64,000 bases of DNA, from positions 8,148,112 through 8,212,111 of the forward strand of contig OY979719.1 in assembly GCA_963855995.1 (NCBI GenBank), read 5' to 3'. The DNA is from Muricea muricata (taxonomy: Eukaryota > Cnidaria > Anthozoa > Malacalcyonacea > Plexauridae). A program made the position numbers and the translations under genes. Shown in pieces: positions 1-64,000 of this stretch (position 1 is the first letter of the stretch; each line of letters opens with the position of its first letter). The notes beneath the pieces were generated by a model. It ran no database searches and was not told where the DNA came from. It saw only the letters and a list, made by a program, of their open reading frames with translations.

Positions 1-588
1 ATACCAAAAAAATTATGCGATACTCGAGTACGTAGGTTTTCATATCTCATTGTAGTCCAGGACCTGTATAGGAGTTTGTATGCATTTCATTTGCCACAAG
101 TAATCTCAACTGTTTTAGGGTAAAATGACCATGCCGGTCAACATGGCATATGTGCCAAAACCTGAATCCGGGGCGAAAGTCCTCAAAATGACCCCGCCTT
201 GAAACGGCAGTGTTGACATAGCTCTAACCTCAGACCAATGCAAGCAACAGCATTTCTGAAGTGCCTATAGTGTTTAGAAAAGTTGCTTATGGGGGTGGTT
301 ATTAGAAGCAAAACATTGCCTAACTGTAATATTTTCCAAGAAAATCACCACTCAACATGCTAGGTCAGCAGCTAATTATGCATAAAATCACTAAAATTGC
401 TGGCAGAAATTAAATTTTCATATTTCCTAAAAAAAATTATTATAACATGAAAAACCATGCTCAATTGTATCCAATTCTTGCAGATTTCAAAAGGATTGAC
501 ACTATTTTGTTGATATACAAGGCACTGTATTTCACTTACCCCCCGCAAAAACACGATTTCAGCCATATTTTCGGTCTTGTTTGCTTTT

Positions 589-747
589 TTATCGCCGACC
601 AGCCGAAGTCTCACACAATTCTTGCACTTTTCCGTAATCACAGATGACTAAAGAAAAATTCAGCCCAGTTTCGACTTGTTCTGAGCCTGTGCCATCTACT
701 TTATCTCCGATTTTCCATCCTCGACAATTAGCCAAAATTGCCGCCAT
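589..747 (-). other. Short ORF in the left arm, mirror of the one at 2613
   Basis: On the - strand an ATG at 747 opens about 52 codons beginning MAAILANCRGWKIGDKVDG; the right arm encodes a near-identical start. I do not recognise the peptide. The mirrored splice donor (GGTAAGTG, near 537-545) lies downstream of the stop in this copy. It may be a captured first exon carried twice by the palindrome, or just a conserved part of the arm. Confidence 0.25.
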
Positions 748-982
748 TACGAAGTCTTGCCGCTTTTCTGTCCAATAAATGTGACTTCTTCGTCTTTGTG
801 TGTATTTATACTATGTAATCCAACAATAGTTTATACTATTGAATTTCTGAAGGTCATTTTGTTAAATTTGATCAAATTTCAATATAAAAATCCACCCACA
901 TAAAATCGAGTCTCTTCGAGCTTCAAAATAATTTGAAAGTCACGCGCAATCGTCACGAAAATTCCTCGTGGGCGACCATACC

Positions 983-1382
983 GGAGGGAGTGAATATTTT
1001 CACGAATGCGTTTGCATGTTTATATTTGCGTATTATTTTGTTTTTAAGCTTTAACTGCAAAAAAATCTGACAGTTATGCATTTCTCCCATGTTTATTTTG
1101 AGGGCTATGCCAGTGCAGATACGTACGTTTCAATTTTAAAATCTTAGTGGGCTAATAGTGGCTTTTAGTGGCTTAGACGCTTAGTTATTTTAAGCTTTGG
1201 CATAATAAAAATCGCCCTTTAAATAAAAATAGGGAAATGCGTAAGTCTGTCTGATTTTCTTTTAGTTGAAGCTTAAAAACAAAACAATACGCAAATATAC
1301 ATGAACATAGAATAATATGAAATGTTTACTTGGCTTGCTGTGGAAACGAGCAAACGTATTCGTGAAAATATTCACTCCCCCG
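983..1382. repeat. Nested inverted repeat inserted in the palindrome
   Basis: GGAGGGAGTGAATATTTTCA at about 983 is matched by the complement ending near 1382 (about 65-bp arms, including AAGCTTAAAAACAAAACAAT). The block interrupts only the left arm: the right arm is continuous across the equivalent site at 2347-2390. It is therefore a later insertion of a ~400-bp MITE-like element. The repeat itself extends a few bases into the flank, so its TSD cannot be fixed by eye. Confidence 0.6.
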
Positions 1383-2612
1383 GTATGATCCATAGAAATA
1401 ATAGATATAGAATGCGTGCTTGGTAACCTAGCCTGTGCCTAAAATTTAAAATAATTTGCCCTTATAAATCCGCCATATTGAATTTGGCCAGGAGTTAAAC
1501 GTCAGAGTCTGTAAAACAAAGCAGTTCCTGATAAAAAATTGTTTTTTGTCGAATTTACAGTTTAATTACAGTTCTCTTGAAACAATGAAATAAAGACAGT
1601 GACACTTGGATGGTAAATAATAGTTGTGTATTATAAAATACAAAGTTTTAGTTTTGCGTAAACATAATTTACTTTGAAAATGCTTTGCATGCATATAACT
1701 AAACATTTCGTTAAAAAAGTGACCAAATTGTCGCTTTTTTCATTGACTTTTGAAGCTAAATCGGAAGACATTAAGATAACAGAAGTTATGTAAACTACAA
1801 TATTTAACAGTGCACAAACAAGGTGATTGTTTGTAAATATCGATTGCTTAATATTCTCAAAAACTGCCTTTCAAAACTAAGGTCAGTAAGGAACTCCGAC
1901 TAAAACAACAAAGGTACCATTTGAGCTTTTAGAATAGTGTTAAACATTACATAATTATGTGTATTTTCAAATGCTAAAAGTCTAAAACATACCTGTGAAT
2001 TTTTATCATTTTTTTAGTCTTGTCACAGCAAACTTGAAAACTCCGCAAACAATTTCTTGTATTTTCTGCTCTTATCATTTGCATTATCGCACTCTCCTGT
2101 TTCTTTGTGCCATCTTTCACGTAAAAAGTCTCAGAAAATCTGTTTTCCTTTATTCGAAACGTTTTATAAACCTTTTTTTCCATTCAAAGTCTCGAATTTA
2201 TGTCTTTTTTGTAAACTCTGGTTGACAAAAACAAATCGCACTCCTTGCGACCGCGCGAAATTCTCTCTTGCAGGAGTCTGGAACTAGTCAAATGCCCTTA
2301 TAAATCCGCCATTTTGTGGCGACAAGTTTTTCACAGAGAAAAGATAGGAGTACGCATTCTATATCTATTATTTCTATGGTATGATCGCCCACGAGGAATT
2401 TTCGTGATGATTGCCCGTGACTTTCAAAATATTTCGAAGCTTGAAGACACTCGATTTTATGTGGGTGGATTTTTATATTGAAAATTGATAGAAGTTTACA
2501 AAATCACCTTTAGGAATTCAGTAGTATAAAGTACTGTTGGATTACTTAATATAAATACACATAAGGACGAAGAAGTCACATTTATCGGACACAAAAGCGG
2601 CAAGACTTCGTA

Positions 2613-2822
2613 ATGGCGGCAATTTTGGCTAATTGTCGAGGATACAAAATCGAGGATAAAGTAGATAGCACAGTCTCAGAACAAGTCGAAAATGGGATGA
2701 GTTGTTCTTTAGTCATCTGTGATTATGGGAAAGTACAAGAATTGCCAGACTTCCGCTACTCGGCGATAAAAGAGCGAACAAGATGGAAAATATGGCTGAA
2801 ATCGTGTTTTTGCGGGGGGTAA
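2613..2822 (+). other. Short ORF in the right arm ending at a consensus splice donor
   Basis: A 69-codon ORF starting MAAILANCRGYKIEDKVDS runs to a stop that overlaps a strong donor (GGGGTAAGTG near 2816-2825), so translation could continue by splicing. It matches the left-arm ORF but has diverged after about residue 45. No known domain is visible. Low confidence as a gene. Confidence 0.25.
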
Positions 2823-3385
2823 GTGAAATACAATGTCTTGTATATCAACAAAATAGTGTCAATCCTTTTGAAATCTGTAAGAATTTGATTCAATTGAACA
2901 TGGTTTTTCATGTTATAATAATTTTTTTTAGGAAATATGAAAATTTAATTTCTGCCAGCAATTTTAGTGATTTTATGCATAATTAGCTGCTGACCTGGCA
3001 TGTTGAATGATGATTTTCTTGGAAAATATTACAGTTAGGCAATGTTTTGTTTCTAATAACCACCCCTATAAACAACCCTTCTAAACATTATAGGCACTTC
3101 AGAAAGACCGTTGCTCGCATTGGTCTGAGGTTAGAGCTATGTCGACACTGCCGTTTCAAGGCGGAGTCATTTTGAGGACTTTCGCCCCGGATTCGGGTTT
3201 TGGCACATATGCCATGTTGATCGGCATGGTCATTTTACCCTATAACAGTTGAGATTACTTGTGGCAAATGAAATGCATACAAACTCCTATACAGGTCCTG
3301 GACTATTGATGAAATGATAAAGTTATTAATTTGCGCGAGGTTTTTGTTTGAAGAATTTTTTGGCTAGCGTAGGCGATGGGTCGTT

Positions 3386-3441
3386 CCTATTGGCTGAGAC
3401 ACTTATTTTTGCAACATGTACTTCCGGCAATTACCGGAAGT
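3386..3441 (+). promoter_or_regulatory. MRM2 promoter: inverted CCAAT box and palindromic ETS pair
   Basis: CTATTGG (inverted CCAAT, about 3387-3393) is followed by ACTTCCGG (3420-3427) and CCGGAAGT (3434-3441), a perfect palindrome with a 6-bp spacer. CCGGAAGT is the core bound by ETS factors such as GABP/NRF-2, which commonly drive nuclear genes for mitochondrial proteins. It lies about 95 bp upstream of the MRM2 ATG, which fits that gene. Seen: the motifs. Inferred: their use. Confidence 0.6.
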
Positions 3442-3534
3442 AAATTTGAATCTTTTCGTTGTAGTAGGTCTTTATGTATCTGCAAATAAGTTGAATTTTT
3501 TGCAAGAAATTATTGGTTTTTCTAAATTTTTACA

Positions 3535-6500
3535 ATGCATTTTTGTTTACCAAGTAAAAGGCTTTCTCGATTATGTTTTCGAGAGTTTCAAATGGCAAAA
3601 GAATCAAGGAAAATGTTACATGCTAGTGCCTTATCTGTCAAAGGAAAGTCAGAGAGCTCCACTAGGTGGCTCAGGAGACAAGCTAAGGTTTGTTAAAATA
3701 CGTGTAGCTTGCCCTATCATAACTCGCATGTACTACGTTATGATGCGATGTTATATTTGGTCTTGGGATAGGTTAGGTATTGGTTACTGGTGAAAAAAAT
3801 GGGGTGACCAGTACTGGTTGCTGGTGCTAACACCAATCATGGGGTGACACCATTGACATTAGTCAGGAATGAGTTGTTCATATCTCGTACCAGGGAAACA
3901 CAGGAAGAAATGAAGTACATGCTGCCAAAAATGCAAAATTCTTATTGGTGATTGATCAAAATGTGTCTGTCAATCAAATAAGATATGTCGTACACTAGAA
4001 GTGCCTTTCCTTTAGTGACTGCTCACAATTCAGTCCTACATATCTGATTTGATTGACATACGCATCAATTTTGGCTAATGTGAATTTTGTGTTGCGCATG
4101 GTCAATGGATATTTCAATGACCATCTACAGCCGTGTATAAATAGTTAACTGGAATGAGGTTAGAGTAAAGATCAATTCATAATGAATGCTAGCTAACTTT
4201 TGTAAGGTTGGATTGTGCTATCCTGTGGGAAGTGAGTGCTATCTACTATGGACAGTACATCATTTTTAACTGATAAAAATCGATCTTACAAAGCTCAATT
4301 AAAATAACAAATTATAAAAAGATTGTTAAATTTAGAAAAGCTGATTTAAAAGTGTAATAGTCATGATAAACTGTTGTGATTTAGAATGTCTGAATAAGCC
4401 AGCTAAGCATGTCAACTAAATTTGTGATAATATTTACTTTATTGTCATGAATTAGCATATCTATTACTAGGATCTGTATGTGCACCGAGCCCTCAGGGAT
4501 GGCTACAGATGTCGCAGTGCATATAAATTGTTAAAGATGGATGATAAATATCATTTTCTTAATCCTGGCTCTAGAGTAGTATGTCAAGTTATTTATTACT
4601 GAGTGCAAGAATGTGTCATTTTCTGAAGGGACTATTGCATGTCACAAATACATCATAGACAGATTTAAACAAAAATATTTTTTAAATCTTGCCTCCATTT
4701 TTGGCATAATAAAACAGTCCTCTATCTAAGTATCTGTTGATCTGTCTGTCCTCATATTATGTGGTTCCCATTTGCATGCAAATAGCTTTAATTTGGAGCA
4801 TTTGGGAAAAGGTCTCACTAGATTAACGCTTCATTTCAGCATAAAATAGAGTCTGGACAGCAGAAACCAATGAACCAGCTCCTCCCCCCCCAAAAAAAAA
4901 ATTGCCCCATAAAAAATATTGAGATAGCAATTAAAGCACCACCCTAGTAAAAAACATGGAATTAATAATTCATAAACTAAAGGGGATTATATACTACTCT
5001 GCTTTGCCTGTAGGTAGACTGTGGTGCTTCTCCAGGTAAGCTGTTAAAACTTAAGAAATCAAATGCCTTTAATTTACTTACTAGCAGAATGATGAGCCTT
5101 ACTTTATAGGATCATGGACACAAGTAGCAGTAAAAAGAATCAAATATGACAAAAATCATAAAGATCCTGGAATTGTGGTTGCAGTTGATTTATTAGGTTG
5201 CTGATGTGTAATTATAAGTATTAATTAACTGCTAGTAGCCTTATCAGTAGTCATTTACACTCAATCAGTTGCCGAGGCCCAGTCTCATTGTCAAGAAAGA
5301 TTGTCTGGTATTCTTAGGCACATGTAATTTTTTTTTGGAAGGCCAGATTCTGGCCCCAAATAGTTTTTGCTGCTCATAAAAATGTCTAGAATTTTGCTCA
5401 AGGGGTCCTGATGCTCCTGGAAAGTTTTGACACTTTAAGACCAAAGATGCAATTTCCTATGTACTTCAATTCAAACTTTGTTGTATAGCATTTGTATTAT
5501 GCCATCTTACACCTCCCCAGGACTGTGACTGTCCCCCCCCCCCTCCATATGCCTATGCTGGCATTAGACATGTAAAATGATGAATGTAGCCAATAGAATA
5601 TGCAACTCTTTTTTAATGTTTTGGAACTATGCTGAACCAATCACCAGGTTATTCTGACTTATAAACGTCTCAGAACTTTATATACTGAAGCAGAGACCCA
5701 AATTTTAATAGCTATGAAGATACACTTCAGAGTGTATTTTTGTGGTGCAAAATGTGCAAAAGCCACATTGGTTTGTCTGTTGGAGCTCTAAAGTTGTACT
5801 TTAAGTGAATGGCTTGAATGAGTGATTAGGGATCACCATGCAAAATTTATTGTGTCTCATCAAATCAATGGACCGTTGCCCAATTATAGAAACTTTTGAA
5901 TTGGGAAAATTCAGCTGTTTATGTGGCTTTGCTAAAAAATTTGCCGCCCCGCTACCGTCGTTGAAAATAAGCTACTTTGTTCTTTCCGACGAAAAAGGTG
6001 CATGAATTGGATATTAGTACCTTCTTATATATACTATAAATAAAAGTATGTTCAGTTTCTCTATATGCTTCACGTATTTGTAAAATAATTTATGTGCTGG
6101 TACATATAGATTGCCTCCCCACATGGAAATTTTATCATATTTAAAGATATTTTTTCGAAGGCTGCTAAAAATTTGCTATTATATTGCACATGTGCCATAA
6201 GGCTCCCATGAATCAAATTGATTATTTAATTAAATAGGTAACTGACAATGATTTGAGGTCATTATGAGAAGGGTGTATTACTGTTTTTAATGAGCCAATA
6301 TGCTCTTTTCTCTCAAGCAGATATAAAAGACATCCCTGGTTGCATAACCCTGGCTTCTTGTAATTTTACCGACAGCAATGTTCAACAGAGGATAAGGCAA
6401 TTCTTGCCAGACGGGCAGGCTGATGTTGTCATGAGGTATAATAGATAAATACATGTCTGGATATCACATTATACTTTTTAGCATTGCCAATAGGAAGGCC

Positions 6501-8871
6501 ATTCAGAGTTCAGATTTGATTTCTACTCCTATTACCTTCCCCTCATCGCTCCTAATCGAGAGGACACAACACACCTGATTAGCTTAAAGGTAGATTGAAC
6601 TAGTCATAGTGGAAGTCACATTTGAACCTCGCTATTATTGAGGCAGGGCTCAAACTTTCTGAGACGTTAATCGAATGCTGAAGAAAGTCGCCCTGCTGGG
6701 ATGTATGGTACTGGGGCGTACTTCCCCGGAAGAAAATTGAGAAAATATGGTTTCCAGTATTTTGCATGCGGCGAGATTTTGTGTTGAAATTCTGACAACG
6801 GTGTCGAGCTAGCGACTTGTAGATTTTACACTCTCTAATATCTTTCATGAGTAACGGCGGAGCGACAGTCAATAGACCTTTCCTCTAGGAGTGAAACTTT
6901 TGAAATCAGAAAATTTATTACTACAGTTAGAAAGAGCATCCTCAATCTCGTAAAATTGTGAAGTTTGCATGGTTGGAAAATGTAGTAAAATGTGGAAAAT
7001 ATAGTCCCGTGAAGTTTGCTAATTTTGTATATAAGATTTTATGATATTTCACAATTCACAATCAAATTTCGCAATTTAATGAAACTGTCTTAGGATGGTC
7101 TTTCTAGGTGTGCTGATAAAATTATCCAATTCAAAAGATTGTTTAATAGGAGAATGGTTTAGTGAGAGACAGTCGAGAATTGGGAGATAAGATTCATCGC
7201 GCTTTATTCTAGACTGCGTTTATAGCTGTAATCATATCGCTTTCAAGTACGGCTAGTTCAGACAAACAAGCAACATATTGTATATTACACCCGTAAAAGT
7301 GGACTGCCAATTTTGAGATTTTCTTTTTCAGATAGTTAAGCCACAAACGTAACCAAGTAAACAAGTCTCTAAAATACTGTCCCTTTTTGTCCAGAGCCTC
7401 GCAAATTAGGACATAAAGTACAGCTCGAAGCACAGCAGTTTCATTTTCAGAGTGTTTTTATTTAAGTTATCTGCCCTTATACTTTCGACATTCCAGGCGA
7501 TTTATAGACATGAATGACTATCTTTACATGAATTTGTCCTAAATTTCACGGCATGGAATGAAAAAAACAACATTAATAAACTGAACGATTATTGACTTCA
7601 ATGTATGTTGTCTTAGTTTTCTTTATACTACAGATGACAAAGTAAACACAGAAACACATTCACCAGATAAAATCAGAAAAACGTCCTACTCTGATCTGTT
7701 AGCGAAAGTTCCTTATTATATACAATTATCTCAGTTCGGAAGAGTCTGTCGAACGGATATTATATGGCCTACCCAACACCTTCATTCATTGTAGCGATAT
7801 GGCGCCGCCATCAACTGGAAATAAGAAACTGGATCATTTCAAGATAGTTGTAAGTACATTATGCACAGTGCAAAGTTGAGCATTAATATTTCTACTTACG
7901 GTAACTTTCGTATATTCTGATTTCGTAATTAAAATGTTGGAGTATATTTTATACAGGATTTAAACAGATCCGCCTTAGAGTTTACAAAAGGCGTGCTTTC
8001 AGATAATGGTTGTTTTCTATGCAAAATGTGGGAATGCCAAGAAACAGCTAGTATGTTGAACTTTCCACGGAAAACTATACTGATATTAATTGTCAAACAT
8101 AATTCCATTTGTCACACAAATCCATGAGTTTTCGATCCAAGCTACTCAATTCCTTTTAGACGTCAAAATCATCCTGTGTTACATTAGGAAGTAAGTTGAG
8201 CCTTAAATTGTATAAGATTTGGGTTCTGAGGTACTTGTTCGGATTAGGAACCGGCCTTTGTTCGGATTTACCATTTTAGGTGATGCTTTGTCCTATAACT
8301 CTGCTACTACAGAAAATGTTGTAGAACATTAAATGGGGGGGGGGGGGGGGGGGGAGGGAGGAGTGGAGGGTGCATGTTCATATATTCAGATTCTGCCCGA
8401 CTCATTTCTTTTACAATAAGATTGATTTCAATATATACGTTTCAATGTATATGCATAGCAAGCATGTCACAGCAGGGGCAAGATTGAATATCGCCTGTAT
8501 ATGGCCGGTAACACAGTTGCCACAGCATTTTAACAGCAATAGAACGAATTTTTATTGAAATTTAGGTTACAATCATTTTCAGTTAAATAACCAGTTTGAT
8601 TATTGCGAGCCTTGTTGTTTACCGTGAAATCATTCAACATGTTATGGTCTGTTTCTATTATCTCCAAAAATATGAATTTGTGAAACGGGAAAGCTTTACC
8701 ATGTAGTATATATGGTTGTTAATGTTTTCATTCAGCAGATGCTTTTTGTTTGTAGAACTGATTGAAGAAATATCTGAAAGTTTTGCATCTTGCAAACAAG
8801 TGAAGCCGAAAGCATCAAGAATGGACATTTCAGAACTTTATATTCTCTCCCACGGTTTTGTGAAGAAATGA
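3535..8871 (+). CDS. MRM2: Mitochondrial rRNA (uridine-2'-O)-methyltransferase MRM2 (FtsJ family), eight exons
   Basis: Joining GT-AG exons 3535-3687, 4471-4578, 5014-5035, 5110-5196, 6321-6435, 7795-7849, 7957-8050 and 8756-8871 gives a 249-codon frame with no stops, close to human MRM2 (246 aa). Known role of the family: SAM-dependent 2'-O-ribose methylation of the large mitochondrial rRNA in the matrix. Residues 1-51 are Arg/Ser/Leu-rich and acid-poor, as in a targeting peptide. The SAM site VDCGASPG (88-95) spans exons 3-4. The K-D-K-E tetrad is present: K70 (RSAYK), D163 (SDMAP), K203 (FLCK) and E238 (SELY). Start choice: ATG 3535 follows an in-frame TAA at 3523; ATG 3592 is a later alternative that would lose much of the presequence. 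Exon 3 is only 22 nt. Introns 4 and 5 (1.1 and 1.4 kb) hold nothing recognisable; intron 7 carries a poly-G MITE relic. Confidence 0.93.
8336..8445 (+). repeat. Relic of the hAT-like MITE family with a poly-G tract, in MRM2 intron 7
   Basis: A run of more than 15 G is followed by GCATGTTCATATATTCAGAT and TCTGCCCGACTCATTTCTTTT, matching the order of motifs in the copy at 9559. The outer end is lost. Confidence 0.55.
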
Positions 8872-9004
8872 AGGAAGTCAAAGAATCGTTAGGTATTAAT
8901 TTTTAATAATCGCATAAAAATGCTATCATTGAAACTTACTTGGTGTTTCCACAAAATTATGCCGACATTTATATTCAGCATGAAAACCTACCAAGACGGA
9001 AACA
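8872..9004 (+). other. MRM2 3' flank
   Basis: AT-rich sequence after the MRM2 stop. No canonical AATAAA is obvious before the next repeat; the closest candidate is ATAAAA near 8914. The 3' end of the transcript is undefined. Confidence 0.3.
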
Positions 9005-9193
<189 letters not shown>

Positions 9194-9205
<12 letters not shown>

Positions 9206-10668
9206 GATTACGCGTAAGTTAACAGATAATCTGGCCCAGCTGGCATTCCAAACTGGATTCTCAAAACATTTTCCATTGAGCTTTCTAAACCTGCGACAAT
9301 CATATTTAACAGCTCTTCTAAACACGCACAAGTCCTTTGATTGGTTAGTCAGGTTGTCAAATACCCAAGGCAATCATTGGCGAAACTGCATGTACGCGTC
9401 GTTGTATGATAGAATAATCCACCAAATCCTTTAATAGAAAATATGTAGATACATGACATTGAAAACTTTCTAGTTAATTGCGTGATTGACTTTCTCATGC
9501 AGAGGGCAGAGAATGAAGTAGGATCCTGTTCTTTGTGATTGGAAACTTACCTTACTGTCAGGGCCGTGGCTAGAGCGTTAATTGGGGGGGGGGTGTATAT
9601 TCATATGTTCTTGTTATGACCAACTAATAGGGAGCTTTAGATTTGATTACGGCTACGGCTACGACTACGAGATTTGATGGCGTGCGCAGAAGTCGTAGTC
9701 GTTCTCGTTTCTGTTCGAACTATATTTAGAAGAAAAACAGGCAACGAGAAATGAAGTTTCCGTAAATTAATTTTTATTTAGTCCATAAGGCTCTCTCTAG
9801 CTCTTTATGCAAAGAACAGTGCACGAACTAAGTGCAAGTAAGTGCAGAACAAAAAAACAAACAAGTAAGTGTTGAATAAAAAAAACAAACCAGATAATAT
9901 TAATAACGAGGTTGCAACTACAATTATATTTCAAAGTTTTAGGACTACTAGGACTATATATTCAAGAATATATCGTTAAGAACATAAAAAATCACAGATA
10001 TATATATGACACATAAGTACAAAAATTGCTAGCTAGAATTTCGCGGTGTAGTTCGCTTATGTTTGTTTATGGTTTGTTCATATATCCTTAATAGCTAGTT
10101 AAGCAACAAAGTGCACCTCAAAATTTCCCGTTATAATTTCGCTACTGCTTGAAAAAAGACTTCGCATAAACGCTAAGAATATGTCAAATATTTCTACCGA
10201 TAATTTTCGAAGAAAAGCAAACGTAAACTAACTTTCAATAGTATTTAAAAAGTCGTAGTGAGGACTACGAGATTTCGGCAAAATGTCGTACTCAGATGAG
10301 CGACGGCTACGACTTTTTCTCGTTAGTACGAGATGGCGTCAGCATATGGCGTGCGCTTGGCGCAAAAATGACGAATCTCGTAGTCGTTGCCGTAGCCGTA
10401 GTCAAATCTAAAGCTCCCTAGTTTCTTTTGAAATCGGTTGTCATTAGGGTTAATTTCAAAAGACATTAGTCGGGCATAACACGAATATATGAATATACAC
10501 CCCCCCCCCCAATTAATGCTCAAGCCACGGCCCTGCTTACTGTACCTTATTATGGCCACTGTACCAGAGAGTTTTGAAAAAAATCCAAAATCGGGAGCTA
10601 CATTAAATCCGGCACATGTTTTAAGGAAAATAAAGGTTGCAAAACGGCTTACCTCCGTATTTTGACAT
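9194..10668 (-). CDS. Candidate small spliced gene, function unknown
   Basis: On the - strand ATG 10668 begins MSKYG and reaches a donor (GGAG|GTAAGC) at 10653. A plausible acceptor (ATGTAG) opens 10597-10546, coding [17 protein letters not shown], with a donor at 10545. A third piece, 9290-9194, can follow after TCGCAG in the same phase and ends in TAA, giving about 54 residues. No family is recognised. The second intron would contain the whole hAT MITE at 9559-10535, and the last exon overlaps a MITE relic. An alternative donor lies ten bases further on, at the MITE border. The exon chain is a guess from splice motifs only. Confidence 0.22.
9559..10535. mobile_element. hAT-like MITE with 8-bp target-site duplication CTTACTGT
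   Basis: The ends CAGGGCCGTGGCT and AGCCACGGCCCTG are inverted and flanked by CTTACTGT on both sides (9551-9558 and 10536-10543). An 8-bp TSD with a CAGGG end is the hAT signature. Without the nested insert the element would be about 190 bp and almost fully palindromic, including poly-G/poly-C tracts. Relics of the family occur at 8336, 9005, 22400 and 28321. Confidence 0.85.
9630..10418. mobile_element. Nested MITE with TA duplication
   Basis: GGGAGCTTTAGATTTGAYTA repeats inverted at both ends; about 55 bp of terminal repeat are rich in CTACGGCTACG. TA flanks both sides (9628-9629 and 10419-10420). Comparison with the intact other half of the host MITE shows this is a later insertion. The TA duplication suggests a Tc1/mariner-type mobiliser. 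No protein is encoded. Confidence 0.8.
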
Positions 10669-11313
10669 TGTACGAAAATATGTTTTCTTTTGAGTGTATG
10701 TGAGCGTCTTGAAATTTCCAAGTGGACAACTAGAATTTCGAGAAGAAATGATGTATAGAAAGTAGCATCCATTGTTTCTTTCTTTTCGAGAATCTCACTG
10801 AAGAAACAGCGGAACTTTACTTCTTAGTTTCGACATCGTTGCAGGTTGCGCGAAAACTGACGTGCTTGTCGAGATTAGCTAATCGAGATAAGACTAATAA
10901 AACGACGCTATAATCAGAATATATTCATATCATTAACACAAAATTACCAAAATGAGATTGTATAATAAGGTGTTCACAGAAATAATTGAAGATGCGTACT
11001 GTAATTTTCTGTACTTGGTTTATGTAATTGGGTAAAAGTAGTACGGTAGGTGCCGATCGAACCAGTTCTCGTGCACTTAAATCAACTCCCCTTCATGCTC
11101 TTAAGTTGACCCAGGAGCTAGCGCAAGCTGTTCAAAATGTCGCTATGCTTTGCCAAAGTGCGAGAGAAAACTAAGCGCTTAAATTGTTAATGGCATTTTT
11201 TGACTGGTAAATCAACAGGATGTATTAAAACGCTTTCAAATTCAAATTAATCACACCTTGTTCGATTGATTTGACAACTGTAAATGTTTCGAATAAGAGT
11301 GATAAGCAAGAAT
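10669..11313. other. Intergenic, no gene seen
   Basis: AT-rich. The stretch 11186-11262 (GTTAATGG, ACTGGTAAATCAACAGG, CTTTCAAATT) resembles 21758-21835 and is probably a small dispersed repeat. Nothing else is recognised. Confidence 0.4.
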
Positions 11314-11318
11314 ATCAG

Positions 11319-11467
11319 TATAATGTTTTCAAACTCAACTATAAACACATTTATTTACTACCAATATATTACAAATCAAGACACATAAAAACACGTTTGT
11401 ATACTTCCCGCCATCTTGGACAATCCCCATTCCTGCCCAGGCTCCCTACATAAGCCCATACAGCACA
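11319..11467 (-). repeat. 3' LTR of the Gypsy element
   Basis: 149 bp; on the element strand it begins TGTGCTGTATGGG and ends AACATTATA. Identical by eye to 16040-16188. Confidence 0.95.
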
Positions 11468-11482
11468 TCTCTCCTTTTTTTT
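11468..11482 (-). other. Polypurine tract
   Basis: On the element strand AAAAAAAAGGAGAGA lies directly against the 3' LTR: the expected plus-strand primer. Confidence 0.85.
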
Positions 11483-11553
11483 ATAAACAACGTTAATGTT
11501 TGTTCCTACTATAGTTCTAATAAACATTCCTCAACAAAATTCCGTTTTTCACC

Positions 11554-11604
11554 AATAACAATAACAATAACAATAACAATAACAATAATAATAATAATAA
11601 TAAT
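11554..11604. repeat. (AACAAT)n/(AAT)n microsatellite
   Basis: Simple repeat straddling nothing coding; it lies between the Gypsy gag-pol stop and the polypurine tract. Confidence 0.95.
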
Positions 11605-11623
11605 ACACTCGATAAAATCCCGT

Positions 11624-14600
11624 TTAATGATGTTCTTCCTCATAGTATCGTGGTCGATTGTCTCTATTTTCTCTTCTTGGGTATCTTCTGGCCTGTTCCT
11701 CTTCCCTAGGTTCCTCATCAACATCGTCATCCGATACATCATATCCGATTTCATTTTCCTTTTCTGAGAACCGGGCCCCGAATTCTTCCTCTTCTTCGCT
11801 GTTGCTAAAATACGGGTCATCAACGTCTTTCATGTAAGGTGTTATTCGCTTGAAATGTGATGAATTCCGTGTAACCGTAACTCCGCGGCGTTTTGCTGTG
11901 ATCTGTGATCCTTTCACACGCGTTACTCGATAGGGGGACGGATTCCAAGGCAGATATAGTTTATTTCGCTGATGTTGTTTCATCAATACCAAATCTCCGA
12001 TACGCAATTGTGACTCTCTAGCATGGTTCCGTATATCTGCACGAACTTTCATCTTACTCTTTTCGAGAGCATCTCGTTGAAGTACGGTCTCGCGATTTCC
12101 CTGTTCTGATACCTCATCTAGTTGATGGCTCTCACTTCCTCTCTCTGCATCCACTCGATTCTTTTCTGGAATTACTGCGTTGTGGTCAGGCAGTCGGTTT
12201 CGGATTTGTCGGTTGAAAAGTAAATCGGCCGGGGCTTTTCCCGTTGTAGCATGTGGTGTTGTACGATAATCCAGGAGAAAACGATAAAGGTCATGCTTCC
12301 AATTCTTACCCTGTGAATGGGCAATTCTAACCGACTTTTCAATCGTCCTCATAAACCGTTCGACATGGGAATTGGCCTGCGGCCAATATGGTGTTATTTT
12401 TCGATGCTTAATACCATTTGTCGCTAGGTAACTCTGAAAATCGTGTCCTTGAAAAGGGGGACCATTATCACTTACAAATTCAATTGGAAATCCATGAATA
12501 GAAAAAATTTTCTCGAGCTTTTCAATAGTCACTGAAGTAGAAGGTGATCGAATGATTTCGACTTCCGGAAACCGCGAGTGTTCATCCATTAACACTAAAA
12601 GATAGTCCCCACTGGGAAATGGTCCACAAAAGTCTCCATGAATTACTTGCCATGGCTTGGATGGCATAGTTGTCATCTTCAATGGTTCGACATTTTTCGA
12701 GTCATTTGCAGCTTGACATTGGACACAAGAAGAAATTAGTGTTTCAATCTGCCGGTCTATCCCAGGCCACCAAACTTTTGTTCGAAGCAAGGTTTTGGTT
12801 TTTACAATACCTTGGTGCTGGCCATGGGCGATATTTAAGGTCTGGTTTCTCAACTTCCTGGGCATAACAAGACGATTCCCTCGAAGAACAATACCATTAT
12901 CTGAAACAGTCAGTTCGTTCCGAATACTTTGATAGGGTGTGAGATCAATGTTATTGTTGCTATTTGCCCTCTTTGGTTTTCCTGTCCAGTGACCCGTTCT
13001 AATAGCCGTAATGAGGGATTGAATTTCTGCATCTTTTCGACACACGTTTTCGATTTCCTGTCCACTCATAGATTTCGGCACTGAGTGGTTAGTTAGAAAG
13101 TTCACGTAATCTTCAGCAATGCTGTTTTTCTCCAATGTTACCAACGGTTGACGAGACAGAACATCAGCTGGGTTTGTTTTACCAGGTCTGTGGCGTAGAG
13201 TAAACTGGTATTGTTGTAAGCGCAGCGCCCAACGTTCTATCCTTGCAGATGGCTTTGCTTTAGGATGATATATAACTTCTAGTGGTTTATGATCGGTATC
13301 TAGCTCGAAATTAATTCCAATAAGGTAGATGTGAAATTTTTCACATCCGAAGACAACTCCAAGTGCCTCTTTTTCAGTTTGTGAATAACGTTGCTCAACC
13401 TTGCTGAGGCTCCGGCTGGCATATGCAACAATTCTGTCATTACCGTTGATGTCAAATTGCGATAAAATGGCCCCTAATCCGACGGGACTTGCATCGACTG
13501 TTACTCGTGTTCGTTTGGATGGGTCATAAAAAGCAGTCGTACAATCTTTCGCGATTTCTTCTTTCACTTTGTTAAAAGCCTGTTCGTGCCTATTTGTCCA
13601 CTTCCACATGACGCCTTTATTTGTTAGCTCACGCAATGGTGCTGTTATTGTTGCCAGGTGAGGGATGAACCGTTCACAATAGGTCGCCAACCCCAAAAAA
13701 CTGCGTAGCTGAGAAACATCTTTCGGCACTTTCATATTAACTAGTGCTTCAATTTTGTGTTTGTCTGCCGAAATGCCATCCTTGGACAAGATGTACCCGT
13801 AGAACCAAATACTGTCAACATTAAATGTACACTTTGAATCATTAAGTGTAAGATTACTTTCAAAAAGGCGCTTCATGAGAGCTTCTAGACGTGTATCGTG
13901 TTCTTTCTGCGTCTTTCCCCAAATGATGATATCATCTGCAATATTTCTGACACCCTCTAGCCCCTGCAATGTTTTTTGAATTGCAAACTGAAACTGCTCG
14001 GGTGCTGAATTCACTCCGAAACACAGACGCTTATACCGCATCAGACCATTGTGTGTGTGAAATGTAGTAAGAGATCGGGATTCTTCGTCAAGCACCAACT
14101 GATGAAATCCTGCTGTTAAATCCACTTTAGAAAACTTTGTAGCTCCAGCCATGTCTTCGAAAAGTTCCTCGACGTTAGGGATAACATGCCGCTCTCGCTC
14201 AATCATGGGATTAACATTTCGCATGTCAACGCATACTCTAACTTCGGTTGAATTATGTGGTTTGGGTGCAACAACTAGATTTGATACGTAAGGTGTAGGT
14301 GTCCCAGCTGGAACAAATTCAATGATGTCATTATTTTCAAGTTCTTTTAGTTTTTTCTCGGTTTGTTTTCGAAGATGAAAAGGTGTCTTCCGGGGTTTTT
14401 GAACAACGGGTTTAGCATCATTTTTCAGATGTAGGTGCACTTCGTGGTCTTTTAATTTTCCAATGCCATTGAAAACTGTGGGGTATTCTTGTTTAAGCTT
14501 TGACATTATTGGTGAATCAGGTTTTTTGTTTTTAAGGGCTGGTGGACTCTCATTCCCAAACTCAGCATGATCTTCTCGAGGATCAGTATAAGGGGCAGGG

Positions 14601-15919
14601 CCGGACTGAGCTACTGCATTCACATTTAACTTTACAATGCCTAACTCTGTTGCTGTAGAATAGCTGAGTAGTGAACCCCCATCACCATTTACCACATGGA
14701 ATACTGTCACAGCCATTTTTTGCTTTGACTCAATAAGTCCCTCAAATTTTCCTAGGACTGGCAAAGGTTGAGATTGCATGTAAGCATAAATTTTGTGCGT
14801 CGAATGTTGCAAGTGCAAGCTTGGATTTTTCTTTTTAATTTCATTAAAAGCTTTGGTATCTAAAATGTTTATTGTTGCCCCAGTGTCAACAATCATTCTT
14901 ATATTGGTTTTCTCAACCACAACAGGAATGGTTTTAACCTTTGATGCCGTTTCTGTACCTTTCTTTTCTACTGGTGGGGGCACAGTGAATACATACGAAT
15001 CCTCGTCTGAGGACTCTGACTTCTCTGCCTTATCAGTAACCGATCGGATGTTGAAATCGCCTTTTTTCTCTGATGGTTTGCTACTGGTATTCCGACCCCG
15101 GCTACTACGACACATAGAAGCAAAATGATTTTGTTTTCCACAGGCAAAACAAGACTTCCCCTTGGCTCTACACTCACTAAGGTGACCTGCATAGTAGTTA
15201 TCACCACAATTATAACATACCTTCTTACCACTCTGTTGCTGTTCATGTGTTCGCTCTTGTCGGACACCTTTTGCATGATCAGAGTTTTCCCTTGTGCTAG
15301 GAGACTGGGCGCCTGAGTTTCCTTGTTGGTTATGTACCAGATTAACAGAATTCGAAGAAACGCATAAATTACCATTATCTGCTTCTAATGCTTTTACAGC
15401 TTTATCTGTAATTTCCAGTGTTCTAGCATATGCCAATGTATCTGCTAATGTCAAATCCTCTTGAATAGCTTTTCTTCGTACTCTTGAAGACAAACACGCC
15501 TCTACAAGTTGAATTTTGATTTCATGTTCACTGTCGGAAAATTCACAAATGATTGCTTGTTGTCGAAGTCTAGTACAATACTGATCAATTGTTTCCTCCG
15601 TCATTTGTTTCAACTGGCGAAATTTATGGGTTTCGAATAAAAGATTTTTCTTAGGTGAAAAATATGCACTTAACTTTTCAATTGCTTTCTTGTAATCTTT
15701 ATCTTCCCCGACATCAGATAAAGTTGCAAAAATCTTCTCAACCTCGTTTCCAGCAGTATACAAAAGCAGAGCTCTTTTCCTAGTTTCATCTTTTATGTCC
15801 ATCGCAACCAAGAACCGTTCGAATCTTTGCAACCATTCTTTCCAGCGAACAGATAAAGTAGTTGGGTCAGAATACGGATCGAATTTCTCCAAACTTGACA
15901 AATCTAAAGCCATTGCCAT
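11624..15919 (-). CDS. Gag-Pol polyprotein of a Ty3/Gypsy retrotransposon (1431 codons)
   Basis: A single open frame from ATG 15919. Order of parts: capsid-like gag (1-225); two Cys-rich zinc knuckles (about 232-269: CYNCGDNYYAGHLSEC is atypical, CFACGKQNHFASMC is classic CCHC); aspartic protease with VDTGAT (about 342); reverse transcriptase with VCVDMRNVN and the catalytic box IADD (about 658); RNase H starting TVDAS (about 806); integrase with an HHCC finger ending CVQCQA (1030-1071) and D-D-E residues in GDFCGPF, VSDNGPPF and the ERFMRTIEK helix. A GPY/F-like module with PSPYRVTRVKG follows. All catalytic boxes are intact, gag and pol are fused in one frame, and the tail is Glu/Arg-rich. 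It makes the particle, copies the RNA and inserts the DNA. Probably active or recently so. Confidence 0.96.
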   Translation of the reverse strand: MAMALDLSSLEKFDPYSDPTTLSVRWKEWLQRFERFLVAMDIKDETRKRALLLYTAGNEVEKIFATLSDVGEDKDYKKAIEKLSAYFSPKKNLLFETHKFRQLKQMTEETIDQYCTRLRQQAIICEFSDSEHEIKIQLVEACLSSRVRRKAIQEDLTLADTLAYARTLEITDKAVKALEADNGNLCVSSNSVNLVHNQQGNSGAQSPSTRENSDHAKGVRQERTHEQQQSGKKVCYNCGDNYYAGHLSECRAKGKSCFACGKQNHFASMCRSSRGRNTSSKPSEKKGDFNIRSVTDKAEKSESSDEDSYVFTVPPPVEKKGTETASKVKTIPVVVEKTNIRMIVDTGATINILDTKAFNEIKKKNPSLHLQHSTHKIYAYMQSQPLPVLGKFEGLIESKQKMAVTVFHVVNGDGGSLLSYSTATELGIVKLNVNAVAQSGPAPYTDPREDHAEFGNESPPALKNKKPDSPIMSKLKQEYPTVFNGIGKLKDHEVHLHLKNDAKPVVQKPRKTPFHLRKQTEKKLKELENNDIIEFVPAGTPTPYVSNLVVAPKPHNSTEVRVCVDMRNVNPMIERERHVIPNVEELFEDMAGATKFSKVDLTAGFHQLVLDEESRSLTTFHTHNGLMRYKRLCFGVNSAPEQFQFAIQKTLQGLEGVRNIADDIIIWGKTQKEHDTRLEALMKRLFESNLTLNDSKCTFNVDSIWFYGYILSKDGISADKHKIEALVNMKVPKDVSQLRSFLGLATYCERFIPHLATITAPLRELTNKGVMWKWTNRHEQAFNKVKEEIAKDCTTAFYDPSKRTRVTVDASPVGLGAILSQFDINGNDRIVAYASRSLSKVEQRYSQTEKEALGVVFGCEKFHIYLIGINFELDTDHKPLEVIYHPKAKPSARIERWALRLQQYQFTLRHRPGKTNPADVLSRQPLVTLEKNSIAEDYVNFLTNHSVPKSMSGQEIENVCRKDAEIQSLITAIRTGHWTGKPKRANSNNNIDLTPYQSIRNELTVSDNGIVLRGNRLVMPRKLRNQTLNIAHGQHQGIVKTKTLLRTKVWWPGIDRQIETLISSCVQCQAANDSKNVEPLKMTTMPSKPWQVIHGDFCGPFPSGDYLLVLMDEHSRFPEVEIIRSPSTSVTIEKLEKIFSIHGFPIEFVSDNGPPFQGHDFQSYLATNGIKHRKITPYWPQANSHVERFMRTIEKSVRIAHSQGKNWKHDLYRFLLDYRTTPHATTGKAPADLLFNRQIRNRLPDHNAVIPEKNRVDAERGSESHQLDEVSEQGNRETVLQRDALEKSKMKVRADIRNHARESQLRIGDLVLMKQHQRNKLYLPWNPSPYRVTRVKGSQITAKRRGVTVTRNSSHFKRITPYMKDVDDPYFSNSEEEEEFGARFSEKENEIGYDVSDDDVDEEPREEEQARRYPRRENRDNRPRYYEEEHH

Positions 15920-16022
15920 TTTGAAATATATCCCAAAAATGTAACTTCAAATCAACGTTAAATTTGTGTCAAAACAAATCTAAATGCATACAGTTTTCCC
16001 TCGTTTCTCCTTGGGTGTATTT

Positions 16023-16039
16023 TTCGTCCTCGTCGCCAA
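16023..16039 (-). other. Primer-binding site region
   Basis: Directly after the 5' LTR on the element strand: TTGGCGACGAGGACGAA, the usual position of the tRNA primer site. The cognate tRNA was not identified. Confidence 0.7.
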
Positions 16040-16188
16040 TATAATGTTTTCAAACTCAACTATAAACACATTTATTTACTACCAATATATTACAAATCAA
16101 GACACATAAAAACACGTTTGTATACTTCCCGCCATCTTGGACAATCCCCATTCCTGCCCAGGCTCCCTACATAAGCCCATACAGCACA
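16040..16188 (-). repeat. 5' LTR of the Gypsy element
   Basis: 149 bp, identical by eye to the 3' LTR; it should contain promoter and polyadenylation signals. No strong TATA box is obvious. Confidence 0.95.
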
Positions 16189-16193
16189 ATCAG

Positions 16194-16744
16194 GTATTGC
16201 ATTCATGCAGGAAATTGACAAAATGTTGGAATCCTTAATTTGAAGCACTCAGACCTGCAAAATTATCATACACAATACTTTGGTTGTGGCGAGAGTTTTA
16301 TATACATCCTGTAAACAATCCTTTTTTCAAACTGCATTTACTATAATTCCTGTAAGTTTTGAACTTGGGTAATGCCAAGTGAACTCAACTAATATAGTTC
16401 TGTAATAATGCTCGCTAATGTTTCATTTAATGTTGATATTCATAGTTAATATTAACAAATTGAATGACATATATTTTATATTTTGGTAAAACGAAGGCCT
16501 GTGATTGGCTGAAAAGAACTTTTAACCGGTCATTAACGTATACGGAAAATTCAAAGTGGCCGCCAATAAAAGTTGTTTTCATTTTTTCATGGATATTTTT
16601 TACTTTTGACGAAATGAAACAAATAACAGAATATTACAAAAACGTACGCATGTTACGGCAGTAAACTAAGGTAGCAACTAATTAATTAAAAACTTTTCAT
16701 GATCTAAAATTTACGAAAAACAACACATCTTAAAACAAAAAGCA
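16194..16744. other. AT-rich stretch, no gene seen
   Basis: A 66-codon ORF (16464-16664) has no recognisable features and ordinary base composition; not called. Confidence 0.4.
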
Positions 16745-16799
16745 AAATGTGACCCTCTTTGGGAAAACATACGTTAACGGTTTAGCGTGAAAATGAGAA

Positions 16800-16990
16800 A
16801 AAGAACGGATTCGAAACGGACACGGCACGGTTTGCTCAAGGAGTGATCACGGCCTTCCAAAGTGTGAACACGGTACCATAATTTTTTTTCACACTTTGGT
16901 TAAAGTGTTTTCACGCGATGAACTGCCCGTTTTCACAGATAGAACCATCCGTTTTCACAGATGAATGTTATTCCTGGTTTCAGAATTTTT
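16800..16990. repeat. Left subterminal repeats of the 4.25-kb transposon
   Basis: Degenerate repeats of CACGG, AAAGTGTGAACACGG and CCGTTTTCACAGAT, mirrored by a similar cluster at the right end. Such clusters are typical transposase-binding sites. Confidence 0.6.
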
Positions 16991-18638
16991 GATTCACGCC
17001 TTCAGGGATTAGGATTAACCCAGCAACTTTCTACCCAACCGAGTCGAGCAGAGTGTTTCCGTCCGTGCATATGTGATTAATTTTGACTGGATTTCTGATT
17101 AGATGATGAAGTTTTACTGTCTAAGATCTTTATCAATGCTCCATTCACGCAATGTCTTTGTGTAAGTGCATCATACATGGAATTCTGCTTCCCAATTACA
17201 ATTTTTTATGTTTACATCTTTCTAATATGATTTATATGCGTAAAAATATAGATGAGTCAAAAATATAGATATACCGCGCAAAAATATAGAAAAATATAGA
17301 TATACCGCACAAATAGCGCAACTACGCATATCTGTGTGTAGTAGCTAATTTCTACTATTAATATCTTCCGGCTCGGGCCTTGGCTGGAAACGTCAAATCT
17401 CAACTCTATTTGTATTGTTTAGGTAGTGAAATATATACTGTATTTGCCCTTTAAATCAGTATGTATATATGGCTGCATTTAAAGCCACTGAATACAACTC
17501 TTTCATTATAATCTTTCTGAACTGTTTATATATATTTACGATTATGCATAAGTTATAACTGGAAATCTTTCAATTACCTTGCGATGTCTTTATACTTGTG
17601 TCTGTGATGTCGCCTGCATGTTCTTTAATTGCTAAACAGTGTTCTTTTGTTGGCCAAAATAAACCATCACATAAAACAGAAATTTTGTATAGTGCAATAT
17701 ATGTTCAACTATAAACCAGCTACATCACATACTTCATAGGAAATATTCAAGATCCCGTTCGCACAAACTCCTAAGCTAGCAGTCAGGAATGTATTACGAA
17801 ACATACACGAATTAATACATACAGGTATTTCGGTTTACAGTTAATGGGTTTATGCATGGATTCTGCTTGACGCACGCTAAAGTTTCATATTTGTCCTCAA
17901 ATGATTTTTAAATTAGTAGAGTTCTAAAATTAAACTTCAGTACCGGCTAGTGCATGATCAAATCATTCATTAATAAGAACACAGTAAAAATTTACCTAAG
18001 TAATTGTACAGTTTTGCTACCATGATCGCCAACGTGTTCATGTGTATTCGATTCGGATGTAAGAACATGTTTAAAGACCCAAATAACAAAGGGAGCGCTC
18101 GATGCAAGATGACTAGACAACCAACGAACGTTTCAGAACCAGTCTACTGTAGCTATTTTGCTATCTATTCGCCGTTCTATATATATTCGATAATGGTGTT
18201 GTGCATGATTGCGTGCACGTGCGTGTCAAATAACTCTTGAGGAAAAATTAATCCACTTAAACTGCCAGCAATTTAAATTCAAGTATCTGCTTAATGTGCA
18301 TGCAACCTTTACTTACAAGGCCACTACAAATAACCCGTATTATTGTTTTGTTTTCTTTTGGATATTTTACTATTATATTAGTATACTCGACAACATCATA
18401 TCGACAGTATGCCGCTGGCCAGTTAAACAGTTAGTAAACAGTACATACTGTAATAAAGTATAAGCCGTGCGTTAGTGATTTTTACGAATCCAACTCAACC
18501 AGAAATAAGAAGCTTAAGTTGACATAGTTCTGTTCATTTACACCTGTTTCATGGATAAAGATAAGACTTATTATGTTTTACAGTACTCTCTACACACTTA
18601 TACTTTTAGTACTGATTCGATCCCCAACGTTTTTTCCT

Positions 18639-18696
18639 TAGCCTGCGTGCAGACCCTAATAATCACGAAACGTGGTTAGGGTCTGCACGCAGGCTA
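18639..18696. repeat. Perfect 21-bp inverted repeat hairpin
   Basis: TAGCCTGCGTGCAGACCCTAA and its complement around a 16-nt loop; a small MITE or the fused ends of one. Confidence 0.7.
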
Positions 18697-20004
18697 CTTT
18701 TTGTAGTGTTCTTTAAGACGAAGCCAGATCGCTATATAAGCCTTCCTTCGGAATGGTCTATATGTTCCGCTGATTATACCAGAGACAGTTACAAGTCTAC
18801 AGCTGTTACTTATCTTTAAGTTGCAATCTCCTCCACACATTCAAATCGCGCTATTTCCTTTCCAAACGGAAAAAAATAATTGTCCGAGTAACGAAAACTT
18901 TTTGCGAGTTTGCTAAGCTGTAAACACAGACCTAGCCTGCTAATTATTTAATCGACAGCTTATTAGTTTTGGATGCCACAGTTTTTGTAAAATTATATAG
19001 AAGGAAATTTGAGTAAATACGAATGAGATAAATATTGCTGGTCGAAGTCGCAGATATTTCATTCACTATGGAGAACTGGTTGAAAATCAGTTGAAATCTA
19101 CTTCCATTAGGGAATTGAATTGACCAATGTAATTTGTCACCGTGCTTTTTTAGAAGTTATTCCAGTTTAAAGCTGATTTTAGTCTTTAACCATAATTAGA
19201 TACTTGACATCTTCCTCGATTCAAATCCGCTTATTTGATTACTCCAAATAATAAATATTATTGTTCAGATATTTATTTTAAACTATGCAGCATTCGATTT
19301 TATTGAAAAGTTGAGAGAGCAACCTCAAATACTATTTTCAGGCCAGTATGCGTGGATCTATATGTCAGTGCAATTAGCAACAGGCAGTCTGTCCAAAGAG
19401 GCAGTCACAGTAAGCAGGAAATATGGCAAACAAAATGACAATCAAGTAAGCCGCTTGCGAATGATCGAATGTCAAAAAACCATTACCAGTCATTTGGTAT
19501 TGAAGTAATAAAATATGCCTGCAAGTGATACTATTTTTTCGAAAATGTCTTATCTATTTATGAATATTCATTCTGGTAACGATATATTGACCAAGATGGT
19601 GGCAGCGTAATGCTGAAATCCAGTCTAAATACCACGAATGCCATGCATATATGTTGTAAAAGATCAGAGGTGCGTTTAATATCTAGCTATTGGTAATGAT
19701 ATGATAATGTTTGTTTGTTTATTATTTGGAACAATGTCTGAAGCGCGGCGCGTAAGAGCTTGGTTATATTAGTTGGAAGTCTAGGCTTTTTTGTTTTGAA
19801 ATCAGCTACGTGTATAAGCGAGAAATCATGACTTCACTTAATGCATATAGACAGATACGACGTGTATAGCCTTTAATAGACAGTTTAAGGACATTTGGTA
19901 TTTTACTATTCTTATTGTAGATATATTCATTAGTGTATATTTTAACGTTATCTACTATATTAGAGTCATAATACTACTTACCGTTTAGTATAGGTTTTTA
20001 CATG

Positions 20005-20079
20005 TACAGCGCTTTGAGTATTTAACGTAAACTATATGCGCTATATTTAAATGAATAAATTATTATTATTATTATTATA
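20005..20079 (+). mobile_element. 3' tail of an L2/CR1-related LINE or SINE
   Basis: ACAGCGCTTTGAG, then GCGCTATATTTAAATGAATA and an (ATT)n tail. This order is a widely shared 3' end of L2/CR1-type LINEs and the SINEs they mobilise. No coding part is attached. Confidence 0.65.
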
Positions 20080-20754
20080 GAAGCAGAAATATTTTTATAT
20101 TATTTGGCTACATATACACAGTTGGCGTAAAGTTGTCTATAAGCAGTATCCTGCGAACAGTTGGGATTCATTTCAGTTGTAAGGCCAGAATAACAATGTA
20201 TACCTTCTTTGTAGAGGCTTTGTGTTTATATCAGCTTTATATTGTTTAATTTTAGCTAGATATTGTAGGACTACCACCGATATGTATACAACTTTGTATA
20301 CATGCATGGTTTAACACGGCTCAATGTATTACGGTCCTCAATACAACTATAGTTAAATGCAGTTAAATCCATAATCCTACAATTTTTGTATATCAGCAAA
20401 CATACATGTTTAGCAATATAAATAATTTGAATGTACATGTATTTTCACGGCGCGCAGTTTTAGCAGATCTTCGAGCACAGCGTTTGATTTTCGAATCTTT
20501 AATTTTGTTTACCAGGGACAATTTGTCACTTAACATGTCACGTATAAAGCAAGCAAGTATTTTATGCGTATCGCCATACCGTAGCAAGACTTTTACAGTA
20601 AATGTATGAATAAACCTATTGCTCGAATTAGCGGAATGCCATTTGATCCGTGCAACTCTGACGATTAGATTATCCGGTAAGCGGTTTAAGTTGAACCGTA
20701 TTATCTGGCAAACAAAATGGATTAAAGCAAAATGGGGGAATTAGTTCTCACGCT

Positions 20755-20945
20755 TAGATAAAAAATCACGGATAGCTCAAAGCGTGTTCACGGATAGGTC
20801 AAAGTGTTATCACGCACAGATAAAAGTGTTATCACGCACAGACCAAAGTGTTTTCACACTTATTTTAACTGTTATCACGGTCATCCTAATCTCGATCACG
20901 GTTTGCGCTTCCCGTTATCACGGCTAATAAACGGTTTGAAAACGG
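20755..20945. repeat. Right subterminal repeats of the 4.25-kb transposon
   Basis: At least five units like CAAAGTGTTATCACGCACAG and TATCACGG. Unit spacing of roughly 22-30 bp suggests arrayed protein-binding sites. Confidence 0.65.
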
Positions 20946-21003
20946 TTTCTACAGCGTTTTTTTCAAAGCGTTAACGTATGTTTTCCCAAAGAGGGTCACA
21001 AAT

Positions 21004-22185
21004 ATAAAGTGTCAAGAGGGAATAATGAGCAAATTCAAGCCACGTTATGAAACCCAGTTTTCATACAAATGTTTTACCGATGCACTGGTAATAAGTGCTA
21101 TTTACAACATGAGTGACCGTGTTGTATCGGATATACAAACTTGAGCCAAACGCGAGTGTTGCATATCTAATACAGCATGGTCACTCATAAATCGCGTATG
21201 AAACTCTCCAGTTTTATAGATCTGTTAGCGAACTAGTTTGAGAATACATCTTATATAAGACTGAAAAATCTAAGATAAAATTTAAGCAAATCCAGAAATA
21301 TCCATATCACATATACAGACTTCTTCACGCTCATGATTTAATTCTTTGTGTTTTCTTCATGAACTATTAAATAAGTTTCTCAACATCACTTTAAAAAACT
21401 AGATGTTATACAGACACGTTACATTTGATAGTAATCTTTATGTGGTCAATTTGGAACAAAGGTGTATAAAAAAGTACAGACGCTTATATACTGTTGTATT
21501 AATTTTTGACAGCTCTGAGTTCCTCAAATTAGTGATGGAATTCAATTTACGTGTTAACATGACGTTCTCAGTAATATTTCTATGTGTACGCGAACTGTTT
21601 TACAACAGTTTGACTGTTAAATTGTTCGACCACTTGACCACAAAATGTCCTTTCTTCACCTCCGACATTTTCTCTTTTCACAAGTTCTATTGTTGATTTG
21701 ACGTTTTACAACACAAATATGTTTACACTATTGATAAATAACTATAAGTGTTATACTTGTTAATGGAATATTTTACTGGTGAATCAACAGAGTGCATAAG
21801 AAACCCTTTCAAATTTAAATCACCCGCAACAATTGCCACATCACGTGTAGCGCTCTTGCGCGAGCTCTGCAGCTCCTGGCTCTGGATATTGGGTTACTAC
21901 TTGTTGTTTTATAAAAGATTATCGCTTTGCAGCGCAACAAAGATCTTCTTTCTATTGAAGTATGAAATTAAGTTATATCAAGTTTTTAATTATTTATCCT
22001 TCACCACCTTGTGTGCAACTACACTGTGGGAATTGAGCATTTTCCAAAAAACGTTTATGTTTATCTTTGAACACTTAATGATAATAAAGTTACAGGTCAT
22101 CATCGCCCAGGTTACTACAGTCCCCCCCCCCCACAAAAATTGCCCCATTGCTATCCCATCTATTTAATTGATCCCTCGAAAATGA
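21004..22185. other. Intergenic, no gene seen
   Basis: Two ORFs of 97 and 139 codons (from 21403 and 21748) show no recognisable domain. The poly-C block at 22122-22148 followed by AAAATTGCCCCAT resembles 4885-4910, a dispersed repeat. Confidence 0.35.
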
Positions 22186-22189
22186 CTCG

Positions 22190-22250
22190 CTGCATGCAGA
22201 ATGGAAACTGGCTAACATTTTTCAAGAAAGGTGATAAATCTCATGTTGGA
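22190..22250 (+). pseudogene. LINE reverse-transcriptase fragment
   Basis: Codes LHAEWKLANIFQ in one frame, the conserved start of the RT fingers (compare EWKLANIVPVYKK at 39 kb). It breaks off after about 20 codons. Confidence 0.5.
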
Positions 22251-22399
22251 TGAACTACGTTACTAAATCACTTCTTTGCGTCCTATCGCAAGTTTTTGAG
22301 CGCAGTATAGACATTATATAAACATCTTTGAATAGACATCTCTGTAAAAAGCCTTGAGAGCGCGATGATGATTGAAAAATTAAGAAACTCATTAGCGTA

Positions 22400-22480
22400 T
22401 TGGCGTCATACCCTACGAATTCTTCCCCCATTAACGCTCCAGTTACGCCTGAGGGCCCCTGAGTGAAGTATAATGAGCCC
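22400..22480 (-). repeat. hAT-like MITE family fragment
   Basis: On the - strand TGGAGCGTTAATGGGGGAA matches the family at 9559; inserted between two LINE fragments. Confidence 0.45.
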
Positions 22481-22547
22481 AATCGTGTTCCTCCTCCACC
22501 TACTGTAAGTACTCTTTCTAATGTTTTTTAGTATTCAAAAGCGGCTT

Positions 22548-22624
22548 GCTTTGCTGACGACACCAAGATCTTCCGTCGCGTCGGTTCTACTTCCGATGCT
22601 GCACTCAAATCAACTGAAATGCAA
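22548..22624 (+). pseudogene. LINE reverse-transcriptase fragment around the catalytic ADD box
   Basis: Codes ADDTKIFRRVGS and onward, the RT motif C region. Probably the same dead LINE as 22190, with the part between replaced by the MITE fragment. Confidence 0.6.
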
Positions 22625-22639
22625 GTGTCTACTTGTTAC

Positions 22640-23350
22640 GTATACTAGGAAAACCCATCTTGTAACCTATGTGTATCAGATCAAGGTTACGTAGCTCCTT
22701 AGCACCTCAGTCGTAATTTGGGTTTTGAGTGATCGCAGATGGACCCAGCATTTTTAGAAAGTTATATGAAAGCAAGCAAGCTGATTGGTTTCATCACGAG
22801 AAGCGGTGCAGTAAAACACTCAAAGACTTCTCATAAGCTGGTATCTCTCGATTGTTCCGATTCTTAATTTGCCACACAGGTCAAGCATGATCTCCCCAGA
22901 CAGAGTTGCAAAGAAGCTACGGGTACGTGGGTATTACCTGTAAGAAATGCTTGCAAAATGGGCGGTCAATGACAAAAGTTTCATGTCAACACACTACATA
23001 AGTATCCAAAACCCTAACATAACAAAAAATAGATAATGATCTATTAAATTTCTTAAAAAAATTTAAGATTTCTTAAAAAAATAGTGATCAAGCTTCATTC
23101 TCATCTTCAATTTGGAAAGCCCAACTTTACGTATTTTGAGGAAGGTTTGCAATTTTGCCCCGCAGAAAGTTGAACGCTTTTTACAAATCTGTCCGCAGAC
23201 TGTCGTTTCAATAAAATCTTGTTTTCTTGAAGACATGCATAAACCATTCGATGCACGGGGGGTTCAAAAATTTTGTAGAAAACTGCTAATACTGATATAG
23301 GGTGGGGGTCAAGCTCAGTTAGTATTGATGTTTTTATGATGTAGATTCGC
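22640..23350. other. Intergenic, no gene seen
   Basis: No coding signal. The last part (from about 23310) resembles 40290-40370 and is likely decayed upstream sequence of the LINE that follows. Confidence 0.35.
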
Positions 23351-23362
23351 GTGAGCTAACTG

Positions 23363-25884
23363 ATGCCAAATGATATGAAATTGTACGTTTTTGCTACCAA
23401 ACACGAGGCCAGCACCAACCTCGTTTTGAACAACTCGTTACTTAGTAACCCAGAATCAAGCTGTATTGTGTTGGTTGGTGATTTCAATATTCCTTCGATC
23501 TCCTGGTCGGACAATGATTCAACTCCTATTACATCAGGTGGGTGCCCTAACGGTGAAATCCTTTGTGAACTTATCCGTGACAATTTTTTGCAACAATTCG
23601 TGACTGGTCCAACTCACAGCGCAGGAAACAAGCTCGACTTGCTCTTTTGTAATTGTGCAGAATCAATATCAAATGTACTAACATCTCCTGCCGATGAACA
23701 CAACTTCCCCACCGATCACTATGTCATTGAGTTCAGTATTTGTACCAAGTTTTCACGAGCGAAACCTGTGCGACGCGTCATTTACGACTATAGCCACACT
23801 GACTTCCCTGCTCTACGCAGAGCCTTGTCGGAAACATCTTTAGACATTTCCCTAACGGACGGTATCGACGATTGCTGGAAACAATGGAAAGACAAGTTTT
23901 TGTCTATCGTGACCAGCTTCGTTCCAACTAAAACTATACAGGACATCAATTCTCCTCCCTGGATCGACGGTGAAGTTCGCCATCTCATTCGCAAGAAATA
24001 CATTGCGTTACGAAAATACCGAAATAATAAAACAGCTGACCGCAAACTCAAATTGCGTTCTTTATGTCAGCAATTCAAATACGCAATCAGAGCTATAAAC
24101 ATAAACTGTATCTCGCGAAAATCGAAGCTTCACTGAAAGATAACCCGAAGATGTTCTGGAAATACCACAAATCCATTCTCCACCACCGTTCCTCTTTAAA
24201 TTCTATCATAACCTTTAACAACTGTACAGCGAAGTCTCCAAAAGAGAAAGCAGAACTATTTAACACCTATTTCTGTTCCGTCTTTCGTGCTGCTCAAACC
24301 GCGATGAACCCTGACGCGTCCATCTCCTTAATAACTTACTCTTCCCAACTGTCCGACATAACCATCTCAGAAGAAGAAGTTGCTACGCACCTATGTAACT
24401 TAGATATATCTAAAGCTACTGGTCCTGATGGTATTCCTAGTCGGATTCTAAAAGAATGCAGTGCCATTATCGCTCCAAGTCTATGCTCGCTTTTCAACCA
24501 CTCCCTTCACTCTGGTACTGTTCCATTTGATTGGAAATCCGCTAATGTCACACCTGTACATAAGAAAGAGAAAAAGGAACTTGCCACCAACTACCGACCA
24601 ATATCCCTTCTGTCTATTATTAGCAAAGTCTTGGAACGATGTGTTTGTAATCGATTTTATGATCATGTTCGGGGGATGATTAATGACGCTCAGCATGGAT
24701 TCCTTCATGGTCGCTCGTGTGTCACCCAACTTCTGACCACTCTTCATCGCATCGGACAACTACTCGACAATAACATTCAGACGGACGTTATTTTCCTTGA
24801 CTTCGCGAAGGCGTTCGATTCTGTTGACCATAACATTCTTTTAACAAAACTCAGTAGATATGGAATCATTGGAAATCTTTACAGCTGGTTCAGCAGCTAC
24901 TTGCGTGGGCGTAATCAACGTGTTGTTATCAAAGGTATAGCTTCAGAATGGTCCCCTGTAACCTCTGGCGTCCCTCAAGGAAGCATTTTAGGTCCTATGT
25001 TGTTCCTTCTGTTCATTATTGATCTCCCAGACGTTATCCCTCAAGCTACATCAACAGGTTTGTACGCTGACGACGCGAAGCTATACAGAGCTATAACATC
25101 TAACGAGGATAGCGCTTGCCTGCAGACCGCCTTGACTTGCGCTGAAGTTTGGAGCGCGGATTCAAACATCACATTCAACACATCCAAGTGCAAAATTATG
25201 ACAGTCTCACGTCGCAGAAATCCACTCATCGCCAATTACCATCTTGGTTCTGCAGATTTAAAACGTGTGGACAGTGAAGTAGATCTTGGGATCACTTTGA
25301 CAAGTAACCTCTGTTGGAACGCGCATATATCGCAGATTGTTAGCAAAGCCAATAAAACGCTGGGTCTACTAAGAAGAACATGCTACATCCTAACGGTTTG
25401 TGATGTTCGGCGCGCCTTATATCTTTCTCTGGTAAAATCTCAGCTATGTTACGCCACAGAAATATGGTCGCCGTCCCAGTACACCAACAAAATAAAGTTG
25501 GAGAGAGTTCAAAGGCGCGCCACAAGATGGATCCTCCAAACGCGGGACCTTTCATATAAAGACCGTTTAAAGATGCTAAACCTCTTACCGTTGTCTTACG
25601 ACAGAGAGATGAATTTAACATATTTCTTCAAACTGCTGAACGGTTTTTACGATTTAAATATATCTAACTTTGTGTCATTTGTTAGTCATAACCGTACTCG
25701 TAATTGTAAAAATCCTTCTCTCGTACTTAAAGTGCCGTCGTGTAAAACAAGTTCTTTTCAGTCGTCGTTCTTTAACCGTACTGTCCCTCTTTGGAATTAT
25801 GTGTGTAAAATAGCTTGTCCTGCAGACCTTCGAAGTCTTACAATGTTTAAATCCTTTCTGTTAAAAACATACGCACAGTATTAG
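23363..25884 (+). pseudogene. 5'-truncated CR1/L2/Jockey-type LINE, endonuclease plus reverse transcriptase, one frameshift
   Basis: Frame 1 (23363-24136) is the C-terminal half of an apurinic-type endonuclease: VGDFNIPSISWS near residue 37, then TGPTHSAGNKLDLLFCN. Frame 2 (24064-25884, 606 codons) is the reverse transcriptase: NYRPISLLS, FLDFAKAFDSVDH, GVPQGSILGPMLF and the catalytic LYADDAKLY, then the thumb and a C-terminal region ending in TAG at 25882. A shift near 24090-24110 separates the two, where one long ORF is expected in the family. The N-terminal endonuclease half and any ORF1 are missing. The RT boxes are intact, so inactivation looks fairly recent. Confidence 0.9.
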
Positions 25885-26256
25885 TGTCCAGTTTTAATGT
25901 AGATATGCCATGTACTTGGTCTTTATATCGAAGTTGTTCGTGTCACAGACCACACTAGGTGAACATATGCGCTTTGTTTGTGAGCGGTTTTTTCTGTCAT
26001 GGTTTCTGTTTTTCGAGTTAGCTTTAGGCTGTTCTAAGACTTTTAGCTTCGACATAGTATAAAATTTAATCACTGTCTGCGCTCCAAGCAATTGGCATGT
26101 GTTAATATTAACTGCTGCATGTATTATCTATTTAGTAGAAGTAATTTATATATTGTGTGTAAAAAGGTAGAGTGCCTCGCATGGGTCTTCGAGTCCCGTT
26201 TGCACTCGTGCCGTTTGGGTTTAATTCTCAAATAAAGTTTATTATATATATAGTTT
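25885..26256 (+). other. 3' UTR and tail of the LINE
   Basis: About 350 bp of non-coding sequence ending AATAAAGTTTATTATATATA: a polyadenylation-like signal followed by a short TA-rich tail rather than poly(A). Confidence 0.6.
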
Positions 26257-26368
26257 CCAGAGCCTTTTCTAAAATGGAGGAAGGGAAAGACCCTGCTTCT
26301 GCAATTTCATTGGTCCATATTATTCAGAACCGTGGAGAAAAAATTACGAGCAAAACTTCAAACACTTA

Positions 26369-26720
26369 GGGACCGTTCATTATTTATACCTCAGGGGGGC
26401 ACCGAAGAGAAATTAAAAAAAAGTATATAAAAAAACATTACCCAACCGTTCAGGGTGTTCAAAATTTTTTTACCCAACCTCTAATAGAATTCCAAGATTT
26501 TAAAGCTGCCTTTGTAAATTTAACTCAAAATGACTGTTTTATTTGTTTTTGTCATTGCGTTTTAACCACGTTTGTTTATTAACTAATATTATTCATTGTA
26601 ATATGTTCTCGTTTTCTCATTGGTCTTTTTTTTCACCCAACCTTTTAGATGTTTCAAAAATCAGTTACCCACCCAATTTCTCTTCGGTGCCCCCCTGAGG
26701 TATAAATGATGAACGGTCCC
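26369..26720. mobile_element. 352-bp MITE with TTA duplication
   Basis: GGGACCGTTCATTATTTATA mirrored at the other end (about 45-bp arms including CCTCAGGGGGGCACCGAAGA); TTA on both sides (26366-26368 and 26721-26723). The 3-bp TTA duplication points to PIF/Harbinger-type mobilisation. Confidence 0.85.
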
Positions 26721-26723
26721 TTA

Positions 26724-27220
26724 ACACCTTACTAAGCTGCTGCATTCCGTGTTTTCTAGACATTGCCATGTGTCGATCATTTTGGAATAATATTTTGTGA
26801 GCAGAATATAATGATGCTATAGGGCGGGCTTATTCAAAAACCACAATTCGTTGTTTTAAAAGCCAGCCGTACCAAGGCCTTCTTCCTTCCTCTAAATGGC
26901 CCTGAGAACGATGTTGGACGAACGTTAGGCCAGCACATACCATGATTTAATTTATTAATCTTAGGGTTGGCCAGGTTTGTTGTTGTATACGGTTTTTTGT
27001 GTTTGACACCAGTAACTGCCACCACTGAGTTTGATGACGTCACAGGAAACCATATGCATGAAACCCAAGAATACTGGTAAGGAGGAAACACAAACACCAC
27101 TGTGAACATATCAATGACTGTGAAGTACGCACAACATTCGATACGAGATTTAACCATAATTAATGTCAAACTCTCTATTCTGTGCGGAATCTACAGTTAC
27201 ATAATATTTCAAAACTACAG
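26724..27220. other. Intergenic, no gene seen
   Basis: A 111-codon - strand ORF (27169-26834) has no recognisable domain. Confidence 0.35.
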
Positions 27221-27224
27221 ACGC

Positions 27225-28260
27225 CTCGTCAAGTCATCTTGAATTAACTACAATTTTGTAGGCCGCAATTGTAGGACTTTTTAAAATTTTCATATGTCAC
27301 ACTATTTTATATTTCCTTTCTAACAGTACTAGTTTCGTATGTTGGGCAAGCCTTTAAATAGGCGAAATTCTAAGTGAAAGACGGATGTATCCTGCGAACA
27401 ATTTTAATTAGAATTGATCGAGCAAACACGCTGTCAAGTCGACTTGAATATGCTAAAATTTTCTCGACCGCAATTGCATAGGATTTATTAAGAATATGTT
27501 ACATAATTTTGTACCAGTTCCATAGGTGGTACATGCCTATCAATTGGCGAAATTCCAACTCAAACCTGAAAATATTCTGCGCTGCACCTACGAAGCTGGT
27601 ACCGTTAAAAAGGGAATATAAAGTTGTAACAGATGAAAAAATCCTTTACAATTGCGGCCGAGAAGTTGCAGTTTGTTCAAGATGACTTGACAGTGTGTTT
27701 GCGTGGCAATTGTAATTAAAATTCCGCGCAGGATGTAACCTGCTTTGACTTACAAATTCGCCTATAAATAGGCTTGCACCACTTATAAAAAAGAAAAGAA
27801 ATAAAAAATTATGCGACATATGAACATTTTAGAAAATCCTTCGCAGTTGCGGGCGAGAAAATTTGCAGTTTAGTCAAGATGACTTGACAGCGTGTTTGCG
27901 TGATTAATTTTAAAATTCCTGGCAGGATATAACCTGCTTTGACGTAGAAGTTAGAAATTCGCCTAAATATAGGCTTGCACCACCTGCGAAACTGGTAAGC
28001 GTTAGAAAGGAAATATAAAATTGTGTAACATACTAAAATTTTAAAAAATCTTAGAAAATAGCAAAAGAAAATTATAGTTTACTCGAGAAGACTTCATATC
28101 TCGTTTGTCTATTATTGTACTAGTGTATGTTTGAGGCATGATATCGATATGGACCACTTTGACTAAAAATTTCGGCTGTTTTAGGTATCAAATATCATAA
28201 TTATTATTAACTGGTAAAAACTAAGTGCTTTAGATCTTTTCTGGTTCATTAATAAGAGAA
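27225..28260. repeat. Cluster of inverted and direct diverged repeats
   Basis: Units contain TCAAGATGACTTGACAG, GTGTTTGCGTG, GAAATTCGCCTATAAATAGG, CTTGCACCACCTACGAAACT and GGTAAGCGTTAGAAAGG. Copies appear in - orientation near 27230-27640 and in + orientation near 27670-28260. They look like the ends of a dispersed element that has inserted into itself repeatedly. Confidence 0.6.
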
Positions 28261-28320
28261 ACAAGACGCCTGCTAAGGCATTCACTCCGCCTGCCAAAAC
28301 GAAAATGATCACAAGGCCAG

Positions 28321-28436
28321 GCAGGGCTGTAACTAGAGCGTTCATTGGGGGTGGGGTATATTCACTTATTTCTGTTCTGCTCAACGAATTCCTTTTTAAA
28401 TCAGTTATTATTAGGGTACCTTCCAAGGTATTTTAA
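28321..28436 (+). repeat. hAT-like MITE family relic
   Basis: CAGGGCTGTAACTAGAGCGTT, then a G-rich run, TATATTCACTTATTTCTG and TTATTATTAGGGT, in family order. One end only. Confidence 0.6.
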
Positions 28437-28609
28437 GACATTGCTAGCAAATCTTATGTAATAACTAAGATAACCAAAAATCATTGTCTCAGTGACCTGC
28501 CAGGGAGTCTGTCCAGAGTCCTAGTAGGATTGCATTTTTTAGAATTTAATTTAGATTAAAGACTTTCATAGTACATATGTTAAACAAGATTGTCATAATA
28601 CCACCAACA

Positions 28610-29800
28610 TATAGCTATTTTATTTTGCCTATATATAGGCTTGCACCACCTACGAAATTGGTAAGCGTTAGAAAAGAGATATAAAATTATGTAACACATT
28701 AAAATTTTAAGTAGAATAGCAGACGAAAAAATTATAGTTTACTCGAGAAGACTTCATATCTCGTTTGTCTATTATTGTACTGTATATTTGAGGCGTGATA
28801 TCGATATGGACCGCTTTGACTAAAGATTTTGGCTGTTTTAGGTATTAGATATCATGATTATTATTAACTGGTGAAAAGTAAGTGTTTTAGTTCTTTTCTG
28901 GTCCATTAGTAAGAGAAATAACGACTATATCTGCTGGTATACTTTTGAGCGATTGAAATGAACGCATGCGGTTTTTGAATGCCTATTGAACCATAGCCAT
29001 GGGTTGAATCTGGGTCGAATGTCGTGTCGAATGCCGTGCCTACTTCACAGTAATAATGGAAACAAGTATTCTGATTGACAAAAAAAAAGTGTAGGCGAAG
29101 CACGCCTTTCAAAATGACACCAAAAACAATCTAATACAGGTGATTGTTTACACTCCAACTAAACACATTGGATTGATGATAGTTTGTCTACTTGAGACGT
29201 TCTATTTGTAGCACAGGTAAGCGTGACAATTTAATCGTCTCTATTCATATTGCCACGTCGAATCGACTTACATTAGGTACACATTACTTCCTCAACCCAT
29301 CAACCCACCCTAGATAACGTCAAACGTTCATACTCAGTTTGATAGATAGTTTAATGATATAAAACATTGCAGCCAGAGGCTGAATTAAGTTAAATATTAC
29401 AACGTTAAATATGATTAAGTTAAATATTAAGTAAAAATTATCGATGGTGATAAACTAATTAATGAATATTAAAAACTACGATTTTAAAGCGTTATAGGTT
29501 ATAAAACTATTTCGGAACCTTCTGTCTTAAATGTTACGTTATATTTACGTTTAGTGTCAATTTCAATGAGCGGCGGTAGTAAATTGTGAATTGAATTACC
29601 TCTAGACATTAAACATATTTTGTAATCGGTCTGATACATGTAATGTAGAACTGAACCGGTTCTTTAGTGCCAACATTAGTTCTTTTTAATTGCCTTAGAC
29701 AGTACAATATTTTGCGAGCCTTTTTCGTAATATGCTGAACATCTTCGTTCTACTTAAGATCATTGGAGACAGTTAGGTCTAATATATTGGCACATCTTAC
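28610..29800 (+). repeat. Duplicated segment, copy 1
   Basis: Matches 30560-31790 over most of its length: the ATATATAGGCTTGCACCACC block, ATGAACGCATGCGGTTTTTG, CAATGAGCGGCGGTAGTAAA and the CTGAACATC...CACTTAAGATCATTGG end. Diverged by substitutions and small indels. No coding signal. Confidence 0.7.
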
Positions 29801-30500
29801 CACTTCCAGGGGATTATCATGATTTTTAATTGGCTCGAAGCTGGTTCAGTTAGCTTACTAAATCTTATCCGCAATTCTTTAAACTCTTTCCCCTCATTGT
29901 AAACTCTTTCCCCTCTATTATTAAAACAGAATACCTGCATAAGCAACAGAGATACTTTAATATAATTGAAAGTGATATATACTTGGAATGCAAACAATAC
30001 ATTGAAAATACGGAATAAACATTGAGTCCCACACGTCACAGTTGAACATTAGAGTCCTAACCGTTATTAAACGTTGAATATCTCCGTTGAAGTAGAATCG
30101 ATCGATAGATATACCGTAGAAGAAAAGTTTAATTCAGGGACTGTGGTATGCCGTATTATCGAACTATCACTTCCTATTGTGTTCAGTTTTATCTTGTTTA
30201 TTGTTTCATAGTCAAGTTTGTATTCGTATTTATTTGTCCTTAGGCTTAGTTTTTACATGTCAACTTTAACCGTCATCTAATAAATAACGTACCACACAGA
30301 GTCGATTGTTGATTCAGTAAATCCTACCCTAAGCACAACAACTACAGTAAAAACTGCCGTTCATGCGAAGCAAGCGAGGGCGATACCGAGACTATTTTGC
30401 GACGTACAATGAGCCGTAATTTCAGCCGTGACGGTAGTCTTGGCGACGGAGAGCCAAAGAGCCGAAGTCCTGCAGTTCGAGTTCGAATTGCAGTATTATT
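29800..30500. other. Between the duplicated segments, no gene seen
   Basis: AT-rich; contains a tandem repeat of AAACTCTTTCCCCTC (29879-29918). Nothing else is recognised. Confidence 0.35.
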
Positions 30501-31790
30501 TTCAAGATGACTTGACAGCGTGTTTGCGTGACAATTCTAATTAAATTCCGCTCAGGTATAACCAGCTTTGACTTAAAATTTCGCCTATATATAGGCTTAA
30601 ACCTCCTACGAAACTGGTAAGCGTTAGAAAGGAATTATAAAATTGTGTAACAAGTTAAAATTTTAAGAAATCCTATAGAAAAGCGGACGAGAAAAGGATA
30701 GTTTACTCGAAAAGACTTCATATCTCGTTTGTCTATTATTGTACTGTATATTTGAGGCATGATATCGATATGGACCACTTTGACTAAAAATTTTGGCTGT
30801 TTTAGGTATTAAATATCATAATCATTATTAACTGGTAAAAAAATAAGTGTTTTAGTTCTTTTCTGGTTCATTAGTAAGAGCTGACTATATCTGTTGGTAT
30901 ATTGATGGTCATGGCTTTATAGGATACCCTAAAGGTCGAAATGTCGAGAGAGCACTGGGACCGAGTTGCCCCTGTGTTTTGTGTATTTCTCACTCACTGG
31001 GACTGTATCTACTTCACCAAATTTAGCTACAGAGGGAGCGCGTAGCGCGGCAATAAGCGTACTGTTTTGCTATATTAAAACTATTCTCACTCACTGGGAC
31101 TGGATCTACTTCACCAAATTTAGCTAAAGTGGGAGCCCGAAGGGCGAGTAATGATTGTCGCGCTACGCGCTCCCTCTTTAGCTAAATTTGGTGAAGTAGA
31201 ATTTAGTAGATACAGTCCCAGTGAGTGAGAAATGTGACAACCCAAGAATGACTCGATATTGATAGTTATTATATGTATGGGGATACACAAAACACAGGGG
31301 CAACTCGGTCCCAGTGCTCACTCGACATTTCGACCTTTAGGGCATCCTATAAAGCCATGACCGTATATTGATGAGCGATTGAAATGAGCGCATGCGGTTT
31401 TTGAATGCTATTGAACCATGGGTTGAATAATCTTGGGTCGAATGTCGTGTCGAATGCCGTGACTACTTCACGGTAATAACAGAAACAAGTACTGTTTCAA
31501 CAAGTCAATTTCAATGAGCGGCGGTAGTAAATTATGAATTTAATTACCTCTAGATCATTAGATATGTAGCTAGTTAAGCTGTTGTGAAATGTCGGGCACG
31601 CATATTTTGTAATCGGTCTGATACATGTAATCTAGAACTGAAGCGGTTCTTTAGTGCCAACATTAGCTCTTTTTGATTGCGCTAGACAGTACAATTTTTT
31701 GCGAGCCTTTTTCGTAATATGCTGAACATCGTATCTTCGTTCCACTTAAGATCATTGGAGACAGCACAGTTATTAGGCCTAATATATTTT
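30500..31790 (+). repeat. Duplicated segment, copy 2, interrupted by a MITE
   Basis: Collinear with 28610-29800 but split at 30906 by the 456-bp MITE, so the MITE arrived after the duplication. Confidence 0.7.
30907..31362. mobile_element. 456-bp MITE with perfect 10-bp TSD
   Basis: GGTCATGGCTTTATAGGATA mirrored at the right end over about 80 bp; GTATATTGAT on both sides (30897-30906 and 31363-31372). Inside, a module (TCACTCACTGGGACTG, CTACTTCACCAAATTTAGCT, GAGGGAGCGCGTAGCGCG) occurs twice direct and once inverted. The 9-11-bp TSD range suggests a Mutator-like mobiliser. Confidence 0.85.
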
Positions 31791-31862
31791 TGGACAAGCA
31801 TAGGAAGCCCTGACAGCCGTTTTATTTATTTATTTATTCGCTTTTCCAGTTTCAGTGGATTC

Positions 31863-32214
31863 TACAATATACAATATACAATATACAATATACAATATAC
31901 AATATACAATATACAATATACAATATACAATATACAATATACAATATACAATATACAATATACAATATACAATATACAATATACAATATACAATATACAA
32001 TATACAATATACAATATACAATGTACAATGTACAATGTACAATGTACAATGTACAATGTACAATGTACAATGTACAATGTACAATGTACAATGTACAATG
32101 TACAATGTACAATGTACAATGTACAATGTACAATATACAATATACAATATACAATATACAATATACAATATACAATATACAATATACAATATACAATATA
32201 CAATATTCAATGTA
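31863..32214. repeat. Heptamer minisatellite (ACAATAT)n with an (ACAATGT)n core
   Basis: About 50 seven-base units: a block of ACAATAT, a central block of ACAATGT (about 32020-32130), then ACAATAT again. Because seven is not a multiple of three, all six frames are open; the resulting ORFs are artefacts. It may have grown from the 3' tail of the adjacent - strand LINE. Confidence 0.97.
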
Positions 32215-32256
32215 CAAAAAATACACACAGTATAAACATACAGTTAAACATTAGAT

Positions 32257-32757
32257 CAGGCACGTAGCTACGGGGGTGCGAGGGGGTGCCGTCGCCCCCC
32301 CCCCCTAAATTTGTTCTCGCCCCCCCCCAAGAAAATTTTTGAGGTGGTCTGAAATATCGTTTAAATTTGCCAAAATTTCTAATGATTAGACTTAGCAATA
32401 CATAATATGCAATAATCCCTTGCCTTTGGATATAATTTACTTCTCTTGGAGCTACTTGATACAAGCATTTTGCCAGCAAGTTCTTAGTTCTTCTACTTAA
32501 AATTTTTGCCCTTTTTAATTATAAAGCATTCAAAAAACGTACGTAAGCTATAGCTCAGGCTGCAAAAAGCGCACAATAACAGTTGATAATTACACAATTA
32601 CAAATATTCGTTACAAAATATAACAAGAAATATAAAGAGCCCTTGAGTGCCGGGGTTTTTTGTATTAGTGTCAACATTTTTGGTTTACGTCGACAACTGC
32701 CCCCCAAAAACAGTGCTGCCCCCCCCCCCCAAATTTTGCATCCTAGCTACGTGCCTG
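32257..32757. mobile_element. 501-bp hAT-like MITE with 8-bp TSD (one mismatch)
   Basis: The ends CAGGCACGTAGCTA and TAGCTACGTGCCTG are inverted; the flanks are CATTAGAT (32249-32256) and CATTAGTT (32758-32765). Poly-C/poly-G tracts lie just inside both ends. It sits in the presumed 3' UTR of the - strand LINE. Confidence 0.75.
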
Positions 32758-32859
32758 CATTAGTTATCTAATTTACAACTGGCTGGGTATCCGCAACAGC
32801 TCGTGCCAATTACTGCGGTCCCTACGATTTACAACACAACTAGACACATACATACACGA

Positions 32860-33617
32860 GCACATAGACATATACATTACAAACACACATAAAAGTAATT
32901 AAAAACAACATGTAATATGTTCAGTTAAATCACGTGCTTGGTTGCATTTTAAGCACACTGTCTTCCAAGTCCGAGAGTCATTGACATTATAATTGTTATT
33001 GAGTGCTGAAGAAATCAATCAAATCAAGGTATTCATGCCAGTACGTCAGAGGTAGGAACTGAAGTTGACTGAGCCGTTGACTATGTGTTGTGTTGGTGAT
33101 AAAAGGCAGGTCAAGGATGTATTTTAAGGCTCGTCTTTGGATTTGTTCAAGTCTTGCAATAAGTTCTATTGATTGGGGAGCCCAGACTTGTGTAGCGTAT
33201 CCAAGTTGTGGTCTCACCAGGCTAAGGTATTATGTTATGAGTCGATCTCTTAATGTAGCCAAGCATTTTGTTACCACGCTCACACTGTTCCGATACATGT
33301 TTTGACCAGCTGAGATTGCTCGTGGTCCACACGCCAAGGTCGCGTTCCTGTTCGGTTCTCTCTATTACTGCTTCTCCGTTTGCACATTGTAGTTTGTACG
33401 TGAATTCGATAGGATGGTGTTTTCTGGTTATCTGCATCGACTTGCATTTGGAGATGTTGAGTTGGAGTCCTGCATTACCGGGAGATTTCTGGAAGTTTGA
33501 AATGTCATTATCTGAGTGGCGTCTGCTACAGAGCTTATTTCTTTGAAAAGTTTTGTGTCATCAGCAAACATCTTTATGTTTGAATCGGTCACCGCAGAGG
33601 TTAGGTCGTTTTCGTAT
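32860..33617 (-). pseudogene. LINE reverse transcriptase, 3' half (downstream of the foldback insertion)
   Basis: On the - strand: YENDLTSAV, then KMFADDTKLFKEI (catalytic ADD), RERDLGVW-like thumb sequence (TEQERDLGVWTTSNLSW), then YATQVWAPQ and EQIQRRALKYI, all LINE C-terminal motifs. Several frameshifts separate these pieces. The frame picks up exactly where the part at 38736-39223 stops, so the two are halves of one dead LINE. Confidence 0.85.
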
Positions 33618-33639
33618 AACAGAAAGGGCATACTTCGAA

Positions 33640-33765
33640 ACCCGGACCGGACTCGGACTCGGACCCGAAGAAAACCTGGACTCGGGAAAAACCCGGACTC
33701 GTGCTCGGACTCGCGTTTGAGAAACCCGGACTCGACAGTAGAAAACCCGGACTCCAAATCGAAAA
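33640..33765. repeat. Minisatellite in the left foldback arm
   Basis: Degenerate 10-12-bp units of CCCGGACTCG, also in the right arm at about 38590-38715. Short tandem units inside long inverted arms recall Drosophila FB elements. ORFs rich in Ser-Pro/Arg-Val here are artefacts. Confidence 0.8.
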
Positions 33766-34143
33766 ATGCTGGATTCGATGAAACTGGATTCTGATAACAT
33801 CCGGAATAGATTCTCCCGTATAATAGGTTTCATTTACCAACATGTTAGAATGCTTAGTTATGAAATAAGTTTAAGTCTTCAATGCAATATGATCAGTAAC
33901 CCAAATTAGCCAGATGTGACGATCTATTTAGACACATGTTCTGCTATATTATATATACCTCTATGCTGTATAGTTTCTATGAACATATTTGATATGACGA
34001 CAGTAATGACCTTATATATATAGCGCGATACTATGAAGTAAACCGAGTTTTGTTTTATGTACATTTAATAAGAGCAAACTGGAAAACTGAATGTGATATG
34101 AATCGACAAAAGTATTAACACTTTTAAGTTTTAAATCTTAATG

Positions 34144-35310
34144 TTTGTCGGAATTGTCGGTGTACTGAGCCGAGTTACCGCGACACCTTCTATACTACAT
34201 ACGGAGCTTCGGATTCGAGCTCGGAATCGTGTTCGGACTCAAAGTGACAAAGCTATAGTCACTGGTCAGTGACTATCACTTCAGAGACAGTGAAACTTGA
34301 CCAATCAGAATGCAGGAAAATTAATAGTCACCTGGAAATTTATACTGAAATGTAATAACTGTGAATTAGGATCTCGAATAAATATATTATATTTTACTAT
34401 TCCCATTGTTACTGTGCATACAAAAAAATCTGTAAGTCATTATGCTCGTCCCGTCACTCATACTTAGCCACCAAATTTAAGTTGCCAAGGAGGAATGTTT
34501 TATCTCCATGGCTTAATGGGGAAAGTCCTGGCTGGATATCAACAAGGGTGCTGGAAAAATTGGGTAACCTGCACTTGATGCATCCTTCGTTCGCGTGAAA
34601 ATATGCATTGCTCATTTTCAGTCTGGTTGTACCTGCCACATTAAAATAAAGGCTTCAAACCGCTTTGTAGCGTTGTAACCTAACTAGAGCTCGCGGACGT
34701 TTGCGGACTTTCGCTGACGGTCTTTAGTAGGACCAAATATGACTGCAAACCACACAATAAAAAAATGCAAATGCTCAGCCGTAGGCTATAAAGTGGGATC
34801 ATGGTGAGACAGGCCTATGTGTCTAAGACTTAAAAAAGACTATTCATAGACAGAGTTGTAGGTGGGGGAATATTAATAATGTTATCAATTTAGTTAGTGA
34901 AAATGCTATACCCGAGTCCAGACAAGTGCGTATAAATGTCTGTGCGTATAAATGATACAATGAATGAAATGACGTTCCCGAACATCCAGTTTTAACGCCT
35001 TTCATGTAAGCGTTTACATGTAATACACAAATTTAGAATTTGTATTGTTAGAGGACGCAATAAAAGCTACTAAGCTACACGCCTGAACACGCCTTTAAAT
35101 GTAAGCACGGCAAGAAAATTACGTCCACTTCATTCACGTTGCACAACAAGCATTTCTTCTCCACTGGATATTTTATTCTTGCCTCAACCTTTCGCTGAAA
35201 TTAAGAGAAACCAATTTTGTCTTAATTTACATAATCGCAATCGCAAAGTACGCAAAGAACGTAAAGTAAAAACAGCTATAAAAACAGCTAAATCCAGAAA
35301 AGTAGCACAC
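34144..35310. other. Left interior of the foldback element
   Basis: Mostly anonymous. A 61-codon - strand ORF (34639-34454), MAGTTRLKMSNAYFHANEG and onward, lies downstream of the RING exon in the same direction and follows a possible acceptor (TGGCAG). It could be a second captured exon, but no domain is recognised. Confidence 0.3.
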
Positions 35311-35314
35311 TAAC

Positions 35315-35444
35315 CTGGCAAGTAGGGCACCTTCCCAGTTTGTTGCTGCATCCATAGCAAACAATGTTATGTTCACATGGGTAAAATAGCGCGTTCGCGC
35401 GTTCCTTTTTGCAAGTAAAGCAGTTTTCCATAGGCATAGAGACG
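35315..35444 (-). pseudogene. RING-HC finger exon carried inside the foldback element
   Basis: The - strand codes a complete C3HC4 RING: CFTC, then PCEHNIVCYGC and RCPTC, all eight ligands present with usual spacing, as in the C-terminal RING of E3 ubiquitin ligases. The coding ends at a consensus donor (CCAG|GTTAGT at 35315-35314), so it looks like a real exon. Its 5' side is cut by the TTAA element at 35445. Across that insertion (37815 onward) the frame soon meets a stop unless a further intron lies there. No start codon or partner domain was found, so I call it a captured, probably dead, gene fragment. Confidence 0.7.
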
Positions 35445-35459
35445 TTAAAGCCTAGTTTC

Positions 35460-35568
35460 CATATGGTCGTGAACGTGTCGCGACTGTGTCGCAAGTGTCG
35501 TCGAGATAGAGTCAGAGTCTATCTCGACGACACTTGCGACACAGTCGCGACACGTTCACGACCATATG
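35460..35568. repeat. 109-bp near-perfect hairpin
   Basis: About 50-bp arms (CATATGGTCGTGAACGTGTC onward) around a 9-nt loop, with no mismatch seen. It begins in the TIR of the TTAA element and would extrude as a cruciform or fold as a long RNA stem. Confidence 0.9.
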
Positions 35569-35919
35569 TAGGGATAACAGCCGAAATTTCAAATTTACAG
35601 GGGGGCTCCACAAATACGTGTGTTTGATAGAGCTGGTTATTTGGAACATTTTGGTGTTTATTTCATTAAAATTGGTCAAGGCAATCAAAAGTTATGGCAA
35701 TTTAAAGATTAGAATTTTAAACCATTTTTTGGAAGAGCGACATAGTATAATTATACTATAGTTGTGGTTAGGAGATGGCACCAAAATGCTTGTTATTAAG
35801 CCATATTTTTAACATTCAAGGTAATAACTTCTAGACATTTTATCCCATTACCTTGAAATTTTCAGAGCACACTGGCTACCTTTAGAGAAACAATTTACTG
35901 TAACAAATGTACACTTGTG

Positions 35920-36435
35920 GTTGCTATGGCAACAGTAATGACGTCAATGAAGAACATAAGAAAATAGTGAAAACTGCAATTAGATAATTTATCAATCACA
36001 AATCTATTTGAAAAGGGTCAAAACACTTTTCATATATTAATTAAATCCTACTGACGTATAAAATGATATAAAATCATGTTACTATGGAAACATGATGGCA
36101 TCATAACGACATCAAAGCTCTAAACAATAATGACTGTTAAATATACTTGTTCACCATAAATGATGTGCTTTTTTCAAAATTTTTAACATGGGAAAGTTTA
36201 GGAGAGGGTCCTGAGTCATCAACATGTTACAAAGAACTTTTTCAGTTGCCATGACAACCTTATGACGTCATTATCATAATTTTAACATATTGATTTTCTT
36301 AACACATTGATTTTTTTATTTACATGCAATTGAACTTTGTAATTCTAGTTTGCAGTAACTCAAGTTCTACACAATCTTTCTCAACTTAACTGTTTCCATG
36401 ACAACACAGAAACTACGACATCACTGATGACGTCA
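35920..36435 (+). promoter_or_regulatory. Three to four repeats of an RFX X-box-like site plus a CRE
   Basis: GTTGCTATGGCAAC (35920-35933) with TGACGTCA (35939-35946); GTTACTATGGAAAC (36078-36091) with a decayed CRE; GTTGCCATGACAAC (36245-36258) with TGACGTCA (36263-36270); GTTTCCATGACAAC (36392-36405) with TGACGTCA (36428-36435). The first halves fit the RFX palindrome, the second the perfect CREB/ATF site. They lie in degenerate 120-170-bp units with no gene. Motifs are seen; binding is inferred. Confidence 0.55.
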
Positions 36436-38735
36436 GAGATGACATCACATTATTGCTATTATAGTCTTTTAGGAGTTGCATTTGTTGGATTCCCTTTTGC
36501 AATTCCAGATTGCAAATCAGCTGTACATGTCAAAACTCACTAAAACTAAAATAGTGCTTTTTAACTAATTTATGTGTTATTGTTCTCTTATGTGTCCCAA
36601 TTTGCCAAACCACCATTTATGCACCTAGCGAAGCTCCATTTGCATTTCGAATTGATTTACGATAAATTATAACCAATTCTAAAACATAAAAAATATGACA
36701 TTTAGTAAACTGCTGTGATTAAAATTTTATCACAATTAACTTATTTCCACTTTTCCATTCAGTCCATCAAATGTTTGTAAATCTAAACATTGTAAGGGTG
36801 TTGATTATTCCTTAATGATTAAATCTATTTAGCAATATAGAAATCCTGCAGATCACTACTAATACTTTGCATTATTGGTGACTTGTTTGAAGTTTGAGCT
36901 AAACAGACTGCCATTAAAATCGTATTTATAAGTAGGATTTTAATGATCTTGTATGATCTTGCATGTTGACTGCAAGACTCAGGTCAAGGGCACACAATAT
37001 TTTCTTTACTCTTTCTCCTTGATTACCCTCAAACCCACCACATACCTCAAACATTTGTACAATAAACGGTAACAAAGCTTATGATCACCGCTCCACCAGG
37101 CAGGTTTAATTTCTTCCGTCGCGAGAGCGACTAAATCCTTCGCATTCCATTGACCGCAGTTCGCACAGCATGTTATTATTGTTACTTGTTAGCGAAGTCG
37201 CTTCCATACACGTTGAAATACCTAATATTCAAATACATTTACGGGGTGACTTGGAGGCTTTTACAACACAAATTATACATCAAATTAAAGCTTAAAACAC
37301 AAGGATTAAGCACATACCTGTTTCTTCTGACATTTGAATCTGTGCAAGCGTCGAGAACGGTTTATATCATTCAAAATAATATTTCTCACCCGTAATCGCA
37401 CAAATTCAAGAAGAAACACATCACATATTATAGAGGGGACATTTATCTATCGTTTGACACGTATTTCACCCCATATGGCCTGGCAAGTCACTCCGGAATC
37501 CACCTCAAACAACACGTACTCGCGCAGTTCCTCGGTGCCATGTCAAAATAACAGCGGGAATTTCAAAATTCATAGCAAACGCGACGCTCGATATTTTTTA
37601 AAATTCGCAATGGGAGACGTTAATATTCGGCAGACATTTAGATAAATACACGTTTGTTTTGTATAAAAAATTTTAAAACAATTGGGCAAATGGTTTCAAA
37701 GCAATATGCATTCAAACAAACCGTATTTTAGCTATTTTGCCTAATTAAAATATCCTGTTCCAATACCAGACCCCTGGCCGTGCGCGATCCCTACCATATG
37801 GAAACTAGGCTTAAATGCTTCAACAAACTTTTAGACTAAAGCATCGCTCGAAATTGGTGTTATCCCCCAGGAATGAACACGTGTATGGGGATGCAGGATG
37901 CCTCCTAGTTTATTTTATCGGTACCGCAAAAAGCTTGTTAATCAAAGTGCGAAGAATATCCGACATTTGAACACCTACATTGTGCACAAAGGCCGCGGCA
38001 TAAACATTGTTAAAGTATTTTGTTTCAATATATAGTTCTCAAAATTTCTTGAGTCAAATTTTCTCAAGTCATAATTATTTTATCGTAAACATGAGTGCAT
38101 TTGTATCGTAAAGCGTTCAGTAGAGCTCGCTTTTAGTTTTTGAACAAAAAGACACCAAACTAAGTAAGCAATGGAAATTAAATAACCGATCATTAAGATT
38201 TAGAACTTAAAAGTGTTCATACTTTTGTCGATTCATATCATATTCAGCTTTCCAGTTTGCTCTTATTAACGGCTGAGATGTAAATGTACATAAAACAAAA
38301 CTCGGTTTACTTCATAGTATCGCGCTATATATATAAGATCATTACTGTCGTCATATCAAATATGTTCATAGAAACTATACAGCATAGAGGTATATATAAT
38401 ATAGCAGAACATGTGTCTAAATAGATCGTCACATCTGGCTAATTTGGGTTACTGATCATATTGCATTGAAGACTTAAACTTATTTCATAACTAAGCATTC
38501 TAACATGTTGGTAAATGAAACCTATTATACGGGAGAATCTATTCCGGATGTTATCAGAATCCAGTTTCATCGAATCCAGCATTTTTCGATTTGGAGTCCG
38601 GGTTTTCTACTGTCGAGTCCGGGTTTCTCAAACGCGAGTCCGAGCACGAGTCCGGGTTTTTCCCGAGTCCAGGTTTCTTCGGGTCCGAGTACGAGTCCGA
38701 GTCCGGTCCGGGTTTCGAAGTATGCCAACAGAAAG

Positions 38736-39223
38736 AGCATAGGTCCGAGAATGGATCCTTGAGGCACACCTGAAGTAACCAGGAGTGGTTCTGATGTTAC
38801 ACCAAATGCTGTTGTTTGTCGGTAACGATTATCCAGGTAGGAGGAAAACCATTTCAGAATGTTTCCACCGAAACCAAAGTCGCGCAATCGTGAGAGAAGA
38901 CGCTTGTGACTAACTTCATCGAAGGCTTTCGACATGTCCAGGTAGATGACATCGACTTGTTTCCCACGATCTAATAATTGACCTATGTGTTCTATAACTT
39001 CAATAAGTTGAGTACTACATGATCGCCTTGAAACAAAAGCCATGCTGGCACGGGTTGATTTGACGAAAGACGTGATCTTTGATGGTGTTAAAGATACAAC
39101 GTTCAAAAACCTTTGAGACCAGCGAAAGAAGAGAAATAGGACGGTAATTCTGAGCATGCTCTCTATCCCTCTTCTTGTAAACTGGCACGATGTTCGCCAG
39201 TTTCCATTCGTCCGGTACCACAC
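38736..39223 (-). pseudogene. LINE reverse transcriptase, 5' half (upstream of the foldback insertion)
   Basis: Codes VPDEWKLANIVPVYKK, NYRPISLLSLVSKVFER, YLDMSKAFDEVSHKRLL and GVPQGSILGPMLFLL, with one frameshift near 39030. It continues after the 5.1-kb insertion at 33617. It starts abruptly at an inverted junction near 39230. Confidence 0.85.
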
Positions 39224-39275
39224 CTGTTCGTAGTGATTTGTGGTACCGGGCGAATGGAAACTGGCGAATGGAAAC
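39190..39275. repeat. Inverted junction between two LINE fragments
   Basis: CGCCAGTTTCCATTCG...GGTACCA is mirrored by TGGTACC...CGAATGGAAACTGGCG. Both sides code EWKLAN, in opposite directions. Confidence 0.7.
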
Positions 39276-39650
39276 GAATGGAAACTTTATGTTAATTGGC
39301 TCGAAATCCCTGATAAAAAATATTCTAATTCACATCCATTCGTTTTCATTAAAAATAAACAAATTATACAAGTTTATGAGAGTAAAGCTCTCAGGGTAAA
39401 AATTGACCAGAATTTGTCTTGGAAAAGTAATACTGATGAGACCTGTAACAAGGTAACCGCAGGAATCTCTGCTGTTCGTCGGATCCAACCGTTTGTTGAT
39501 CAAGATACACTTATTTTGATATATAACGCTATTGTCCGTCTGCGTACTTTGACTATTACTCTGAAGTATGGGATACATTCGGTGAAGCTCAATCAAAACG
39601 ACTGCAAAAACTACAAAATAGAGCAGCTCAAATTATTTAAATGTAAGTAA
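39275..39650 (+). pseudogene. LINE C-terminal reverse-transcriptase fragment, + strand
   Basis: Codes KIDQNLSWKSNTDETCNK and AGISAVRRIQPFVDQDT, close to YIDENLSWNVHVEKLCKK in the LINE at 41 kb. It is internal only, with no ends, and abuts the - strand LINE head to head. Confidence 0.75.
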
Positions 39651-39689
39651 TAATTTAGATTGTGTCACATTTACACAGGGACTGCTGAC

Positions 39690-40010
39690 ATAAAATAACG
39701 TATCATCATCCTATAGCAATAGTTTACTGCAGATCATGAAGAGTAGTGGGCTTATTGTTAAACCTTGAGGTATCCCATGCCGGAATGGTAAAGGAAAGTA
39801 TTAAACCATTGCACAGCTGAGGATATAAAACCAAGAACGGAGAGTTTTTGTAACATCATTGTGTGATCAAAAGTTTGAAATTCATTGGCAAGGTCTTAAG
39901 ACACCAGACCAGTTAATTGACGTTCACCCATTTTGGAGAGTAAACTATTAATTTGTGATGTCAGTTAAACATATTGTTTTTGAATGTAAAGAACAGAATC
40001 TTGATTGATA
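39690..40010 (-). pseudogene. Decayed LINE reverse-transcriptase fragment
   Basis: The - strand reads FDHTMMLQKLSVLGF and, further on, GYLKV in place of the GIPQG box, with stops and shifts. An old copy. Confidence 0.5.
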
Positions 40011-40560
40011 CCCGATAAACCATTTGATGCGCGTTATAGGTCTATAATGATATAATTCGAGGGGACATTTGACCCAGTTTAAAATATTGGTGTAACAGTA
40101 TTGTGCTTCCATTCAGCAAGAATACTGCCTTCGCTCTTCAGCTAAACTGTCCGCACTTTCGGCCCTTTTGTCCGTTTGCGACTTACCCTTTTATCCGCAT
40201 GTCCGCAACTTACTTTTGCTAATTTGTTGGAAATTCTGGGGTTCACTCCCCTTTTACAGTATGCAATGAATCCGAGTGGGGGTCACCTAAGTTGTAGTAG
40301 TGCTCATGCTGTGGTAGAATGAGCGAATGATATGAAATTGCGCGTTTTTCCCGGCAAACACAAGATCAGCACACTATAAACAGTTGCTTTCTCTAATGAC
40401 TGTGACTCGATTTAGATCGACCTGCAAAGAAGTTTATGACGTCACATCTATGGTCACATGAACCCAAAAATTCTGCTACTCAAATAGCAACAAGGCAAAC
40501 ACACCTTTAAAACATTGATAATGTCCAAAACATTGAAAACAACCCAATTACAGATGGGAG
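40010..40560. other. No gene seen
   Basis: 40318-40370 (AATGATATGAAATTG, CGTTTTT, AACACAAGATCAGCAC) resembles the LINE start at 23362 and is a small fragment of it. Confidence 0.35.
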
Positions 40561-40652
40561 CAATTGCAGAATACCTGTCCACTTTTGAAGGCATGTTTTT
40601 TTTTATTCATGGCTACGTGGCTACACAGTGAGTTTTCTTTAAAAACGAAGCA

Positions 40653-40778
40653 TAAGAGTAAGAGTAAGAGTAAGAGTAAGAGTAAGAGTAAGAGTAAGAG
40701 TAAGAGTAAGAGTAAGAGTAAGAGTAAGAGTAAGAGTAAGAGTAAGAGTAAGAGTAAGAGTAAGAGTAAGAGTAAGAG
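40653..40778. repeat. (AAGAGT)n hexamer array, about 21 units
   Basis: A perfect hexamer array directly after AATAAAGTT on the - strand, i.e. at the 3' end of the LINE at 40927. It is likely the expanded LINE tail. The long poly-Leu and Lys-Ser ORFs are artefacts. Confidence 0.95.
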
Positions 40779-40926
40779 AACTTTATTTAACCACGGTAGA
40801 CTCATCAGGATTTACAAAAGAATAAGACAATATTTACAAGTTACAATATAACAAATAACAAATAATACAAAACATGTACCTGTTTTTCATGAGTGCCGTG
40901 CAATTAATTAAAATAACTATATAAAA

Positions 40927-42388
40927 TTATCGAAAGAGATTGCTACAATCAGCCTTAAATTTTTGTAAAGAGCTAGCTTGTCGTAAATCACTAGGAAGCG
41001 AGTTCCACAATACCGCACCGCAGTAACTACTAAAACTATTCTTTAAATAGTCCGTCCGCGGTTGCGGTATTGCAAGTTTGCCACTGGTGTCTCTCAACGT
41101 ATAATTTGTAATGTTGGAGCGATCAATAAACATTTCGGCCAGGTAATCGGGTGCAAGGCCATTTAATGATTTGTACACCATAATAGTTTTAGCAATTTTA
41201 CGTTGTGACGCAAGATTTTTCCAACCAAGTATTTCAAACAAATGATCGGCGTTGGTATCATCATATGTTGAAAATGTCAGCACCCTTGCGGCACGTTTTT
41301 GCAGTTTTTGTAGTTTTTCCGCAAGTGTGCTGCCACAGCTATCCCAAACAACCGAACAGTAGTCGAAATGAGGTTGGACTAAACAATTGTAAATTAATTG
41401 CATTGTGTTGGGGGAAGCGAACGGCCTAATACGTTTTAAGGCACTTATACCCGAAGCAACTTTTTTACACAATTTTTCAACATGGACATTCCAAGACAAG
41501 TTCTCGTCAATATATGTACCCAATGACTTTGTACGAGCAACCTGCCTGACTGGAACGCCATTAATTGCTAACAAAGGAACAGTTTGGAGAGTTTTAATTC
41601 TTTGGCGTGAGCCAATCAACATGAATTCAGTTTTTGATTGATTTAAAGTAAGTTTATTTGCTGATAACCATTCAGCGACATTAGCAAGGTCTTCATTAAA
41701 TTTATTATTGATGTCATAAATATTATTACTTGCATATGTCAAATTAGTGTCATCAGCAACATACGTGCACGAGAATATGTAAGACAATTAGGAAGATCAT
41801 TAATGTAAATTAAAAATAGGAGTGGCCCCAATATAGTCCCTTGGGGAATTCCGCATCGAACAAAGCGACTATTAGTAATAACACACATTTGTTGACGTCC
41901 ACTGAGATATGACCTAAACCAATTTCCAGCCATTCCGCTGATGCCATATGCATTGAGTTTCCCTAGCAAGATTTCATGACCACAGTGTCAAACGCCTTCT
42001 TGAGGTCAAGAAACATAACAGCATTTACATTTCCATGATCTATATTGTAAGCCCATTCATTTGTGGTCTCAAGAAGAGAAGTAACAGTTGAGTGTAGACC
42101 ACGAAATCCCGATTGACAATTAATTAGGATTTTCTTTTCAGTTATATATTGAAATACTTGATCATAAATTAACCGTTCAAAAACCTTAGCTACAGCAGGA
42201 ATAATGGAAATTGGTCGATAATTATCAACGCAATTGCGTTTCCCCTGTTTATGTATTGGAACAACTTTTGCGCATTTCCATTCATTGGGAAATATGCCCA
42301 TGATAATAGAGCGATTAAAAATCAGACTAAGGGATTCGGCAATTAGATCAGAACACTCTCGAAGTAATCTACATGAAATTTTGTCCAA
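40927..42388 (-). pseudogene. CR1/L2-type LINE reverse transcriptase, 5'-truncated, two frameshifts
   Basis: Three - strand frames in order: 42388-41963 ([46 protein letters not shown]), 41969-41739 ([39 protein letters not shown]) and 41787-40927 ([11 protein letters not shown], then thumb and C-terminus ending SNLFR-stop). The endonuclease and ORF1 are missing. The RT catalytic box is VADD, normal for the family. About 150 bp of 3' UTR with AATAAAG leads to the hexamer array. Confidence 0.9.
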
Positions 42389-42469
42389 ACCAGTTGCTTT
42401 CGATTAACTAAGTTTTGACAGAAGTATAGAAACTGTTGAAGAATCCGTTTCTTTCAATTGCATGATAAT

Positions 42470-42605
42470 AATGACGTAATGTTAAAGTAGGTATAATTTT
42501 GAGCGGCTACGTGGCCACGCAGTGAGTTTTCTTTAAGAACGATGCATGTTAATAATTACGTAATGTTAAGGTAGATATAATTTTGAGTGGCTACGCAGTG
42601 ACAAG
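42470..42605. repeat. Two tandem ~70-bp units
   Basis: AATGACGTAATGTTAAAGTAG...TTTTGAGCGGCTACG recurs as ATTACGTAATGTTAAGGTAG...TTTTGAGTGGCTACG; also related to 40608-40650. Confidence 0.6.
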
Positions 42606-42639
42606 TATCTAGTGGACGGGTATTCTGCAATTTAGCCCT

Positions 42640-45020
42640 GGGAATTAAGGAATACCAAACGACAGTAAAAATCTGGAGTTTCATATAATCTTAACTTTCT
42701 TGCCGTCCTACCCTCTGTTAAGCCTTCAGCCTTAATTGCTATTTATCCCATAGTTCAGTAGATTTGATAAATAATGAAAATATTGATCATGATAATACAA
42801 TCTGATAATTTGTAATGAATAATGCATGACATGATTATTAATTACAATCTGTATGCATCAATCATTTGAAAACCTTGACCCTTTCACTTCTGGCATACCT
42901 TGGACATTTCCTTTGTATATTTGTGAAATCTAATGAAGTCCCTAATCACTGCCATTCGCTGAGCCAAAAAGAATCCTCTGCAATTTTTACATAGGGTGCT
43001 AATTGAAAGGCAGGGTGAGAGGCAACTGGAAGGGGGGTTTTTCAGGGTTTTTCCTTAGATTTTGTTTTGCTGCTGGAAAGATTGAGTTAAGGTGAACGGC
43101 AGGTGTTGTGCAGGATCAGCTTGAAGTGGCTTTCTGATCATTATATACAACTACATGTATCATTACTAAAATGTTCAGTTTTTCTTGTGTTGTGAGATTA
43201 TTTCCAGCCATTTTTTAGCTATCAGTTTTCCATCTTTCCACCTGTGATGAATTTTACTCAGACAACTTTATTTTAAGTATGTGGTTACTGAAAATGTTGG
43301 TCTGAAGATTGAGTTTCAAATTGCAATTCAAGAGTTTTAGATAGGGTTTTTATGGTACTAAAAATTCTCTGAACGAAACCATGACTCCATGGGGCTATTT
43401 AGGCAAGTGGCACATGTTCATTATTTTTGTCCATAAGAAACGTCATATGGACATTGGTGGGTTGAAAATGTTTAGTATTTTGAATCATCTATTCAAAGTA
43501 CTGGTATACAAAAGTCCAGCAATCATATTTTTGAGGAATATTTGTATGGTATCAGGTAGTGGTCTTGTATCATTTCAGAGATCACAGATCTCAGTTTACA
43601 TTGGGGACGACCTTATATCATCATAACAACAAATTATTTCATGATTTCTTGTTACAAATTTAAATTTTATCATGAGAAACTATTTCACACAAGTCGTAAT
43701 TTTTTATGTGCAACAAATGGACTATTTATAATTTGCCACCCAGAATCTGGGTGGCACATGACCAGCTTTGAGCCAAGGTTGCAAGCCCTTTACCTATGCC
43801 TGGCACTGCAGCAAAGACACTGGTTGGAGCTGGTCACCCCCAGGTTTTGGGGGTAAATTGAATTATTCCCTTCTTTTTGCTTAGAGAGGGGTGGTAGAGT
43901 GGTGTTGTGTTTCTCATATTCAATAAATAATTATTTTCAAGAAGAAATTACTAAGAAAGCTCATCAAACATTTTACTGTTGCTCCTGGGACTCTTTTTCT
44001 ATGCATGAAAGCTCAAGCACATGTCAAGGTAGTTACGTCCATGGTTTTGTTGTTTTGTGTATAAGAAATTCCACAACTTTTTAACAAGACAAAGAATGTA
44101 TGTGTGCTATCTTTGAGATTTTGATCACTTTAAAACATTGTTAATAATCTTCTTTGAAAATGCAATAAATGACATTTTCTACATAAAAAATTTTCTGGAG
44201 GCATGCCACGTACAGAAGCACCCCCCCCCCCCCAATGTACAACTACTAAATCGGAATTTAAGTCACAGAGTTGGAAGGTCTGTAATATAAAATAACTACT
44301 AAGGAATATGAATGCAAGTACTTGTGGACTCAACCGTAGTTATTTCCTGTTTCAAAATCAGTTAAGTGATATTAGTAAAAATTTAAAATACAGACATTTC
44401 ACTGCTAAATTCACTGAAAACAATTTGAGATTTAAAGGAAACAATTGGCAGCACAGTGCCGTTAAGATGTTCCAACTATCTCCGCATAGAAATTGAGAGC
44501 GAGTAATCTAATTGTTTTAGTAGATATGAGATAAAAATTGATCTTTAAGCCATTTTGTTAAAAAATTCGTCTACAAATACACCACGAAACTTTGGCACTC
44601 GCTATCTATCGAGGAATAGATAGTGAGTGGAGTAGCCAATCAAATTACAGCATTTGCATGCAATGGTGTACCTAGTATGATTCTATATTAATATAGAGTA
44701 CGAAATATACCGAGTGTTCCAAAATAACTATACACTGTTTGATTTCATGTACCTATGAAATCAAACAGTATATAACTAAAGCTCTTTAACTAAAATAAAA
44801 GCATCATATTAATAAAGGATCAAAAAAGATAAAAATAGAGATAAAAAAAGAATTAAAGAAGAATGAAAGAATGAAAAAAAATAATCAATGGGGTCATGTG
44901 GAACTTCAGGCAGGGCCAACTGCTGTCAATTTTGTTTGATGTGGTGATTTTTATTTCGCCATTTTCTAAAAGTCCTTGCTATTTCAAACGTCAATATCAC
45001 GCGGAAGATAATATGTGATG
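42640..45020. other. Intergenic, no gene recognised
   Basis: Short ORFs only. Contains a 20-bp-arm hairpin at 44725-44776 (ACTGTTTGATTTCAT around TGTACC) and poly-C runs (44220-44234). Possible unrecognised 5' exons of the gene at 45369. Confidence 0.35.
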
Positions 45021-45022
45021 TA

Positions 45023-45167
45023 CAGTGTGTCCCAGAAAAAAGGCTACCCTTTGATGTTAAACGTTAGCGCCGCACGTTCGAATTTAAAGGGAGTTAAAAC
45101 ATTCAAATTCGAACGCTCGACACTGGCGCTTGATTTCAAAGGGTAGCCTTTTTCTTGGGACACCCTG
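45023..45167. mobile_element. 145-bp mariner-like MITE
   Basis: CAGTGTGTCCCAGAAAAAAG and CTTTTTCTTGGGACACCCTG are inverted (about 32 bp with three differences) and flanked by TA. The CAGGGTGTCCC end is a common mariner form. Confidence 0.8.
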
Positions 45168-45368
45168 TATGCATCAAAATCTAAGTTAATCCTTTGTAAA
45201 TACAGTGCTTTTTATTTTAGTGAAATAGTTTTTATATATACTATGTTTTATGTTACACGAAATCAAACAGTGTGTTTAGTTTTTCTGTACACGTATGATT
45301 GTATCATATTATGGCTGCTAATCTTTAGATGAAAATGAATGTTTTTTTCATTGATTTTTAGTGGCAAA

Positions 45369-48300
45369 ATGTCTGTTCGACGCACTTATTTAAGAGCTGA
45401 GGGTTCAGGTATGTTTGGGGGTTAATATTTGGAATCATTTATTTTTTAATGTTTTACTCCAATTCTATAAACAGCGCAAATATAACTGTGCCGACAAATA
45501 ATGGTCTTTATCTGGTTCTTGAATTACCAGAAATTGGCCGCATTGTGATTATTAGACCACATTATTTAACAACCATATTACGATCTTGAAATCTCTACGA
45601 GGTGATGGTGGATAGTCGACTATCGTCTTTTAGAAATCGAGACCGAATTACTTCGCCCACGTACCCACCTTAAGGCAAATTAGTTGACTAACCCCACCCA
45701 CCCTATAAAAATATGGATATTCTACTACTCAACTTCTTAAACTGTAAATACATCATGTAACTATAGTTATAAATATGTTTAGCATTTAAATGACTGTCCA
45801 ATAAAGAAGAAGAATAAACAGACTGTACCGCCTTTGATGACGAACATATATACAATCTAACAACCACGGCACAAATTATATTGTGCAACGTGCCGTGTAA
45901 GATCAAGCAGTTTTAGAAGCAAAAAGAAAACTTTATCATCTGGCCACGGACAGAATTTTTTGACCACTGCATGATAGACATGAGATGAACGAATTAACCT
46001 ACACGTACCATTTTAGCAAAAAAATTTCAACGAACCTTTAATAAAGTACGATAATATGAGCGTTTTTAGAGATTTTACGTATAAATTGCATTACATTGAT
46101 GGAAATTTTAGTTTCCAAGTCTGACTTTTGTTTTAAAGTGTCAACAATTAACATAAAATATATGTCATTCATTTTGGCAATTGAACAATACCGCCATCTC
46201 ACGGTTTTTGCCAAGGCTTTTAACCGCACACTTCGTCAACGGCGAAGCACACATAAGCGCAGGAGAGCAAGGTCCATAACCGTAAGGGCCCTGCCAGGCA
46301 CCGCATTTCTGTCTCAAATTTTAGCAGAAGAAAGGGATTTGCTTGCTATAATATACCTGTGTTAAGTATTAATCGATAATTTACCTTACTTAATTACCAG
46401 GGTTTGGTTGTATAAAAAAGTTAATAAAATTAACTATGACAGTGGGAACGTCAACCTATCAACTACATGTTTTTTATTTGATCACTTTTTGACTACAAAA
46501 CAGTGATTAAAAAGTGATTTTTAAAGCGTGTTTTACACAACCGGCCCTAGGTTTGTTGTGGGCGTGGTGTCCTTGAACAATATTTGCAATATTTTTTATG
46601 AAAATGTCTGTTTTTAATTTTCAGATTATTCGAGGTCCGATGCCTGGGAAGGTATGTCACTTTGCTAGAACGAATATATATGACATAACTTTCTAAATTT
46701 GTTCATTACTATACCGGGTGTGTACAAAAAATAAACAAATTTAAAATAGCTCTCAACCTCCCAAATTTTGCCAACCAACGATTTGCCCGATTTATTAATC
46801 AAACATTTATTTGTCTTACTCAATTACCTGACTTGATGTGAGCGTGGAGTCCTTGAACAATTTTTGCAATTTTCTATAATTTTTTTAATTTGGGGATGAT
46901 CCGAGTTCCGCTGTATAATTCCAGCATTAACTATATGCAACAGTTTCTCTTTCATAAATTCACCATGCCAATTCCTGAAATACCATTATTAAACAATGGT
47001 CGGATATGTTTTGGCTAACTTTCAGTAATCATGCATTTATCGTTTTAACGTTATATTTCAAATTTGAAACAAAATACAAATATTACAAATGTTACTCTGC
47101 TGAATTATATTGGGATTTATACTCAAGGCTTAGTGTGGTTCTTTATGGATTGCCAGAAATTTGAGAGAAAATTTGTTGTCTTAGAACCCATTAGATCACA
47201 ATATAATGAATTAGCCTGCATTATATAGATTGCATTAGCTGCAACGTTTTAGACTGCTTTAAACTGTAACAGAAACGTGTAAACAATGAGTGTTTATGTA
47301 CTATTTAAAACACGAGCAGGGGTGTTTTATTAGGTATAAAGACACGAGCACGAAGCATGCGAGTGTTTTAAATGGCTTCAAAAACATTTGCATAATAAAG
47401 CCAAATCTTTATATAAAAATCTTTAGATAAAAATCTTTAGATAAAAGTCTTTATATAATTTGTATGACAATCATCTTTTGTATTATTGCATAATGAAGTG
47501 TTCCCTAGCAGGTATAAAGAGGCATGCACGTGACTTATTTAGCACTGAATATTGGATAATTAGTTCATGAATAATTATCATTAATTAAGTAAAGGTTGAA
47601 GGGCATTTTCGTTAAGGAAGCGTACGAAATTTTAACGGATTATTAGGACTTTTATTCGTTATTTCGGTTTTTTTGTTGCGGGTTTTGGATTATCTTTTCT
47701 GGATTTTCGCATTTTCTGGACCACCGGGGTCCCTCAAACGCAGTTTTATGCTTGCAAAGGTTCGAAAGAAAAATGCACGAGGGTTTCTGCAGGTCTGGCC
47801 AACCCAATGTATAGGCCATGTGGATATGCCCGCAACCTCCCGTCCGTTTGTCTCTAGGGAATTAACACCTGTATTAAAACAAGTCAATTCTAAGGTCGTC
47901 ACCAAAAAACACTGGCTTTTCTAGTTTATCCCTTATTTGGCAACACCAAATAACCGAAGCAACCGAAAAACAAGTAATGATGTTTTCAAATTGCGCTCCA
48001 TTGGAAATACACTATATTTTTTATGAGAAGTATATAACCAGTTTGTATTGGGAAGCGGTCATGAAATAAGTGATGGAGAATATTTTTGATTTTGTCAACA
48101 AAATTTTATACCCCCTCAAGTTTGTCAGTTAATGTTTGGTACCCCATGCACATGATGGAGCCATGTTTTCATACCCCACCATAAATTGACAAGAGTATTA
48201 TATTTCTATGCAGTGCATAACAGACGTTGCAAACAAAGTACAAATAAAAGCAAATAAAGTATAAAGGCATACTATTTTATGCAGTGCTGAACGAAACTGG

Positions 48301-51300
48301 TTGTTGGACGACACCATTGATCTGTTGCACAGTATGGCAGACAACAACATTTAAAAATGGTTACTCTGTATTAAGTTTGCTGTGTAGTAGTTTCCCTTTG
48401 CAACGGCTTTTGGCTCTTCATTCATACACTCCTCCTTATGCGCCCATGAAAAGGAATAAAATATCTCAAGAGATAAAGTCAGGTCTACAAAAATCCCGCC
48501 CATTCCTACGTTAGGTATAAGCGATAGACGCCGAGAACGAACGCAATTACTGTTTTTTCATTACCTAAATCAAAAGCCTTAACTAGGAACGTCTAACGTT
48601 TGTCTCCACCGATTGGATTGTGGAATATCCTGTGGTGTCTTGTCTGGATTAGAAAAATTTTGATTATTTCTGGGCGGACGACTAGATATACTACCGGGCA
48701 TTATTAGAGCATGATGGGATGGAAACTTTTAAAATTTGCTTCGGTCGACTACTTCCAATAAACGCATATTATGGATATTTATCGTGCAGCTTTATAACAT
48801 AAAGCCGATCCAAGATGGAGAACAAACAACAGCTCTTAGCGAGTCGGTTGTCCCATAATCACGTGCAAAAAATTCCATGGCTTTAGTATATAGTCAGTGA
48901 GCACTTTCGTTTGTGATAAAGTTTTAATTCTTAAAAAATTAACTCAATAAACATAGTTAATATTATATACAAAATAATGAATGTTTATGAGCGCAATGGC
49001 AATATTTTCATGAGGTGAAACGTGGAATATTCCAACCGTATATTGTATAATATGGTCAAGTTAGATTTCATCAAAAGTTGTTCATAAGTGGAGATCGAGT
49101 CACAAAGACTACTGACCTTAGACCTCTTTCGTTCATTCGCTCAAGTTTATTCCTATCACTGGACTTGAAATGCCAGACAAGGCTACCGTCATTAAAGTAT
49201 GGCACAAATGCTGCCTCGTAAATATGCAGTTTTATTGTAGTGGATATTAATTTTCCGAGTCTCGCGAAGAATCTGATTCTCTTGCTGGTATTCCTACAAA
49301 TATATGACACATGATCTGAAAAGTTCAATTGTTTACTCCAAGAAGCTTCATCTGGGCTAATACTTGATTGTCAATGTCTGCCTCTGTGATATCACGTTTA
49401 CCTTTAGTCATCATGTCATAACCTGATATTTACTATAAGGTTCTCTTTTGGGTAGTTCACGTTATGCCTCTCACTAGTAATCTTGCTATCCATCTTCATG
49501 ACCTTTGCAGAGTCCTCCATTGTCCATGTCTTACCTTGTGTTTACGATCCGCAAAGTAGGATTCTAGTAATGTTAAGGAACTATTTGATATACTTATGCC
49601 TGAAGTTTATAGAGCAACAATGATGGAGACATACAATCGAAGGGCTTGCGCATATACTCCTACAACTTTGTTCTGATCAAGTCCCTGCTTCTAGTTTATA
49701 GTTGGTCTTGCAACTATACATTTTCCTGTGCAGTTACATAATTGCTTCCAAAGAACAGCGATCAGTCTGTTCAAAAGATAATCGCCTTTTTGGAATAATG
49801 ACATCCATTCTCTCTATTTCCAGTCAGGGCTATTTATAGGCCCTGTATATATTTAGCAAATACTTCTGCCGCTCAGCGGTCACTAAAACTTGAAACCAGG
49901 ATGGCGCAAAATGTGGTGTCGATACGGCCTCACTTCGCCAACGGTGAAGCAAACACGAGGTCCATAACGGCGGGGGAGGGGAGTTCTCACATCCCGTGCA
50001 TATATTTGCATCTCATTTGTCACTACATGGGTGGGGAAGCCCTGTCAAGAAATGCATGAGTACCTTTTCACTCAGCCTGATCTTGTTTCCCCCAGCTTTT
50101 CTAGAGACGCTAGCCCCCAGGAACCGCACTCTCGTCTCCCGAATTTTGCCAACAAACGATTTGCTCGATTTATTAATCGAACATTTAGCTTACTCAATTA
50201 CCTGATTTTCTGTGAGCGTGGAGTCCTTGAACAACGTTTGCAATTTTTTATATATTTGTTTTAATTTTGAGACGAATCGAGTTCCACTGTATAATTCCAG
50301 CATTAACTATATGTAACTGTTTCTCTTTAATAAATTGACCATGCCAACTATGTCCAATATTTTCTGAAATACCATAATTATACAATGGCCGGATATGTTT
50401 AGGCTAAGTTTTGGTAATCATACATTTATCTTTTAACGTTTCATCTCGAATTTAAAACAAAATACATATAGAATGTTTCTCTGGTGAAATATTTTGCGAT
50501 TTATACCCAAGGCTTTGTGTGGTTCTTTATGGATTTTCACGTTCATATCCTATTGTCGTACATAGATCACAATATAATGAATTAGCCTGCATTATATAGA
50601 TTGCATTACAACGTTTTAGACTGCCTTAAACTGTAGCAGAAACGTATAAACAATGAGTGTTTATTTTCGCATTTTCTGGACCAACGGGGTCTCTCAAACG
50701 CTGTTTCATGTTTGCAAAAGGTTCGAAACAAATATGCACGAGGATTTCTACAGGTCTGGCCGACCCAGTGTATAGGCCATGTAGATATGCCAGCAACGTC
50801 CCGTCCGTCTGTCTCTGGGGAGACACCTTTATTAAAACAGGTCAATTCTAAGATTGTCACAAAAAATATTGGCTTTTCTAGTTTATCTCTTATTTGGCCA
50901 CAACCAAAAGCACAAGGGTCGGTCAACCGAAAAATCTTAGTTAAAAGTAATGTTGTGCTGTAATTGCGCTCCATTCGAAATACACTATAATTTTTATGGG
51001 AAGAATGTAAGCAGTGTATATTGGGGAGCGGTCATGAAGTAAGTACTACGACGGGATGGACAATATTTTTAATTTTGTCAACAAAATTTTATACCCCCTC
51101 AAGTTTGTCAGTTAATATTTGGTAGGCCTACCCCATAGAGATGATGGAGCAATGTTTCATACCCCACCATAAAATGACAAAAAAATATTATCTTTCTATG
51201 CAGTGCTTAACAGACGTTGCAAACAAAGTACAAATAAAAGCAATTAAATAAAGTATGAAGGCATACTTTGAATGAAGTTGAACGAAACTAGGTTGGACAA

Positions 51301-54300
51301 CACCATTGATCTATTGCACAGTATAGCAGACAACAATATTTAAAAATGGATGCTCTGTGTTTGTTGTGTAGTAGTTTGCGGTGTAGTAGTTTCCCTTTCC
51401 CTTTTCATTCATACACTCATCCTTATGGGCCCATGAGAAGGAATATAATGATGAAACAAATAGCAACTGCAAAGTAGACCAGCTGTGTAATGTCAAATAG
51501 TTCGTGAGACAATGATGGCAGTGATGTATGAAAAATGTTTGTATGTATGCAAAGTGATGTATTCAAAGCAGACCAGAACAGAAGCACAAACTAGAATTAG
51601 AACAAATAAATTTTGTTTCATGCCCCCTCTTTAAAGTCATAAATATATTCATACCCCACCCTGATACCTTAAGAAAATTCCTACCCCATGCCAATATCCT
51701 TCGCCTTGGGGTAGCACTTATATTATGACCGCTGTCTTGGGGGTGACTGGTTATTTTTATGTGAAAATGATTTTTTTCTTAATTTTTAGAATATCTTCAA
51801 AGTTTGCCAGAAGGTATGTTCAGACTAAATTTTGGTAACCATTTATTATTTTTTTAATGTTTGTCAAGCGAAATATTAAATGGAAATATAACAGAAATGT
51901 AGTTGCGCTAAAAAATATAACTTGATTTATGCACTACACAAGACTTGTGTGGTTATTTACGAATAATGAAAATTTTTGTCTAAATGTTGATGAGAAATTG
52001 CATACGTCAGCCTACATTAGACTGTCTTGTTGTGGATGTTACAAAACTCTCAAGAGAAAAAGTCAGGTCTACAACCAATCCCGCTCATTCCCACTTTAGG
52101 TATAAGAGATAGACGCCGAGAACGAACGCAATAACTATTGAGGATTTTTCATTACCTAAATCAAAAGCCCTCACTGTGAACGCCCAACTTTTGTTTGCAA
52201 GGATTAGATTGTGGAATATCTTGTGGTGTTTTGTCTGGATTTCAGATTTGATTATTTCAGGGCGGACACATGAGCAATTATACTACCGAGCATTATTAGA
52301 GCATGATAAAATGGAAATTCTTAAGTGTATAAAGAAAATTCGCTTCAGTCGAATATTTCCAATAAACGCATAAAAGTTTATCATCGATAATTATCGTACA
52401 GCTTTATAATATAAAGCTGATCCAAGATGGACAACAAACAACTGATCCTGGCGAGTTGGCTGTCGTCTAATCACGTGAATAATATTCCATCACTTTAGTA
52501 TATAGTCAGTGAGCACTTGCGTTTGTCATACAATTTTAATTCTTAAAAATTTAACTAAATAAACATAGTTAATACTAAGAATATTTTCATGAGGTGAAAC
52601 ATGGAATTCCATCGCATATTGTGTAATGTGATCAAGTTAGATTTCATTAAAATTTGTTCATAAGTGGAGTTCCAGTCACAAAGATTACTGCTCTTAAACG
52701 TCTTTCGTTCATTCACTCAAGTTTATTCCTCTCAATAGACTTAGAAAAATGCCAGACAAGACTTATAAATATGCAGTTTTATTGTAGTGGATATTAATCT
52801 CGTGAAGAATCTGATTCTCTTGCTGGTATTCTTACAAATATATGACACATGATCTGAAAAGTATCTCACGTCTAGGTGCAACAGGCGCTGGGGGAGGTAT
52901 GCTCTAAGATACTGGCAAATTAAGGAGGAGATTGCTCCGTGAGCTAGTATTTTACAAGTAGAAACTGAGAAAACAAAAACACTTACTGTTAAACAAATGG
53001 ATACTATCAAGACCAATGTGAACCATTGATTGTGTACATCTTTACACATTCAACAATTAGCACTTTTGTTGGTTTTCCCTGAGTCTTTTATCCTCAGCAA
53101 CCAGCCTTGTTTTGAATTGTTTGATGCAAAGAGAACTATTTGCATCAATGCAACGCTTGGTAGGGAAGGCAATAGCCAATATATAGCCTTGGAGAAAATT
53201 TCGATCAATGGTGTTCAGTATAAAGCTTACTTATTTTATATTGGATCATTAATGTAACTGAAGTTCATAGTCGTAGAATCTTATAGTTTTATGATTACAA
53301 TCTTAAATACAATGCGTTAGACCTTGTAAGATCACCATTTGACAAATCTGCATAGACACTGTATTTTATATATTAAATAGGTATTTGCAGCAATATAATC
53401 TATTATGTAGTACTGTATCAATTTATAAGGCTTTAAAGTGCCTATGACACGAAAATTTTTATTACATAATGAGAAAGAGTACTTAAAACTGTAGTAGAAG
53501 TTCTTTTGTACTTTTCCGCTGCAACGTTTTGTTGATGAGATATTTCAGTTTGAATTTTTTGTTTTGTCGGCTAATTACGTCATACTTTGCATAATGAGGC
53601 ATTAGAAAGTAGATTATAAAGTTGTTTTCCTATAAAGAGACGGCGTGCAACATTAATGAGATGCTTATGTTTGTCCTTAATCTACATATCCTTTCAATAT
53701 TACGAGAATTTTGCTCATTGAAGACATAGATAACTGGTATTCAACAACAACTCATTATGCAAAGTGTGACGTAAGTTAGCATCCAAAACAAAAAATTCAA
53801 ACTGAACTATCTCATCAACAAAACGTTGCAGGGCAAAAGTTTAAAAGAACTTGTATTACAGTTTTAAATACTCTTTCACATCATGTAATAAAAATTTTGG
53901 CGTCATGGGCAAATCTTGGTGAGCAGCAAATTTCATATAAACAAAGATTATACTTCACACTTTCCGGTCGAAATGTATGGAATACAAGTGGTATGACGTT
54001 TTCCAAAGGGTGAATGAGCCACATTATGCAACGCATGGGAGACTAGAAACTATAAGAAAGCGCGGGAATAGCCCCTGCTGCGAGCCCCATATGCTGGAGC
54101 CCCCCGCGTGAATTCCCGACTTTTTTCAATTGTGTGAATGAGCCAGGGTTCAAGGTAAGTTTCTGCTTGCAAAATTACACTTTTTAAGTCTTTTAATTAG
54201 TTTTTTACCTTTTTGTATCAGGATATAATGAGTTCTAGGAAAAGATCGAGGTCTCCGAGCAGTCATTCTTCAAAAGAACGATCAGGAAAGCACTGGAAAA

Positions 54301-57300
54301 GCAGCAAACGTCGTCGCTCTCATGAAGGCCAATGTGGCACCGATACAACATCTACAAGCGGTAATCCCGTAGCATTTACCGAACTTTTGAAGCAAATGTC
54401 CGGTATTTCTCAGGCGGTTAAGAACCTAGGTGAACGTCTCACTAATTTGGAAACAACAGCCGCCTCGAATGGCCCTGGACGAAGCAACAACAACGTTAAC
54501 GTCCAGGCAATGGCTGCCAGCGATTGCCCTGTTGCAACACAAGCTGGCGAAGCCAGTTTTTCGAATGAAATAGACTCAATGGATCAGTTATCAGTTGTGG
54601 TCACACACGACCCAGACTTATTAGATCCAATTGCTCCAGAAACCCTGGAAACTGACTTAGGCCACGGAGATGGCCCACAAACGAGCGAATCGCTTAACAA
54701 CGACAGTACTTTGTCGACGAAGGTGAAACAGTCTGGTCAATCACTCGAGGAGAAACTCGGACATGACGAATCGGCCCTAAAAGGGCAGTTATTTGTTCCG
54801 GGTGATCACGATCCTAGTTGGGCAACTTCGGACTCTTTTAAAAGTTTTTTGGAGACTAATTTTCGTCGGAGTTTATCGTCCTCTCAAATATTTAGCATTC
54901 TAGAACAGACGTCCTTGCCTGACCTGGATGTCTTCACAACACCAAAACTGGACAAAACAATCATAGATCAGGTACCGTCCCAATTTAAAAAATCTGTAGA
55001 AATACGCGATAAAGAGTTACTTAAAGTTCAGAGGCATGTCTTAAATGTTGCTGCCCCTTTGACCGCTTTACACGATTTACTAGAATATAATCAAACGGTT
55101 TCTGTAACCGAAACATTGGGTATTGTGGAAAAAGCACTTTGTTTGTTAGGCAATGCCTCAAATTCATTGTCTGTTCTACGCAGATATAAAGTTTTGTACG
55201 CTATAAATCCAAAGAAAGTTTCTCTAGCTGAAGCTTCATATCCTAATGCCGAGAAGAAGCTGTTTGGCAGCGGCATAACTAAGATTGCATCAGAGAGTGC
55301 TGATATTACGCGAAATTTGCAAAAGAATCTCTCTCAATCCCATTCCTACTCAAACAATCAATTTCAGTTTGGTAAATATCAGTCAAAAAACGACAAGTTT
55401 CGCCCGCACTCGTTCGGGCACCAAAAATTCGCTCAAGCAAAAAAGAGGCCCTTTCAACAGCAGCCCTTTCAGCAACAACCCTTTCGCCAAAGCCAACGCT
55501 TCAACAGCAACTCCCATTGACCGGTCGTCTCCGTTTTTTTCATGCAAATTGGCTAAATATCACTCGGGATCAGTTTATTTTAAATGCAGTTCAAGGTTTC
55601 AAAATTTGTTTTCGTTGCACGCCTGTTCAGTCAGTTGTACCTCGGGTATCAGATCAAAGCTCAATAATCAAAAACGAAATTGTATCACTACTAAAAAAGG
55701 GGGCAATACGACAAGTCCCTTTCAGCCACGACGGTTTTTACCACAGATTGTTTCTTGTTCCGAAAAAAGGCGGCGGCCAGAGGCCGGTGTTAGATTTGAG
55801 TGCGTTAAACCAGTTTATCGAAACCGAGCACTTCAAAATGGAAAATTTAGTAACATTGAAGTCTCTCCTCAACAAGGGGGACTATATGATAAATTTAGAC
55901 CTCACAGACGCCTACCTGACGGTCCCCATGCATCCCGACTCCCGAAAATTTCTTCGTTTTCTGTTGGGGGACAAAACTTACGAATTTACAGCAATGCCAT
56001 TCGGCCTAAATGTGGCCCCCAGGCTGTTTACAAAAATCATGAAGCCGGTTGTAGCCTCACTGAGGAGTCAAGGGGTTCGTCTGATCATTTATCTCCACGA
56101 CATTTTAATTATAGCTTCTTCAATCGAGACGTTGAATCGCCACAAAACACTAGCTATCAGCTTGCTCGAATCCCTCGGTTTTCTAATAAATTACGAGAAG
56201 TCGAATCTAACTCCATCCCAACAAATTGTGTTCTTGGGAATGCTGGTGGATTCGGCGTCAATGCAATTCATATTACCCCAACAGAAAGCTGTACAGATTC
56301 AAAAGGAATGTCGCCTCCTCCTAAACACAAACAGGCCAACTATTCGCCATTTGTCTCGGGTCCTAGGGCTTCTCGAGGCATGTCGTCCAGCCGTATGGTC
56401 TGCCCCACTTCACTACCGTCAACTACAAACTCTTCAGATAAACGCTCTTCAGAGATGGGCGAATTACAACGCCCCGGTGGATTTGACACCAGCGGCCAAA
56501 TCAGACCTATCATGGTGGGTAACGACCCTACAAACCCCGCAAGGGAGTCCAATTGTTCCACCAATAGCAGACTTAACCATCTCCTCGGATGCTTCCAAAC
56601 AGGGGTGGGGGGCATCTTGGGGTTCCCAACGGACAGGAGGTCTTTGGAGCGAGAAAGAGTCTCAAGACCACATAAATGTATTAGAACTCCGGGCAGCATT
56701 CTTTGCCCTAAAGTCCTTTCTCCCGACCCAAACCAACACATAAATGTATTAGAACTCCGGGCAGCATTCTTTGCCCTAAAGTCCTTTCTCCCGACCCAAA
56801 CCAACAAAGTCATTTGCCTGAAACTAGACAATACCACAGCAGTCTCGTACCTAAACAACTTGGGGGGCACTCACTGCCCGCAACTTCTCCATCTAGCAAT
56901 AGCGATTTGGGATTGGTGCGAGAAGAGACACCTATTTCTTCTGGCACAGCATATCCCAGGCAAAACCAATGTGGAAGCGGATACCGAGTCCCGGGTGAGA
57001 CGGGATCTGAACGATTGGAGGATACCACCGAAAATCATAGCACCCCTTATAAGAGATTGCACGATAGATCTCTTTGCCTCCCGCCTCACACACCAACTAA
57101 AACGGTATGTCAGCTGGAGACCGGATCCGAGCGCGGTGCACAACGACGCCTTCACGATGGATTGGTCGAATCTGAAGGCATATGCCTTCCCTCCGTTCAA
57201 CTTAATTCCGTCAGTTCTTCAGAAGGCCAAGCAGGAACACGCGACTCTGGTGCTAGTGGCACCACTATGGACCACACAACCTTGGTGACCTCTACTGATA

Positions 57301-59808
57301 GAACTTATTGTGGATTACCCGGTATATCTGGGGAACAACCCCAAACTACTGCAAGACGTGTCCAGTCCAGGAGCGATGCACCCTCTTTTTCCATCTCTGA
57401 AGTTAGCCGTTTGGAGAATATCAGGCAACGTTACAAAACAATGGGAATTTCAGAAAAAGCTATCGAACTCCTCTGCAACAACACCAAGAGCTCAACCTCC
57501 AAAACATACAATGTTTCCTGGGCTCAGTGGAGTCGCTGGTGTTCGGAGAGGAAAAGTGATCCCGTATCATATCCAGTGTCTGACATTCTGACTTTCTTAG
57601 CGGAACAATTTTCACAAGGTAAAGAATACAGGTCTATAAATGTTCTAAGGTCTGCTATCTCTTCCGCTCACTGTCACATCGATGATAAACCGGTTGGACA
57701 GCACCCACTCATAGTTCGGCTAATGAGGGGTGTTTCCATTTCTCGCCCACCTCAACCTAGGTACCAAAAGACTTGGAATGTTTCTGTCGTTACGACACAC
57801 TTGGCGTCTTTAGGTTGCAATAAGACAATGTCTATAAAACAGCTTTTACAAAAGCTCTGCATGCTGATGGCTCTAACGTGCCCAGAAAGAAGCTCTGTTA
57901 TGGCTTCGTTGGACATTACTTACATGCGCCATTATCCAGAAGGCGTAAAGTTTTCTCACACTATTTTTCGCTAGCGAGCTCATAGTGGCAACTTGGGGGA
58001 ATCTGTTTATCCTAAGTTTACAGATGAATCTCTTTGTCCAGTTACTTGCCTGAGCGTCTACCTCGAGCGGACAAAAGACTGGCGAGCTACTAACAAGGAC
58101 AAGCCACGCTTATTTCTTTCCATCAAAAAGCCTCACAAGCCTGTATCGTCCTCGACGCTTCTCGATGGATTAAGGAAACCATATTTCAGTCTGGAATAAA
58201 GGACTTTTCCTTTAAAGGCCACTCAGTTCGTAGTGCTTCAACATCGGCAGCCCGGGCGTCTGGTTTATCTATCGACACGATCATTTCCATGGCAGACTGG
58301 ACAAATGAATCAACTTTTAAAAAATTTTATTGTAGACCTTCATTACCAGTTACGTATGGGACAACAGTTTTATCTAACTCAAGTTAGTTATTAACGCAGA
58401 GTTGATTTAAGTTCATATTAAATTCATATTTTATGGTTTACGTCTATGCGTTGTAATCTACCACTTGTATTCCATACATTTCGACCGGAAAGTGTGAAGT
58501 ATAATTAGAATTATACAAGCGCCGCGCTCGTATAATTCCGATTATACGAGCACTTGAAGGGAGAAATGTATGGTCCCGCCCTGCGTGCTTACGCTCGTCC
58601 CTCCCGACGTTTTCTTTAGGTTTTTAATATCTATTGATTGTGGTGGCCAGTATCTTTGGATTGCGCGTGGCATGTCTTCTGGTCTTCACAGTGCTTTAAA
58701 TAAGTCGGGAATTCACGCGGGGGGCTCCAGCATATGGGGCTCGCAGCAGGGGCTATTCCCGCGCTTTCTTATAGTTTCTAGTCTCCCATGCGTTGCATAA
58801 TGTGGCTCATTCACCCTTTGGGAAACGTCATACCACTTGTATTCCATACATTTCTCCCTTCAAGTGCTTGTATAATCGGAATTATACGAGCGCGCCGCTT
58901 CGCGGCGCTTGTATAATTCTAATTTCCCGTTGTAGTAGGTAATATTTCATCGAGTATTCTCAAGGGCCGTGACCTGACAGTTCAGTTGCGCACCGAGATG
59001 TAAATCTCAATCGTGAAATATTAGATAAATTAAAATAAGAATTAGTATGCTTACAGCACTCATATTGTTCTTTCCTAAAATGCTTTTCACACACATACAC
59101 GTTCCCGCTATTGATTTGTCGACGCAAACTGTCCTCCACAACACGGTCCTTCGTGATCACGCTTATCCAAGCTTCGCGTGTTTTCTTTGATAATTCATCT
59201 GTCTCTGCAGGAATTTTAAAGATTCACACTCCACTGTGCTTTCGACTTGTTGCGCAACCATATATGAAGCAAAGTGCTCCTGGCATCGCGAAATAATCGC
59301 CTAATTAAGTTCCCTCGGCTACATTGGTGACCAAAGACAATGAGGTTTTTAGTCACGTGATCGTATCTTCCAAACCTTGCCATTATATTAAAAATGTTTA
59401 TGGATTGGCAGAAACTTGGGAGGAAATTTTTTTGTTTGCGAACCACACTTTCTCTCCACGTTCATAATATCAAGAATTAGCCTGCCTTATATAGATTGCA
59501 TGAGATAAATTGTAGCAGACTGCATTAGACTTCATTACCCTGTACGCATCGTACTTTATTATAGACCACATTACTAGAGCACTATTGACATCATGATCGT
59601 TTTCTAAAATTTAGAACGTACAAAGAATGAGCGTTTATCGCAATTAAATTAATTAAATTCATACCTCATCCCAATCCTCCGCTCCGAGGTAGTATTTACT
59701 TTATGCCCTCTCGCTTGGGGCGTATCTACAATATTTTAATATCACTGGTTATTTTTATATAAATTGATTTTTTTCTTAATTTTTTAGAACAACGTCGAGA
59801 ATGGGAAG
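45369..59808 (+). CDS. Candidate micro-exon gene, 5' part, function unknown
   Basis: Four short exons with good splice sites and matching phase: 45369-45408 (ATG; MSVRRTYLRAEGS), 46625-46651 (27 nt; DYSRSDAWE), 51790-51813 (24 nt; EYLQSLPE) and 59788-59808 (21 nt; EQRREWE). Each ends GAAG or TCAG followed by GTATGT, and each starts after a T-rich tract and AG. All junctions are phase 1, so any exon can be skipped or repeated without breaking the frame. The joined 37 residues are charged and Glu/Arg-rich; no domain or signal peptide is seen. A non-coding stretch with an acceptor (TTTTTAG at 45361) precedes the ATG, so a 5' UTR exon must lie upstream. The gene would continue past the window. 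Introns are 1.2, 5.1 and 8.0 kb and contain duplicates of each other, LINE fragments and a DIRS element. Splice calls are by eye. Confidence 0.5.
46555..47010 (+). repeat. Exon-2 region and a decayed duplicate
   Basis: GGCGTGGTGTCCTTGAACAA before exon 2 recurs as GAGCGTGGAGTCCTTGAACA at 46841 and 50213, followed by TTTTAATTT and then an exon-like CGAGTTCCRCTG in place of CGAGGTCCGATG. These copies lack the exon 2 donor. GGATATGTTTTGGCTAACTT (46999) also resembles the donor side of exons 3 and 4 with GT changed to GA. Confidence 0.6.
46760..49440 (+). repeat. Intronic duplicated block, copy 1
   Basis: Collinear with 50145-52870: ATTTTGCCAACCAACGATTT, TTCGCATTTTCTGGACCA, the GTATAGGCCATGT block, TTTGTCAACAAAATTTTATA and the AGACGCCGAGAACGAACGCA block. 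About 80-90% alike by eye. Contains a - strand LINE fragment. Confidence 0.75.
49071..49328 (-). pseudogene. LINE reverse-transcriptase C-terminal fragment
   Basis: Codes NFSDHVSYICRNTSKRIRFF and KLHIYEAAFVPYFNDGSLVW, the thumb region. The same fragment recurs at 52741 and 60891, showing it travels with the duplicated block. Confidence 0.75.
50145..52870 (+). repeat. Intronic duplicated block, copy 2, carrying exon 3
   Basis: The second copy of the block at 46760; it includes the 24-nt exon at 51790, which has no clear counterpart in copy 1. A third partial copy covers about 59330-61230 and carries exon 4. Confidence 0.75.
52741..52870 (-). pseudogene. LINE reverse-transcriptase fragment
   Basis: Codes FSDHVSYICKNTSKRIRFF and KLHIYK with an internal deletion relative to 49071. 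Confidence 0.65.
53440..53912. mobile_element. ~470-bp MITE with ~170-bp inverted arms
   Basis: TGCCTATGACACGAAAATTT mirrored by AAATTTTGGCGTCATGGGCA; arms include AACGTTTTGTTGATGAGATA and TTCAAACTGAACTATCTCAT counterparts. The TSD is not clear. It lies just before the DIRS element. Confidence 0.75.
53971..54120 (+). repeat. DIRS left inverted terminal repeat
   Basis: 150 bp complementary to 58704-58853; the terminal extension 53948-53970 (TTATACTTCACACTTTCC) lies outside it. Confidence 0.9.
54155..54221 (+). other. Likely leader intron of the DIRS element
   Basis: CAAG|GTAAGTTT at 54155 and TTTTGTATCAG|G at 54221, a 67-bp intron ending 7 nt before the first ATG. Confidence 0.55.
54228..55520 (+). 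CDS. DIRS ORF1, gag-like protein (430 codons)
   Basis: Open from ATG 54228 to TGA 55518. The start is Arg/Ser-rich (MSSRKRSRSPSSHSSKERS), then a short possible coiled coil (ISQAVKNLGERLTNLE), an acidic middle, a conserved-looking helical region (about 230-370) and a Gln/Phe-rich, basic tail (QQQPFQQQPFRQ). This is the usual make-up of DIRS gag-like ORFs: low complexity with no zinc knuckle. It overlaps the RT frame by 4 nt. No break is seen. Confidence 0.85.
   Translation: MSSRKRSRSPSSHSSKERSGKHWKSSKRRRSHEGQCGTDTTSTSGNPVAFTELLKQMSGISQAVKNLGERLTNLETTAASNGPGRSNNNVNVQAMAASDCPVATQAGEASFSNEIDSMDQLSVVVTHDPDLLDPIAPETLETDLGHGDGPQTSESLNNDSTLSTKVKQSGQSLEEKLGHDESALKGQLFVPGDHDPSWATSDSFKSFLETNFRRSLSSSQIFSILEQTSLPDLDVFTTPKLDKTIIDQVPSQFKKSVEIRDKELLKVQRHVLNVAAPLTALHDLLEYNQTVSVTETLGIVEKALCLLGNASNSLSVLRRYKVLYAINPKKVSLAEASYPNAEKKLFGSGITKIASESADITRNLQKNLSQSHSYSNNQFQFGKYQSKNDKFRPHSFGHQKFAQAKKRPFQQQPFQQQPFRQSQRFNSNSH
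55517..57288 (+). pseudogene. DIRS reverse transcriptase/RNase H, frameshifted
   Basis: Frame 55517-56743 has RT boxes VLDLSALNQFI, INLDLTDAYLTVPMH and MPFGLNVAPRLFTK, but the catalytic YLDD box reads YLHD (His codon 56096-56098), expected to kill polymerisation. RNase H begins ISSDASKQGWGASWG. A 68-bp tandem duplication (56671-56738 = 56739-56806) then shifts the frame; the rest continues to 57288 (LDNTTAVSYLNN, HIPGKTNVEADTESR). No ATG lies at the start, which overlaps the gag stop, so translation by readthrough or re-initiation is likely in the family. Confidence 0.92.
57294..58387 (+). pseudogene. DIRS tyrosine recombinase, one stop and one frameshift
   Basis: N-terminal SAM-like helices (SKTYNVSWAQWSRWC; ILTFLAEQFSQGKEYRSIN) lead to the catalytic domain: the first Arg in CPERSSVMASL, the H-x-x-R box in GHSVRSASTSAARASG and the Tyr in FKKFYCRP. 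An in-frame TAG at 57972-57974 and a frameshift near 58160 break it. All catalytic residues survive, so decay is recent. The family enzyme inserts the circular DNA copy. Confidence 0.9.
58461..58573 (+). repeat. DIRS internal complementary region
   Basis: The left half is complementary to the element's left terminus (CCACTTGTATTCCATACATT...CCGGAAAGTGTGAAG); the right half is complementary to its right terminus (CACTTGAAGGGAGAAATGTA). It is the template that lets the RNA ends be joined into a circle. Confidence 0.9.
58704..58853 (+). repeat. DIRS right inverted terminal repeat
   Basis: 150 bp complementary to 53971-54120; beyond it a right extension reaches about 58924 and contains the GC-rich hairpin GCGCCGCTTCGCGGCGC. 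Confidence 0.9.
59055..59286 (-). pseudogene. THAP zinc-finger exon with a premature stop
   Basis: From ATG 59286 the - strand reads MPGALCFIYGCATSRKHSGV, a TGA (59226-59224), then IFKIP, REAWISVI and VYVCEKHFRKEQYE, ending at a donor (TGCT|GTAAGC, 59055). This is the THAP layout: Cys-x4-Cys, the conserved Trp, then Cys-x2-His. THAP domains bind DNA and occur in host regulators and P-element transposases. The TGA sits where family members usually have Ser before Phe/Ile. Downstream exons are not identified; the DIRS element lies in that direction. It may be a dead gene, a polymorphic allele, or a sequence error. Confidence 0.75.
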
Positions 59809-60740
59809 GTATGTTCAGGCTAAATTGTGATAACCATTTATTATTTTTTTTATTTTTTAACAGAAATGTAATTGCGCTGAAAAATATTAGTTGATTTATA
59901 CAGCACACAAGGCTTTGTGTGGTTATTTGCGAATAATGAAATTTTTTATTAAAATGTTATTGAGAAATCGCATACGTCAGCTGCATTTGACAGTCTTATA
60001 TTGTATTGACCTACATTCAAAGGCGTTCTGTGGATGTGACAAAACTCTCAAGCGAAAAAGTTACTAGGTCTACAACAATCCCGCCCATTCTTACTATAGG
60101 TATAGACGCCGAGAACGAACGGAATAACTATTGAGGATTTTTCATAACCTAAATCAAAAGCCTTAACTAGGAACGTCCAACATTTGTCTCTATCGATTAA
60201 ATTGTGGAATATCCTGCTAGATTTGTATATAGTAAAGCCTTCTTGAATGCACTTTGGCTTCCACGTGACCAGAGGCAATGAGTTTTTAGTCACGTGATCG
60301 TACCTTCCATACCTTCCCTTTACATTAACTATGTTTATGGATTGCCAGAAAATTTTGAGAATTTTTTTTGTTTGCGAACCATGCACACTTTTCCTCCACG
60401 TTCATTATATCATACCGTAATTAGCCTGCATTATATAGATTGCATGAGATAAACTGTAGCAGACTGAGTCAGACTTCATTACCCTGTACGCATCGTACTT
60501 TATTATAGGCCACATTACTAGACCACTATTGACATCATGATCGTTTTCTAAAAGTTAAAACGTACAAAGAATTAGCGTTTATTGCTCATACTTCATGTTA
60601 GGTGTGCAACAATCCCATCCATTCTTACTATAGGTATAGACGCCGAGAACGAACGCCATAACTGTTGAGGATTTTTCATTACCTAAATCAAAAGCCTTAA
60701 CTAGGAACGTTCAGACACATGACCAGATATAGTTGATAAA
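59330..60740. repeat. Partial third copy of the intronic block, itself partly doubled
   Basis: AGTCACGTGATCGTATCTTCC at 59351 recurs at 60287, and TAGACGCCGAGAACGAACG at 60102 recurs at 60640. Exon 4 of the micro-exon gene lies at 59788 within it. Confidence 0.65.
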
Positions 60741-60890
60741 TATAGTTAATACTACATACAAATAATGAATGTTTATGAGTGTAATGATAAGAATATTTTC
60801 ATGAGGTGAAACGTGGAATATTCCAGTCCCATTTCGTATAATGTGGTCAAGTTAGATTTCATTAAAACTTATTCATAAGTAGAGTTCCAG

Positions 60891-61211
60891 TCACAAAAGA
60901 CTACTGCTCTTAGACCTCTTTCGCTCAAGTTTATTCCTATCATTGGACTTGAAATGCCAGACAAATCTACCATCGTTCAAGTATGGCATAAATGCTGCCT
61001 TGTAAATATGCAGTTTTATTGTAGTGGATATTAATTTTCTGAGTCTAGTGAAGAATCTGATTCTCTTGCTGGTATTCTTAAAAATATGTGACACATGATT
61101 TGAAAAGTTCAATTCTTTATCCAAGGTTGCTCCAAGAAGCTTCATGTGGGCTAATACTTGATTGTCAATGTGTACCTCTGTGATATCATTTTTAACTTTA
61201 GTCATCATCAT
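60891..61211 (-). pseudogene. LINE reverse-transcriptase C-terminal fragment, longest of the three copies
   Basis: Codes LLGATLDKELNFSNHVSHI and KLHIYKAAFMPYLNDGRFVW; an N-terminal extension is preserved relative to 49071. No ends. Confidence 0.75.
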
Positions 61212-61326
61212 AACCTGATACGTATTTTGATAAATTAACCTGATATTTTGATAAATTTTCCAAAGAACTGATCCAGAGGAACATTCTGGGCAACCTGGGT
61301 ACCAAAACTTAATGAGTTACTTATAA

Positions 61327-61495
61327 AACAAATAATGAATGATTGTATTCGTGAAATGGTAAGAATATTTTCATTCGGTTAAAGATGGAATGTTTCATTC
61401 AACTCGGCTATCGCCTCGTTCAATGCAACATTCCATCTTTCACCTCATGAAAATATTCTTACCATTGCACGAATAAAAAACATTCATTATTTGTA
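61327..61495. repeat. ~170-bp palindrome
   Basis: ACAAATAATGAATG...GGTAAGAATATTTTCAT is mirrored by ATGAAAATATTCTTACC...CATTCATTATTTGT. Single arms of the same sequence occur at about 48970, 52575 and 60760. Confidence 0.8.
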
Positions 61496-61754
61496 TAATT
61501 ATAACCGGCAAATCTTTCTCAACCTCAGATGTCTTAACAGTGATTGCAAATGTTTAGCTGACTGACAGTAAAGTCGTTTTAATTAACTGAACATACGTTT
61601 CAATCATCGGTCATCCTGGTAATCAGAACTGCCCGCATATCAGTAGAAGAAGTTGAAAATTACTTCAGTCACATAATTCTTTCAGTATAGTCTTAAATAT
61701 TTCTAAAATTCCCAGTTGGACGGATTGTCGGGGAGGGAAAATGCGTTTTTTATG

Positions 61755-61790
61755 TTGGAAGACGTCGGGAGGGAATGCTCAAGCTAAATT
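61755..61790 (+). pseudogene. Decayed copy of the micro-exon at 59788
   Basis: GAAGACGTCGGGAGGGAATG followed by CTCAAGCTAAATT resembles the exon 4 body plus its donor-side intron (TTCAGGCTAAATT). The donor GT is gone. Confidence 0.4.
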
Positions 61791-61894
61791 TTTCAGCAAT
61801 TTAATGTTTTATATATTAATATTAATGTTTTATCAGACATTTAAAACGCTTGGGGTTTGTGTGACTCTATAAGCAGGCTGAATGCCTCTCATAT

Positions 61895-62205
61895 GCTTTT
61901 CAACTCAATTCTTGACAAGCACGCCGCTATTCAACGTGTTAAGCTGAGGACCCGCCCTAGCCCTTCGTAACAGATGAGATAAAGGTATTAATGCAAACTA
62001 GGGATGAGTGGCGTAGACTGGCCGAGAAAGCCAATAATTCCAATGCCCGGTCAACATATAGATTGTTAAAGTGCGAAGTAAGGTGTGAGTTGAGAGAGGC
62101 TGAGAAGGAGCTGTTACGAAACAAATAAAAGAAAACCCTAATGATTCGGGCTGTTTATGGAAAGTCATTCGCTCATGCCTTCCAAAGAAAGTAGCTGGCG
62201 TCAAA
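61895..62205 (+). pseudogene. LINE fragment between endonuclease and reverse transcriptase
   Basis: Codes LDKHAAIQRVKLRTRPSP, then TRDEWRRLAEKANNSNARS and ELREAEKELLRNK, the linker region of CR1/L2-type ORF2, with stops and frameshifts. Confidence 0.65.
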
Positions 62206-62381
62206 GCGTAGCATATATAAAGTAAAACGTTTTTGTGAAACGTTATTACGCAATTGCTGACGTGAGAGGACGGAGATCTTTTAGACTAGAAAAGCTTACT
62301 TGTGATCAGCTATATTTCCGAGTATTTTATTACTATTTTTGATTATAAATTACGTTTTTACACTGGTGGCAGCGGAAAACG
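62206..62381 (+). other. Probable 5' LTR end and primer region of a Ty3-type element
   Basis: A TATA-like GCATATATAAAG (62210) is followed about 150 bp later by ACACTGGTGGCAGCGG, a common primer-site context just after an LTR. The LTR start could not be found and may be truncated. Confidence 0.5.
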
Positions 62382-64000
62382 ATGGAAGAACAACAAGAGC
62401 TAAGGTTAGAAGTTCAAAGACGTACCAATCTTGTCGAAGAGACGCAGAAACCGGATGAAGAGACAACGCTATCGACGGCGACGAGTTTTGTGCCGAGATT
62501 AACAACTGGAATGATGCTCAATGTTGCCAACAACTAGCTGTTTCGCTTCTAGGCAGAGCACAACGAATTTACTTGTCATTGCAAGACGGCGAAAAGCCAA
62601 CTTTTGACCTGATGGTAAAAGCACTTCAAGCTAAGATTCAGCCCGAGCAACAACGAAAAGTGCACAAGCTATCCTTCAGCACCAGAAGACGAAAGAATGG
62701 CGAGGGCCTAGGGGATCGTGGATTTAGCAACCAACCTGAGACAACTTGCTGCCTTGGCATATCAAAACACTGAAAATTCGCGTGTTGAAGAAGAGATCGT
62801 TGAGCAGTTTATCCGTGCACTTGACACTAAAGAATTGCGTGTTAGCATGAATCAAAGTGACCCAAAAACCTTGGACGAAGCTGTAAACGTTGCCTTAAGG
62901 TTGGAAAGTATCCATCTTGCTGTAATTCAAAATAATGCAAAAATCAATATGGCGGAAATGTTAGAGAACCACATAGAGATTATAAAAAAATAGAGGGGAC
63001 ATCGTAGGATAAATTCAGTCAAACGAAAGGGACAAATTGAAGCATGCTAATGGGGGCCGAATTTAAGACCCGGATGTATGGTTGTGCGCCTATTGGCTGG
63101 TTATCGACTTTTCACAGCAAGAGAATGAGAAAGCTCGAGAAAAAACTTTTTTCCGATTTTTTCACACTCAAAGTTTTTTATGTAAAAACAAAGGCGAAGA
63201 TGTTAAAGATTAGTGCGGGATTGCTTAAAATCTAAATAGATCGCAGTATTGTGATTGTACAACTTGTTGTACCTCTAAAACAATTTTGATAACTGTTTGA
63301 AGGCAAAAAGTTCAATTTGTATCCAGATGTTGGTTAATTTGGCAGATATTTTACAAAACCTCGCTGCAAAAAGCCGGTCGAAAACTGGTTGCTATGCGTT
63401 GCTAGGGAGAACCTAAGGTTGAAAAACTACTTTGTTTACACAAAAAAATGGCTGTCTGCACCTAAAATTACAAAAACTAGAAATTTACAACATATTTTCT
63501 CAATATAGTTAATATCTGTGTGATCCATGGTCATAAAGACAAGCAAAAATTGACAAAAATTGTGTACTTTCATCGCTATACATCCGGGACTTAAGTTTGG
63601 CCCCCATTAGATTTGTTCAATTTGTCCCGAGATTCGTCCCCAGATGCCGCCTCTATTGATTTATAATCTCTGTGGGGAACCATGACAACGAGAGAGAAAC
63701 CGCTGATCTAAACACGGCAGGCGCCAAAACAGAAAATGAGCCAATACCAGCTTGAGCGAAGATATATTTTAATCAGCGAGTGCGCCTTTTGGAAAGGATG
63801 AATTCTTTGGTTATGGATAATTCCAAACCCAAACAGAAGAAAGCTAACGTTCAATGCTATAAATGCGAAAACTTTGTTGTATTCTAACGATCGTAAAGTT
63901 TACCGAGTTACTATTGCAAAGCCTGTCGTCGTACCAGCTTATACAATGGCTACAGTTTCGTGTAAAGTGGAAAATGTTCTGTTTAAAATGGCGAAGTTGG
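62382..64000 (+). pseudogene. Ty3-type gag-pol, 5' part, frameshifted, runs off the window
   Basis: ATG 62382 begins MEEQQELRLEVQRRTN; a frameshift near 62480 leads to gag sequence CCQQLAVSLLGRAQRIYLSL and, after another shift, NLRQLAALAYQ and LDEAVNVALRLES. The frame is then cut by a MITE (62971-63675). After it come NVQCYKCENF (first half of a zinc knuckle) and AYTMATVSCKVEN, typical of the stretch before RT. A deletion seems to have removed the protease. Dead copy. Confidence 0.75.
62971..63675. mobile_element. ~700-bp MITE inserted in the gag
   Basis: Arms of about 100 bp contain AGAGATTATAAA, GGGACAAATTGAA and AATGGGGGCC, mirrored at the right. GAACC(A) lies at both borders and the gag frame (EN-HDNER) resumes across it. 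Confidence 0.7.

Follow-up and report, generated by a model that had tools for sequence, protein, structure and literature searches.

A coral gene with symmetric phase-1 micro-exons, and the putative array of ROCO-type genes to which it belongs

Gene A, which starts in the 64,000-nt stretch of Muricea muricata DNA analysed here (the window; C4:8148112-8212111, + strand of OY979719.1, in a 453-Mb genome), occupies positions 45369..64000 of the + strand and continues downstream on C4. It is probably one of about 17 tandem coral genes, each coding for an intracellular GTPase of the ROCO type that carries an arm built from short cassettes and acts in immune or cell-death signalling. The predicted gene architecture and the grammar of the array are well supported by the sequence, and the immune or cell-death role, argued from the type of domain, is probable. 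In the model that we favour, each protein would have, after a short start and a charged arm, a GTPase switch of the Roc-COR type and, at its C-terminus, two Death domains. The arm would be made of cassettes of 5-9 residues, one for each symmetric phase-1 micro-exon, and in the germline the blocks that carry these exons would be duplicated and deleted, which would remodel the arm; in some duplicates the cassette cores would have strongly diversified and the flanks would not. The choice of partner or ligand, or of the sister protein for pairing, may depend on the arm; the Roc-COR switch would then change state, and the Death domains would recruit death-domain adaptors, leading to an innate-immune or cell-death response. 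Since all the micro-exons are symmetric, gain, loss or skipping of any of them preserves the reading frame.

Exons and predicted domains of gene A

The first coding exon of gene A (45362..45408, + strand) is 47 nt long, including a 7-nt leader; from the ATG at 45369 it codes for MSVRRTYLRAEGS plus one nucleotide. The first-pass annotation had described a coding start of 40 nt, and its ATG stands, but the exon is longer and is preceded by an AG acceptor at 45360-45361. This acceptor implies either a 5' leader exon, with transcription beginning further upstream, or a trans-spliced leader. Three micro-exons follow on the + strand: exon 2 (46625..46651, 27 nt, DYSRSDAWE), exon 3 (51790..51813, 24 nt, EYLQSLPE) and exon 4 (59788..59808, 21 nt, EQRREWE), all of phase 1-1 and each flanked by AG upstream and GTATGT downstream; when they are joined to the ATG the frame is open and all the junctions are in phase 1. 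These three tiny exons had already been recognised with the same positions, sizes, phase and donors, but gene A has nine micro-exons and not three. At 50394..50441 (+ strand) only the donor side of a further unit was seen, with no usable exon, and this remnant is probably a decaying duplicate. A search of the 64-kb window with Rfam gave no match at the gathering score.

For the remainder of gene A, the window was joined to 200 kb and 40 kb of downstream C4, in a concatenated sequence whose coordinates continue the window numbering and in which 64001-69000 is N. A splice-flank search located further micro-exons, all on the + strand, at 77125-77148 (24 nt, EFLQKHHE), 109389-109403 (15 nt, ESRSS), 136760-136786 (27 nt, EYLLPSLPE), 137951-137971 (21 nt, ETDQKLE), 153176-153196 (21 nt, EERREFE) and 173396-173416 (21 nt, EWDRRLE). 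They are followed, on the same strand, by a Roc-COR exon at 182920-184878 (1,959 nt, open, with acceptor and donor both in phase 1) and by a Death-Death exon at 204571-205148, which contains two Death stretches and the terminal stop. The nine symmetric micro-exons measure 15-27 nt and are spread across 127 kb; broken copies of the unit also lie near 50394, 136637 and 150436, the second being disrupted and the third having its exon deleted. The exons as read have phase-1 ends throughout, from the start exon to the Death exon, and we infer that they are directly joined and included in the transcript. Joined, the exons found give a coding sequence of 2,778 nt (926 codons including the stop), of which the start exon and the micro-exons account for 241 nt, or 8.7%; additional exons may fall in 173416-182920 or in 184878-204571. 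The peptide encoded by the micro-exons has 67 residues, 49% of which are E, D, K or R, and this charged arm is probably helical. By eye, neither a hydrophobic stretch nor a signal peptide was seen in the N-terminus MSVRRTYLRAEGS with the charged cassettes, to which an upstream exon could add residues, and no pattern of leucine-rich repeats (LRRs) was seen in the exons of 15-30 nt.

A strict rule (an AG, a pyrimidine tract, 12-44 nt irrespective of length class and GGTATGT) was applied to both strands of 304 kb. On the + strand it gave nine matches. Each has a length divisible by three and an open phase-1 frame and belongs to the micro-exon family; eight are in gene A, whose exon 2 escapes this rule, and the ninth is in the next gene. 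The - strand gave a single match, which contains a stop. Together with the position of all the 40 scored exon-4 units in one array (see below), this result makes it unlikely that the micro-exons arose by chance.

It had been stated that no domain was recognised; on the exons beyond the window, matches to Roc, COR-A and Death were obtained. In gene A, Pfam Roc scores 31.9 bits (cut-off 27) and Death 48.4 bits (cut-off 22.6), the latter in two stretches, while COR-A reaches 34.1 bits, just below its cut-off of 35.3, with an E-value of 3.1e-8 over positions 1-141 of 143. The translation of the Roc-COR exon contains, by eye, a P-loop (GSDRVGKSS), DFAG and TNVD, which correspond to the G motifs of Roc. 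The best match to a solved structure given by phmmer for this exon is 4wnr (7.9e-7), with its best stretch over the P-loop region only. Eight solved matches were found up to an E-value of 10: 4wnr, named a leucine-rich-repeat protein, three named as Rab-family proteins (0.0018-0.019) and four of LRRK2 (0.6-0.9); the first four are presumably bacterial or archaeal Roc or Roc-COR proteins.

The putative tandem array on contig C4

In the whole genome, 21 DNA matches to the start exon were obtained. Of these, 15 are the start exons of an array located on C4 at 6.94-10.17 Mb, with 82-100% identity; three of the remaining six are short and also on C4, two are on C3 and one is on C1. The Roc exon gave 27 matched pieces: 17 are in the array, all on the + strand, stop-free and 81-100% identical, nine are on C9 (42-53%) and one, decayed, is on C2. 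Similarly, 17 of the 18 matches of the Death exon are in the array, all on the + strand and stop-free, with 71-100% identity, and the one outside it lies at C4:205649 on the - strand (64%). For the exon-4 unit there were 112 candidates genome-wide, of which 40 were scored, and the unit counts for each gene are lower bounds; indeed, gene A has three units according to this search, yet nine micro-exons. All the 40 scored units lie on C4 at 6.94-10.21 Mb on the + strand, each in the interval that separates a start exon from its Roc exon. The start-to-Roc intervals make up 45% of the array, and uniform placement would have a log10 P of -13.9, a value that ignores the kinship of the units.

With 1 for the start exon, m for a micro-unit, R for Roc and D for Death, the array reads, in order, 1mmmmmmRD 1mRD 1mmmRD 1mmmRD 1mmmmRD 1mmmRD 1mmmmRD 1mmRD RD, followed by 1mmmRD 1mmRD RD 1mRD 1mmmmmRD 1mRD 1mRD 1mRD. 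After each of the 15 start exons come one or more micro-units, a single Roc exon and a single Death exon; two further Roc-Death pairs occur in the array with no detected start exon. The distance from the start exon varies among the array genes between 49 and 174 kb for the Roc exon and between 60 and 202 kb for the Death exon. As predicted from these matches, the array consists of about 17 tandem ROCO-type genes, which span 3.3 Mb (C4 6.94-10.23 Mb) on a single strand (+). An origin of the units from a transposable element was considered and rejected, because all the scored copies lie on one strand within one gene array and only in start-to-Roc intervals; in the local 304 kb, too, the exon-bearing copies occur only downstream of the start exon and upstream of the Roc exon.

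Elsewhere in the assembly, the first 1,800 bp of the mitochondrial contig C74 (19,292 bp) hold cob followed by nad6, as read by eye, and no tRNA was found there; this is presumably the octocoral mitochondrial order. Contig C6 begins with CCCTAA repeats. Lengths were sampled for 20 contigs: 12 of them (C1-C3, C5-C10, C12, C14, C16) measure 11.6-124 Mb and eight (C18, C20, C69-C74) at most 0.31 Mb. Taken with C4 (19.2 Mb), and with C11, C13, C15 and C17 outside the sample, these lengths point to 16 or 17 chromosomes.

The exon-bearing units of the region align with each other over 0.4-3.6 kb at 75-95% identity and are internal duplications, and the cassettes differ between paralogues. Exon 2 is 27 nt long in gene A and also in two other loci, L003 and L006, where it codes for DDSSSDDVE, and the difference between gene A (DYSRSDAWE) and L003 falls within an aligned block that is 96% identical; in the next gene it is 30 nt long (DDSSSDDWEE) and precedes GTATGC. 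The third exon found codes for EYLQSLPE in two genes, for EILRSLPE in another and for ETLRQIE in the next gene. The first-pass view of a metazoan gene with consecutive symmetric phase-1 micro-exons, which can be added or lost with no damage to the frame, agrees with the present data.

Copy O, whose start exon lies at C4:9948035, matches gene A at 99.66% identity over a 3.2-kb stretch that includes this exon. Letter for letter, exons 3 and 4 are those of gene A, within 1-kb blocks of 99.9% identity, and exon 2 is unchanged too. The distance from start exon to Roc exon in copy O, however, is 64 kb, compared with 138 kb in gene A, so that a different and much shorter tract follows exon 4. Eight 1-kb pieces taken from copy O at extrapolated places contained the expected micro-exon in two cases, and it was absent in six. 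Copy O has an open Roc exon, 91.3% identical to that of gene A, with indels of 27, 6 and 3 nt; dN/dS is 0.45 overall, 0.22-0.42 in five of six segments and, downstream of the P-loop, 0.84 for codon columns 81-150. These values indicate purifying selection on the Roc exon in this pair.

Divergence of the cassettes and its possible explanations

The flanks of units 4, 9, 10 and 11 of gene A (60 nt upstream, 300 nt downstream) differ by 4.7-7.1%, and their 21-nt exons differ from each other at 3, 7, 7, 7, 9 and 9 of the 21 positions, all the differences being confined to the inner 15 nt. The nine exons give 36 pairs; 11 pairs of equal length, which are not independent, were tested, namely the six among these four units and five with exon 5 or the exon of the next gene. 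The excess of the exon over its flanks had a P of at most 0.016 in 8 of the 11 pairs, and in the other three no significant excess was found (0.056-0.11). In a four-way alignment covering 140 nt upstream and 380 nt downstream, the mean pairwise difference is 0.333 for the exon versus 0.070 for the non-exon positions, and none of 493 non-exon windows of 21 nt reaches the exon value; the same holds for the 383 windows of an alignment with 60 nt upstream and 350 nt downstream. In a wider block 54 of 651 non-exon windows are as divergent as the exon, the top five being at the 5' edge, and none is after trimming. Exon 3 behaves differently: compared with gene A, 0 of 24 positions differ in the gene at 8704302 (flanks 1.1%) and 4 of 24 in the gene at 9760856 (flanks 7.7%), and the duplicate A8 inside gene A has 1 of 24 (flanks 2.9%), with no clear excess of exon over flank divergence among these copies. 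In these comparisons the divergence excess is present between units but not everywhere, and the exon 3 copies speak against a simple picture of hypervariable exons.

Nei-Gojobori counts for ten pairs (exons 4, 9, 10 and 11 and the exon of the next gene) gave 3-7.5 non-synonymous and 0-2.5 synonymous changes. Per site, non-synonymous changes prevail in seven of the ten pairs; in the other three, where exon 11 is compared to exon 4, 9 or 10, synonymous changes equal or exceed them, with about four synonymous sites each (2/4.0 versus 7/17.0; 2.5/3.8 versus 4.5/17.2; 2/4.2 versus 7/16.8). These exon 11 counts are compatible both with selection on residues and with old cores between which flanks were exchanged. 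Either, then, the cores diversified after duplication, or old cores were kept distinct while their flanks were exchanged.

If the arm were a passive spacer, with micro-exons duplicated and lost neutrally and residues that hardly matter as long as they are polar and helical, exons should diverge at the rate of their flanks. The copies of exon 3 do not clearly depart from this, and the decaying units (the 50394 remnant, the broken copy at 136637 and the deleted exon at 150436) are also what a spacer would leave; however, in four units the exons differ by 33% on average and the flanks by 6-7%, a roughly fivefold difference, and non-synonymous changes outnumber synonymous ones in all ten pairs in raw counts, if not always per site, so that this explanation seems rather unlikely. 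It is possible, although we would not put it at an even chance, that the exon cores are old and individually conserved, while gene conversion homogenised the flanks and selection only keeps the cores distinct. Neighbouring blocks with as much as 95% identity, of the kind that frequent exchange would produce, the identity of exon 3 in gene A and in the gene at 8704302 and the per-site values of the three exon 11 pairs all agree with it. Against it, the conversion tracts must repeatedly have spared precisely the 21-nt exons, and exon 2 has changed between gene A and L003 despite their nearly identical block. On balance we lean towards diversification of the cassette cores after duplication, within the model of a germline-remodelled arm on an intracellular ROCO-type protein.

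The same exons could instead form an alternative-splicing cluster, with cassette or mutually exclusive exons, through which one gene would give many arms, like Dscam or the schistosome micro-exon genes (MEGs). Nine symmetric exons in one phase, with GTATGT donors and long introns, would suit such a cluster, and any subset of them keeps the frame; passive tandem exon duplication would, however, leave the same symmetry, since only symmetric duplicates survive, and we consider this reading plausible while doubting it. The first-pass annotation had likened the gene to those of schistosomes, which would make its product a secreted variable protein. The sizes and the symmetry of the exons are in line with this, but the start exon and the micro-exons form 8.7% rather than about 80% of the coding sequence, most of which codes for Roc-COR and two Death domains, and no signal peptide is apparent by eye; the comparison does not hold in this form and a schistosome-type gene is very improbable. 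A broader proposal joins the two sources of variation: clustered octocoral receptors whose surface for recognition or pairing is a helical arm of heptad-sized micro-exons, diversified in the germline of a non-bilaterian animal by block duplication and selection on the 15-nt exon cores and, in addition, by combinatorial splicing, and coupled to a Roc-COR switch and Death domains, the whole forming a modular system that recognises self and non-self or pathogens. As a whole it is speculative, and we hold it to be improbable.

Significance and comparison with known systems

None of the titles and abstract openings retrieved from the open-licence literature of PubMed Central described a cnidarian Roc-COR micro-exon gene. 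Annotation would probably reduce genes of 60-200 kb with tiny exons to short Roc-Death genes and miss their arm. The array contains at least 40 related units, which differ in how far duplication, divergence and decay have gone, and is therefore a natural setting in which to test how symmetric micro-exons arise. If the arm recognises something, the arm would belong to a novel class of variable innate receptors among cnidarians.

In schistosome MEGs about 80% of the coding sequence is found in symmetric exons of 6-36 bp and nearly all the products are secreted or anchored in the membrane (PMC5825161). The coral gene resembles them in its consecutive symmetric exons within this size range, and differs in its low micro-exon share and in domains known from intracellular signalling. 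The aphid KQY/KHI and bicycle genes are large, with many tiny exons; KQY/KHI proteins bear signal peptides, and bicycle exons have one phase, mostly phase 2 (PMC7495047, PMC9168663, in excerpt). Conversely, the coral micro-exons are in phase 1 throughout, and Roc-COR or Death domains are not mentioned for the aphid genes in those excerpts. An assignment to insect effector genes is contradicted by the mitochondrial gene order, by the CCCTAA repeats at the end of C6 and by the protein domains.

Faster evolution of coding exons than of introns is a feature of some toxin or pheromone gene duplicates. These genes and the coral units share an exon divergence that exceeds the flank divergence between duplicates; in the coral, the excess sits in internal 21-nt cassettes of one gene, beside a Roc exon apparently under purifying selection.

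The closest published analogue found is the brown-algal ROCO family, in which each LRR is a 72-bp phase-2 exon and these exons are shuffled and alternatively spliced, the products being proposed as immune receptors (PMC11378527). Both families have one repeat for each symmetric exon of the same phase upstream of Roc-COR; the coral exons, however, measure 15-30 nt, are in phase 1 and encode short charged cassettes, in contrast with the LRR exons of the algae, and the coral C-terminus carries Death domains, unlike the brown-algal proteins. Metazoan ROCO proteins with a Death domain do exist, for example DAPK1. In proteins of the DAPK1 type and in the coral ones alike, Roc-COR is followed by Death, but the coral protein has two Death domains and a micro-exon arm, and no kinase was seen among the exons found. 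One-repeat-per-exon diversification of candidate immune genes with Roc-COR has thus already been described in brown algae, and the coral version, with exons of about two helical turns, a 17-gene array and Death domains, would be a separate invention.

Sequence surrounding the gene A start exon

The start exon of gene A, the probable ROCO-type gene begun in the window, is preceded in the window sequence by an AG acceptor at 45360-45361, 7 nt ahead of the ATG, which implies either a leader exon further upstream or a spliced leader. Just upstream of this exon lies a hairpin-like inverted repeat (45030-45165), which, judged by eye, looks like a small mobile element. An open-frame scan of the window revealed an uninterrupted 1,440-aa frame on the minus strand (11624-15946), which on inspection reads like a gag-pol retroelement, and overlapping plus-strand frames of 439, 455, 669 and 420 aa (54201-57974) inside the gene A intron that separates micro-exon 3 from micro-exon 4; the latter stretch, which also appears retroelement-like by eye, includes a 68-bp unit in two tandem copies at 56669. 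The repeat scan identified a TACAATA minisatellite of 50.7 copies at 31863-32217, where several frames are open on both strands.

Similarity within the Roc-Death array

In the tandem array on contig C4, three pairs of start-exon regions (loci L001/L002, L003/L006 and L007/L008) are 98.8-99.7% identical over 2.3-3.2 kb, their members being separated by 0.4-1.8 Mb; this likeness may reflect recent long-distance exchange or duplication. Two Roc-Death pairs, at G000:C4:8860076-8884846 and G000:C4:9239496-9265108, had neither a detected start exon nor a scored exon-4-type unit (40 of 112 candidates were scored); their Roc exons have equal scores, each 84% identical to that of gene A.

Relatives outside the array

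DNA search of the genome found start-exon copies at G000:C1:37982378-37982573 (90%, minus strand), G000:C3:58588414-58588611 (77%) and G000:C3:58547889-58547945 (81%). No Roc or Death exon was found on C1 or C3 among the genome matches listed, and these copies may be stray fragments or translocated first exons. The genome search with the gene A Roc exon revealed a second group of related Roc exons, clustered at 10.22-10.50 Mb of contig C9, with three near-complete exons on both strands, 48-49% identical to that of gene A, plus pieces.
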